Shown here: piece after piece, positions 1-64,000 of the stretch | How the letters are laid out: every line of letters begins with the position of its first letter | Position numbering within the stretch: position 1 is the stretch's first letter | NCBI GenBank assembly: GCA_963922205.1 | Contig: CAWUHX010000014.1 | Coordinates: forward strand, 1,548,001 to 1,612,000 | DNA length: 64,000 bases | Reading direction: 5' to 3' | DNA from: Romanomermis culicivorax | Lineage: Eukaryota; Nematoda; Enoplea; Mermithida; Mermithidae | Translations under genes and position numbers: made by a program | Notes under the pieces: model-generated | Told to the model about the DNA's origin: nothing | The model's database searches: none | What the model saw: the letters and a program-made list of their open reading frames with translations, nothing else

Positions 1-597
1 TAACGATTTATGCACAAATTAAATCGAAAAATGCCAAATTTGAAAATGAATTTAAAACCATGTAAAGTCTGGGAAAAAATTTAAACGGAAAAATCAAAAG
101 TAAAATAGAAAGTTTCAAAAAACAAAGGAAAAGAGACAAATTTAAAAAAAATTGGTAGAATAGAAATTTGGGAAAAATATTGAAAAAAGTGAAAAACAGT
201 GAAAACTTGGGCGACAAATTTAGAAAAGTTAGAATTTAAAAAAAATAGAACAACAAGAAAATTCAAGAAACGATGCTAAAATAGAGAAAATCAGTTAAAA
301 AGTTGACGTTAGAAGTTACAAGAATTTAAATATCCGGAAAAATGCAGTACCTACCTACACGAGAATTTTGAAAAAAAAATCGTAAATAAAAGTTGCAGTG
401 ACATTTACCATAGAAAATAATTTAACAAAAACCAAAAATTCCAAGAAAACACCACAAAATGAGAAAAAAAGCGAAATTAGAGACAGATTTTAAAGAAAAT
501 CTCCAAAAACAAAAAAAACAGGAGAAAAAATGCAAAATTAAACAAAAATCACCAAAATGTTGAAAATTGAAGGAAAAATTTAGAGAAAAAATCACAC

Positions 598-745
598 CAA
601 TCGAAGCCAAAACTTTTTGCCCGGCGCTGCAACGACCCCGCATGTCCAATTCGACGCCGTTCACCGTCATAACAACGCGATAATTGTAAGCTCGGCGCCT
701 ATTGTCCGAAGAGGACGCCGTTTCTGACGACGATTCCGCTCTAAT
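598..745 (-). CDS. RAD50: RAD50 exon 24, ABC signature motif (copy X)
   Basis: This 148-nt exon encodes an acidic-serine stretch, then NYRVVM, then the RAD50 signature region [14 protein letters not shown]. In the dimer this motif contacts the ATP bound to the partner subunit. The donor follows the first base of a codon, which is completed in exon 25. The same exon in contig Y is 35592-35739. Confidence 0.93.
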
Positions 746-3700
746 CTAAAATATGGAAGCGAAATTAGCTAAAAAAATGCAATTTTCTCGGAAGTGGGTT
801 TAAGAGGGACGAAAAAATCTAAGGATTCTGTATATTTAGCTTACGAAACATAATTAATCATGTTTCGAAAAATTTGCATTTTATTGAGCTTAAGCTAAAA
901 TATAATATTCCAAGTCAAAATGAGTGATTTTCCATGAAACATATCAAAATATTAAACGATCACCACTGACGATAATTGCAAAATTTAATATTATACCCTA
1001 GACAGAGACACAAATCTACAGATTCAAAAAAAAGGTTCATTTTTTCACTATATGGACAAAAAATGAAACACAGGTCTTGAAGTTCCAAATAAAAACAATA
1101 AAACTAGTTTATACGTATTTTAATACTAAATAAAATCAAAAAATTCAAAAATATAAATTTTTTTCCTAAAATTAAAATAAAAGTGTCAGCTTTAAAATAA
1201 ATTTGATTTTCAATTATATTTGGCGAAAAATGAAACATTTTTGACAGTTTTGACAAAAAAAGGGGGAAAAAGAGAAAAAACAAAAAAGGAAACATAAAAC
1301 ACGAAAAGAAAAGAAACGAAACGAGGAAAGAAAAAAACAAAAAGGAAAAGGAAAAGAAAAAGACAAAAGAAGAAGAACAGGAAGAAGAGTAAAGGAAAAA
1401 AAACAAAAAAAATGACAATAAAATAAAATTTCAGATTTTTTTGCAAGATCAGTAAAAAGTTCATTTTTGGGTATTATACAAAAATGGAACATTTCCTCCC
1501 CTGTTTCAAATTTATTCACCTGAATATAATCGATATCGTCGCCTTTATAAATTTTTTCCCACAATTTACGTATGGAGAAATTAATTTCGTCCATTTTTTC
1601 CCTATGGTAAGCCATAAGGCAACTTTCGAAAGCTTTTTCGAATTTTTTCAAATCCAAAACGGCCGTACGCGTGACGATCAAGTCTAAAAATTTGTCTTTA
1701 AATTTTTCGCCCGCCGATCGATATTTTTCGGTCGACAATTGGGATTCGTATTTTTTGGCCGTAGATTTTTGTTCGTTGAGGCGGCCTAAAATTTCGCTAT
1801 AATTTTTGGTTAAATTTGTATATTTTTGGCGTAAAGTCGAAGCGTCTAAACCACCGCCTGAAAAAATAATATATAAGGTAAAATTGAAACGCAAAAAGAT
1901 CGGTTTCAAAATCCGTTTTAATTTGATCGAAAATTCGAAATTCTAAACCAAAAACGGAAATTTAAAACGAAACATTACGTTTTCGATTTTGAGCCGAGTT
2001 TTTGATCAGATACAGAAATGGACAAATTTCGAAAAAATCCAAAAATTCCAAGTATTTGGATTAAGAATGCGTAAAAAACTCGAATAAGGGCAGAAAAGTC
2101 ATCCAGAATATCGCAAACATTGCATTTTATTCAAAACTATACTCTTTTTTCCCCTGAAATTCGGATTTCTTATACAAATTTCTGCTAATATCAATTTTTT
2201 CGATCAAAAATCAAAATCGAATTTTGAATTTCGATCGGAAAATTGAGTTTGCACCGACCAAACATGAAAAGTTTTGATTCGATAAAACCGTTCCTGCTAT
2301 GTAATGAAAATTTGAAACGTGGGGAAATCAATTTCAAAAAGCGCTGGATTATTTCCCAAAATAAGGATAATTTCCCAAGGTCAATCACTGAATTCGATAG
2401 AAAAAAATTATATTATTCCACATATTTGAATTGAAAATTCGCAAAAAATTCGAATTCTGGCGAAAAAAATTATTCAAAATATCAAAAAATTTCGATTTGA
2501 TCAAAAATTTCACTGTTTTTTTTGGTCGAAATCTACATTTTTCATTCAAATTTCTGCGAATATAGTGGAAAATCAATGTCTAAAATAAAATTTTGAGTGA
2601 AAATTTGAACTGTTACTGATCAAACTTGATGAATTTTGAGCCGTCTGTGCACAAAATTATAATTTTTTACTCTAAATTCGATCAATCGGAAGTAGAATTC
2701 TGCGATTTTGAAATGGAAAAACGCTGCTTTATTTACTCAAAATTAAGAAATTTTGGGGCAACATTGTGATAATGAAACGATTTCTCACCCTAAGTGGGAA
2801 AATGAATATTTTCAGATTATTTTCATGGATACCTTCAGATTTTTTTAAACATAAAAATCGAGTGAGTATTGAAACAATGCAGTGATTTAAGGGACGAAAA
2901 GCGTAAAATTCTACTTTTGATTAAAATTTGCAGAACCCGCAGGTTTTTTTTCAAATATCAAATACAAAAATGATGAAAAAACTTGAATTTTTACTAATTA
3001 GTAAAAAAGTATGGTTTCCAGTGGAAGATTCTTAAAAATTTAGAGATGTATCGGGTCCAAAATTGTAACAATATCGGGATCGGGTTCATCAAATAGTTGA
3101 GTCATTTCAGGTTTCATTTCGGGTCCGGGTCCATTATACTTTTCAAAACGCTAATCTATGTGATATACGTGTAATCTTCATATAATAAAAACTAGAGATG
3201 TATCGGGTCCAAAATTTTGAAAATATCAGGTCCGGGTCCATAATTTTAAGAATATCGGGTCCGGGTCCAACAAAATGGTCGGATAATTTCGGGTCTCAGT
3301 TCAGGTCTGGGTGCCCGATACATGTCTAAAATTTACAGCTCGAAACTGTAGAATAATGAGAAAACTTTTGATCAAAATTTGAAGAATTCAAATTTTTCCC
3401 GACAATACTCGACTACGATTCGGAAAAATGATTAAATATTATGCATGCAACAAAAAGAAAAATTCGAATTTCAGCTCAGAATTATAAACCCGACAGTCGC
3501 AAAAATTAGAATTTTGAAGCAAAAACTTGAAAAGTTGCTTGAAACGAAAAAAATACCCGAAGCTGTCAATTTTTCAATTTGATCGGTTAAATTGCGAATT
3601 TTCGTCGTCGAAGTTTCGATCAATTCCAATTTAGTTTTCAATTCTAAATTATCGCTCAAATTTCGCCTGTACGTTTCTTGCATTTCTAAACTTTCTTGGA

Positions 3701-6700
3701 TAGAAGAAATTTTTTCGTCGTTTTCTTTGAGCCTAGAAATTGAATTTTTTTTAACAATCAGAAAAGAAAAGCATGAAAGAAAACCGATGAACACAAGAAA
3801 AGAAAAGCAACAACAAGAAAAGAAACAGAAAAAGAAAAGAAAAACAACAACAGAAAAGAAAAAAAAAACAAGAAGAGAAAATAAATCAAAGGGAAAAAAA
3901 CTACAAGAAACAAAGAGAAAGGAAATGAAAAAGAAACAACATGAATAAAAAAAGCGGAGAAACAAAAAGAGATAGAGCAAAAAGAAAGGAACCGAAATGA
4001 AAGAAAGGCAAAAAACAAAGGGAAAAGAATCCAAACGAAAAGAACTAAAAAGAAAAAAGTAAAAGCAAAATATAAAAACAAAAAGAAAAAGAAAAAGGAG
4101 AAACGAAAATGGGGAAACGCAAAAAGAGAAGGAGAAAAGGTAAAAGAAGAGAAACAAAAAGACAAAAAGGAAAATACAAACGGGGACAAAAATGAAAGAA
4201 ACAAGAACAAAAGAAACAGAACTAGAAAAGAAACATAGAAAAAAGAGAAAACAGAGAAAAAAGAGAAAAAAACAAAAGACAGGAAATAAAGAAACGAAAA
4301 GAAAATAGACAAAAAGAGAAGAAAATGATAAGACGAGAAGTAAAAACAAAACAAGTAGAAAGAAAAAAACAAGAAAAAAAGAAAAAATACCAAGAAATGA
4401 AAAAAGAAACAAAACGAAAGAGAACAGAAACAGAAAAGCAAAAGAAAAATGATTAAAAAACAACAGAGAGGAACGAAAAAAAAGATTAGAAAGAAAATAA
4501 ATTGAAAGAAAAGAAAAAAGAGGCGAATCAAAAAAACAAAATTGAAAGAAATAAAAAGAGAAGAAAGGAGAAAAAAATAACGAGAAGTAAAATAAAAAAG
4601 AAAAAACGAAAACTACTAAAAAAGATCAAAAGAAAGGAAATGAAAATAGAAAACTAAAGGGACAAAAGGAAAAGCGGCAAAATAAAATAAAAAGAATAAA
4701 AGCAAAGAAAAGGAAAAGATAAAACGAAAGGAAAAGGAAAAGGAAAAGAAGAAAAAATAACAAGAAGAAAAACAAAAACAAGAAAAAGAAAAGAAGGAAG
4801 AGAAAGGACAAACAGAGGAAACAGAAGCGGATAAAAACAAAGAGACCAAGAAGGAGAAAAACAAGAAAATCGACAAAAAAATAAAAGGAGGAAAAATGAG
4901 AAAAAAAGCAGTAAAACGAAGTGAAAAAACGAAGCAAAAAGATGAGAAATAAAAAGGAAAAGAACAAAGAAAGAAAACAAGGAAATAAAAAGAAAAAAGG
5001 AGAAAAAGAAACAGAAGAAAAAGAGGAAGAAGAGGGTGGAGAGGAATAAGAAAAAGAGGAAGAAGAAAAAAACAAAAAAAAGAACAAGAGAAGAAAAAAC
5101 GAGAACAAGAAAGAGAAGAAAAAACGTTACGAAGAACCAAAAAAGAAAAGAAGGAAAAAGAAGTAAAAAAGAAAAGGAATAAGTGAGAAACGAAAAAGAG
5201 AGAAAAAAGAAAAATTTGGAAAAAAAGAAAAAATTTTTAATTTGTGTGAAAAAATTGTTTTTACTCTCGTTTTTTCTCCTTTAAACTCGAATCCAAATTT
5301 TCAAGTTCTTCTTCTAATCGCGTTATCGATTTTTCGTAATCGCAATTTCGAAATTCTCGCTCCAATCGTTCAAAATCGTCCAATCGCCTCCTGACTGTTT
5401 GTAAATCGTCCAAACGTTCGGCGTTTCGCCGTCCGAATGCGTCGCGATCGGCGATCATAGTCGAGCGATTTTTCAACGCCATGTCCAAACGTCGACGGAC
5501 GGGCGACGTTTCGCGACGGCAGTTTTCCAAATCGTCGACGTATTGACGACGTTCGTCGTTTGAACGTCGAACGTCCGATCGTAACGACGTCTCTGTCTGA
5601 CGACGTCGTTCGACGTCGACGCGACGCGACTGAGCGTCGTTGAGACGATTGCGCAAAACATGCAAGCGTTCGCGAGCGTCGGCAGCGTCTTTTTGGACGT
5701 TTTCCAATTTTAAATTTATGGATTTTAAGGAACGCTTCAACAAAATTATAGATGCAAAAATGAAAATATGAATTTAAATTGTCGGTTAATTAAATAAATT
5801 TGAAACATATTGACTAAAGATACAGAAAAAAAATTTTTAATTTTCCGTGGATTGAAATGATGCTTTTTTAAAAAAGAAAATGTTAAATTTTCTGTACACT
5901 AAAAAATTGATATACCTAACATGAAATTATCGATGCAAAAAAAGGAAGTTTTCAAATTTGAAATTTTGTGTACGAATGGAAATTTTTGTAAATTAAAAAA
6001 TTGAAATATAGACCTGAAGATTGAAAGAAAAGATAATTTTAGATTTTAAATACCCTATAAATTAGAATAAAATTGGAAAATAAAAAAAAACTTTAAATTT
6101 TAAATCTCCCGTAGATTGAAAAAATTGATACAAAACAAAGAGAATTTTAATTTCAAATTTTTTGTAATTAAAAAAATTGAAACATAAAACTGAAGACGCA
6201 AAAAAAATAAATTTTAAACTTTCTGTAGATAAAAAAGATGAGTTTTGAAAAAATTGAAACATGATATTGAAACATAAAGCCGAAGATGAAAAAACAGAAA
6301 ATTTTAAATTATAAATTTCCTATAAACTAAAAAATGGAACATAATTTTAAATTTTCTATAAATTAAAAAATGGAACGTAATTTTAAATTTTCTATGAATT
6401 CAAAACATTGAAACATAACATCGTTGTCACAAAATAATGAAAAATTTTATATTTTCTGTAAATTTGAAAAAATTGAAACATAAAATTATAACTGAAAAAA
6501 TATATTGGAAAGTCCAATTTTAACCGAAAATAGCCAATTTTCGGTAGAGTATTCAAGAAATGAATCGTCAAAAGTGATTTTTTGTTCGAAATTACAATTT
6601 TCAGTTGATTACTGCAATGATATAAATCCTAAAATTCAGCCATTGAAATTTTTGTTGTTGTAAAATATGGAATGATGGGTTCAAAAATTCTAAAATTTTA

Positions 6701-9700
6701 ATCCGCAGTTTTTGAATCAAAATAATACGTAAGTTACAATTTAAAAGGAATTTAAAATTCGAATTCAATGAGATAATTTCAAATTTTCGAAAAAATCTAT
6801 GTATTTCTACAATAAATCGCGAAATTCGAATGATTTTTCGCTGAACATGAAACTAAAAATGGGGGGAAATGAACTTCTTGCTCGGAAAACACATCTTTAA
6901 AAAGTCAAAATTTGAAATATCCCGTCGAATATCGTTAAATTCGGTAAAAATCACCTGCTATTAGATTTCTGTGATGTTTCGCTAGCTTTTGGTGGAAATA
7001 TTATGAAAAAAAATTAAGAAATTCAAATTTCTCTTGGAAAAAATCGCAAAAATCAGCGATTTAAACAATTTCAATCGAATAATTGAGAGTAAAAAATCAA
7101 TTAAATTCTTTGAAAATTATTAAAATTCGATGATTCATATTTAAAATTCTAGAAATAAAGAAAAAAAATTTGGCGAAAAAAATTGTAAAATTTTATATAC
7201 TTGTAAATTTTCTTGTTCACGCCTCAATTCGTCCATATTTAAAACTTTGCCGCCAAAATCGGACCAATCGAAATTATCAGCCGGTATTTCTTTCTTCAAT
7301 TGATCGATTTGATCGCGCAAATTCGAACAATCTTCTTCCAAATGACCAATATTTATAAAATCGGGTAGAATACGTTCGTACAATATTTGATCATTTTTAA
7401 ATTTCGATAATTTCGATTCGAGCTTTGAATACAAAAAATTAAAAAAACAAACAATAAATTTAAAAATTTACATTTTTTACCTCATTTTCTTGAATTTTTA
7501 ATTTTCTATATTGCGAAATAAGACCGTCTAATTCGGATTTCAATCGCGGAATTTCCGTCGTTTTTAATTTTTCGGCCAAAGCTACAGTGGGTTGTAATTG
7601 ATGCATGGACGTTAATTTTTCCTCTTTTTTCGAAATTTCGTCGTTTAAGCGTCGTTTTTCTAGCGGTAAATCGGCTAAATTTCGTTTCAACTGCAAAGAA
7701 ATTGCCATTTAAAAAGTGAAAAAACCAATTTTTTCAAATAAATTTTCCGGAAGTTGAAAAAAATGAATTTTTTAGAAAATTTTCATTCGGAAAATTAAAT
7801 TTCTCCCACAAATTTACATTCTCCATAAAAAAATCCATTTTTTCTGACAGGCTTCCATAATTAATAAACGATTTGGCATCATCACGATGGGAAAAATGTC
7901 ATTTCAATTAATAAAATTGCGATCAAAAAATATGGAAACCCGACCTCCTTAAAAATCAATTTTTCGAGAAAATTTTTTTCATTTTTTCAATGAATCCGAC
8001 TTTTCCTGACAGGTTTGCACTATTAATCAACGATTAAGCATCATTTCGATACGGAAAATTTCGTTGCAACAACAAATAATTGCGATTTAAAAAATTGACA
8101 AATCATTTTTTTATTGAGAAAAATCAATTTTTCGAAATTAGAAAAAAGCTGTTTTTTTCTATTTTTTCGAAAAATCTATTTTCATTCTGACAGATTTATA
8201 CCACATCCTTCCGATATGGAAAATTCCTTTTCAATTGGAGAAATTACAATTCAAAAAAATAAAAATCGAAATTAAAAAAGTCGATTTTTTGAAAAATAAT
8301 TTTTTTGAATAATTTAATTTTCGATTCAACATCATCTCGACCATACATGTAATTGGGGGGGGGAAGTGCTATGGGAACCCCCCCCCCCCCCAGAAATCGT
8401 CGACCATATGGCTAGCCATTGGGCGACCGCCCCCCCCCCCAGGATTTTCCAATCCTATGGCTAGCCATATGGTAGCCCTAGGGACCCCCATAGTTTTAGT
8501 CGGAAAAATACTGAAAAATGTCATTTTTTCTATGAAAAATGTCAATTTTTGAACAAAAAATGGTCAAAAACGTCAATTTTCTCGGCGCTTCGCGCCATAA
8601 GTACATATTTTATCATTTTTTAGACAAAAATTACTACTTTTTAAACCGTTTTCGGACATTTTTCATGGAAAAAATCGAATTTTTTTTCCTTCAGGGACCC
8701 CTCCCCCCAAAATTTTGGGAATTACTGACCCCCGGCCCCAAAAAAGTGCTCCAACCCCCCCCCCCCCCAGACCTTGGAGCTCCGTTACATGTATGATCTC
8801 GACCAGAAAGAATTTTTTCGACTACTGGAAAATGCTATTTCTTTATTGAAAATTAAATTTTCCGAAACTTGAAAAAATCAATTTTTTGACCATTAATCAA
8901 AGATTAGGCGTCATTTCGATCGGAGAAATTTCGTTTCAACTTTAAAAATTGCGACTTTGAAAGGTTCAAAAATTCTATTTTTTTGAAAAAATCAATTTTT
9001 CAAAAATCGATTTTTTTCGGCAAGTTAATCAACAAGTTAGCTTCATTTTGAACGGAGTATTTTCGTTTCAACTCGAAAAAATGTTCAACAAAGAAGAAAA
9101 ATCCTTTCACAGAAAGAATCAATTTTTTTACAATCATGTTTTTCAACAAATTTGCATCATTAGTCAAAAATTTAGTCTCATTTCGATCGGAAAAATATAG
9201 TTCAAATTAGAGAAAAACGATACGATTTAAAAATGTTTCAAAAATCAATTGTCTGGAAGAGTGTGAAAACATCTTTTTTTTGAAAATAAATTTTTCGATC
9301 AGTTTACATCATTGATCAAAGATTTAGCGTCGTCCCGATCGGAAAAATTTCGTTTACACAACGGGCAACAGGGTTTTTTGGTCAATTTCTCCGCGTAATC
9401 CGTAAAAACGTATTCCGATCCTTCTATGCGACCCTTTTCGAAACGAATATTCTCCAAATCGAGTCGTAAATTTTCTAAAATTCGATCAAAATAATTCGAT
9501 TCGTCTTCTCCTTGCGACGAATTATCGACAAACGAAACCTAAAAAATTGATCGAATTTCGCGGAATTTTTCAACTCTTTTCAACATACTTGCAACATCTT
9601 TTCTTCGTATTCTTTCAATTCGTTTTCTTTTTGCCAAATTTGATTTTCAACGACGATCTGGAACTTTCGTTTTTGGCCATTTCGTTTTGAATTTCTCGCA

Positions 9701-11823
9701 TTTTGACGTCATTTACATCAATTTCTTGTTTAATTTTGCTTAATTTTCCCTCTAAATTTGACCTAAAATTATAAATTTCGACGAAAATTTCGCACTAAAA
9801 ATTGTAAAAATTTCTAAAACCTCAATTCCGAATTCGACACACCGCCGAAACGATCTTCTAATTCCCGATCGTATTTCTCCAATAAATCGTCGCGTTTTTG
9901 CTTTTTGGATTCGAAATCTTCGTTCAGATTGGCCAATTTTAATCGAATTCCGCTAGATTTTTGTAGCTCGAAGTATAATTTTTGTAATTTTTGTAGCTAA
10001 AATATCAATAATAAGAAATCTTCAATTATCTACATGCATTCTGTTTTTCACAGATGTATCGGTTACCCCGACTCGAAACAAGACCCGAAATAAACCGACC
10101 ATCTTATAGGAATCGGATCTGATATTCTTGAAATTTTGGCCTCGGATCTGGACCCGATATTTTTAAGATATGCTACTCGATACTAGAGATGTGTATCAGG
10201 TACCCGGATTTGAAACAAGACCCGAAAGTTCCCGTCCATTTTGTTGGACCCGGACAAGACCCGATAAAAAAAAAGTTTGGACCTGGACCGGATATTCTTA
10301 TAATTTTGGATCCGGACCCGGAACTGATATTCTTAAAATTTTGGACCCGGATCTGGACCCGATATTTTCAAAATATGCTGCCCGATACTAGTTATCAGGT
10401 ACCCGAGCATGAAACAAGTCCCGAAATTACCCGACCATTTTGGACCCGAACCGGATATTCTTAAAACTTTGGACCTGGACTCAGAACCGATATTCTTAAA
10501 ATTTTCGACCGGACCCGGAACCGGTATTCTTAAAATTTTGGACCCTGACCTGAACCAGACATTTTAAAAATATATGCTACACGATATTAGAGATCTATCA
10601 GGTACATGGATACGAAACAAGACCCGAATTTACCCGACGATTTTGTTGGACCCAGATCTGAACTCCAAATTCTTAGCATATTGGCCCCGGACCTGGAGCT
10701 GATACGCAACCAGATACTAGAGATCAGTTAGCAGGTCCCGAAACAAAACCCGAAATTATCCGACCATTTGGTTGGACCCGGACGGGGATCCGATGTTCTT
10801 AAAACTCTGGAACCGGTCCGGGACTCTACCCGATATTCTTAAATTTTTGAATCTTGACCTGATATTTTGAAAATATGCTACCCGATACACCCCTAACTAT
10901 ATTCTACACATAATATATTACTTTCTTTTCTAATTTTTGTTTTTCTTCGTTTAAACTACAAATTTCTTTTTTGGTTTTTTCTTCGTCGAAATCATTCATC
11001 GAAAATTCAATTTTGGATTTTAAATCGTTAATTTCTTCGTCCAATTCATCTAATCTAAAAATTTGAGAAAAATTTTTAAAAAATCGATAATCGATCGATT
11101 TCGCTCACAATTTTCGAGAAGTTTCGATTTCTTGTAATTTTAATTGCATTGATTTTAAATTCGTATCGATTTTTTGCAAATTTTCTTCTTTAAAACGTAA
11201 ATTAGCTTTAAATTCCGATTCGGCGCCTATAGCTTTTTGTACTTCGGCGTCCAAAATGGCTTCTTTTTCGGCGAATTCTATCTGAACATTCGAAACTTTT
11301 GAATTTAAAAAATAATTCAAAATTTATGTGAATTTACCTTTTTAGATTCGATTTCTGCTTTCAATTTTTTCAACGCCCTATCAATTTGATTTAGAGATTC
11401 CTTGTCGTCGTCACTATCTTTAAAAAAATCGAATATTTGTGAAAATTTGAAAAATTTTCTTCCCCAAAACTTACATTTCAAATCCAATTTTTCCGATAAC
11501 ATTTTGATCATTTTACTCTTTTCCGCTATTTTGCTTTTAAAATTCTGAGAAACATTTGTCTTAAAAATGTAAAATTCTGAGAAAATTCTTTCATTACGCA
11601 AATTTCCGCTTCAATTTTGCCTTTCTCTATTATTTTACGATTTTTCGATTTATTCAAATCTTCGATTTCACGATCAAAATCGCGTTTAGAATCCTCTAAC
11701 TTTAAATGAAAAATTTCAATTATTAACAATTGAAAATTTTTAAATTTTACTCGAATTTTCATCGCTCGCTTTTGATCGCAAACTTTTTGAAAATTATTTA
11801 ATTCTTGGCGTAATTTTTGGCAA
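598..11823 (-). CDS. RAD50: RAD50, haplotype copy X (exons 10 to 24, partial)
   Basis: Middle and late part of the RAD50 DNA-repair ATPase, read on the minus strand. Exons from 5' to 3' of the gene: 11751-11823 (cut by the gap), 11598-11699, 11475-11544, 11338-11417, 11109-11281, 10922-11054, 9821-9996, 9589-9762, 9308-9538, 7481-7690, 7201-7422, 5265-5734, 3557-3732, 1520-1857, 598-745. Every junction keeps GT..AG and phase. The exons encode the ascending coiled coil, the zinc hook, the descending coiled coil and the ABC signature. Exon 17 (9589-9762) is one base shorter than in copy Y, in a T run near 9643, and this breaks the frame there. The last two exons would lie left of position 1. 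The coding assignment rests on the order of recognisable RAD50 motifs. Contig-end overlap shows this copy belongs to the same haplotype as contig Z. Confidence 0.93.
1255..1420 (+). repeat. polypurine tract in RAD50 intron 23 (copy X)
   Basis: About 165 bp of almost pure A/G on the plus strand, which is C/T on the RAD50 coding strand, made of irregular AAAAG and GAAAA units. The allelic copy at 36240-36420 differs by small unit-length changes. Confidence 0.8.
3036..3330 (-). repeat. GGGTCC/ATGTATCGGG intronic repeat (copy X, locus 1)
   Basis: Degenerate units built from ATGTATCGGGTCC, AATATCGGGTCCGGGTCC and a terminal GCCCGATACATGTCT. The outer ends are inverted relative to each other. The orientation is opposite to the copy at 10050-10905. 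The allelic counterpart is 37936-38225. Confidence 0.75.
3765..5220 (+). repeat. 1.45-kb polypurine tract in RAD50 intron 21 (copy X)
   Basis: Almost continuous A/G with scattered C and rare T, built from AAAAG, GAAAC, GAAGA and AAGGA units. On the transcribed (minus) gene strand it is polypyrimidine. It fills nearly all of the intron between exons 21 and 22. The long Phe/Ser/Leu-rich open frames it creates on the minus strand are composition artefacts. The allelic tract is 38650-40130. Confidence 0.85.
5265..5734 (-). CDS. RAD50: RAD50 exon 21, arginine-rich coiled coil (copy X)
   Basis: Largest RAD50 exon (470 nt, 156 codons plus two bases). It encodes charged heptad-like helix from the descending arm of the coiled coil. 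Unlike the Lys/Asn-rich, AT-rich neighbouring exons it uses Arg (CGA, CGT, CGC) and Asp heavily and is locally GC-rich, with many GACGTC and CGACG words. The allelic exon is 40156-40625, with the same length. It is bounded by a TTGAAG acceptor and a GTAAAA donor. Confidence 0.9.
8342..8795. mobile_element. hAT-like MITE, polymorphic between haplotypes
   Basis: A 454-bp element with perfect 11-bp terminal inverted repeats, CATACATGTAA at 8342-8352 and TTACATGTATG at 8785-8795. It is flanked by an 8-bp target-site duplication, ATCTCGAC, at 8334-8341 and 8796-8803. Contig Y carries a single ATCTCGAC at 43428-43435 and no insert, so the empty site is preserved. The interior holds long C and G runs and a GGCGC-TTC-GCGCC hairpin near 8583. 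The 8-bp duplication fits the hAT superfamily. There is no transposase, so it is non-autonomous. It sits in RAD50 intron 18. Confidence 0.92.
9308..9538 (-). CDS. RAD50: RAD50 exon 18, zinc hook (copy X)
   Basis: This 77-codon exon carries the zinc hook KPCCPLCKR, with the CPLC cysteines at about residues 684-687 of the assembled protein. Two RAD50 coiled coils join at this site through a shared zinc ion. The exon is one codon longer than the allelic exon 43939-44166, which lacks a Gly codon near the start of the exon. Confidence 0.95.
10050..10905 (+). repeat. GGGTCC/ATGTATCGGG intronic repeat array (copy X, locus 2)
   Basis: About four or five degenerate units of roughly 190 bp in RAD50 intron 15. 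Each has a start like TATCAGGTACCCGGA, a GAAACAAGACCCGAAA segment, GACCATTTTGTTGGACCCG, ATATTCTTAAAATTTTGGAC, and an end like TATGCTACCCGATAC. The allelic array is 44678-45495, with small indels. Confidence 0.8.
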
Positions 11824-11923
11824 NNNNNNNNNNNNNNNNNNNNNNNNNNNNNNNNNNNNNNNNNNNNNNNNNNNNNNNNNNNNNNNNNNNNNNNNNNNNN
11901 NNNNNNNNNNNNNNNNNNNNNNN
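11824..11923. other. assembly gap of 100 N
   Basis: Exactly 100 N. It joins contig X, cut in RAD50 exon 10, to contig Y, which starts in unrelated retroelement sequence. The true continuation of X is in contig Z from 51006. Confidence 0.98.
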
Positions 11924-12449
11924 TTATCTCCACTGAGCACTAGCCAAGTTGCTCATTTTTCCGGCCAAACAAGCCAAAATTTTACTGTTGACACATATAA
12001 CACCGTACTTTGCAGATCACATTGCTTATCTCTAGGGCCTCAAATTTTAATTTTATTTACTTTCCTTTTTATTTCTCCGTCCCTATGCGTCGTGTGTGAC
12101 CCAATTAATATAAATTTTCCACCTAATAAATTTTCTTATCTCCAAAATCAATTCAATAAAAACTTATAACCCCATTTCTTTTCTTTCCCCTTTCTAAACA
12201 AACAAATTACAATTTATCCTTTTTCCTACCAAAAAAAACCCCAAACAAACAAAACTTTCTCTTTTCACTTCTATTCAAATTTTCAAAAACCAAAACTTTT
12301 TCTTTATCGGCCACACATACGTCATAGTGGCAAACCTTCAGTAGGTCATTCTTATTATTTTTTTTCCACTACTGTACGGTTTTCTTCTTTTCTTTCTCTC
12401 TTTTCATTCTGGGTGGTTGCAAGTGGTGAGAACCTTACCGGTTGGGACC

Positions 12450-13280
12450 ACTGACGTCAGCAACAACTACATATTGGGTTGTTATGAGGTGTTGTGTCTT
12501 GTGCGACCCCCACCTCTGCCGTCCGCAACTACCTCACATGCTGCTGTTGCACTGAGGCTTGACTAGCGGGGTCCTGCTTCTGACGTCAGCAATGGCCACA
12601 TATCAGGTGGTCATTCAGGGGTTGAAGGTTCTCCGTATCCTCCCCCTGCGTCTGCAACAGCTGCATCCCTAGCTGTTGCTTTAAGGGGTGGGTGGCCCTC
12701 CGGCTCTACCTCTGACGTCAGCAATGGCAACGTAACAGGTTGTTATTGCAGGATGGTGACCGTATGGCACTGTCCTCTTGACGTCTGCAACAGCAGAGGC
12801 TCGTGTTGTTGCACTAGGATTGGTCGATTATTCCGACTTCAGTCCTTGACGTCAGCAACAACAATGCATCGTATTGTTGTTCGTAGATGTGAGGCCTTAC
12901 AAACTGCACATCTGGCGTCTGCAACAACTGCATCTCATATCATTGTCGTAGGATAACTGAGACTCAGCTATTACCTTTTGACGTCAGCAACGGCGATGCT
13001 CCGTGTTGTCGTAGCAAGGTTGCTGGCCTAGGGCCCTATCTACTGATGTCCACAATGATAAATCTCTATTCCAGTATCGGAATTAAGACTGTACAGTCTT
13101 ACTCTGGCGTCAGCAACGGCGATGCCCCGTATTGCCGTAAAGAGTTTGTAGCCGCAGGCTCTTACTCTTGGCGTACATACTGCAATATGAGATTATGGCA
13201 CTTACATCCCAGTTACCTGAGGTCAGCACCGAGTGTGGTGGTGTGTATCACATCTTTTGACGTCAGCACCGGGTTACTGT
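12450..13280 (+). repeat. tandem array of about 13 stem-loops, ~66-nt period
   Basis: Each unit starts with a version of TGACGTCAGCAAC and continues into a hairpin. Clear stems: 12591-12599 with 12607-12615; 12654-12662 with 12671-12679 (GCAACAGCT/AGCTGTTGC); 12721-12731 with 12739-12749 (11 pairs); 12787-12795 with 12804-12812; 12857-12865 with 12873-12881 (AACAACAAT/ATTGTTGTT); 12990-12998 with 13004-13012; 13116-13123 with 13131-13138. Arm sequences differ between units yet stay paired, allowing G-U. Units near 13040 and 13170 are degenerate. No convincing protein frame runs through the array. It lies in the leader of the retroelement. Confidence 0.82.
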
Positions 13281-13799
13281 GGGTTCCCAAGATGCCACTT
13301 GAGTTCTAGGTGATGATTGTAGTATTATTCTCTCACCTACAGCTCTTGTTCTAGGGTTGTGTCTGTGTGCCACTGGTGCCTGGGAAACATCAGTAGACAT
13401 ACTCACGCAACCTGAGATGCAACCAGTCCGTGGCACTGATCAAGTTGTCCGCAAGGGTAGCGGCACTGATGGATCAGCACGTGACTCCTCTTCTAAGCTT
13501 TAACTGCAGGTTCGAACGGGTTTACACTCGGCCTCAGCTGGGTTGGTTGTTCAACATACGCAACCGTTAGGCAGTTGCAGTCAGTACTGCCTGTGTCTAA
13601 CAACTGCAAGGGTTGTCAACCTTCCTGTAAATTTCTTATCTAAATTCTCGCATTTCTTTCTCATTTATGATCTTCTTTAGTGTCCCCCACCAGAATAATT
13701 CCTCAGGAATTACGGCACAGCCACTGGTTGGGCCTAAGGTGTAAAAGACCCCCCTGTATTCTTTTCTTTACACTCAAACGCCTTCGTTAGCTGGCCTAA

Positions 13800-13935
13800 T
13801 AATGTCCGCACTAGAGTCGCCCTTAATCCTGAGTCCGCCTCCGTTGGTTTGTCCCTTAGCATAATATTACCGCTAGTCCGCCTAAGCGAAGGTGTTCGAG
13901 TCCGCCTAAACACATTACAACTAAGTCCGCCTTAG
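13800..13935 (+). repeat. AGTCCGCCT short repeats in the element leader
   Basis: Four close copies of AGTCCGCCT at about 13831, 13874, 13900 and 13924, spaced 20-45 bp, with GTCCGC and GTCGCCC variants just upstream. No protein frame is supported here. Function unknown. Confidence 0.55.
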
Positions 13936-14189
13936 CTCCTCACTTTACACTCATTTATTCGAGACAGACTGTACCCCTGATCTCAAGATGCGTTGAGCCT
14001 AGCCTCGATTCATAGGAGGAAGCCTGCATTTCCCCACCTCCACCACCGGCACAGCTGGGCAAGGACCCCCATGCCCTTTTACTGACTGAGTGTGTCAGAA
14101 TAGCACCCTGGTACCTGGTGCTCTTATATCTCAACTGGTGACCTGCGATCCTCACTTCATCTCAGTGAACGGAAACCCGGCCCCCAGCT

Positions 14190-14199
14190 GTATATAATA
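14190..14199 (+). promoter_or_regulatory. TATA-like box upstream of gag
   Basis: GTATATAATA in a GC-rich context, about 650 bp upstream of the first gag coding exon. It could be the element's promoter. The probable 3' LTR does not contain this sequence, so it is not simply the U3 promoter of that LTR. Confidence 0.35.
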
Positions 14200-14840
14200 C
14201 TCCTGGAGAGTACCCGTTCTGTTCAAAACGCGCATTCCCGTTTTTGGGCACGGTTGTAGCATACACGCGAATGACGTCCTCCCGGGATCCTCCTGTCTAG
14301 TCATCACACTTTTCAGAGTTCGCAATTGCTCCTAGTGAGTGAGGCCGATTGCGTAATAGTGCGACTCCCTTTGCGTAGTCTGGTTTGTAAACTAATTTTG
14401 TCCCTATCTATTAGCACCCACTAAGTTTACTTTAAGTTGTCCCCTTTACTTATTAATTCTTAAGCTACTCCATGCGCTACTCCTGGTGAGTAGGACTTTG
14501 TCGGTTACGAGCCCTCCCATATCCCAAAGTTTGTAAACTAGTACAACGGACTTAACCTCCAGATAAAATTCCCTTTTGAGCGGGTTTATCCGTACGCCCT
14601 CACGTCGGTTCCTTAATTTTATGGTTTGGAATTCCACCACTTTCTTTCAAATGTATTATACTTTTGGTTCAAATAACCGGGTCTTGCCCCATTTATCTCT
14701 AAAGTTTGGGTATATCTATCCCTCTCTTTACACTCGGGTTATCCCCTCTTTACCTCATAGGTGACCAGATAAATTCCCTTCTGAGTCAACCTATTTCTCC
14801 GTCTGGCTGTTCTGAGAGCTAAAACCTTGTCCTTTTCTAG

Positions 14841-15214
14841 CCCCATCGCTGAGTGGCCGCTAGATATTGAAAAGAACAAGCGTTACAGCCTCAACACGCC
14901 GTCGCGCAAACGATCTCGTACTTCCCGCGCTTCCTCGCCACGCGACTACAAAAGTAACTCTTACTTTACTCCTACAAAATAGAGACACCTAGACGTTCCT
15001 GTCGACTTAGTACTAAGTTTAAAGGGACAAGTGAACCCCTCTCTATTCAGTTTGATCGAATAACTTCACAGGCACGATCATCAGTCTTAGATACCTTACA
15101 GGAAGACGAATTCTCATCTATGAAGTCAGAAATTGATTTACCTTCACAGATTGAGAATAGGTCCAAGCTGCATTTGAGAATGCCCTTGGACCACTCAACC
15201 AAAAGCTAGAGGCT
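14841..15214 (+). pseudogene. upstream coding part of gag, frame-broken
   Basis: A possible exon that begins after an acceptor-like TTTTCTAG at 14833-14840. It encodes a basic Ser/Arg-rich stretch and then an acidic amphipathic stretch leading toward the gag start at 15215. The open frame stops at 14980-14982, continues in another frame, and shifts again near 15155. Codon content stays protein-like across both breaks, so the real N-terminus of Gag probably lies here and 15215 is an internal methionine. Both breaks fall in short single-base runs. Confidence 0.5.
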
Positions 15215-17460
15215 ATGAATGGCAGAAGGCACCCTCCTGTGTCCAGCTTCATGGCCCCTCCCGCCTTTTCAGGTGCTTTTGGTGAGTCTATAACGGATTT
15301 TATATCCCACTTGACCCGCTTCCTTACACTTCAAGGGGTAACAGAAGCGGATCATGCATATAAAATCGCGTTTTTGGAGTCTTGCCTCACAGGTCCTGCT
15401 CTGGCATCCTACCGGGACTTCAGCAGTGGTACTCCGCAGCCTACCCGCTACGAAGAGTTCACGGCTTTTCTTAGGAGAGACTTTCCAGTAGGGCGTGATT
15501 CAGATCTGCACCAGCAGTTGATCCAGGATCGCCTGCAGAAGCCGACTGAATCCGCGATAGTCTACCTTGAGCACCTTAAGAGACTGTCCAGGGTGGCTTA
15601 TCCGGATCTCGCGACTGACGTTAGGGATTCTATTATTAAACCTATCTTTCTAAGAGGGTTGAGACCAGTCCTCAGAGATAGTATTAAGTTCAGGGAGTTT
15701 ACAACTCTTGAAGAGACGCTCAAAGCAGCCTGTTACGCGGAATCACAGATTTTTCGGGATGAGATTAGGTACACTGCCCCATCTAATGCTGTTTTCTCTT
15801 CAGAACAAAGGACCGCCGACAACGTCAGGTCAATGTCGAATCAAAGGAGCACCGCTCAACGTCCGTCGGCCACCCCATCCGACGAGGTTCGACGTTTACA
15901 ATCGGAGATGGCCCGGCTCACGGCTCACGTTGCGCGACTTACGGCTCAGCAATCGGCGCCACCTTCGAGAAATTCGACGCCGTCATCGACGCCGTTGACG
16001 CGTGTCCAGACCGCCGGCAATCGCCCGTCAGGGGCACATCTACAGATGTGCTCCTACCATGGACGCTGCACCCACAACGACGCTACTTGCCGGGCGCAAA
16101 ATCCCGATAGCGCCGGCCCTAGCACCGCCTCCGCCACCGGCGCCAGCCGTTGCTATTTTTGTCAAACGAGGGCGCACCCGACTGACCGATGCGACAGACC
16201 CTGCCCGCATTGCCGAAAACTACGAGTGCACCGGGCAACAGCTTGCCCCAATCGAAATTCGACACTGCCTGGTGAGACTAATTTTGATAACTCTGGTTAT
16301 TCTCCTCAGGAGGCAAGTGGAAATTTTCGGAGGTATGCTAATCCAACTCCTCACGGGATAGGGAACCAATATCGGTCACCTCCACGGCAAAATAATGCTG
16401 TAGGGGTTACCGACGGTCTTCTTCACCCAGATTTATTTGATCTGGATGATGAAGTTTTGGCTGAACACCTGGCGGATCGCTCACAACTGTGTTATCCTGT
16501 CTGTGTAATCAGTATTGGTTTTTCAGCTACGGCAGTGGTTTCGGCGACCCCGTTGTCGACTTTTCCGCCGCCACCACCGAAATATGCGACGCCGGTCAAC
16601 GTAAACCCGTCAGCGACACCGAAAACGACTGGCAACGTCAGCGTAATCGCGTCGTATCGACCGACGGAAGATACAGCGGCGCCACCGGCACGTGTTATCA
16701 ACCAGGGACCGCCGCCCGGAATTCCCACGGACTCCGCGTTGGAGGTTGTCGGTCAACTGGAATCGATGAATCTGATAGGTAAACTGCCTTCTTTTTCTGA
16801 AGTTTCAAGTTCACAAGACAGATATCTTTACAAGTCTCCGGCTTTACTGATTTCTTGCTTACAGATTCCTCATCCGTCACCGACGCGATGCGGGCTGTTT
16901 GGTCGACCGACTTGGCCAAAAAGCATCCGCACCTCCCCTGGGCGCTACTCAACGAGCCGTTCGAGGTTGAGGCGCTTACGGCCGCCGACGTCATGCTATC
17001 GGCACCGGCGGTGTTGCGGATTTTGGGACCCGACGTCGCTCGACGGGCGCTCGAGTTTATCGCCGACGGAACTATTCGCGCCACCCCGGTGGACAAGATC
17101 CTGTTGGACGGTGAACCGTCGTCGCCGGCAGTGGACGCCGTCCGCCGCGCTGTGGAAAAGGCCAGTCGCAACGTGCGGCCCACAGCAGTTGTTGCCACGT
17201 CACCGACGACAACAACGACGGGAGCCCAAACTTTGGCGGCGATTGCGCCTCAGCAACCGGTCGCCAACGCCTTTGGAGAACCGTTGCCCGCCGTTCACAA
17301 CGCCGTCAACGTCACCGAGGCGTCGCCATTTCCGACGGCTACCGTCCCGCGGTCCCCGAAGATTGGCGTTCTTCAAGAAGTCCACCCCGGAGGAGGCTTG
17401 GTCATCGACTTCCCCGGAGAGGAGCCCGCGTCGTCCGACGACGACGACGTCGAAGAATGA
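15215..17460 (+). CDS. gag: Gag protein, apparently spliced (15215-16778, 16865-17460)
   Basis: The N-terminal half matches a retrotransposon Gag (capsid-like) domain, rich in helix. A short coiled coil follows at about 15880-15960. Then come zinc knuckles: one canonical CX2CX4HX4C (16151-16192), a CX2CX5HX4C just after it, and a Cys/His cluster at 16046-16090. A proline-rich stretch leads to 16778. A GT..AG intron (16779-16864) joins codon-in-phase to another frame that stays open to TGA at 17458-17460 and ends in an acidic tail. Unspliced, the original frame is also open and runs into the envelope module. The spliced product reads as more protein-like than the Arg/Pro-rich alternative frame. 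Gag would assemble the particle and bind RNA. Confidence 0.7.
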
Positions 17461-20400
17461 AGCCGCCCGACGGGTGAAAAATGTAAATTTTGGTGTAAAT
17501 TTGCAGACACCGTTTGTAAATATTTTGTTTGTATTAAATTGGGCCTTCGTGACACTACTGTTCTTAGGAATGAGCTCTGCAACACATGCTACTCAATACC
17601 AATTTTGTGGTCTTTCAAGAAGCGGTCATCCACTTGAGTTACCTCAAAAAGTTGAATGCAAACCACCAAAATCTTCGTGGAGTCCACGACGCATGAATGT
17701 TACAGTATATGTACCTATTTCCGATCCAATCACGACTAAAGCATGGAAATGTACCCTACGGAATCCTAAGGTATGCACGAACACTGGTTTTTTCGGATCT
17801 AGGGGCATTACTGCGGACGTCATTACTACTCAGCATCTCGCGCCTGCGGCGTGTACACTAGCACATCGCACAAAGGTGTTTGGTTTACAAAAGCTCGTGG
17901 AAATATGTCCTGGCTTTTATAGCACTAACCAAACACTGGAGGTGATGTACTCTTGGTGCTGCAATGACGTCTGCAAGACAGTGACTAACCTTTTCATCGA
18001 GGAGGGACAGGTCGCTTCGTGGGATGGCACTACAGCTCTAAGTACCTTAGGAGATGTAGGTGGATGCAGTCCCACTGCAGGTCAATGCACTACTCTAGAC
18101 GGGGTAATTGTTTGGCCTGCCACAAACTTTACAGCACAGTGCCATTATCGGCCACAAGGTAATTACACTGCGTCTGTATCAGGGAACCACATCATCATCG
18201 ATGATTTGCAGGTTGCCCTGAAGATCCCGGGAAACTCTCGTGTATTTCGACTGTGTCCTGACCTCCGGTTGAATACAGTACGAACGGATCAGGGTCTTCT
18301 TCTACGCATCCACGGAAGATTTAATCTGACCCAAAGGTTATTCGGATTGGCAAAGGACTCCGTCCCTGACCCCGTCAATGCTAAACTGAATTACCTGGCT
18401 CAGCAGATCAAAGAGTCGGAAATTAACAATTTTCGATTCATGTGGCTAGAGTTGTGTTCTCACGCTCAACGCTACCTTGATCTGACTTGGCAGTTGCTTC
18501 GTTTTGACCCTACACTAGGAGCCCGGGCATTCCTTCAGAGGAATGACCTGACGGCGGAATTTACGGGTGAAGCACTGACAATATGGCCGTGTCAAAAGAT
18601 CAACGCCACTTATGTCTATCATTCGTACCGAGTGGGAGACACCTGTTACAAGTATCTACCCGTACAGGTTGGCGGTACCATTTATTTTGCCACCCCCGGT
18701 GGCCCAGATCTCAATAAATTCAGTCCAAAGGTGCCGTGTGACCACCACTTTACAGGAATTTTCCGAAATCGCTCTGGCTGGTTTACTGAATCTGGCACGG
18801 TCCATGTGAGCCACATTCCGCTTGAACTGTTCTGGAAGCAGCGATTCAACGTCACTCACTTTGACGCTCCTGCGCTCTTTCATGACCAGTTGGCGATGAC
18901 CCCTTCAAGTTTTGCTTTCTTTAAACAGTACGTTTACAAGACTGAGCAAATTGAAGCAGTCTTGAACCGGTTGGTAAACTATACAGCTGGTTTATCCCTA
19001 CAACCAGATACCCTGTATCAGGCGGTTGCAGGGGTAGGGACTGACATCAGAGCCTCACTGGAAGGTGTTGGTCTGGCAGCAAACCATGTGATTACTGGTC
19101 AGCAGCACAACCTCATGCAAGGCTTACAGTCTCTCTTGAGCGGACCAGTGCAGCTAATCTTTAACACACTTATTGCCCTGGCAGTACTGGCCGGTACAGG
19201 ATTTCTCATCTACGTTGGGATCTCCTATTACCTCAGCTACCGCCTGCGGAAAAGACAGGTTCGGTTTGTTAGCCAATACTCGCCATTGAACCTCCTCCGG
19301 AAAGTTCAGCGTTGGGTAGGTTTTCATTACGTGCAGAACGATGTGCCAACTCAGTTAGACAGGATCACTTCGTGTTTTGTCGTACTGGTTGACCACAAGG
19401 AAACGCCAGCTTTCCTTGATACTGGTTGTCCACGGACTATCATTAGTCAACGCCTTCACAAAGCGCTGATCAAAGAGAGTCCGAAGGCGGCGATGGCTTT
19501 CCAGCAGCATCACGACTTTAATCCATTGATGAGTATCAATGGTAAAGCCGTACATACTCTCCTTTCAGGACCGTATGAGATAATGTTGCCTGGAACCCGT
19601 CAGCCACACACACGAGTGGATATACATCTCCATGTGTGTAAGACTACGTCTCCTTTCTGGGCACCGGTCGATCTGATTCTTGGATTGGACTTTTTAGAAC
19701 AATTCCAGAATATTACGTTTGACTACCAACAGCATGTCCGCCGATTGAATGCGGTAGAACTGCCACTTCTGTTGACAGCAGCCGAGATTGATCAAGTCGA
19801 ACCCTGGTGGGAGAACACACGTTCCCTATCAAGGGCCTCCCACAGGTCCGGGTCTCGCTCACGATCAAGGACTTCGTCTCTTTCTCGGCCACACTCGCGA
19901 GCTTCCTCCATTGCCTCATCCCGTGGGTCAACCAGAGGAAGTAGGACCTCTTCTAGACGGGCTAGTGGTCATTCCATGGCCAGGTCAGGGTCAAACTGCC
20001 CTCGACCACCGCCTGGAAACTCTCCAGTTACACTAGAGAAGGGCCGTTTTCGCGAGCCTAGTGATTCTGATGCACCTGCATCACCTGTACTAGAGGTGCC
20101 ACCACTCTCTGATGTTGAGGTTGAATCACTAGGAGCTACTCAGAGCTCAGGAGAAAGGTCAGATCATGTACTCACTGTTCAAATCCACCCAACTCCTGAG
20201 GCCAATCCGGAAACGTCGGTTGGCTATGCTCTGGTAGGTTTACTCAGGCGCACTGGCTTACCCATACCAAGACGAACCAATACGCCAGAGTCGAGCTTTG
20301 ATGACTCTGTACCTGACCCAGGTCATGTAGTATCAGCCTTCTACCCCACTGAAATGAGGACCCCTCATATCAAGGTTCTACTGAACAATTGGGTAGAGGC

Positions 20401-21688
20401 CAAAGCTCTAATTGATACTGGAGCAGTTTTCTCGCTCCTGGATCACAAGTTGGCGGTTCAGTTACCCGACTTGGTACTCACAGAGACTAGGGCTCGCCCC
20501 ATAGCAGCCAATGGGTCCCCGATTCTACTGCTAGGCTCTGCCTATGTCACGGTGACAGTGGCTGATGTCTCTGAACGGATTCAAGTCCAGGTTCAAGAGA
20601 ATTGTTCAGCTGAATTAGTCTTGGGGACGAACTTCCTCGGACGTTTCAATTGTGTCAGCTTGAGCTGGGAGAAATCCTTTCTCCAGTTCAAGGAACTTCG
20701 AGTTCCGTGTGAAGGCCTCATCCACAATCCACCTTCTGCTCGCGGGGCACTACCCTTGCAGGAGTTGATTGTCCTTGAGCCCCGCTCGCTCACACAATTC
20801 ACTGCACCCGTACCTTCAATATATGCAACTGTACCCGAAGTAGCTTTTTTCCCTAAGCCCCTTTTGGGTCAACAACGTAATGTATACTTTGCTGGTACTG
20901 TGAGTACTGTGACCAATGGTCGCATACCCCTACAGGTAGTTAACCCAAGTACACACGCTGTGGTTCTCTACCCGCACACAACCATCGGTCATGTGCAGAT
21001 GCATACTGATTCCTTACAGGGATCGGCGGTCAAGGCTGATACCATTCTTGACCGTAGGTGGGTTGAAGCCAATGCTGTGATATCTTCAGATATCTCCTCA
21101 CAGGATAAAACAGCGTTGCTCGATCTGCTGGTCGCATTTACTGACCTCTACGCTGTTGATGAAAAGGACACAGGTTCCACTGACCTCGTGCACCATGAGA
21201 TCAGCACGGGTGACGCTCGCCCAGTCCGCCGTTTCCCTTACCGCACCGCGCCCAAGGAAAAGGATCTCATCATACAAGAGGTCAAAGCGCTCCAAGAGAA
21301 AGGTATTATTCGGCCTAGCACTTCTCCCTGGGCTACTAACACCGTCTTGGTTCGCAAGAAAAATGGGTCACACCGGATGTGTGTTGATTTTCGTGGTCTC
21401 AACGAGGTCACGAAAAAGGATGTCTACCCTCTCCCACGGATTGATGATATCCTGGACACACTCAAGGGTATGAAATACTTTACTACCCTTGACCAGGCTA
21501 ACGCCTACTGGTCCATACCTATTGCCGAGGCAGACAAGGAAAAAACGGCGTTTAATACACCTATTGGACTTTACGAGTTCAACTATCTGCCTTTTGGTCT
21601 CTGCAATGCCCCTGGGACGTTTCAAACGCCTCATGGATCTGCTTCTTACAGGACTGCAGTGGCGCACTGCACTGACCTATCTCGATGA
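15215..21688 (+). CDS. 2157-codon gag-env-protease-RT open frame
   Basis: One uninterrupted frame covers gag, the envelope module, both protease-like domains and the first part of reverse transcriptase up to the fingers and palm. The first catalytic Asp of RT (21491-21493) is in this frame. The frame leaves the RT sequence near 21625, reads about 20 unrelated residues and stops at 21688. The RT remainder continues in the next frame. The stretch 16779-17506 in this frame is Arg/Pro-rich and is probably intronic or read in another frame in life. Confidence 0.75.
16779..16864 (+). other. candidate 86-nt intron in gag
   Basis: It starts GTAAACTG and ends TTCTTGCTTACAG, a good metazoan acceptor. 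Its length is not a multiple of three. Removal moves translation from the long gag-env-pol frame into the only other open frame downstream, which suggests a choice between two products. Confidence 0.65.
17507..19275 (+). CDS. env: envelope-like glycoprotein module
   Basis: In the same frame as the downstream protease. An acceptor-like TTTGCAG ends at 17506. The first residues form a hydrophobic signal-peptide-like stretch (about 17512-17590). The ectodomain has many cysteines and at least eight Asn-X-Ser/Thr sites. A conserved-looking helical block with [11 protein letters not shown] and [12 protein letters not shown] lies near 18460-18540. A transmembrane segment is at about 19148-19233, followed by a short basic tail (RLRKRQVR). 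It resembles glycoproteins of negative-strand RNA viruses of the chuvirus type that LTR elements have captured, but that family assignment is tentative. The position before protease is unusual. The start may depend on splicing at 17507. Confidence 0.72.
19320..19790 (+). CDS. retropepsin-like domain 1 (DTGC)
   Basis: Directly after the envelope tail, in the same open frame. It has the aspartic-protease motif [12 protein letters not shown] (DTG at 19418-19426) and the second hydrophobic motif [11 protein letters not shown] near 19673. Cys follows DTG where Ala or Ser is usual. It could be the active protease, an inactive relative or a clipped-off domain. A second such domain lies about 1 kb downstream. 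Confidence 0.65.
19815..19990 (+). CDS. Arg-Ser-rich linker between the two protease domains
   Basis: About 55 residues dominated by Ser and Arg in RS and SR pairs, such as [15 protein letters not shown]. It looks like an RS domain or a basic nucleic-acid-binding linker and is followed by an acidic, proline-rich stretch to about 20330. It stays in frame between the two retropepsin-like domains. Confidence 0.6.
20340..20690 (+). CDS. retropepsin-like domain 2 (DTGA)
   Basis: It carries [13 protein letters not shown] (DTGA at 20414-20425) and [11 protein letters not shown] near 20620, the standard pair of motifs of Ty3/gypsy protease. It directly precedes the RT connection region, which is the usual place for the pol protease. 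This is the more likely functional protease of the two. Confidence 0.75.
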
Positions 21689-24014
21689 CATCTTGGTGTT
21701 CGGGAACTCTCACACCCAGATGCTTGAGCGCCTGACGGATGTGTTTACGCGTCTCCGTCAGGGTGGAATGAAGCTCAGACTGAGCAAGTGCAAGTTTTCG
21801 CACTCTGAGGTAGAATATCTCGGGTACCGCATCTCACAGAAAGGTCTCGAACCAGACAAAGTCAAATTGGCTGCCGTCCAGGATCTACCCATTCCGCAAA
21901 ACGCTAAAGACATCAAGTCTTTTCTTGGTCTTGTGTCTTATTATAGGCGTTTCATCCCTGGTTGCGCTCGGCTCAGCGAGCCGCTGACCAAGCTCTTACG
22001 GAAGGAAGTTACCTTCCAGTGGTCAAAACCTCAGCAATCGGCGTTCGACGAACTCCGAAGGCTGTTGTTGAACCCTCCTGTCCTGCGCCATCCGGACTTT
22101 ACGAAATCCTTTATACTTCAAACTGATGCAAGTATTTCGGGAATAGGAGCAGTTCTAAGCCAGTTAGACGAGAATGGATACGACCATCCTGTTGCGTACG
22201 CCAGTCGAGGGTTAACAGCAGCTGAGAAAAACTACACTATTACGGAGTTAGAGACTCTCGCTGTTGTCCATTTCGTCAAGCACTTTCGGCCATACCTCTT
22301 TCAACATGAGGTGGTCGTTCAGACCAACCACACTGCTGTTAAAGCTGTGTTGGAAAAACCGAACCCTTCGTCCCGGATAGCTCGGTGGGGCCTCGCGTTA
22401 GCTGAATTCAAACTGACTATTCGGCCGCGGAAAGGTCGGTCTAATGGTAATGCCGACGCATTATCACGCCTTCCTGATCCTAATTCCCTTGCCGGGGAGA
22501 GTATTGATGATATTCCCCTATACAGACCCGAGGGAGAAGTTATGATGATTTCCGATGGTGCTCAGCGCCTGGCGAACTCATCCCAAAGGACCACCAATGG
22601 TGCGCAGCACCTGGCCAGGTCTGAGTCTTATGCAGAGATATCACAGGATGCGCAGCACCATGACCTTCTCGCAGCTCAATTCGAGGATCTGGAATTAGCC
22701 TCCATTCTCAGGTCACTAAAACCCTACGGTGATCAGAATGATGTTAATGGCTACCACCTGTTGGATAACATCCTTCAGAAGTGGACAGGTGAGTCCAACA
22801 AGATTGTTGTCCCTCGTTCAATGGTTACTACCATTATTGAGGCTCATCACAACGACATTCTTGCTGGACACTTTGGTGCGAAACGTACCGCGAGGCTTAT
22901 AGCCCGCAGGTACCACTGGCCTTCCCTCAGTGCGGACGTCAAGTCCTTTTGTCAGCGGTGTGATCTTTGCCAACGGAATAAACCTGCGAGACAGAAGACC
23001 CGTGCAACTCTGAAACCGATCTCCATTACGGGTCCGTTTCATCGAGTCGGTGTCGACTGTATGGGACCAATGACCACTAGTGAAAACGGAAACCGATTTA
23101 TTGTAGTTTTTATAGACTACTTTACTAAATGGGTTGAAGCTTTCGCTACTCCGGACATCACTGCGCAAACTATAGCTCGACTTTTTGTTACTCAAATCGT
23201 CTGCAGACATGGGGCGCCGCAGATTCTTCAGTCTGATCGTGGTACTGATTTCACGTCCAAACTGATGACTGAAATCACTGCCATTTGTTCAACTAAGAAA
23301 ATCCACTCCACCGCTTATCATCCCATGACAAACGGAGAAGTGGAAAGAGCTAACCAAACGCTAGCCACACGGTTACGTATGTATGTCCACCAAGGTCATA
23401 CTGATTGGGATGAACACCTGCCGTACTCTGTGTTCGCTGTCAACATTAGCATGAATGAGTCCACAGGGTATTCACCCTTTGAGCTCATGTATGGTCGTAC
23501 CCCCATGCTACCTGTTGATGCAGCGCTCTCATTCAACCCTCCGGCCCATATCATAGACGTTTCTACTTATGATATGGAGGTCAAACGGCATTTTACTAAT
23601 GCCTTGACTTTGATCCAGAGCAAAATTGAGAGATCACAAGCGGCTTATGCTAGGTCCTACGACCGCATGGCACGAGATGTCTCATACAAGGTTGGGGATC
23701 AAGTGCTCAAACTGCGCACTACTGGAAAACGTGGTCTAACGCCCAAATTATTACCCATTTATGATGGCCCCTACCTTGTCACGAATGTGGCTTATCCTAA
23801 TGTCACCATTCGACTTGAGGCTGACCAAGAGGATACTGTGCATGTCAATCAGCTTAGACGCTACGTGTCACCAGCTCAGCCTACAGATGAAGAGGAGATA
23901 CCTTCCACTTCCCCGGTCATCGAGACGGCACCTTTGTTGATCCCGTCAACAAATAGAGATTTTACACAAGATCTCATTGACCCACATCTTGATGCGGAGG
24001 TCGCCGACCCGTAA
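21627..24014 (+). CDS. pol: Pol, C-terminal part: RT (YLDD), RNase H, integrase
   Basis: Continues RT one frame over from the preceding open frame; the frame is open from 21489, but RT homology starts near 21627. YLDD is at 21678-21689. The thumb, with FLGLVSYYRRF, and a connection region follow. RNase H is at about 22110-22470, with QTDAS, ELETLAVV and NADALSR. Integrase begins with an H2C2 finger (about 22848-22980) and has catalytic residues in GVDCMGP, SDRGTDF (Asp at 23235-23237) and GEVERAN (Glu at 23343-23345), an exact D35E spacing. A GPY/F-like module (YDGPYLV) is near 23761. Stop at 24012-24014. Domain order RT-RH-INT is that of Ty3/gypsy. The join to the upstream frame is broken near 21625. 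Confidence 0.9.
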   Translation, partial: RLMDLLLTGLQWRTALTYLDDILVFGNSHTQMLERLTDVFTRLRQGGMKLRLSKCKFSHSEVEYLGYRISQKGLEPDKVKLAAVQDLPIPQNAKDIKSFLGLVSYYRRFIPGCARLSEPLTKLLRKEVTFQWSKPQQSAFDELRRLLLNPPVLRHPDFTKSFILQTDASISGIGAVLSQLDENGYDHPVAYASRGLTAAEKNYTITELETLAVVHFVKHFRPYLFQHEVVVQTNHTAVKAVLEKPNPSSRIARWGLALAEFKLTIRPRKGRSNGNADALSRLPDPNSLAGESIDDIPLYRPEGEVMMISDGAQRLANSSQRTTNGAQHLARSESYAEISQDAQHHDLLAAQFEDLELASILRSLKPYGDQNDVNGYHLLDNILQKWTGESNKIVVPRSMVTTIIEAHHNDILAGHFGAKRTARLIARRYHWPSLSADVKSFCQRCDLCQRNKPARQKTRATLKPISITGPFHRVGVDCMGPMTTSENGNRFIVVFIDYFTKWVEAFATPDITAQTIARLFVTQIVCRHGAPQILQSDRGTDFTSKLMTEITAICSTKKIHSTAYHPMTNGEVERANQTLATRLRMYVHQGHTDWDEHLPYSVFAVNISMNESTGYSPFELMYGRTPMLPVDAALSFNPPAHIIDVSTYDMEVKRHFTNALTLIQSKIERSQAAYARSYDRMARDVSYKVGDQVLKLRTTGKRGLTPKLLPIYDGPYLVTNVAYPNVTIRLEADQEDTVHVNQLRRYVSPAQPTDEEEIPSTSPVIETAPLLIPSTNRDFTQDLIDPHLDAEVADP

Positions 24015-24044
24015 TCAAGTAGCTCTTCTCTTCTTTACTTACGG

Positions 24045-24477
24045 ACGGGGTCGTCCTTTTTCGAAGGACCGCCGTGCCCCTCACAAATTACCCACTTCTG
24101 TTCCAAGCTGGAATAGCAGTGTAAAGAAGAGAATGAGCAGCGATCAATGCATCTAAACTAGGGTATTGCCTCACATTGTAGGCGCATCCATGCGATAGCC
24201 TATATCTCGCCTCTAAAATTTTTCTTTTAGTCTCGTTTCAGATTTCACAAATCAACCGACAATTGGCAACTTCACCGAAGGGATCAAATGACGTCAGCAA
24301 CTTCACGCATCTCCAATGGACGTCAGCAACTCCACGCAACATTGACACAATTTCACAAACCAGAACATACCGAAAAACCACTGAACCAGCAACCGCTCGC
24401 CGCCACCCTCACCTGAACGTTTGACCGTCGCAGCCGGCACAAGGACGAGGACGCCCTTTTTCGAAGGACCGCCGTGT
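24045..24477 (+). repeat. direct repeat with hairpin, copies 400 bp apart
   Basis: CCTTTTTCGAAGGACCGCCG occurs at 24055-24074 and again at 24455-24474. The first copy folds as GTCCTT-TTTCG-AAGGAC (24053-24069). It lies in the 3' untranslated region of the element, just after the integrase stop. Confidence 0.65.
24286..24345 (+). repeat. two GACGTCAGCAAC motifs in the 3' untranslated region
   Basis: GACGTCAGCAACTTCACGC and GACGTCAGCAACTCCACGC, about 35 bp apart. They share the unit header of the leader stem-loop array at 12450-13280, linking the two ends of the element, but have no obvious hairpin arms. Confidence 0.65.
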
Positions 24478-24973
24478 CACGTGCCGACGGATTTCGTCGA
24501 ACGTCACGTGATTCACATCACAATTTTTCATTATGTTTTTCGTTATGTTTTTGTGTTACAGTAATTTACATCAATTTTGCGTTTCGTTTTTATACTTTTT
24601 ACATGCAATTTATGTGTGTACTTTTTATGTTTATTTCTGTTGCTTTTGCGCACATTTATTTCCGTTTCGATTTATTATTTTCAATCGCACACGTAGACTA
24701 CGGTATGTGCCCGCTAGTCAAGAATTTCCGTTAAAGATAAGCTCTCCGAGCTCATCGCTGTAATTAGAGCACAACGTGCACTTCTTATCAGTAAAAACTA
24801 GCGACGTTTCACAACGTGAAATGACTAGTTGAAATTCTTCACTAGTGACGTTCCTATGTTAAGCATGGAGAGTGAAAACTCGCCCCAATGCTTAAAGTTG
24901 TGAACCGAAAATGTCTATGTGATCATAGGCATCTTCTGCAACGATTTCCGCTGCAGAAGTTAGCTTGGGGGAG

Positions 24974-25643
24974 TGTTAACTCCGCCCAAGGCATACTGTA
25001 GTCTATGGAGCCCTTTAAAAGGGCATGTTTTGTGTGTTTTTGGCGCACTCTCTTTGAGCCTAACTGGTTTTTCGTCGTTTAGCTTCACGTCGCGTCTGCC
25101 GTCGATATTTTTTATATATTTTATTGTTGTCAACTGCGCCTTGCCATACGTCGAATAAATTACCATATTTTCGTCCCCGACCTACACACCTACACTTACA
25201 CACGTCGCCTACAGTAACCCGACCGTAGGAACCCGTCGCCGTCGCCGTTAGTGTAGAGACCCGTCGCCCCTCGCCGAGGAAACGTTAATTGTCGCCGCCT
25301 GCCGTTTAGCAGCCGCCGAATCCCCACGCCGAATCGCTCGGAGTTCGTTCCCACATCGCCGTCTGTAGGACCCCGCGTTTGACCCCGAACCCGTCGCCCA
25401 GCGCCGAGTAACTTCAGAAGGAGTATCGTGAGTCCTCTCAGGGGTTATTATTGTTGAGGGTTTATTTGTGGGAGTCTCCCCTAAGCTAGTTTTCCCTCGG
25501 AAGGACCCTCAGTTAAGAAAGCCCTCGGACCCTTAAGGTCAGGGCCAATAAAGGGGATTTAGGTTAACAATCGGGTCCCCTACAGTAAGCCATTCCCCGA
25601 ATGGCACCGTCCCCCATTCCGTAGAATGAGGATTAGGGATTGA
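24974..25643 (+). repeat. probable 3' LTR
   Basis: A purine-rich tract (GGGGGAG, 24967-24973) is followed by TGTTAACTCCGCCC, a TATA-like CCTTTAAAAGGG near 25015, a polyadenylation signal AATAAA near 25154, GTCGCC-rich sequence, and a possible CA end near 25643. The 3' boundary is a guess because there is no second LTR in the window to compare with. Confidence 0.45.
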
Positions 25644-28181
25644 CACCCCCGACCCGGCCGCGTTGTCCATTATTCTACAGCATTAACCCCAGGACAAGGC
25701 CGAGATACACCATAGGTTTACCTGTGGTAGTATCAGCTGGGTTGGGTTCCCGAAACAGAGAACATTACTGGAGCCACCCCACGGGGTCACAGCATGTCAC
25801 CTACCGTGTCATGGCCATGTTTCCCATGGGATATGGTACGGGTTTGCCCGTCAATGTGACTGATCACCAATTTCAGTTAATGTGACATGGCTCCACCTCT
25901 GTTTAATGTGACACCAGCAAGGATCATGTATAAGTGAAGATCATGCATTAGATGCTGCATTACACGAACGCCAGCACTGGGTCCTGGGCCTAGCACGTTG
26001 AGCATATTAACATGGCACAGAAACGAACTGGAAAATATCACAGAAGCCAAAAAAATGCTCACTGTTTTAAGAGAATCTCATCCAGCATTGAAGGGCTGTC
26101 ACAGTCAAAATGAGGGATTGAAAATGCCACGGCCTATTTATATACACATGCTTCTTTCCAGAAGGGAATAAGCTGATTTTTTCCAGATTATTCGAAAGAA
26201 AGCACGAGTAAAATAATTGGATCTCAACTATGTTGTTTTAGCCATACCATAAATTGCAAGGTTATTAGAGATTCTCTATTACTTGAACAAATCGCTATGT
26301 AAATATAATTTTCCCATGTTCTAGAAAAATTTGTTGACAATTTTTCACCTGTTTACTCGGAAAGAAAATAGTGACATCACATTTTTTATCCACAGTAGCC
26401 TAAAGATGTCCGGCAGTCCTAGATAGAAAAATACTAAAAATCAACGCTCAAATTCCCGATTCAAAGCAGCAGTTTTCAGAAAATATTATTCTGACAAAGA
26501 AAAATTGCAGAAAACTTGATCTAGATCAAAAAACTGCACAAAATTTGATCTTGATCAAAACAACTAAAAACCCACTTTCAAATTCTCGATCCAGATCAAG
26601 AATTTGCTGAAAAATTAATTCAGATCAAGAAAAATTGCAGGAAATTTGATCTTGATCGACAGTACTATATAAATATCCACACTAAAATTTTTGGTTTAGG
26701 TCACCAATTTGAAAAAAAATTATTGCAGATCAAAAATTTGATATTGATAAGAAATACCCGGAAATCTACATTTAAAAACTAAGATCAGATCAGAAATTTA
26801 TAGTAAACCTGATCCAGATCAGAAAATAACAGAAAATTGGATCTAGATGGACATTACACCAAAAATCGACATTGAAGTTCTCTATGGAAATCAAGGATTC
26901 ACAAAAAACTTTATCGAGATTCAGAAAAATTGCCCAAATATTGATCTTGATCAGTAATACACAGAAATCTATACATTTATATTCTCGATCCGACAAAGAT
27001 TTTTAGAAAACTTGATTTTGATCAAAAAATTGATTTGTATCAAGGAGTTGGAAATTCAAAAGAAAATTTTTAATCAAGATCAAAAATATATTAAAAAAAT
27101 TTATCTGGATCAAGAAGTTTAAAATTCACGTGGATATTTTCGACATTAAAAAATATTCAAAAAATTGATTTCCGGATCAAGGAGTTTAAAATCCAAATCA
27201 AACTTTTCGACCAAGATCAAAAAACGTTCCAAAAGTTTCATCTGCACCAAAAGTTAAAATACGGCATCCAAATTGTAAGCCTAGATCAAAAATACTCGAA
27301 AAACCTGATTTCAGGATCAAGGAGCTACCGAAATTCCTCATAAAAATCGTAAACAACACCTGCACACAGTAAAAAGTAGAAGCCCTGCCAGACAGTAGTC
27401 TCAAGAGCAATGGTAGAGATGGTCCCACAAAACATGTGTACACAGAGGAAATAGATACAGAAGCATGCACAGAAGCACATAGGTGTGGCTAAGCCCACCC
27501 TAGGAAGCAAGCACAGAGGAGACGCGGAAAGCATACCGTACTAGAAACGCATTGAAGGGTGTGACTAAATCAGTAAGAATAGTAAAGCAGGAAGCGGCAA
27601 TTGGTGGTAGAAGATGGACAGAAGCAAGACCTCCCACGATGCCCAGGGAGTGGCCAAAAGTGTCATATTTAAAGAGAAACAAAGCGTGATTTTGTTAGTT
27701 CTCAGTTTTTCGGTCTCTGCATTTTCATTTTATTTGCAAGCAAGATTTTTCTTTCTTCGGAAGCCGTTAAGCCGTGTTGTAAATGGCCGCATTGTTCCCG
27801 TGGTTGTTGTCGACGACCGAAAGCAGCCGTTGATGTCATTCATATCGCCCCTACCGTATCTCACGCTGCCTATTGTAACCACCACCTGTATTTGGATAAA
27901 GTAAAGTACTTCTCAAAACTGGTCGTTACAACTGTTTTGAGATTCGCTGTTCATATGGAGAATTGCTCTATTGATTCTCGCTATTTTGGTTTTTGCTGAA
28001 TAGGGTTGGAACTAATTGTTTTTCTTGAAACATACTTCCCGTGCGGCGTCGCACAGTGAAGCATGAGAGGAACTTTTGATTTTCACATCAGCTCGACTAA
28101 AATCTGCAAAAAATTACTCCTTCCGAAAGTTCCCGCGTTTTTACTATCTACAAACACTTTGTTAACGCAAAATTTGACAAT
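25644..28181. other. intergenic stretch, no gene recognised
   Basis: No open frame here looks like a known protein. The interval 26420-27330 is a degenerate GATC-rich repeat (separate entry). A perfect 9-bp stem-loop (TCTCAAAAC/GTTTTGAGA) is at 27911-27942. A 70-codon plus-strand frame near 25939-26160 has an amphipathic composition but no start codon or splice context that supports it. Confidence 0.5.
26420..27330. repeat. degenerate TTGATC-AGATCAA repeats
   Basis: About 900 bp built from variants of TTGATCTAGATCAA, AAATTTGATCTTGATC and CTCGATCCAGATCAAG. They recur every 80-110 bp and are separated by A-rich spacers such as AAAATTGCAGAAAA. The GATC-centred words are palindromic. Confidence 0.6.
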
Positions 28182-30262
28182 TCAAGGTCGAAATTCGCGC
28201 GGCAATTTGTCGTATTCTTCTCGCTTCCTCCTCATTTCTTCCATATTCCGTCGGAATTCGGAAGCCGGATCTTTCTTGAATTTCATATTAAAAACATCGA
28301 CGCCGCGCATTTTATTCAATTGGTAATAAGCGCCGAAAATACCAACAAGTATAACGCTTATACCCAGAAAATGCAAACGCCCTTCTGTGAAAAACGACGT
28401 TTTGGGCGGTCGAATAGTTGTAGAAGTTTGACCGTTGATTGTAGAATCTGTAGAACGAAGGAAAAATCGGAAAAAACAAAGATATTCTAAAGAATACACA
28501 AAATAAATGATGAAAAACCTAAGAAAAATAACAAATAATTAAGGAAATTATCTATGAAAAATATATACATAAATATGAACAAAACACAGAACAAATATAT
28601 AAAAACGAAAGTAGAAAACAGTAAACAAATCGGAATGGAAAGAAAAACAAGAACTCCATAGAGAAAAAAATAAAATCGAAAAACAGACTTCAAATAGACA
28701 AAAAAGAAAGGAAAGGCAGGATAAATACAAAGTACAAAACACGAAAATTTGAAAGAACGGAAGAGCTAACATCATAGAAGGAAGATTGGGGTGAAGAAAA
28801 ACAAACAAAACATCATGGAAAATAGACGTAGAAACTAAATGAAAAATAAGTGAACAATAAAAAAGATACAACAAGAAAACAAGGAACAAAAAAATATAGG
28901 AACATAAATAAACAGAAAAAAACGCAATAAGTAAAAGAAAATAAAAAACATCAGGAAAAGTGAGTAAAAGATTTGAAACAAAAAAAACACTATGAAGAAC
29001 AAAAAAAAATGAAGATCAGAGCTGACATATAATATCCAAAAACGGAAAAACGTGAAAATTAAGCAAAAAAATTATTATAGAAACAAAACAAATTGAGTAA
29101 AATGGAAGCTCAATAAAAAACAAGTAAAATAAATGAACGAAAACGGAAACAAAAGACAATATAAAGAAGAAAATATAATTAGAAAAACAGACATGAAATC
29201 GAGAAAAAAACTAGAAAACGAACATAAGAAGCAGCAGAAATACAAACAAAAGGAAAAAGTAGAAAGAAAAAACAATATTCGTCAATTACAAGAATATACA
29301 GGAAATTATACGGAAATAAAGATAAAAAGCAGAACAAAAACAGAAAAAAAGCGTAGAAAATAAAGAAACATACTAATATAAAAGGAAAAAGTAGTAAAGT
29401 TGTAGAAAAGAGCGAGAAAAACACATAGTAAAAAAGTAAGAACAAAAAAGTATGAAACAATCCTAAAAAGAAATTACACCGAAATGTAAACAGGAAACAA
29501 AAGAAAAAGATTTATAAAATTATACAAAAACACATGAGATTTGTAAGTGAAAAAGACAGACAAGCAAGAATAAAAAAAGTAAAAAACCACAAAAATATAT
29601 TAAATTTGTGGAAGAGGAAGTGAACACAAAAAAGCAGAAACATAGTTGAAAAGTAAAAAACAACAGAAAATATACAGAATATCATAGAAGAAAGAAATAA
29701 ACAGAAAACAACGAAGAGAAATAAACAACAAAAAAAGTCAAAAACTCATGTAAGCAGTAAGCACTAACAGTAAACAATAACAGGGAAAATGTACCCAAAA
29801 GTACGAAAGAAACAACAGATGAAGAAAGTGAAACAATAAAAAACAAAAAAAAGGGGAGAAAGAAATAAACACAGCAAGAAAAACAGAAAAACTATAAGAA
29901 ACAATATTAACAAAAATGAAAAAATAGAAAAGGAACGGAACAAAGATTGAAAAACGCAAGTAGAAATAAAAAGAGAAAAAGTTCAAGGGAGCAAGGAGAA
30001 AAAACATACGAAAAAAGTAAAGAAAAAACACACAGAATACAACACGAAAAAGATACAGAAAAAATCAAAAAATCACATGAACAATAAAAGATATAAAAAA
30101 ATTATACACAAAAAAGAAAAAAGCTTACCAGGCTCCGTTTGGGTAATTTTCGGTGCGACATCGTTTACTGTAGAAAAGAACATCACGTGACCATAAAATT
30201 TGTATAATTTTCCGCTTACCTGTCGTTTGCTGCGATTTCGATTGCAAATTTTGTTCTTCCAT
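28182..30262 (-). CDS. 115-residue single-pass membrane protein, three exons
   Basis: Exons 30220-30262 (ATG at 30260-30262), 30129-30167 and 28182-28447 (stop TGA at 28182-28184). The donors are GTAAGC, the acceptors TTCTACAG, and both junctions split a codon after its first base, so the frame is continuous. The N-terminal half is polar, rich in Gln, Thr and Pro. A single transmembrane segment (LHFLGISVILVGIFGAYYQL) follows at about residues 58-77, then a highly charged helix ending in EEYDKLPREFRP. The layout resembles small mitochondrial inner-membrane assembly factors, but I do not recognise the family. Intron 2 (28448-30128) is almost entirely polypyrimidine on the coding strand. Intron 1 (30168-30219) contains TCACGTGA. 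Confidence 0.82.
28470..30115 (+). repeat. 1.6-kb purine-rich tract filling intron 2
   Basis: A/G-dominated plus strand with AAAACA, GAAAAA and ATAGAAAA units and scattered C/T, less pure than the RAD50 tract at 3765-5220. It occupies nearly all of the intron of the small membrane-protein gene. Confidence 0.75.
30183..30190. promoter_or_regulatory. TCACGTGA E-box in intron 1
   Basis: Palindromic TCACGTGA, an E-box of the USF/MITF-TFE type, 29 bp past the first donor. The same word survives at 31705-31712 in the decayed duplicate of this exon. That suggests either recent duplication or retained function. Confidence 0.4.
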
Positions 30263-31702
30263 AATGGTAAAGATACCGAAAGATATTCTAAATTCAGAAT
30301 TTGCAAAAACATTTTTTCAAGTTACAAAAAATATGCATATAAATCATTATCGAGAAGTTAAAAAATGCCAATAAAAAAAAATTATATTGAACGTAAAAAC
30401 CAAATTTTGGTAATTCAAACTTTTTTTTGAACATTGAAAACTTCCCTAATTTCGAACTTCCGACCTAGAAACTCCGAATTATAGAAAAAAGTATAATGCA
30501 AGAAAACAAGAAACACATAAAACGTAGAAAATAATACTGAATAAAGAATGTATCAAAAAAGGGAAAAATAGAAGAGTTGTTATACACATAGGGTTTAGCA
30601 ACACACATGCAACGGACCCCGAGGTCTCGCGAGGGTCAAAAGTTGTTGCAAATAGAAATAAAAAACAATGAGTACAAACAAAAAACAAAATAAAAAATAT
30701 GCAAAGATGCAAAAACAAACGAAATTGTACAAAAATAAAACTGTCAATATAATGGAAGTAAAACATGAAAGGAGAACTAAAAACAAAAAGTCGAGATAAA
30801 ACAAATACAGTTATAGAAAAGGAAGACAAACACAAGTGAAAATGAAGAAAAACACTATAGAAACGAAAATTTCACAAAATTATAACAAAACTCAAGCAAA
30901 ACAAAAGTTAAACAAGAAACAAGCAGAAAACCCAAATAAAATAAACAAAATTATAGAAAACCGAAAAAACAGCAGAAACACAAACAAAAAAGTAAAAAAT
31001 TAAAAACACACCAATGTAGAAACAAAAAACACGTAAAATCAAGGCAGCTGAACAAACACAAAAATACAACAAATGTAGGAGACTAAACAGACTAAAGAAC
31101 ACGAGAAAGATAAAGTAAAATAAACTAAACAGGTGAATCAGGACATTGAATAGAAAAAAACTTAAAAAAGGAACACAGAAAAACTGTAAAAGAAGTAATA
31201 TTGGAAAAGAAATAATATTAAAAAAATATGTAGAAACTAAAGAAAACATAAGAAACATAGAAACGTGTACAAGATCACTGAAAAAACAAGAAAACAAAAG
31301 AAAAATAAAACAAAATAAACATGTTAAAGAAGTAAACGAGAAGGTAACAGCAAAAAAACAAAATTAACACCTACAGATGTAGAAAAAATGATAACAAGAA
31401 AAACAGCAAAATAAGGCAAAAGAGATACAGGAAATTAATGAAAGAATTGAAGCGATGTAAAAAAATAAAGAGTGAAAAAAGAAACAAGACAGAAAAGTTA
31501 TGAAAACGGAGTAAGCAATCACGATAAACGAAAGTAGAAAAAAAGAAAAAGGGGAAAAAAACTGAAAATCTACAAAAGACAAAAAGAATATAAAAGAAAC
31601 CAGAAAAAAGCTGACCAAAAAATAACAACCACGTAAGAAAACGCAAAAATAAATGAAAAACTACAAATCAAAAAAGCAAAAGAAAATAAAATCACACGAA
31701 CA

Positions 31703-31785
31703 CATCACGTGACCATCAAAATTTACATATTTTTCGCTCAACTGTCGTTTGTTCAAGTTTTGCATGCAGATTTTGTTCCTAACGC
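31703..31785 (-). pseudogene. decayed duplicate of exon 1 of the membrane-protein gene
   Basis: Aligns with 30181-30262. It keeps GAACAAAAT-TGCA, CAAACGACAG and the downstream CACGTGATG, but the ATG is lost and the donor GTAAG has become TTGAG, so it cannot act as the coding exon. Like the original it is flanked by purine-rich sequence, so a block of tract plus exon was probably duplicated. Confidence 0.7.
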
Positions 31786-31943
31786 AAAAAATTTGGTAAA
31801 AAAGTAGGAGAGTGTTAATCCATCTCAAAAAACTGCATACAAAAATGCAAATTCGATTCTAAAAAATTTTATTCAACATATAAAATCAAAAAAAATCGAA
31901 GATTCAACAAAACGAGATACTATGAGAAAATTTTAACAAAAAA

Positions 31944-32004
31944 TGACGCCATCGAGGAAAATTCGACGTCATCGCAAAAATGACGTCATGGCTTGCTGAC
32001 GTCA
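31944..32004. promoter_or_regulatory. cluster of CRE-type TGACGTCA sites
   Basis: Two perfect TGACGTCA palindromes (31981-31988, 31997-32004) and two near-matches (TGACGCCA at 31944-31951, CGACGTCA at 31964-31971) within 61 bp. This is the CREB/ATF recognition sequence. It lies just past the RAD50 stop and upstream of the small membrane-protein gene. Confidence 0.45.
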
Positions 32005-32051
32005 AAAAGGCACCGGAATGAGGAAGTGGCGTGAAAAAAGTAGGTACCTTA

Positions 32052-32169
32052 TCAGATCAAATCGTCATTTTGACTTAATAGTTCCATTTCGGCAACATCT
32101 TGCGACTGCAAATGACTGAAACCGTTCACATCTTTATAAACGCGACAAACTTTTTCGATGGCGTGTTGT
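32052..32169 (-). CDS. RAD50: RAD50 exon 26, C-terminus and stop
   Basis: Last exon, 38 codons and a TGA stop at 32052-32054. It completes the ATPase head after the LAR motif of exon 25 and ends in a short acidic tail. Acceptor TTCTTCAG. Confidence 0.88.
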
Positions 32170-35100
32170 CTGAAGAAAATTTGCATTGGAATTCCAAATA
32201 AAAAAAAAAATATTTAAAATTCAGTTATCAGAAAAAATTCGAATTTTTGAGACCTAAATTTACAAATTTCTAACCATCTAGAATTCGGAAGCTAAACGCC
32301 AAAAAATAGAATATCCGAATTTTGCTAGCCTGAAACGTCGAAATCCAAATCTTTGGAGAAAAAATTTGATATTCAGAATTTTACATGGCAAAAATAAAAA
32401 ACTGAGACTTGAGACTAGAGGAAAAGATTTTCACATTCTTAACCATCTAAAACTGAACAGTTGAATTCCGAATTCTATATACATGACAAAAAATTGAAGA
32501 AATTGTAGCAGAAAACAAAATTTTCTGCTTCTTATCAATGGAAAATTCTATTTTTTCGTTCAAAAAAGAATTTTCCAATTTTTACCAGCCTTGAAAATCC
32601 AAAATTCTAATTTTTACCTGGCCAAAATGCTGACAAATTCTTCGTCGTGCGTTATCAAAATGAGTTGAAAATTTTTTTGCACCGATCGTTCGTCGATCAA
32701 ATTGGCCAAAGCGTCGGCCAAACTGCGCATATTGGCGGCGTCTAAATTGGTCGTCGGTTCATCCAAGGCCAAAATACCGCAATCCAAACAAAAAACTTCG
32801 GCTAAAGCGACCCGGATAACTGAAAAAAATTGGAAAATGGAAATTCCTTTTCGCTTTTTAAGCAGAAATTTTGATATAATTTGGGAAAATTGGAAAATGT
32901 GAATCAAAAAAGTTGATTTTTTATAAAAAATGTTCAAAAATATACAAAAAAATAGAATGAAGTATAAGGATTAAGGAAAGAAGTGAAAATCGCAATAATT
33001 GACAAAAAATTGAGATTTTTCGTTTTTTAAACCGAAATTTTGAGTCAAGTTCTGAAAAAAGTAAGATATTTATACCAAAAAGGTTTTTTTCAGTAAAAAA
33101 AGTAGAAAAATATACAAGAAAGCAAAAATAGGGGATACAATAGAAGAAAAAATAACTCAAAATCGTAATAACTGAGCAGGAAATTAGAAATGTTGGCTTT
33201 TTAGGGCAAAATTTTGGGACAATTTTTGGAAAAAAAAGAAAATTGAATCGAAAAAAATGATTTTTAGGTTTAAAAATGCAGGGAAAATATACAGAAAAAA
33301 TAAAAAACGAATCATGAAAACAGAATAGAAGGGAAAAAATTAGAAATTGACCGAAAAAATAGAAAAAACAGACAATTTTGGTTTTTCAAGTCGGAATTTC
33401 AAAAAAAATGAGAAATTTTAGTAGAAGTAGTTTCTATATGAAAAAATGCACTAAAATATACAAAAAAGCAAACAACAGGATAGAATGAAAGGAAAAAGGA
33501 CTGAAAATCACAATAATTGATAGAAAATAGGAAAAAAAACAATTTTTTGTCTTTGAAGCAGGATTTTTAGCGACTTTGTTTTAAATTTAAGATATTTTAA
33601 TCAAAAAGTGCTTCTGACATCGAAAATAAAAAAGATATACAAAAAAACGAAAAACTGAATAGAATAGAAGAAAAGGCAACTGAAAATCCCAGTGATTGAC
33701 AGAAAAATGAGAATTTTTTTCTTTAGAGCCGAAATTCTGGAAAATAAACAAAAAAGAATAGAATAGAAGAAAACAAAAGTCAAAACAGCGAAAATTGACG
33801 GAAAAATTGAGGCGAAAAATGCTGAAAATTTGGAAAATTATGCTGAAGATAAAAAAAAGTGCAAAAAATCACCGACAAATAAAAAGTTTGAGGAAAGATC
33901 AACATAAAAAGAAGAAAAAAATTAAAAAAAGACAAGTAAATTCCCAGGATGCAAAGCAAAATTGAAGCAGAGAATGCTGAAAAATTGGAAGAGAATTCAG
34001 AAAATGGGAAAAAATTTCAACCAAGTCAGAAAGTTGACGGAAAATTACAAAAAATGTAAAAATTTGGACGTCAAGATATTCTAAAAAATGAAAAAATGAG
34101 TAGAATTGAATCGAAAAAATGATGAAAATTCGCAAGAAGAACGCTAAAGTTCGAGAAAAACTCAACGAAAATCCAAATATTTGGTAAAAACTAGCAAAAC
34201 TTCGAAGTGTTCCAGAAAATATTCCCGAAAATATTGAAAATGTAAGGAAAAATTCAATCAAATTTGCAGGAAAAGTGAACAAAAAATCAAAAACTTCACC
34301 TGAAAAAAAGGACAAAAAACAGGTTAAAACGTAAATTTCAACGGAAAATGAAAAAATTCAGAAAGATAAATTTAAAAGTCGACCTTAAAATTTAAGAAAA
34401 TATTGATATTTCGAAAAAATACAGACGAGAAAATTTGATTAGCAATGGTGAAAATCTGAACATTCGAAAATTGAGGTGAATGTTTAGAAAATGGGTAGAT
34501 AAACGCTATAATGGCACGTGTAATAAAAAGAATTAAGTAAAAAAAGCTAATATTCGAAGAAAAAACCACAAAATAAGGGAAAATGTCGAGAAAAATGCAA
34601 AATTTGAGAAAAAATTTGTCCAAAAGTTGAAGAGAAGCTTGAAAAACAAAAATTGAGGGAAAATTCGAAAAACGTTAAATATTCGAAAAAGGAATGAAAA
34701 TCCAAAGTTGCGAATGCAAGAGTTAGAGAAAGTAGTACACAAAAATGAGAAAAAAGATTCGAAGAAACGGAAAACAAAGCCCGGAAATTTAAGAAAAATT
34801 TAAAAACAGCGCAAAAGTTAGTGAAAAAGTTTTAAAAATCTGGAAAGGAATGGAAGTTGAAAGAAAAAAATGAAAAAAATCAAAAAAATTAACTTGAAAA
34901 ATCTAAAATTCAAACAAAAATTCGAAACTTGAAGGGAAAATTCTTGCCGAAATGCTGAATTTAACAGGGAAAAAATTAAACGGAGTAACGATTTATGCAC
35001 AAATTAAATCGAAAAATGCCAAATTTGAAAATGAATTTAAAACCATGTAAAGTCTGGGAAAAAATTTAAACGGAAAAATCAAAAGTAAAATAGAAAGTTT

Positions 35101-38100
35101 CAAAAAACAAAGGAAAAGAGACAAATTTAAAAAAATGGTAGAATAGAAATTTCGGAAAAAATATTGAAAAAACTGTAAAAAAAGTGAAAAACTGTGAAAA
35201 TTCGGGCAACAAATTTAGAAAAGTTAGAGTTTAAAAAAATAGAACAACAACGAAAATTCAAGAAACGATGCTAAAATAGAGAAAATCAGTTAAAAAGTTG
35301 ACGTTAGAATTTACAAGAATTTAAATATCCGGAAAAATGCAGTACCTACCTACATGAGAATTTTGAAAAAAATTCGAAAATAAAAGTTGCAGTGACATGT
35401 ACAATAGAAAATAATTTAACAAAAACCTAAAATTCCAAGAAAACACCACAAAATGAGAAAAAAAGCGAAATTGGAGACAGAATTTAAAGAAAATCTCCAA
35501 AAACAAAAAAAACAGGAGAAAAAATGCAAAATTAAACAAAAATCACCAAAATATTGAAAATTGAAGGAAAAATTGAGAGAAAAAATCACACCAATCGAAG
35601 CCAAAACTTTTTGCCCGGCGCTGCAACGACCCCGCATGTCCAATTCGACGCCGTTCACCGTCATAACGACGCGATAATTGTAAGCTCGGCGCCTATTGTC
35701 CGAAGAGGACGCCGTTTCTGACGACGATTCCGCTCTAATCTAAAATATGGAAGCGAAATTAGCTAAAAAAATGCAATTTTCTCGGAAGTGGGTTTAAGAG
35801 GGACGGAAAAATCTAAGGATTTTGTATATTTAGCTTACGAAACATAATTAATCAAGTTTCGAAAAATTTGCATTTTATTGAGCTTAAGCTAAAATATAAT
35901 GTTCCAAGTCAAAATGAGTGATTTTCCATGAAACATATCAAAATATTAAACGATCACCACTGACGATAATTGCAAAATTTAATATTATACCCCAGACAGA
36001 GACACGAATCTACGGATTCAAAAAAAGGTTCATTTTTTCACTAATGGACAAAAAATGAAACACAGGTCTTGAAGTTCCAAATAAAAATAATAAAACTAGT
36101 TTATACGTATTTTGATACTAAATAAAATCAAAAAATTCAAAAATATAAATTTTTTTCCTAAAATTAAAATAAAAGTGTCAGCTTTAAAATAAATTTGATT
36201 TTCAATTATATTTGGCGAAAAATGAAACATTTTTTGACAGTTTTGACAAAAAAAGGGGAAAAAGAGAAAAAACAAAAAAGGAAACATAAAACACGAAAAG
36301 AAAAGAAACGAAACGAGGAAAGAAAAAAACAAAAAACAAAAAGGAAAAGGAAAAGACAAAAGAAGAAGAACAGGAAGAAGAGTAAAGAAAAAAAAACAGA
36401 AAAAATGACAATAAAATAAAATTCCAGATTTTTTGCCAGATCAGTAAAAAGTTCATTTTTGGGTATTGTACAAAAGATGGAACATTTCCTCCCCGGTTTC
36501 AAATTTATTCACCTGAATATAATCGATATCGTCGCCTTTATAAATTTTTTCCCACAATTTACGTATGGAGAAATTAATTTCGTCCATTTTTTCCCTATGG
36601 TAAGCCATAAGGCAACTTTCGAAAGCTTTTTCGAATTTTTTCAAATCCAAAACGGCCGTACGCGTGATGATCAAGTCTAAAAATTTTTCTTTAAATTTTT
36701 CGCCCGCCGATCGATATTTTTCGGTCGACAATTGAGATTCGTATTTTTTGGCCGTAGATTTTTGTTCGTTGAGGCGGCCTAAAATTTCGCTATAATTTTT
36801 GGTTAAATTTGTATATTTTTGGCGTAAAGTCGAAGCGTCTAAACCACCACCTGAAAAAATAATATATAAGGTAAAATTGAAACGCAAAAAGATCGGTTTC
36901 AAAATCCGTTTTAATTTGATCGAAAATTTGAAATTCTAAACCAAAAACGGAAATTTAAAACGAAACATTACATTTTCGATTTTGAGCCGAGTTTTTGATC
37001 AGATCAAAAATCACAGAAATTGACAAATTTCGAAAAAAATTCAAAAGTTCCAAGTATTTGGATTAAGAATGTCTAAAAAACTCGAATAAGGGCAGAAAAG
37101 TCATCCAGAATATCGCAAACATTGCATTTTATTCAAAACTATACTCTCTTTTCCGCTGAAATTCGGATTTCTTATACAAATTTCTGCTAATAACAATTTT
37201 TTCGATCAAAAATCAAAATCGAATTTTGAATTTCTATCGGAAAATTGAGTTTGCGCCGACCAAACATGAAAAGTTTTGATTCGATAAAACCGTTCCTGCT
37301 ATTATATACGTAATGAAAATTTGAAACGTGGGGAAATCAATTTCAAAAAACACTGGATTATTTCCCAAAATAAGGATACTTTCCCAAGATCAATCACTGA
37401 ATTTGATAGAAAAAATCTAAAATTGAAAAAAAATTATATTATTCCACATATTTAAATTGAAAATGCGCAAAAAATTCGAATTCTGGCGAAAAAAGTTATC
37501 AAAATATCAAAAAATTTCGATTTGATCAAAAATTTCACTTTTTTTTGGTCGAAATCTACATTTTTCATTCAAATTTCTGCAAATATAGTGGAAAATCAAT
37601 GTCTAAAATAAAATTTTGAGTGAAAATTTGAACTGTTACTGATCAAACTTCATGAATTTTGAGGCGTCTGTGCACAAAATTATAATTTTTTACTCTAAAT
37701 TCGATCAATCGGCAGTAGAATTCTGCGATTTTGAAAGGGAAAAGCGCTGCTGTACTCAAAATTAAGAAATTTTGAGGCAACATTGCGATAATGAAACGAT
37801 TTTTCACCTGTGGGAAAATAAATATTTTCAGATTATTTTCATGGATACCTACAAATTTTTCTAAACCTAAAAATCGAGAGAGTATTGAAACAATTAGTAA
37901 AAAAGTGTGGTTTTCAGTGGAAGATTCTTAGAAATTTAGAGATGTATCGGGTCCAAAATTGTAACAATATCGGGATCGGGTTCATCAAATAGTTGAGTCA
38001 TTTCAGGTTTCATTTCGGGTCCGGGTCCATCATACTTTTCAAAACGCTAATCTATGTGATATACGTGTAATCTTCATATAATAAAAACTAGAGATGTATC

Positions 38101-41100
38101 GGGTCCAAAATTTTGAAAATATCAGGTCCGGGTCCAAAATTTTAAGAATATCGGGTCCGGGTCCAACAAAATGATCGGATAATTTCGGGTCTCAGTTCAG
38201 GTCTGGGTGCCCGATACATGTCTAAAATTTACAGCTCGAAACTGTAGAATAATGAGAAAACTTTTGATCAAAATTTGAAGAATTCAAATTTTTCCCGACA
38301 ATACTCGACTACGATTCGGAAAAATGATTAAATATTATGCATGCAACGAAAAGAAAAATTCGAATTTCAGCTCAGAATTATAAACCCGACAGTCGCAAAA
38401 ATTAGAATTTTGAAGCAAAAACTCGAAAAGTTGCTTCAAACGAAAAAATACCCGAAGCTGTCAATTTTTCAATTTGATCGGTTAAATCGCGAATTTTCGT
38501 CGTCGAAGTTTCGATCAATTCCAATTTAGTTTTCAATTCTAAATTATCGCTCAAATTTCGCCTGTACGTTTCTTGCATTTCTAAACTTTCTTGGATAGAA
38601 GAAATTTTTTCGTCGTTTTCTTTGAGCCTAGAAATTGAATTTTTTTTAACAATCAGAAAAGAAAAGCATGAAAGAAAACCGATGAACACAAGAAAAGAAA
38701 AGAAACAACAAGAAAAGAAACAGAAAAAGAAAAGAAAAACAACAACAGAAAAGGAAAAAAACAAGAAGAGAAAAGAAATCAAAGGGAAAAAAACTACAAG
38801 AAACAAAGAGAAAGGAAATGAAAAAGAAACAACATGAATAAAAAAAGCGGAGAAACAAAAAGGGATAGAGCAAAAAGAAAGGAACCGAAATGAAAGAAAG
38901 GCAAAAAAACAAAGGGAAAAGAATCCAAAAGAAAAGAACTAAAAAGAAAAAAAGTAAAAGCAAAATATAAAAACAGAAAGAAAAAGGAGAAACAAAAATG
39001 GGGGAAACGCAAAAAGAGAAGGAGAAAAGGTAAAAGAAGAGAAACAAAAAGACAAAAAGGAAAATACAAACGGGGACAAAAATGAAAGAAACAAAAACAA
39101 AAGAAAGGGAACTAGAAAAAAAATATAGAAAAAAGAGGAAACAGGGAAAAAAGAGAAAAAAACAAAAGACAGGAAATAAAGAAACGAAAAGAAAATAGAC
39201 AAAAAGAAAAGAAAATGATAAGACGAGAAGTAAAAACAAAACAAGTAGAAAGAAAAAAAAACAAGAAAAAAAGGAAAAATACCAAGAAATGAAAAAGGAA
39301 ACAAAAAGAAAGAGAACAGAAACAGAAAAGCAAAAGAAAAATGATAAAAAACAACAAAGAGGAACGGAACAAAACGAAAAAAAAGATTAGAAAGAAAATA
39401 AATTGAAAGAAAAGAAAAAAGAGGCGAATCAAAAAAAAAATTGAAAGAAATAAAAAGAGAAGAAAGGAGAAAAAAATAACGAGAAGTAAATTAAAAAAGA
39501 AAAAACGAAAACTATTAAGAAAGATCAAAAGAAAGGAAATGAAAATAGAAAACTAAAGGGACAAAAGGAAAAGCGGCAAAATAAAATAAAAAGAATAAAA
39601 GCAAAGAAAAGGAAAAGATAAAACGAAAGGAAAAGGAAAAGGAAAAGAAGAAAAAATAACAAGAAGAAAAACAAGAACAAGAAAAAGAAAAGAAGGAAGA
39701 GAAAGGACAAACAGAGGAAACAGAAGCGGATAAAAACAAAGAGACCAAGAAGGAGAAAAACAAGAAAATCGACAAAAAAATAAAAGGAGGAAAAATGCGA
39801 AAAAAAGCAGTAAAACGAAGTGAAAAAACGAAGCAAAAAGATGAGAAATAAAAAGGAAAAGAACAAAGAAAGAAAACAAGGAAATAAAAAGAAAAAAGGA
39901 GAAAAAGAAACAGAAGAAGGTGGAGAGAGTGGAGAGGAATAAGAAAAAGAGGAAGAAGAAAAAAACAAAAAAACAACAAGAGAAGAAAAAACGAGAACAA
40001 GAAAGAGAAGAAAAAACGTTACGAAGAACTAAGAAAGAAAAGAAGAAAAAAGAAGTAAAAAAGGAAAGAAATAAGTGAGAAACGAAAAAAAGAGAAAAAA
40101 GAAAAATTTGAAAAAAAGAAGAAATTTTTAATTTGTGTGAAAAAATTGTTTTTACTCTCGTTTTTTCTCCTTTAAACTCGAATCCAAATTTTCTAGTTCT
40201 TCTTCTAATCGCGTTATCGATTTTTCGTAATCGCAATTTCGAAATTCTCGCTCCAATCGTTCAAAATCGTCCAATCGCCTCCTGACTGTTTGTAAATCGT
40301 CCAAACGTTCGGCGTTTCGCCGTCCGAATGCGTCGCGATCGGCAATCATAGTCGAGCGATTTTTCAACGCCATGTCCAAACGTCGACGGACGGGCGACGT
40401 TTCGCGACGGCAGTTTTCCAAATCGTCGACGTATTGACGACGTTCGTCGTTTGAACGTCGAACATCCGATCGTAACGACGTCTCTGTCTGACGACGTCGT
40501 TCGACGTCGACGCGACGCGACTGAGCGTCGTTGAGACGATTGCGCAAAACGTGCAAACGTTCGCGAGCGTCGGCAGCGTCTTTTTGGACGTTTTCCAATT
40601 TTAAATTTATGGATTTTAAGGAACGCTTCAAGAAAATTATAGATGCAAAAATGAAAATATGAATTTAAATTGTCGGTTAATTAAACAAAATTGAAACATA
40701 TTGACTGAAGATACAGAAAAAAAAATTTTAATTTTCCGTGGATTGAAATGATGCTTTTTTTAAGAAAGAAAATGTTTAATTTTATGTACACTAAAAAATT
40801 GATATACCTAACATGAAATTATCGATGCAAAAATATGAAGTTTTCAAATTTGAAATTTTGTGTACGAATTGAAATTTTTGTAAATTAAAAAATTGAAATA
40901 TAGACCTGAAGATTGAAAGAAAAGATAATTTTAGATTTTAAATACCCTATAAATTAGAATAAAATTGGAAAATAAAATTACGGAAGCAAACAAATGGAAA
41001 ACTTTAAATTTTAAATCTCCCGTAGATTGAAAAAAATTGATACAAAACAAAGAGAATTTTAATTTCAAATTTTTTGTAATTAAAAAAATTGAAACATAAA

Positions 41101-44100
41101 ACTGAAGACGGAAAAAAATTAAATTTTAAACTTTCTGTAGATAAAAAAGATGGGTTTTGAAAAAATTGAAACATAAAGCCGAAGATGAAAAAACAGAAAA
41201 TTTTAAATTATAAATTTCCTATAAACTAAAAAATGGAACATAATTTTAAATTTTCTATAAATTAAAAAATGGAACATAATTTTAAATTTTCTATGAATTC
41301 AAAACATTGAAACATAACATCGTAGTCACAAAATAATGAAAAATTTTATATTTTAAATTCTCTGCAATTTAACAAAAATTGAAACTCAAGATTATGAATT
41401 CTACAAAAATCTTAAATTTTCTTTAGATTTGAATGACGGGGTTTTCTAGAAATCGAAGCATAAAACTGTAGATGCAAAAAATGGGTGATTTTAAATTTTT
41501 TGCCATCAAAAAATTGAAACATAAAATTACAGACGCAAAAAATTAAAAATTTTAAATTTTCTGTAAATTTGAAAAAATCGAAATATAAAATTATAACTAC
41601 TGGAAAAATATATATTGGAAAGTCCAATTTTAACCGAAAATAGCCAATTTTCGGTAGAGTATTCAAGAAATAAATCGTCAAAAGTGATTTTTTGTTCGAA
41701 ATTACAATTTTCAGTTGATTACTGCAATGATATAAATCCTAAAATTCAGCATTTAAATTTTTTTTGTAAAATATGGAATGATGGGTTCAAAAATTTTGAA
41801 ATTTGAATTTGCAGTTTTTGAATCAAAATAATACGTAAGTAATTATTTAAAGGGAACTTAAAATTCGAATTCAATGAGATAATTTCAAATTTTCGAAAAA
41901 ATCTATGTATTTCGACAATAAATCGCGAAATTCGAATGATTTTTCGCTGAACATGAAACTAAAAATGGCAGAAAATGAACTTCTTCTCGGAATGCACATT
42001 TTTAAAAAGTCAAAATTTGAAATATCCCGTCGAATATCGTTAAACTCGGTAAAAATCACCTGCTATTAGATTTCTGTGATGTTTCGCTAGTTTTTGGTGA
42101 AAATATTATGAAAAAATTAAGAAATTCAAATTTCTCTTGGGAAAAATCGCAAAAGTCAGCGATTTAAACAATTTCAATCAAATAATTAAGAGTAAAAAAT
42201 CAATTAAATTCTTTTAAAATTATTAAAATTCGATGATTTATATTTAAAATTCCAGAAATAAAGAAAAAAATTTGGCGAAAAAAATTGTAAAATTTTATAT
42301 ACTTGTAAATTTTCTTGTTCACGCCTCAATTCGTCCATATTTAAAACTTTGCCGCCAAAATCGGACCAATCGAAATTATCAGCCGGTATTTCTTTCTTCA
42401 ATTGATCGATTTGATCGCGCAAATTTGAACAATCTTCTTCCAAATGACCAATATTTATAAAATCGGGCAGAATACGTTCGTACAATATTTGATCATTTTT
42501 AAATTTCGATAATTTCGATTCGAACTTTAAATACAAAAAATTAAAAAAACAAACATTCAATTTAAAAATTTACATTTTTTACCTCATTTTCTTGAATTTT
42601 TAATTTTCTATATTGCGAAATTAGACCGTCTAATTCGGATTTCAATCGCGGAATTTCCGTCGTTTTTAATTTTTCGGCCAAAGCTACAGTGGGTTGTAAT
42701 TGATGCATAGACGTTAATTTTTCCTCTTTTTTCGAAATTTCGTCGTTTAAGCGTCGTTTTTCTAGCGGTAAATCGGCTAAATTTCGTTTCAACTGCAAAG
42801 AAATTGTCATTTAAAAAGTGAAAAAAAACAATTTTTTCAAATAAATTTTCTGGAAATTGAGAAAAATAAATTTTTTAAAAAATTTTCATTAGGAAAATTA
42901 AATTTCTCCCACAAATTTACATTATCCATGAAAAATCCATTTTTTCTGACAGGCTTCCATAATTAATAAACGATTTGGCATCATCACGATAAGAAAAATT
43001 TCATTTCAATTAATAAAATTGCGATTCAAAAACATGGAAACCCGATCTCTTTAAAAATCAATTTTTCGAGAAAATTTTTTTTTCATTTTTTCAATGAATC
43101 CGACTTTTTCTGACAGGTTTGCACTATTAATCAACGATTAAGCATCATTTCGATACAGAAAATTTCGTTGCAACAACAAATAATTGCGATTTAAAAAATT
43201 GAAAAATCAATTTTTTATTGAAAAAAATCAATTTTTCGAAAGTTGAAAAAAGCTGATTTTTCCGAAAAATCAATTCTCATTCTGACAGATTTATACCACA
43301 TCCTTCCGATATGGAAAATTCCTTTTCAACTAGAGAAATTACCATTCAAAAAATAAATATCGAAATTAAAAAAATCGATTTTTTGAAAAATAATTTTTTT
43401 GAATAATTTAATTTTCGATTCAACATCATCTCGACCAGAAAGAATTTTTTCGACTACTGGAAAATGCTATTTCTTTATTGAAAATTAAATTTTCCGAAAC
43501 TTGAAAAAATCAATTTTTTTGACCATTAATCAAAGATTAGGCGTCATTTCGATCGGAGAAATTTCGTTCCAACTTTAAAAATTGCGATTCTAGAAGGTTC
43601 AAAAATTCTATTTTTTGAAAAAATCAATTTTTTCAAAAATCAATTTTTTTCGGCAGGTTAATCAACGATTTGGCTCCATTTTGATCGGAATATTTTCGTT
43701 TCAACTCGAAAAAATGTTCAACAAAGAAGAAAAATCCTTTCTCAGAAAGGATCGATTTTTTACAATCATGTTTTTCAATAAATTTACATCATTAGTCAAA
43801 AATTTAGTCTCATTTCGGTCGGAAAAATATAGTTCAAATTAGAGAAAAACGATACGATTTAAAAATGTTTCAAAAATCAATTGTCTGGAAGAGTGTGAAA
43901 ACATCTTTTTTTGAAAATAAATTTTTCGATCAGTTTACATCATTAATCAAAGATTTAGCGTCGTCCCGATCGGAAAAATTTCGTTTACACAACGGGCAAC
44001 AGGGTTTTTTGGTCAATTTCTCCGCGTAATCCGTAAAAACGTATTCCGATCCTTCTATGCGACCCTTTTCGAAACGAATATTCTCCAAATCGAGTCGTAA

Positions 44101-47100
44101 ATTTTCTAAAATTCGATCGAAATAATTCGATTCGTCTTCTTGCGACGAATTATCGACGAATGAAACCTAAAAAATTGGTCGAATTTCGCGGAATTTTTCA
44201 ACTCTTTTCGACATACTTGCAACATCTTTTCTTCGTATTCTTTCAACTCGTTTTCTTTTTGCCAAATTTGATTTTTCAACGACGATCTAGAACTTTCGTT
44301 TTTGGCCAATTCGTTTTGAATTTCTCGCATTTTGACGTCATTTACGTCAATTTCTTGTTTAATTTTTCCTAACTTTCCTTCTAAGTTTGACCTAAAATTA
44401 TAAATTTTGACAAAAATTTTGCATTAAAAATTGTAAAGATTTCTAAAACCTCAATTCCGAATTAGATACACCGCCGAAACGATCTTCCAATTCCCGATAG
44501 TATTTCTCCAATAAATCGTCGCGTTTTTGCTTTTTCAATTCGAAATCTTCGTTCAGATTGGCCAATTTTGATCGAATTCCGCTAGATTTTTGTAGCTCGA
44601 AGTATAATTTTTGTAATTTTTGTAGCTAAAATATCAAAAATGAGAAATCTTTAATTATCTACATACATTCTGTTTTACAGATGTATCGGTTACCCCGATT
44701 CGAAACAAGACCCAAAATAAACCGACCATTTTATAGGACTCGGATCTGATATACTTGAAATTTTGGGCTCGGATCTGGACCCGATATTTTTAAGATATGC
44801 TACTCGATACTAGAGACTTGTATCAGGTACCCGGATTTGAAACAAGACCCGAAAGTTCCCGTCCATTTTGTTGGACACGGACAAGACCCGATAAAAATAA
44901 AGTTTGGACCCGGACCCGGAACTGATATTCTTAAAATTTTGGACCCGGATCTGGACCCGATATTTTCAAAATATGCTGCCCGACACTAGATATCAGGTAC
45001 CCGAGCACGAAACAAGTCCCGAAATTACCCGACCATTTTGGACCCGAACCGGATATTCTTAAAACTTTGGACCTGGACTCAGAACCGATATTCTTAAAAT
45101 TTTGGACCGGACCCGGAACCGATATTCTTAAAATTTTGGACCCTGACCTGAACCAGACATATTAAAAATATATGCTACTCGATATTAGAGATCTATCAGG
45201 TACATGGATACGAAACAAGACCCGAATTTACCCGACGATTTTGTTAGACCCAGATCTGAACTCCAAATTCTTAGCATATTGGCCTCGGACCTGGAGCGGA
45301 TATCCAACCAGATAGGATGTATCAGTTAGCCGGACCCGAAACAAGACCCGAAATTATCCGACTATCTGGTTGAACCCGGACGGGGACCCGATGTTCTCAA
45401 AACTTTGGAACCGGACCCGGACCCTACCCGATATTCTTAAAATTTTGGATCTTGACCTGATATTTTGAAAATATGCTACCCGATACACCTCTAACTATTT
45501 TCTACACATACTTTCTTTTCTAATTTTTGTTTTTCTTCGTTTAAACTACAAATTTCTTTTTTAGTTTTTTCTTCGTCGAAATCATTCATCGAAAATTCAA
45601 TTTTGGATTTTAAATCGTTAATTTCTTCGTCCAATTCATCTAATCTAAAAATTTGAGAAAAATTTTAAAAAAATCGACAATCGATCGATTTCGCTCACAA
45701 TTTTCGAGAAGTTTCGATTTCTTGTAATTTTAATTGCATTGATTTTAAATTCGTATCGATTTTTTGCAAATTTTCTTCTTTAAAACGTAAATTAGCTTTA
45801 AATTCCGATTCGGCGCCTATAGCTTTTTGTACTTCGGCGTCCAAAATGGCTTCTTTTTCGGCGAATTCTATCTGAACATTCGAAACTTTTGAATTTAAAA
45901 AATAATTCAAAATTAATGTGAATTTACCTTTTTAGATTCAATTTCTGCTTTCAATTTTTTCAACGCCCTATCAATTTGATTCAGAGATTCTTTGTCGTCG
46001 TCACTATCTTTAAAAAATCGAATATTTGTGAAAATTTGAAAAATTTTCGTCCCCAAAACTTACATTTCAAATCCAATTTTTCCGATAACATTTTGATCAT
46101 TTTACTCTTTTCCGCTATTTTGCTTTTAAAATTCTGAGAAACATTTGTCTTGAAAAAAGTAAAATTCTGAGAAAATTTTTTTCATTACGCAAATTTCCGC
46201 TTCAATTTTGCCTTTCTCTATTATTTTACGATTTTTCGATTTATTCAAATCTTCGATTTCACGATCAAAATCGCGTTTAGAATCCTCTAACTTTAAATGA
46301 AAAATTTCAATTATTAACAATTGAAAATTTTTGAATTTTACTCGAATTTTCATCGCTCGCTTTTGATCGCAAACTTTTTGAAAATTATTTAATTCTTGAC
46401 GTAATTTTTGGCAATCGCCTTCGTAAAACTTGCTAATTTTCGAACGTAAATTTTCAATTTGTTCTTCCAAAGATCGTTTTTCGTATTGTTCGGCGGCTAC
46501 AAAAAATTTTTATTACGAAATTTCGTCAAAAAACTATAGGTAAAAGTAAAAAAATACAAAATTACAACAGCAAAAGTGAAAGAAAGTGAAAGCAAAAAAA
46601 CAAAAAAGTAAAAAAATAAAAAAGGAAAAAAAGTAGAAAACTTACAGAGAACAGATTTTAAAGCGTTATATTTCTTGTCCAATTCCATTATATGATTAAT
46701 TTGATTTTCCATCGGTTCCATTTGCGATTTTAATTTATCAATTATTTCTTCGTTATCATTTATTTTCGATTTTAAATTTTTAAGCTCTTTAGTGAGCTGC
46801 AAAGAATTGTAAAATGTTTATAATGAAGATTCGAGCGACGTTGAGATTTTTCCTTTTACTTTTTCGGCTTCTTCTTTATCTTCTTTATAAAATTTAAGAT
46901 TTTCTTTCATATTATTTATTTCGTTGTTCTAAAAAGATTCAAGAATCCTATAACCGTGGATTTCTGTATACCAGAGAATTATGATGAAAAAATTTGAACT
47001 TGAAATTGTACAAAATTCTAGAAAATTCTGTCCCGCAATAATTCTAAAAGCTGATTTTTGAAAATTTTGAATTTCTTCTATATAAAAAAGTTTTTTCAAG

Positions 47101-48889
47101 CGAAAAAGACTAAATTCAAAAATTTCATTTCCGCTTTTAGCACTTTAAATGAAATATTCATGAGTACAGAATTCACTTAGAATTTGCGAATTCTGCATTA
47201 AAAATTATCATTGATTTTTTCATAAATCCGCAAAAATTTTGAATTGTTTCCACAAGATAAATCTGTTCCTTTAAAATTGGAAAATTTCCTTCTATAAATT
47301 GGAAAATTGCCTTCTATATTATACATGCTGTCAATAAAAAATTGTAGATTCTGTAGAGAAAACCTAGGCTTAAAAATTGCAGAATGAATTTTTAAAATTA
47401 TCAAAAATTCTATTGCAATTTCTAAATTTCGCTGAAAAACTTTAAATAATTTTATGGAGGTCAATCGAAATTTAGCATTTTTCACTTTAAATTCTCCGTA
47501 CTTCATCAAAATCGTAGAATTTTTTTTGTTGATTAACAGTGCTTGAACAGTTAGGAATTGATTTTAAGAGCTTGAATCCAAGAATTCGCATAGAATTCGG
47601 GAATTTTGCAACAAAATTTGTTTTGACTTTGTCGATAAGAACTAGAAATTTCCAATTAAAATTCCGTCAAAAGACTAATTTTTTTAAACAAAATCGTCCA
47701 AGACATTGTGAAATTTCCATTGATAAATTCGAAAATCGAAAAAAAAGCTTTGAAGTCTAAACATTGCAAGTCCCTAAAATTCAGTCAGAATTTTTCAAAT
47801 TAAAAATTAAATTCAATTAAATTTCTAGGAAGCAACCGAAATTTTAAATCTTTTGCTTCAAAAATTCTATTTTTTCCTGATAAAAAGAGTCGAAATTCGA
47901 GCAGAAATTCGGAAATTAGACCGATTCGTACAATATTGAAAATCAATACATTGAAAAAACTTTTTCGGATGCCATTCAAAACTTAGAATTTTTTTCCTCA
48001 AGAATTCTGCTTTTTCCAATCAAAAAATATAAATATTAATGTCTCAATTCGGAAATTTTAATGCTCAGCACAAGGACCAATAATTAAAAAAATATTAAAG
48101 GTTTGAACATGGTAAAATCGATGTTTAATGATTTTGATTAGAGGATTCACTTCAATTTTAGAATCATCACTTTGGATGTATTCGGATATTATTGGATTTT
48201 ATGGAGACTTTCCAGAATAGCTCTGAAGTCAATAATTTCCAAATACTGCCAAACAAATTTTACGCTAACCTGCAATTTTTGCAAAGTTCGCATACTTTCC
48301 ATGCCTTTTATGTAAATTGTAGCGTTGAAAATATCGTCGAAACGTGATTTGACAATTTTAGCTTCGCTCAAGGGCCTTGAAATGAAAAAAATACATATTA
48401 AAGAGTTTTGAAGAATGAAAAAACTAGAATACCAATTAGAATCTTCTTGGTGGCAGAATATGACGTTGTTCAAGATAGATTTCGAAACGCCTAAAGCTAA
48501 TATAGCCTACAAAAATAATGAGATTAATATTGAGCAAAACAATCATTTTCTACATACTTCTCTTTCGATATCGACGCATTTTCCGCTTAAACTAAGTTGC
48601 TTAAATACTAGAATTTAAAAATCTTGTTCACAAAAGTTTAAAAAAAAACACTAAATTTTACTTCGCCTTTTTGGGGGAATAATTTGAACGACGCCTTCTA
48701 AGGTTTTTGAATTCGGATTTTGTCTGTACAAAATTCAAAATTTATTAAAAAAAATATAATGACCAAAATTTAAAAAAATACCACCTTCTTTTGCGTTACC
48801 AAAAGCGACCTCGTCAGAACTACAGTATCGCCTTTGGCGTTCGTAACTTTTAATTTAATTTGACCTTTAACTTCCGAGGCGTTGTTAAT
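32052..48889 (-). CDS. RAD50: RAD50, haplotype copy Y (exons 3 to 26, complete 3' end)
   Basis: Exons in gene order: 48785-48889, 48662-48723, 48558-48599, 48433-48506, 48270-48375, 46860-46928, 46646-46796, 46342-46496, 46189-46290, 46064-46133, 45928-46007, 45699-45871, 45512-45644, 44450-44625, 44217-44391, 43939-44166, 42583-42792, 42303-42524, 40156-40625, 38452-38627, 36513-36850, 35592-35739, 32618-32819, 32052-32169. All joins are GT..AG and in phase except exon 4 (48662-48723). That exon is two bases longer than in Z, through run-length changes at a G run and a T run, which breaks the frame. The copy has the Q-loop, zinc hook, signature, Walker B and D-loop but lacks exons 1-2 and so Walker A, because the contig ends at 50570. 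RAD50 tethers broken DNA ends with MRE11 in the nucleus. Confidence 0.95.
32618..32819 (-). CDS. RAD50: RAD50 exon 25, Walker B and D-loop
   Basis: Encodes [20 protein letters not shown], followed by EPTTNLD (Walker B and D-loop) and, further on, [14 protein letters not shown] with the H-switch His. These are the most diagnostic RAD50 residues. The exon is present only in contig Y within this window. Confidence 0.97.
35592..35739 (-). CDS. RAD50: RAD50 exon 24, ABC signature motif (copy Y)
   Basis: Allelic to 598-745, same length and phase, with [13 protein letters not shown]. Exon 23 ends in DIDYIQ and this exon starts IRAESSSE, matching the conserved head region just before the signature. 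Confidence 0.94.
37936..38225 (-). repeat. GGGTCC/ATGTATCGGG intronic repeat (copy Y, locus 1)
   Basis: Allelic to 3036-3330. Same internal TATCGGGTCCGGGTCC words and terminal CCCGATACATGTCT, with a few substitutions. Confidence 0.75.
38650..40130 (+). repeat. 1.5-kb polypurine tract in RAD50 intron 21 (copy Y)
   Basis: Allelic to 3765-5220, with many unit-length differences. Almost only A and G on the plus strand. Confidence 0.85.
43939..44166 (-). CDS. RAD50: RAD50 exon 18, zinc hook (copy Y)
   Basis: 76 codons with KPCCPLCKR. Allelic to 9308-9538 but one codon shorter near the start of the exon, an in-frame haplotype difference in the helix leading to the hook. Confidence 0.95.
44678..45495 (+). 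repeat. GGGTCC/ATGTATCGGG intronic repeat array (copy Y, locus 2)
   Basis: Allelic to 10050-10905. Same units; lacks one internal ATATTCTTATAATTTTGGA sub-unit seen in copy X. Confidence 0.78.
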
Positions 48890-48954
48890 CTGAAAATATT
48901 GAAAAAATTTAAATTTCGACAAAAAGAGTTTTGAATCTACAATATACTATGAGA

Positions 48955-49515
48955 TGCATCGAATACCTGGACCCGACCGATACTAATCCCGATATTACCC
49001 GACCATTTTGTTGGACTCAAAACCGGACCCGATATTCTTAAAATTTTGGACCCTGACCTGAACCCGATATGCTGCCCGATACTAGAGACGTATCAGGTAC
49101 CCAGACTCGCAACAAGACCCGAACTTACCCGACCATTTTATTGGACCCCGACTCGGACTAGACATGCACGGCAAAAATTTTGCGGGGGGAGGGTCCTTGG
49201 ACTTTTTTTTTCAGGAGGTAAGGGGCGAGCAAAAAACAACAAAAAAGTTCTGCAAGCGTATTTTTTCATACAAAATATACACAAAAAATCATCAAACAGC
49301 TCTCGTGGAAAACGTTCAGGGGGGTGTTAGACGATTTTTTGGTCAGGGGGCGGCCAGGGTCTCAAATATGAGGGTTTACCCCCTACCCCGCCTATGTTGC
49401 ATGTATAACTCAAAACCCCCATATTCTCGAAGTTTTGGACCCCAACCCAATATTCTTAAAAATTTTGGACCCGGACGCCCCGATATTTTCAAAATATGCT
49501 ACACAATACATCTCT
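48955..49515 (+). repeat. GGGTCC repeat with G-rich insert (copy Y, locus 3)
   Basis: Intron 2 of RAD50. Two partial GGGTCC-family units flank a G-rich segment (about 49165-49400) that starts near ACATGCACGG and ends near TTGCATGTAT, which hints at a short inverted repeat. The allelic copy is 53567-54120. From 49516 to 50570 only AT-rich intron sequence is seen. Confidence 0.65.
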
Positions 49516-50570
49516 GCTAAATCATAGAAATTTACACAAATTTGAAGAGGAAAAGATTTTGAAAAATTCCCCCAAAAAAACACACAACTTAAATCTGAAA
49601 ATTTTAAGCAAATTGTGTATTTATATAAATATTCGGCTTAATGTACCGAAATCGGGAATTTTGGTCGACATTTTAAGTTTTCTGCGTGTAAAATAAAAGA
49701 ATTTGAACAAAACAAGACTTAAAAATGTCAAGCGAATTGTGCTAAATATTTTTTTTTCTTAATTTCCGAATTATCAATAAAAATTTCAAAATTTCGTAGC
49801 TGAAAAAATAGATTTTTGACGAAATTATTATAAATTTTCATTGCTTTACAATTTTTTTTTTGCAAAATTCGAAAATTTAAATCAGATTCCAGGACTATAG
49901 CTTCCAATATCAATTTTGCAGTGTTTAATTCTATATACATTATGTTAATTAAAAAAACGTAATTGGACGATTTTGTTGAAAAAAAATTTCTACGAAAATT
50001 TAGAGCAATTTCTTAGAAATTATCGAAGGTCTTTTTAGTCAAATTTGAAAATTCTAAGTAAATTTTTGATATTTTATTTTAAAAAATTTAATCGTAGATT
50101 TTTTCCTAAATTGAGAATTGTTTATTTATTTTAATTAGTTTTCGAAATTTTGAAAGGAAAAGATAATTTCGTAGGAACAGTTCGACATTCTAAATCATTT
50201 CGGGAAAAATCCGAGTAATTTCACGATAGAAATTTCACAAATTCTAAGCTAATTTAAATATTCGGTTTCAAAAGCTTAAATCTGAAATTTTGCTCAAATT
50301 ACGTTTTTTTCTTGCCGTTTTTTTCAAAACTAGAACCATTTTACGCAAAAACTCAAAATTTGCAAACGTTTGCTGCCGCCGACGTAACTTTTGAATTTTG
50401 ATCAGAATTTTTGAAAAAAATGTAAACTTTGAATTTCTCATTCATAATTTGTTGACATTCAAAATTCTAGAATTCTTGCTGGAATACATTATTTTTCTCC
50501 AAATTAAAATTACAAAATTTCAACTTTTTTGCCAACAAAAAAATCTATAAGTATTTGACGCAAATTCTTG

Positions 50571-50670
50571 NNNNNNNNNNNNNNNNNNNNNNNNNNNNNN
50601 NNNNNNNNNNNNNNNNNNNNNNNNNNNNNNNNNNNNNNNNNNNNNNNNNNNNNNNNNNNNNNNNNNNNNN
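50571..50670. other. assembly gap of 100 N
   Basis: Exactly 100 N between contig Y (ending in RAD50 intron 2) and contig Z (starting in RAD50 exon 12). The sequence steps back about 4.5 kb in the gene across it. Confidence 0.98.
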
Positions 50671-50696
50671 AAGCAGTGGTATCAACGCAGAGTACT
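50671..50696 (+). other. SMART-type PCR adapter left in the assembly
   Basis: Begins AAGCAGTGGTATCAACGCAG and continues AGTACT, 26 bases. It is the amplification adapter of SMART and ultra-low-input long-read libraries. It abuts the gap and is followed at once by RAD50 exon 12, so it is a synthetic contig end and not biology. Confidence 0.97.
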
Positions 50697-53600
50697 ACTC
50701 TTTTCCGCTATTTTGCTTTTAAAATTCTGAGAAACATTCGTCTTAAAAATGTAAAATTCTGAGAAAATTCTTTCATTACGCAAATTTCCGCTTCAATTTT
50801 GCCTTTCTCTATTATTTTACGATTTTTCGATTTATTCAAATCTTCGATTTCACGATCAAAATCGCGTTTAGAATCCTCTAACTTTAAATGAAAAATTTCA
50901 ATTATTAACAATTGAAAATTTTTAAATTTTACTCGAATTTTCATCGCTCGCTTTTGATCGCAAACTTTTTGAAAATTATTTAATTCTTGGCGTAATTTTT
51001 GGCAATCGCCCTCGTAAAACTTGCTAATTTTCGAACGTAAATTTTCAATTTGTTCTTCCCAAAGATCGTTTTTCGTATTGTTCGGCGGCTACAAAAAAAT
51101 TTTTATTACGAAATTTTCGTCAAAAAACTATAGGTAAAAGTAAAAAAATACAAAACTACAACAGCAAAAGTGAAAGAAAGTGAAAGCGAAAAAACAAGAA
51201 AGTAAAAAATAAAAAAGGAAAAGGGTAAAAAACTTACAGAGAACAGATTTTAAAGCGTTATATTTCTTGTCCAATTCCATTATATGATTAATTTGATTTT
51301 CCATCGGTTCCATTTGCGATTTTAATTTATCAATTATTTCTTCGTTATCATTTATTTTCGATTTTAAATTTTTAAGTTCTTTAGTGAGCTGAAAAGAATT
51401 GTAAAATTTTAAAAATGAAGATTCGAGCGGCGTTGAGATTTTTCCTTTTACTTTTTCGGCTTCTTCTTTATCTTCTTTATAAAATTTAAGATTTTCTTTC
51501 ATATTATTTATTTCGTTGTTCTAAAAAGATTCAAGAATCCTATAACCGTGGATTTCTGTATACCAGAGAATTATGATGAAAAAATTTGAACTTGAAATTG
51601 TACAAAATTCTAGAAAATTCTGTCCCGCAATAATTCTAAAAGCTGATTTTGAAATTTTGAATTTCTTCTATATAAAAAAGTTTTTTTTCAAGAGAAAAAG
51701 ACTAAATTCAAAAAATTTCATTTCCGCTTTTAGCACTTTAAATGAAATATTCATGAGTACAGAATTCACTTAGAATTTTGCGAATTCTGCATTAAAAATT
51801 ATCATTGATTTTTTCATAAATCGGCAAAAACTTTGAATTGTTTCCACAAGATAATCTGTTCCTTTAAAATTGGAAAATTTCCTTCTATAAATTGGAAAAT
51901 TTCCTTCTATATTATACATGCTGTCAATAAAAAATTGTAGATTCTGTAGAGAAAACCTAGGCTAAAAATTGCAGAATGAATTTTTAAAATTATCAAAAAT
52001 TCAATTGCAATTTCTAAATTTCGCTGAAAAACTTTAAATAATTTTATGGAGTCAATCGAAATTTAGCATTTTTCACTTTGAATTCTCCGTATTTCATCAA
52101 AATCGTAGAATTTTTTTTGTTGATTAACAGTGCTTGAACAGTTAGGAATTGATTTTGAGAGCTTGAATCCAAGAATTCGCATAGAATTCGGGAATTTTGC
52201 AACAAAATTTGTTTTGACATTGTCGATAAGAACTAGAAATTTCCAATTAAAATTCTGTCAAAAGACTATTTTTTAAGCAAAATCGTCCAAGACATTGTGA
52301 AATTTCCATTGATAAATTCGAAAATTGAAAAAAAGCTTTGAAGTCTGAACATTGCAAGTCCTAAAATTCAGTCAGAATTTTTCAAATTAAAAATTAAATT
52401 CGATCAGATTTCTAGGAAGCAACCGAAATTTCAAATCTTTTGCTCCAAAATTCTATTTTTCCTGATGAAAAAAAGTCGAAATTCGAGCCGAAATTCGGAA
52501 ATTAGACCCGATTCGTACAATATTGAAAATCAATACATTATTGAAAAATTTGCTTAGAATTTTCGAATGTTTCGAATAATCTTTTCGAATGCCATTCAAA
52601 ACTTAGAATTTTGCTTCAAATATTCTGCTTTTTCCAATCAAAAAATAGAAATATTAATGTCTCAATTCGGGAATTTGAATGCTCAGCACAAGGACCAATA
52701 ATTAAGAAATATTAAAGGTTTGAACATAGTAAAATCGATGCCTAATGATTTTAATTAGAGGATTCGCTTCGATTTTTAGAATCATCACTTTGGATGTATT
52801 CGGATATTATTGGATTTTATGGGGATTTTTCAGAATAGCTTTAAAGTCAATAATTTCCAAATACTGCCAAACAAATTTTACGCTAACCTGCAATTTTTGT
52901 AAAGTTCGCATACTTTCCATGCCTTTTATGTAAATGGTAGCGTTGAAAATATCGTCGAAACGTGATTTTACAATTTTAGCTTCGCTCAAGGGCCTTGAAA
53001 TGAAAAAATACATATTAAAGAGTTTTGAAGAATGAAAAAACTAGAATACCAATTAGAATCTTCTTGGTGGCAGAATATGACGTTGTTCAAGATAGATTTC
53101 GAAACGCCTAAAGCTAATATAGCCTACAAAAATAATGAGATTAATATTGAGCAAAAAAAGATCATTTCCACATTACTTCTCTTTCGATATCGACGCATTT
53201 TCCGCTTAAACTAAGTTGCTAAAATACTAGAATTTAAAATTTTGTTCACAAAAATTAAAAAAAAAACACTAAATTTTACTTCGCCTTTTTGGGGAATAAT
53301 TTGAACGACGCCTTCTAAGGTTTTGAATTCGGATTTTGTCTGTACAAAATTCAAAATTTATTTTAAAAAATATAATGACCAAAATTTAAAAAAACACCAC
53401 CTTCTTTTGCGTTACTAAAAGCGACCTCGTCAAAACTACAGTATCACCTTTGGCGTTCGTAACTTTTAATTTAATTTGACCTTTAACTTCCGAGGCGTTG
53501 TTAATCTGAAAATATTGAAAAAATTTAAATTTCGACAGAAAGAGTTTTGAATCTACAGTATACTATGAGATGCATCGGGTACCTGGATCCGATACTAATC

Positions 53601-56090
53601 CCGATATTACCCGACCATTTTGTTGGACTCGAAACCGGACCCGATATTCTTAAAATTTTGGACCCTGACCTGAACCCGATATGCTGCCCGATACTAGAGA
53701 CGTATCAGGTACCCGGACTCCAAACAAGACCCGAACTTACCCGACCATTTTTCGGACCCCGACTCGGACCAGACATGCACGGCAAAAATTTTGCGGGGGG
53801 AGGGTCCTTGGACTTTTTATCCAGGAGGTAGGGGCGAGCAAAAAACAACAAAAAAGTTCTGCAAACGTATTTTTCATACAAAATATACACAAAAATCATC
53901 AAACAGCTCTCGTGGAAAACGTTCAGGGGGGGTGTTTGACGATTTTTTTTGGTCAGGGGGCGGCCAGGGTCTCATGTATGAGGGTTTACCTCCTACCCGC
54001 CTATGTGCATGTATAACTCAAACCCCATGTTCTCGAAGTTTTGGACCCCAACCCAATATTCTTAAAATTTTGGACCCGGACGCCCCGATATTTTCAAAAT
54101 ATGCTACTCAATACATATCTGCTAAATCATAGAAAATTACACAATTTCAAGAGGAAAAGATTTTGAAAAATTCCCCCAAAAAAACACACAACTTAAATCT
54201 GAAAATTCTAAGCAAATTGTGTATTTATATAAATATTCGGCTTAATGTATCGAAATCGGGAATTTCGGTCGACATTTTAAGTTTTCTGCGTGTAAAATAA
54301 AAGAATTTGAACAAAACAAGACTTAAAAATGTCAAGCGAATTGTGCTAAATATTTTTTTTCTTAATTTCCGAATTATCAATAAAAATGTCAAAATTTCGT
54401 AGCTGAAAAATAGATTTTTGACGAAATTATTATAAATTTTCATTGCTTTACAAATTTTTTTTGCAAAATTCGAAAATTTAAATCAGATTCCAGGACTATA
54501 GCTTCCAATATCAATTTTGCAATAATTAATTCTATATACATTATGTCAATTAAAATACGTAATTGGACGATTTTGTTGAAAAAAAAATTTCTAAGAAAAT
54601 TTAGAGCAATTTCTGAGAAATTATCGAAGGTCTTTTTAGTCAAATTTGAAAATTCTAAGTAAATTTTTGATATTTATTTTTAAAAATTTAATCGTGGATT
54701 TTCTCCTAAATTGAGAATTTTTAATTTATTTTAATTAATTATCGAAATTTTGAAAGGAAAAGAGAATTTGGTAGGAACAGTTCGACATTCTGAATCATTT
54801 TGGGAATAATCCGAGTAATTGCAAGAAAGAAATTTCGAAAATTCTAAGCTAATTTAAATATTCGGTTTCAAAAGCTTAAATCTTAAATTTTGTTCAAATT
54901 ATGTTTTTTCTTGGCATTGAAATTACCTAATTTCAACATTTTTTTCAAAACTAGAACCATTTTATGCAAAAACTCAAAATTTGCAAACTTTAAAATTTTA
55001 AAATTCAATATTTTTTTGTATTTTATCTTACGTTTGCTGCCGCCGACCTAACATTTGAATTTTGATCAGAATTTTTGGAAAAATTTCAACTTTGAATTTC
55101 TCAATCATAATTTCTTGACATTCAAAATTCTATAATTCTTGCTGGAATACCTTATTTTTCTCCAAATTAAATTACAAAATTTCAACTTTTTTGCCAAAAA
55201 ACAAAATCTATAAGTATTTGAAGCAAATTCTTGAATTTTTCTGTTAAATTTCCGAATATTTATTCTACAATGTTCAGACGTGAGATTTTTTCGAATTTTC
55301 GAGTTCATCACTGGGAAATGTAAAATTTCGCTTAGAAAAATTGTTTCCGACGGAATTATTCCAGATATTCTGTGCTTTTTGGAAAAATTCAACAAATGAT
55401 TGTCCTGCGAAATTCAAAAATTTTAAGCAGATTCCAGGAATTCTCGGATTTACTCTACTCAGCGAATTCTCAATTAAAAGATATTTGGTCTAAAATGCGG
55501 CAATATCTAATCTTACTCGAATTTCTTGGTTGTTTGCTAATAAAATAACAGAATTTCAACAATTTTGCAGGAAAATTGCGGAATTTTCAAACTTCAAAAA
55601 ATTTGAACTTTTCTGTTTCTATTTCAACCTTGAAACCGCCGACGTATTATTTAAATTTTGAACTGAATTTCTAGGAATTTTAATAACAATTCAAGTTTTA
55701 AATTTCTTCATTATGATCTTCTGGTATTGATTCAGAATTCTAGAATTTTTCAGAATTCTTAAATTTTTACTTTAGGATCGTGAACGAACGCTGCTCCTTT
55801 ACTGCCGGCCGGCATATCACCGCTAGTTATATATTTTAGAGCTTCGATAACGGTCTAAAAAATTGAAAATTTTAAATCTTTAATCAAAGAAAAAAATTTG
55901 AAATTTTTCGATTTTCGACCGAAAAAAATTTTTCAATCGAAAATCGAATAAATTGGAATATTCTTACCGTTTTTCCCGCTCCGTTATGACCCAAAAGAAC
56001 GGTGACGGGCGATTCGAAAGATATACGTTCGGCGATTTTAGGGTTAAAACTACGTATACCTTGCAACTGCATGGAATGTAAAGACGACAT
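50697..56090 (-). CDS. RAD50: RAD50, haplotype copy Z (exons 1 to 12, 5' end)
   Basis: Exons in gene order: 55968-56090 (ATG at 56088-56090), 55771-55854, 53401-53505, 53280-53339, 53177-53218, 53050-53123, 52888-52993, 51452-51520, 51238-51388, 50933-51088, 50780-50881 and the start of exon 12 (50697-50726). All phases agree except exon 10 (50933-51088). That exon is one base longer than in Y at a C run (51058-51060), which breaks the frame. The start codon opens [15 protein letters not shown], the usual RAD50 N-terminus. The copy carries Walker A and the Q-loop and ends at the contig edge. With Y it completes a protein of about 1330 residues. Confidence 0.95.
53050..53123 (-). CDS. RAD50: RAD50 exon 6, Q-loop
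   Basis: Encodes [20 protein letters not shown], with Trp split across the next junction. The Gln of HQED is the Q-loop residue that senses ATP. Identical in length to the allelic exon 48433-48506. Confidence 0.95.
53567..54120 (+). repeat. GGGTCC repeat with G-rich insert (copy Z)
   Basis: Allelic to 48955-49515, with small run-length differences in the G and C tracts. Confidence 0.65.
55968..56090 (-). CDS. RAD50: RAD50 exon 1, start codon and Walker A
   Basis: 41 codons ending exactly at the Walker A (P-loop) Thr, motif GHNGAGKT, which binds ATP phosphates. His replaces the common Pro or Gln before NG. The donor is GTAAGAATA. Exon 2 continues [20 protein letters not shown]. Confidence 0.95.
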
Positions 56091-56113
56091 GACGATTGCA
56101 AAAAAATTGGAAC

Positions 56114-56119
56114 TCTGAA
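56114..56119 (-). promoter_or_regulatory. splice-acceptor-like site 24 nt upstream of the RAD50 ATG
   Basis: TTTTTTCAG ends at 56115 on the minus strand, 24 nt before the start codon. It could close a 5'-untranslated intron or accept a spliced leader. The sequence alone does not decide between them. Confidence 0.4.
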
Positions 56120-56592
56120 AAAATTGGTGGAAGGAAATTCGACTGTAAAGTAAAACACTGTTAATACATTCACCACTAAAATTTATATGTTCATTTCTAA
56201 CAAAATAATACTTTTCACGACGATTTTTTTTGAAAAATATTGCGAGTAATTTTTGAAATTTTTTTGTCTTTGATTGACTATACTTTACAGATAGCATCCG
56301 GTAGAGCGTTTCGAAGTGTTCTCGATAAAGTGGCAACATGCCTGACAGAATAACAATGAAAAATCCATTTAAAAAACGTAGCATTCCAAAGTTTGAAAAG
56401 GGCGTTTTTAACAGCCCTGATGTCTGTATAGGTATTTGAATTCTGTGAGCATTTTATGTTTTTGTGAGTCGTAAACGATTTTCTCAGACGTTTTCTTGTC
56501 GGAACGTATAACTGGCGTGAGTTATGTAGATAGCAACATATCAAAAAATGGGTTCCACGCCCACCACCAGTGTTTTGAGCAATTTTTTTACA

Positions 56593-57021
56593 AGTCGGTT
56601 CCCTTCCAAATTATGGTCCAAACTGGCTTTTTTGGACTCTTCAAGATGACAGCTATACAGATCAGTTCGAAAATCCAGGCGCTCATAACATTCAGGAACT
56701 CATTTGCATAAAATCTGCACACATCTCACATAGTCCTTGTCACTACAGAAAAATCCTACCTACTTCAAGAACCTGGTACACCAGCCTATGGACTTAATGC
56801 GTTTACCACTACACAATTCCACCAGAAAGTATAAACACTATATTTCTTTAAGACCCTTGATACTATTTTAACTAACAACTTCATTTGGAAGTACCCTAAG
56901 CCTAAGTCTAAGGAAAATTTTAAAGAAAAAATAATTGTCTATTCACTAGTCACAGAAATCCATGCTCAAAATTAACAAACAATTCATATACAATAATCAG
57001 GCTGAAGGCCGGGAACCGACT
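56593..57021. repeat. inverted-repeat element candidate, 11-bp ends
   Basis: AGTCGGTTCCC (56593-56603) and GGGAACCGACT (57011-57021) are perfect inverted repeats 429 bp apart. No clear target duplication and no open frame of note, so mobility is unproven. Confidence 0.4.
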
Positions 57022-57154
57022 ATTAAAATTTAGCCGAAACGTGTATTCTTGAGAACAAAATTGAAAAAAATGAACTTTTTAGTCAAAAAACCCAAAAATG
57101 TCCAATTTTTCAACCCAAAAAACCACTCAAGCTAAAAACCTAATGCCCGCCAAC

Positions 57155-57980
57155 CAGTGTTTTTTTGTGCCAAAACAGGGCTTTTTGCACGCAAAAATTG
57201 GAATGGCACAAAAAATTTTGAGCGTTTGTGCCGATTGGCACAAAATTTTTGGCTGGTCAAACATTTTTATACGTTTTAGGGGCTGAAAATGCAAAAATTT
57301 TTCGGCGCTACGCGCCGAGTCAATGAATATAATATTTCCTATTCGTATATTTGAACCGAACGCGAACGATTTCTCTTCGAACAGTGTATTAGTATCGTTG
57401 CAGCAAACTTTATAGAGGCTGTCAATGACTGATGAATGAAAAGAAAGTCTCAATATTCTCTGTTAATCCTGTCAGATTTTGATTTGAAACTGAAATTCTT
57501 ACTTTTTTTGTGTTTGATTGATTCAAATAGAAAAATCGACATCGTTGGTAATAGTACAATGTTTCAACCGAAGATTTCCACAATTTTCGACTTTATTTTC
57601 TCTAGTCTTAACATTGTTGTTAAATATATCCTATTCATATTTGTAGTCGAAAATTGAATCAATTTGAACTTCCTGAACAATTCTAGAGTTATTTAAATTC
57701 TCTCAGCATTCCATTTCTTTTTGAGTCGTCGTGAACTATTTTCATTTTTCTTGCACGGCTTTTTTATCTCACTGACATAGTTAGCTGAAAAATAGGTTGG
57801 ACACGATTTTAACAAAAAATTAATGCGTTAAACGTTAACTTCTCATCAAACTTTTGGCCTGAAACTTTTTCGCAGTTTTCAGTATGTTTCTAGTACGAAA
57901 AAATTTCTTGTGCTATTGACACAAGTTTTTTTGGCCTCCCGTGCCAATTGGTACAAATTTCCGTGCACAAAAAAACGCTG
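57155..57980. mobile_element. hAT-like non-autonomous element, 826 bp
   Basis: Ends CAGTGTTTTTTTGTGC (from 57155) and GCACAAAAAAACGCTG (to 57980) are inverted repeats, 15 of 16 matching. An 8-bp target duplication, CCGCCAAC, lies at 57147-57154 and 57981-57988. The CAGTG end and 8-bp duplication are typical of hAT. The interior contains a CGGCGC-TAC-GCGCCG hairpin at 57303-57317 and no transposase. Confidence 0.85.
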
Positions 57981-58140
57981 CCGCCAACTCTGATCTTGCG
58001 TTCATGTGGTAAGCAAAAAATTGAAAACCGCCAAAACCACGGCAAAAACCGCCAAATAGTCAAACCGCCGGAAAAATCGCCAGAGGGGACTGAAAACAGC
58101 GAAAATGGCGGGAAATAGCCGCGTCTGGCAACACTGGTTT

Positions 58141-60330
58141 ACAAGTTGATAAGTTTGATCTGAAACCATACTGACATTTTGAAAGAATAGAATTATCGTC
58201 TAAATAATTAATCAATTTGAACTTGATAATCGATTGCATAAGTTTACAGGCAACACAAGTAAGCGAAATGGGCCGATAATTTTCAACGTGATTTTTCGGT
58301 CCTTTTTTATGTATTTTGATTACATTTGATTTCAACCAGATTTCCGGTAAGGTATGTGTTCTGAAAGGAACTTCGAGTATGGTGGATAACGGAATGCACA
58401 GAGAATTTGCTAATTTTTCAAAAAGTAAAGGGAACCTATCTGGACCGGCTGATGAACTAGGTTTCAAGTTTTTTAGTACTTTTCTGACAATGTCAACCGA
58501 AAAAGTACACGATTTTAGTTCGAAATTATGAATTAAAGCTAACTTGCTATCACCAGATTTATCCTTTGTGACTGAAAACAGAAGCTTTAGAAACATTATC
58601 TTCTAAATTAAAAAAATTTGCAAAACAGAGTGTTTTTTGGCCTTTTTTGGGAAAAATTTCGACATTTTCCGACCCCCCCCCCCTCCCCCAAATTTCGGAT
58701 TTACCCCCTCCCCCCACTGGTCGGACCTCTTACAGGTATGTGCTTAACATCCCCTAGGTTTTCTTTCTTGTTTATTCCATAATTTGCATTTTTTCTATAA
58801 AAGCGTATTAAGTTCTTTAGACGGCTTTCTAGACTTGCAATCAGCTGATAGAGGAACGTAAGCACCGTTTTTTTTCCTCGAAGATTTTTTCCACATGAGA
58901 ACCGGACCCACAATTTTTTTCCTCATTTTCCAAAAATTTTCCACATTTGTAAAAACGCTTATAATGTGGCTACGGATGCTTTTTTACGCATTCTAGGGGC
59001 ATACCCAAGCATTTGTTGTATTTGGAGTCAGAAACCTGCAAAAATGAGAAAAAATTGAGAAAATTCTAGTTATGTTAGCCAAAATGAGCTCATGAAGAAT
59101 ATATTGGTGTTCCACAGGAGCGGGTGAAGCATGTTAACGAATAACGATAGAGTTCTCAGGAATTTATCCGCTATTAACATCTCTATGGCTCTCAGAATCA
59201 TCTAATTTTATTTAGTTCTTGGTCCGGCGCGGAGCGCCGGAAAAATTTTTGGATTTTCACTTTCTACAACGCTGGAAATTGAACCTTCACAACGTTGGGA
59301 AATAAATTAAAATCCGACTCATGAAGTATAATTTGTTTCCCATTCCGGCGCGAAGCGAGGGGAAAATTTTTCAGTTTTTATATCTAAGACGCTGGAAAAT
59401 AAATCTGTCCAACAGATATTCATAAACAGAAGTTCTAAAATCGCAGTCTAGAATGATGTCTTCAATTTCCATCTCCAATAAACGCAAAAGTTCAGGTTGC
59501 AGACGTTTGAAAAATTCCAAACATCGAGAGAAAAAATTGAGAAAATTGATGAAAAATCTCAATATTGGGCGACATAATTGACTGTTAACGATTAGAAAAT
59601 GAAACGAGCTAACTTGATTGATAGAAACTGTTGGGCATTAATTAGTAAGTCGAAGTAGATATGCTAATGGCCGCGCCTGATAGAAAATAGTCAAGATTGT
59701 AGTCCCATGACCGGCGCCAAGCGCCGGAAAATTTTGAGATTTTGACCCTTTTAAGTCCACCAAAACGCATCTTTTCGGTTTGGAATTCCCCAAAATTTTT
59801 TCCTCGATGAGAACCATACCCAAAATTTTTTCCTCATTTCGAAATTTTTTTCCTCAAAAGACCCCATTTGAGGAAAAAAACGGTGAACGTAAGTTGTTAT
59901 TAAATAATTTAAAATGTCCGAAAAAACAACAAAAAAATCATTAATATTAGATAGAGAAGTCAGAAAATATGATTGCCCAATCTAAACTATCAAGAAATGA
60001 AGACATAGCAGTGTAGTTAGCTTTAACAAAATTTGGTCATTTAGTTGGCGAGCTATTTTTCGAGGAATTCAAATTGAGAACACAAATAGAAGCATGATCA
60101 CTATTCGAAAAAGGTTCTAAAATTGAGTTTTCATACATAAGTTCAGGATTTGATGCCAAAACTAAATCAAGAACATTTTGATTTCTAGCAGGTTCTAAAA
60201 TTATTTGTGTCAGGCTGTTTTGATACATAGCCGTAAACTAAAGGGAATTTTTTGGGATCTGGATCAAACCATTACATTTGGTTCATTAAAGTCACCAAAA
60301 ATGAAAGTAGGTTAATCTGACGAGCAAATT
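58141..60330 (-). mobile_element. broken LINE: endonuclease and reverse transcriptase fragments
   Basis: Minus-strand remains of a non-LTR retrotransposon. The endonuclease C-terminus lies near 60040-60320, with IFGDFNEPNV, NVLDLVLAS and FSNSDHASI. The N-terminal RT domain lies at about 58141-58600, with SSAGPDRFP, ENYRPISLTCVACKLMQSII and CQYGFRSNLST. Stops and frame changes lie between them, and a hAT-like element (58863-59885) is inserted in the middle. The RT catalytic YADD region is missing because the copy is cut at about 58141. The motif set suggests the Jockey/CR1 group but does not settle it. Confidence 0.82.
58863..59885. mobile_element. hAT-like element inserted in the LINE, 1023 bp
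   Basis: Terminal inverted repeats CACCGTTTTTTTTCCTC (from 58863) and GAGGAAAAAAACGGTG (to 59885), differing by one T. The 8-bp target duplication AACGTAAG is at 58855-58862 and 59886-59893. Subterminal direct repeats with TTTTTTCCTC and GAGAACC-ACCCA occur at both ends. The interior has two CCGGCGC-NNN-GCGCCGG hairpins (59224-59240, 59711-59727) and a partial one near 59345. No transposase, so it is non-autonomous. Confidence 0.88.
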
Positions 60331-60578
60331 TTTTCAAAAAAATTGTGAAGTGTTTTTTTTAAAGCTGCTGTTAAGGAGGGAGGTCCTCAAAAATAGTCCA
60401 TTGGGGGAAAAAACAGTATTCCCATGCAGAAAAATCTTCGAGAAATAAATCGCGAATTCAGCATTTCGACTACAAATCTACAGTAACTAGCAGCATCATG
60501 CTCTAGCATTTTGGAGAAGTTTAAAACTTGTTAGAATACAGAAATAACTCATGCACGACAACTGTCACCATCGTAAAG

Positions 60579-60815
60579 GGTCATTTATGCTTGCCTTTTT
60601 CGACGTGACCGAATGGAACGGAATACAATCGACTCAACGTAACTGACGAAAGGGAAATTTTCGTTCCGCTCGGTTCGTTTGGAGGTTACCATCGGTCATT
60701 TTCTAGAAAATTGCAGTTACCCCTCCGATCGAAAACGGATTTTCAGGCTGAACGTTTCAAGCTGTTTGCGATCGGTTCCGTTCCGTTCCGCTGAAAAAAA
60801 CAAGTATAAATGACC
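60579..60815. mobile_element. 237-bp MITE with 23-bp inverted repeats
   Basis: Left end GGTCATTTATGCTTGCC, running on to 60601, and right end ACAAGTATAAATGACC, with its arm starting at 60793. The 23-bp arms match at 20 positions, and the three mismatches are transitions. The inner sequence is also partly palindromic around GGAACGGAA/TTCCGTTCC. The target duplication is unclear. Confidence 0.7.
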
Positions 60816-61625
60816 TTTTTTTCAAATGAACGCCGCGCTGTTAGTTATTTTTTGGATCCATTTAGTGCGCCGTCTATTCGAGGGCACCGTTTATTAAAAT
60901 TTTGCGCTTTATCAGGCCACATTTTAATCCAATCATGTTTTTTATTGTTTCATTGAACCTCAACAAGTAATATTCCATCACGAAACAAATACCCACCGAG
61001 GAAAGAAAAAGAAAACAAACAAAAGGAAAAGAGAAAACAAAAGTAATGAAGGAAAAACAAAGGAAAATGCAAACAAAACTAATGACGTTAAAAAAAAAGA
61101 ATGGAAAATAACTTAACACATATTCAATTACGGTAATTATTCCAATAAACAGCGTGCCATTTATAATTTTTTGGGTCCAATTGGTGCGCCGTTTATTAGA
61201 GGGCGCCGTCTATTCGAGGACGTAGTTTATTAAACTTTGGCGCTTCATCAGGCCACATTTTAATCCAATCTTGTTTTTTAGTCTTTCATGGAATATCAAC
61301 AATAACGTTTCATCATCTAACAAATATCAAACCTCTCTACACCGAGGAAAGAAAACGAAAGCAAACGAAAAGGAAAGGAAGGAAAACAAAAGTAATGAAA
61401 GGAAAACAAAGGAAAAATAAAAACAGCTAATGAAATTGAAAGAAAAAAATGGAAAATAACACCCTGGATTCATTTAGTTTGAGGCGGCTAGCAACTGGAC
61501 GGTTTCCTTCTTTTTTTGCTGCTGCAATAGTTCTTACCTTGAAATAAAAACTGCACTTATTCTTTCTATTCTCGTGACTAACACTGCAAAGCACTGCAGT
61601 CAAAATGGTCTTCAAAATAAGCATG

Positions 61626-61705
61626 TTAAGCCCAATTCAGAAATGAAAAATTCCTAGAATTTTTGTCGCCGACAGTGGGTGACTGCACTTCTGAATTGGA
61701 CTTTA
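61626..61705. mobile_element. 80-bp foldback mini-element
   Basis: Arms TTAAGCCCAATTCAGAA (61626-61642) and TTCTGAATTGGACTTTA (61689-61705) pair at 15 of 17 positions. The core contains GGTGACTGCACT. A related copy lies at 62302-62400. Confidence 0.65.
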
Positions 61706-62301
61706 TTCCTCTAATAAATAGCGCATATGAAGTTAAGGATACTTATGATTCTAATAAACAGCGCGCCGTTTATTAGATGGCGCCATTTTTTTGAGGGCCC
61801 CTATTTTATTGGAATAAATACAGTATTTTGATGCGGCTAGCAACTGGATGGTTTCCTTCATTTTTTGCTGCTGCGGTAAATTTTATAGTGTTTTCCTTGA
61901 AATGCTTCTAAATAATGAAAGCAGAAAGCAAGTAGTATTTTAGATTTTCACGATTTCCTCATAAACAATAGGACTGGAAATTTGTGAGAATACTGACCAA
62001 ACCTATAACAATTTTTCGAGTGAAAAATTTTACAATTACAGCCATGTGTAAAAGATTTTGACGACAGTACTGATTTGTGTCGCTTTTCTATTTGGAAGCA
62101 TTTTGTAAAAAACAGAATATACCTTGAAATCCAAACTGCATTTTTTTCTATTTTCGTTACTTGTAACGGATTCATCAAGACCGCATTTCACAGAAACTTC
62201 GCAAAAAAAATCAATGGAAAACACTGCAAACTATTTCAGTCAAAATGGATTTTAGAATAAGCATGCTATTCCTGTAATAAACAGTACATACCAAGTTTAA
62301 A

Positions 62302-62400
62302 TTAAAGCCCTATTCAGAAGTGAAAAATTCTTTAATGCTCTATTCAGAAGTGAAAAATTTTGGCGACAGTTGGCAACTGCATCTCTGAATTGGGCTTAAG
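62302..62400. mobile_element. second foldback mini-element with internal duplication
   Basis: Related to 61626-61705. Outer arms TAAAGCCCTATTCAGAA and CTGAATTGGGCTTA. The left arm plus GTGAAAAATT is duplicated internally (62337-62360). Confidence 0.6.
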
Positions 62401-62505
62401 AATACTTAATCATTCAGAGGGCGCCGTTTATTATTTTCAAAGGTGCGCCGTTTATTAGGGGGCACCGTTTATTTGAGGGCGCCTTTTATTCGAATAAATA
62501 TGGTA

Positions 62506-64000
62506 AGTTGGTGTTGTTATTGAATTCACGTAAATTGTAAGCGAGTTACGGAAAACTATATATAGATATATATTCTCCAATTTGATACTAGTTATAATTT
62601 TCCAATTTTTTAGTATTGCCAAAAAAAGCGACCGGTACCGACTTTCATAACTTTCAAATGGAAGAAGCTTTTGATGCTGTCGATAGATAAAACATCTGGC
62701 ATAAAAACTGCAAAGCTTCAGCTAGATTGATCAAATATTGAATGACAAAAATCAAAATTACTAGACGTCGATTTTTTTGTACATACGAAAAAAATTGACA
62801 AAAATTAACATGCTTTACAGTATAAAAGAGTAAAATAGATGTAATCATAAGCACCATATAACAGCTAGAAACTACAAGAGAGCCGTTTTAGTGTGTCCTA
62901 CTTTCTCTTTCACCAATAATTTTAATCGTTTTTAGAACTGACAGAATTTCTTTTGTGTTGATTTTGCTTGTCTTCCCGTTTCAAAATCAAAGCTCTTTAT
63001 TTTGGCGAAATTTAGCCCATATTGGAACATGAAGTTGATGACTTTACATTACGTTTAACTTACGGATCTGAGTGATTTGCAAAACTTTTTTTCATAATAG
63101 GACAAATATTACTTCGATTTCACACCAATCACTTTTTGAAAAATCACCAGTTTTACGAAATTTCTGTTTGTACAGAAACTATGAATGCTAGAAGCACAAA
63201 TATTGGCCCTTAGAGCAAGCATGAACAGGGAATTTTAACGCAGCAATCCGCAACAAAAAAGCTTTATCCATTCGAGGGTTACGATGGCCAGCACCGGTCG
63301 CCCATTTTTTGGCTCACCCTGTATACATATTTATTTTTTGTGTTTATAAAAAAATTTAAAATGCCGAAATACGGAATTTTACTCGAATTTTTAGTTTTTT
63401 GCAATTAAAATTACAGGATTTCAAGATTTAAAAAAATTAAAATGTGTTTAACTTTTATTTTGAAATCTTCTTTTCAAATTTGGCTAAAAAATTTTGTTGA
63501 ATTATGTCCGAAAAGCATTGAAAATTTTCAATAATTCCATCGAAAAACCATTTCCATTCTCAACCAAAAAATATATGCAATATTTTCAAATATCCGTTGA
63601 TGAAGTCGACAATTCAAAAAAGATTCACGTCGAAACAATGTAAAAACAGAAATTTCAAGAAGAATGCTCGAATATTGTAGAATGTACTTAGAATTTGCAA
63701 ATTTTGCGATGTTGAAATTATGCAGAAGACTAGAAAATTTACGAGCGAAATTTTAGATTTCAGCATTTTTATGCAAATATCAATAAATGCAGGATTCGCT
63801 TGAAATTTTCGAGGAAATTTTTTAAAATGTTCATTGCCTCAAAGATGTGTAATTCTCTATGATAACCATTATAAATCTGTTTCATTTGGGATTATATCCA
63901 AGTCATCCTTAAAACTCATTGGTGAATCAGGCAATGCAGGAAGTCCGAGGCTCTTACCATTTCAGGTGGTTTGACAAACAGAGAACTTCATGTAATAGCG
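62506..64000. other. AT-rich stretch, no gene recognised
   Basis: No protein family or splice pattern recognised. GGCTCACCCTGTATA (63311-63325) resembles one end of a mariner-type transposon, without a partner in the window. The rest is AT-rich sequence like RAD50 introns. Confidence 0.45.

What the first reader, a model, noticed from the sequence alone, without database searches (positions are those of the whole stretch)
15215..21688. Envelope module placed between gag and protease in one open frame
Retroviruses and Ty3-type elements with an envelope normally carry it after integrase. Here a signal-peptide-like segment, a glycosylated Cys-rich ectodomain and a transmembrane helix (17507-19275) precede protease and RT in the same frame. 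Either Env is made as an Env-Pol fusion that must be cut, or splicing selects Env or Pol. I know of no described element with this order.
Basis: partly seen in the sequence, partly recalled or inferred. Interest (0 to 1): 0.88.

Follow-up and report, generated by a model that had tools for sequence, protein, structure and literature searches.

The report
Retroelement with envelope before its polymerase
A family of Ty3-type retroelements carries a virus-like envelope gene between gag and pol instead of after pol, fused to the polymerase part, and distant relatives share this order, so it is a real and apparently undescribed genome plan.

Summary
The envelope (17507-19276) is a class III, chuvirus/mononegavirus-type glycoprotein (PF24664, 6.5e-16), followed in the same frame by protease and RT. 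The order gag-Env-PR-RT-RH-IN recurs in 5 of 5 full-length relatives found (30-37% Env identity to the window; gag by Pfam in 4, by eye in one). The host genome holds at least 74 Env copies; six read at both ends have 1.44-kb LTR pairs, 96.6-99.6% identical.

Variation among copies changes the reading. Env, its tail, two tandem proteases and the stretch after them form one frame under purifying selection, so Env is made fused to Pol. The gag-to-Env "one open frame" is incidental: an 86-nt intron (16779-16864), exactly missing from 1 of 60 copies, moves gag into another frame (X, 16865-17460). X is the constrained frame and ends in a TGA kept in 60 of 60. The gag/Env frame there is unconstrained; 15 of 60 copies carry stops in it.

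Two hydrophobic segments would put Env outside and Pol inside. How Env-Pol translation starts (frameshift at the X stop, or splicing) is unresolved. New variant of a known kind.

The parts
11924..15119 (+). 5' leader (most of it); the 5' LTR and about the first 0.86 kb of leader would fall in the assembly gap 11824-11923
   Evidence: 4 of the 6 five-prime pieces were placed on the window; all 4 match from 11924 on, 857-860 nt after their LTR end
15120..16778 (+). gag, first coding exon (Ty3 capsid about 15287-15754, then a Cys/His-rich region by eye); this copy has a frame break near the start
   Evidence: Pfam PF19259 1.8e-7; 6 variable sites in 15100-15249 among 20 copies; N/S 0.56 without CpG sites for 16107-16778; ATG at 15120 chosen by inspection
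16779..16864 (+). 86-nt GT-AG intron in gag
   Evidence: exactly absent from 1 of 60 copies, which joins 16778 to 16865; in the other 59 the donor is GT in 58 and the acceptor AG in 59; no coding constraint in any frame; phase joins gag to frame X
16865..17460 (+). second gag exon X, other frame, acidic C-terminus DDDDVEE and stop TGA; no known domain
   Evidence: N/S 0.44 (0.10 for shared variants) in X frame without CpG sites; open in 58 of 58 gap-free copies, TGA in 60 of 60; no Pfam hit
17513..17569 (+). hydrophobic segment 1, signal-peptide or internal signal-anchor like
   Evidence: hydropathy; a segment at the same place in P0002, P0003, P0004, P0005, P0039, P0072, P0086 and P0112, not in P0001
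17591..19132 (+). Env ectodomain, class III (gB/VSV-G/chuvirus) type
   Evidence: PF24664 6.5e-16; alignment profile matches herpes gB chains, best 6e-4; N/S 0.36, shared variants 0.08, for 17591-18107; 18108-19056 not tested
19133..19225 (+). hydrophobic segment 2, membrane anchor, followed by a basic tail
   Evidence: hydropathy 19133-19189, end by eye; charge +5 after it
19382..19735 (+). retropepsin-like domain PR1 (DTG)
   Evidence: 30.3 bits to an HMM of the relatives' proteases, but under Pfam's cut-offs (best 19.1 bits against 28.2); N/S 0.15
19746..20330 (+). Arg/Ser-rich linker between the two proteases
   Evidence: N/S 0.35
20342..20680 (+). retropepsin domain PR2 (DTG)
   Evidence: 42.9 bits, PF13975 1.4e-10; N/S 0.20
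21350..21833 (+). reverse transcriptase, split over two frames in this copy
   Evidence: PF00078 in both frames
22020..22409 (+). RNase H
   Evidence: PF17919/PF17917
22809..24014 (+). integrase (H2C2 22809-22985, core 23082-23324) and end of pol
   Evidence: PF17921, PF00665
24475..25913 (+). 3' LTR (TGTCACGTG...TTTAATGTGACA)
   Evidence: match to the LTR of other copies

Best explanation
This is a young Ty3-type LTR retroelement family that acquired a class III negative-strand-RNA-virus-type glycoprotein and carries it between gag and protease. Shown: the domain order, its recurrence in relatives, the separate constraint on Gag-X and on Env-protease, and the gag intron. Inferred: a spliced mRNA makes Gag-X, which stops at 17460; unspliced RNA is what usually gets packaged, since 59 of 60 copies read keep the intron. 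Env is made only as an Env-Pol fusion. Segment 1 threads Env into the ER and segment 2 stops it, so Gag (if attached) and Pol stay in the cytosol. Signal peptidase and the element's own protease then free the parts, as in a flavivirus or alphavirus polyprotein. Translation of Env-Pol begins most likely by a +1 shift at the conserved X stop (about 0.4), nearly as likely by a separately spliced mRNA (about 0.35).
For: Order in 5 of 5 full-length relatives (gag found by Pfam in 4, by eye in P0039) and consistent in 3 partial ones. At least 74 Env copies in the host genome. LTR pairs 96.6-99.6% identical in 6 of 6 copies read, all six chosen for long open frames, with 4-bp target duplications in 4 of 6. 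One copy of 60 lacks the intron exactly, joining 16778 to 16865. N/S against expectation without CpG sites, env/pol frame: Env 5' part 0.36, Env C-terminus with anchor 0.37, tail 0.31, PR1 0.15, linker 0.35, PR2 0.20, 20691-20907 0.27; X region 0.44 in frame X and 2.01 in the gag/Env frame. Stop codons in the X region: 10 positions in 15 of 60 copies for the gag/Env frame (14 of 58 without gaps), no copy for frame X. Segment 2 is followed by net positive charge in 7 of 7 proteins with sequence there, window included. For the frameshift: env-frame excess of silent variants over 17461-17590 (13 against 8.0 expected, p 0.019), the AG at 17506 absent in 5 of 61, and gag and Env in one frame in 6 of 6 relatives that include both.
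Against: No transcript or protein data. The frameshift evidence is thin: 17461-17506 alone gives p 0.10, and over 17461-17590 the p rises to 0.36 if only variants in 4 or more copies count. No unusual RNA structure around the X stop (z -0.55), and GAA UGA A is not a shift site I know. Before the intronless copy was seen, the intron was only 8th of 314 GT-AG pairs by codon score. For shared variants alone the tail (n 5, p 0.12) and segment 1 (n 7, p 0.07) are not significant. Constraint was not tested in 18108-19056 or after 20907, so not in RT. The gag/Env frame is open more often than codon shuffles give (p 0.005). The element clade is not shown to be single: one clade is not rejected (p-AU 0.308) but not found either. 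P0001 has no hydrophobic segment before its Env.
Confidence: 0.65

Rival explanations
1. Env-Pol is translated from its own spliced mRNA, with a leader exon giving the start codon joined at the acceptor 17506/17507, as retroviruses make Env and foamy viruses make Pol (recalled).
For: TTTGCAG|ACACCG sits just before the hydrophobic segment, with no in-frame ATG upstream of that segment. The element already uses splicing. P0004 starts at Met plus a signal-like segment and P0039 has a Met at the same place.
Against: The AG is lost in 5 of 61 sequences and the change is silent in the env frame; env-frame constraint may begin before 17507. Of the five best donors in 14900-17600 the three in gag have the wrong phase, worked out by hand; the leader before 14900 was not scanned.
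Confidence: 0.35
2. Unspliced RNA is read straight through as one Gag-Env-Pol polyprotein in the gag/Env frame.
For: 13 of 74 copies lie in a 3018-codon frame with no stop reported (counted by hand). The frame is open more often than codon shuffles give (p 0.005; 0.034 the other way round). Relatives show one long frame.
Against: No constraint in that frame across 16865-17457 (N/S 2.01 without CpG sites; shared variants 4.09), no clear lack of stops (10 seen, 14.8 expected; non-CpG 3 against 4.1), 15 of 60 copies with a stop. Five of the 74 lie in 2265-2268-codon frames; the 4 of these 5 that were read each have their stop there.
Confidence: 0.12
3. The order is a chance insertion or assembly artefact of this locus.
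For: A 100-N gap lies just upstream and the window has large duplications.
Against: 74 scored copies in the same genome and 5 full-length relatives elsewhere with the same order.
Confidence: 0.01
4. The glycoprotein is no longer a fusogen but a membrane anchor that places Pol (and particles) at membranes.
For: No stop separates Env from protease in 8 of 8 proteins that include both (window, P0001, P0002, P0004, P0039, P0072, P0086, P0112).
Against: Full ectodomain with 16 shared Cys and strong constraint on the part tested.
Confidence: 0.12

Closest known systems
Errantiviruses and other env-bearing Ty3/gypsy elements (Metaviridae)
   Same: Ty3-type capsid, pol domain order PR-RT-RH-IN, captured viral envelope
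   Different: Their env lies after integrase as a separate gene (recalled; passages of PMC10309623 and PMC5408684 give the position after pol as the usual one); here it lies before protease, fused to Pol
Anakin (BEL/Pao with chuvirus glycoprotein; PMC7642597, passages)
   Same: Envelope from the same broad glycoprotein group
   Different: BEL/Pao pol, not Ty3; the passages say other env-bearing BEL/Pao elements have it downstream of the polyprotein; Anakin's own order was not in the passages seen
Atlas virus of hookworm (PMC9094657, passages)
   Same: Envelope is part of one long polyprotein (2828 aa Gag-Pol-Env)
   Different: Env at the C-terminal end, class II, BEL/Pao; no intron
P0051-like chromodomain Ty3 elements
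   Same: Class III envelope related to this one (HMM 7e-18) in one frame with gag and pol
   Different: Env after integrase and chromodomain
Cer1 of C. elegans (PMC10309623, passages)
   Same: Ty3-type, no stop between gag and pol, splicing makes a second product
   Different: Extra protein CERV lies after pol and is nuclear, not an envelope
Flavivirus/alphavirus structural polyproteins (recalled)
   Same: Cytosolic part, internal signal, lumenal glycoprotein, anchor, cytosolic part in one chain
   Different: Unrelated viruses; likeness of topology only

Membership tests
Ty3/gypsy (Metaviridae) | RT-RNase H-integrase order with Ty3-type domains | tested here: met
   Pfam order in the window and relatives
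Ty3/gypsy (Metaviridae) | LTRs with TG...CA ends, short target duplication | tested here: met
   TGTCACG...GTGACA, LTR pair in 6 of 6 copies, 4-bp duplication in 4 of 6
Ty3/gypsy (Metaviridae) | Ty3-type capsid | tested here: met
   PF19259 1.8e-7
Errantivirus | env as separate gene after integrase | tested here: not met
   Env before protease; only 460 nt between pol end 24014 and the LTR at 24475
Errantivirus | baculovirus F-type envelope (recalled) | tested here: not met
   Env matches PF24664 and weakly BDV_G, no F-protein family
Class III / Monjiviricetes fusion glycoprotein | profile match above curated cut-off | tested here: met
   57.9 bits against a cut-off of 27; gB structures at 6e-4 with a profile, none with the single sequence
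Class III / Monjiviricetes fusion glycoprotein | predicted or solved fold | not testable with these tools
   structure prediction switched off
Class III / Monjiviricetes fusion glycoprotein | membrane fusion activity | not testable with these tools
   needs an experiment
Gag-Env-Pol single-frame polyprotein | gag/Env frame is the coding frame throughout | tested here: not met
   X region constrained in another frame
Env-Pol fusion | one constrained frame from Env into protease | tested here: met
   N/S 0.15-0.37 without CpG sites, silent excess p at most 0.0205, in each of 7 parts (17591-18107 and six parts of 19057-20907)
Env-Pol fusion | the same constraint in RT and beyond | not tested
   no copies read after 20907 except the 3' ends

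The most novel reading that the evidence does not exclude
A clade of envelope-carrying metaviruses in which Pol is carried into particles through the envelope: Env-Pol is one membrane-spanning protein with the glycoprotein outside and protease, RT and integrase inside, made apart from Gag-X, with an 86-nt intron in gag and a conserved stop deciding which product is made. Two tandem proteases, both constrained, would do the cutting, possibly as a single-chain dimer.
Probability: 0.35. Interest if true: 0.9.

Novelty: new variant of a known kind. Interest (0 to 1): 0.8.

Why it matters
Retroviruses and env-bearing retroelements are taught as gag-pol-env. A gag-env-pol lineage found in several distant elements shows the order is not fixed, gives a second way of carrying a captured envelope (inside a gag-pol element rather than behind it), and makes questions testable: how Gag, Env and Pol ratios are set, how Pol is packaged, and how a soluble enzyme set is kept on the right side of the membrane. 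The host genome has dozens of similar copies, and the six read at both ends have LTRs 96.6-99.6% alike, so transcripts may be obtainable.

Tried and rejected
Assembly artefact or private insertion: rejected. Phlebovirus-type class II Env, my first guess: rejected by Pfam. Troyka, Anakin, Atlas, Cer1 and bdelloid elements as the same thing: rejected by layout as far as read. Gag-Env-Pol read through in one frame: my own first model; it had p 0.005 in its favour and was dropped after the copy data. A shared 5' exon spliced to both gag and Env: the acceptor near 15050 is lost in 3 of 20 copies, so not adopted. RNA structure at the X stop: none. Viral and prokaryote contig collections, by a few peptide patterns each: no relatives. 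X against the 124 proteins held and Pfam: nothing convincing. No tRNA (bacterial code) or Rfam hit in the window. The LTR query returned nothing at all, not even itself, so it was a failed run; repeated, with no second LTR in the window.

Full report
What is there. The frame 15161-21688 is open for 2175 codons. Pfam places a Ty3 capsid, then a PF24664 Monjiviricetes fusion glycoprotein, then retropepsin and RT, with RT C-terminus, RNase H and integrase in the next frame to 24014. The envelope is class III in type: its family covers chuvirus and mononegavirus glycoproteins (reading of the family name, partly recalled), and a profile of the alignment matches herpesvirus gB structures, best 6e-4. 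The single sequence matched no solved structure.

Is the order private to this copy? No. A search with the Env part in long proteins gave four hits at 34-38% identity; a search of Env alone gave one more. A search with the pol part of P0002 listed the best 120 of 2302 hits; 5 of those 120 (P0002 itself included) carry PF24664. In all 5 Env lies before PR, RT, RH and IN; a gag-type domain lies before Env by Pfam in 4 (zinc-finger models in P0002, P0072 and P0112, capsid in P0086) and by eye in P0039. P0003 is gag-Env; P0001 is Env-PR; P0004 is Env, PR and the start of RT by eye. A home-made Env profile over the 124 proteins found 10; 9 are of this order or partial, and the tenth, P0051, has a related Env after integrase and a chromodomain. 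So related envelopes occur in both places. The pol tree neither shows nor rejects one clade for the window and the five (p-AU 0.308). P0002 and P0003 are close kin (Env 85% identical), so they are not independent.

Copies in the host genome. The genome search answered once: 359 Mb, 74 scored Env matches at 96-100% (a lower bound by the tool's own note). I counted by hand 13 of the 74 in a 3018-codon frame with no stop reported and 5 in such frames of 2265-2268 codons. Six copies, chosen for the 3018-codon frame, were read at both ends: LTR pairs of about 1.44 kb, 96.6-99.6% identical, with a 4-bp target duplication in 4 of 6. The window 3' LTR is 24475-25913; its leader begins inside the gap.

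Which frames are used. I read the stretch around the gag-Env border from 60 of the other 73 copies (the best-scoring ones), the Env-PR border from 40, and the gag start from 20. With CpG sites left out, variants in Env (17591-18107), Env C-terminus with anchor, tail, PR1, linker, PR2 and 20691-20907 are mostly silent in the env/pol frame (ratios 0.36, 0.37, 0.31, 0.15, 0.35, 0.20, 0.27; p for silent excess at most 0.0205 in each). Counting only shared variants, the tail (n 5, p 0.12) is not significant and the Env C-terminus is at 0.0495. Segment 1 (17507-17590) is not significant alone (0.52, p 0.10). In the X region the silent frame is X (0.44; shared variants 0.10), while the gag/Env frame shows 2.01. 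The intron shows nothing in any frame. The end of gag shows 0.56. With CpG sites kept the picture is the same. Nothing was tested in 18108-19056 or in RT.

Stops and splice sites. Frame X has no stop codon in any copy; one variant would be a stop on the window's background but its copy has another codon there. The gag/Env frame has stops at 10 positions in 15 of 60 copies, 14 of the 58 without gaps. Six of the 10 are CGA in the window, so recurrent CpG decay is likely and sharing among copies is not proof of spread; the non-CpG count (3 against 4.1 expected) still shows no clear lack of stops. The X stop is TGA in 60 of 60. One copy lacks the 86-nt intron exactly, running from 16778 straight into 16865: the mark of a spliced RNA that was reverse transcribed, and the best single proof of the splice. 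In the other 59 the donor is GT in 58 and the acceptor AG in 59. Copies with gag/Env-frame stops are slightly more diverged from the window in the Env piece (0.023 for 15 copies against 0.018). Of the five copies in 2265-2268-codon frames four were read, and each has its stop in the X region.

Against this reading: the gag/Env frame is open in this copy more often than codon shuffles of frame X would give (p 0.005; 0.034 in reverse; 0 of 160 frame tests on equally long, overlapping stretches of the same ORF were open). I take it as chance or history, because the copies show no present constraint, but it is the best evidence for a read-through product. The relatives' single long frames may be coding or incidental; without their DNA I cannot tell. 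The linker of P0002 and P0003 is 42% identical against 70% for gag and 85% for Env.

How Env-Pol starts. There is no in-frame ATG before the first hydrophobic segment. A splice acceptor-like TTTGCAG lies at 17506, but its AG is lost in 5 of 61 sequences by a change that is silent in the env frame. Env-frame silent excess over 17461-17590 is 13 against 8.0 (p 0.019; 0.031 for shared variants; 0.36 for variants in 4 or more copies), and for 17461-17506 alone 6 against 3.7 (p 0.10). A +1 shift at GAA UGA A would enter the env frame exactly; Ty3 itself uses +1 shifting (recalled). I put the two at about 0.4 and 0.35.

Topology. In 8 proteins (window, P0002, P0003, P0004, P0039, P0072, P0086, P0112) a hydrophobic segment lies just before the ectodomain and another at its end; P0001 has the second but not the first, and P0005 is too short for the second. 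The charge after the second is +1 to +6 in 7 of 7 with sequence there. Before the first it is positive in 5 of 7 and negative in P0002 and P0003; P0004 has one residue there. Other hydrophobic stretches reported in these proteins fall in RT, in gag, in an N-terminal region or at the end of P0004. This fits Env outside, Gag and Pol inside.

Two proteases. Both match a profile of the relatives' single protease (30.3 and 42.9 bits); PR1 stays under Pfam's cut-offs. The 7 relatives from which the profile was made have one each. Both are constrained. Their cooperation is inference.

Literature. Nine searches list, among the titles and abstract starts shown, no paper on env between gag and pol. Seen: abstract and first part of PMC12440569; passages of PMC7642597, PMC10309623, PMC8556966, PMC13172572, PMC9094657, PMC5408684; passages and the Results of PMC10084718, which reports chuvirus-type glycoproteins flanked by Gypsy fragments in insects without giving gene order in the text I saw. 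The held library is only part of the literature.

Noticed in passing
window 1-11823 and 34986-46414; 46103-50570 and 50696-55233: Large duplications at about 93-97% identity; the first copy ends exactly at the 100-N gap, so the scaffold join beside the element may be wrong.
   Followed up: partly
window about 32614-32970 and 55884-56453, minus strand: Open frames that look like the C- and N-terminal ends of a RAD50 gene (by eye, recalled motifs), with coiled-coil-like pieces between.
   Followed up: no
window 12450-13270: Imperfect tandem repeats of about 66/132 nt built on TGACGTCAGCAAC in the element's leader; close forms of the motif twice near 24288-24335 in the 3' part (by eye).
   Followed up: no
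P0051, P0070, P0082: Chromodomain Ty3 polyproteins with an envelope-like module after integrase in the same frame; P0070 and P0082 share 45% there but match no Env family, with two hydrophobic segments about 628 residues apart.
   Followed up: partly
window 19382-20680: Two tandem constrained retropepsin-like domains with an Arg/Ser-rich linker; the 7 relatives tested have one.
   Followed up: yes
window 16865-17460: Protein X, about 198 residues, under constraint, with no known domain or relative found.
   Followed up: partly
L048: A copy of the element from which the 86-nt gag intron is exactly missing, as from reverse transcription of a spliced RNA.
   Followed up: partly
window 58060-58602, minus strand: Fragment that looks like a non-LTR reverse transcriptase (by eye).
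   Followed up: no
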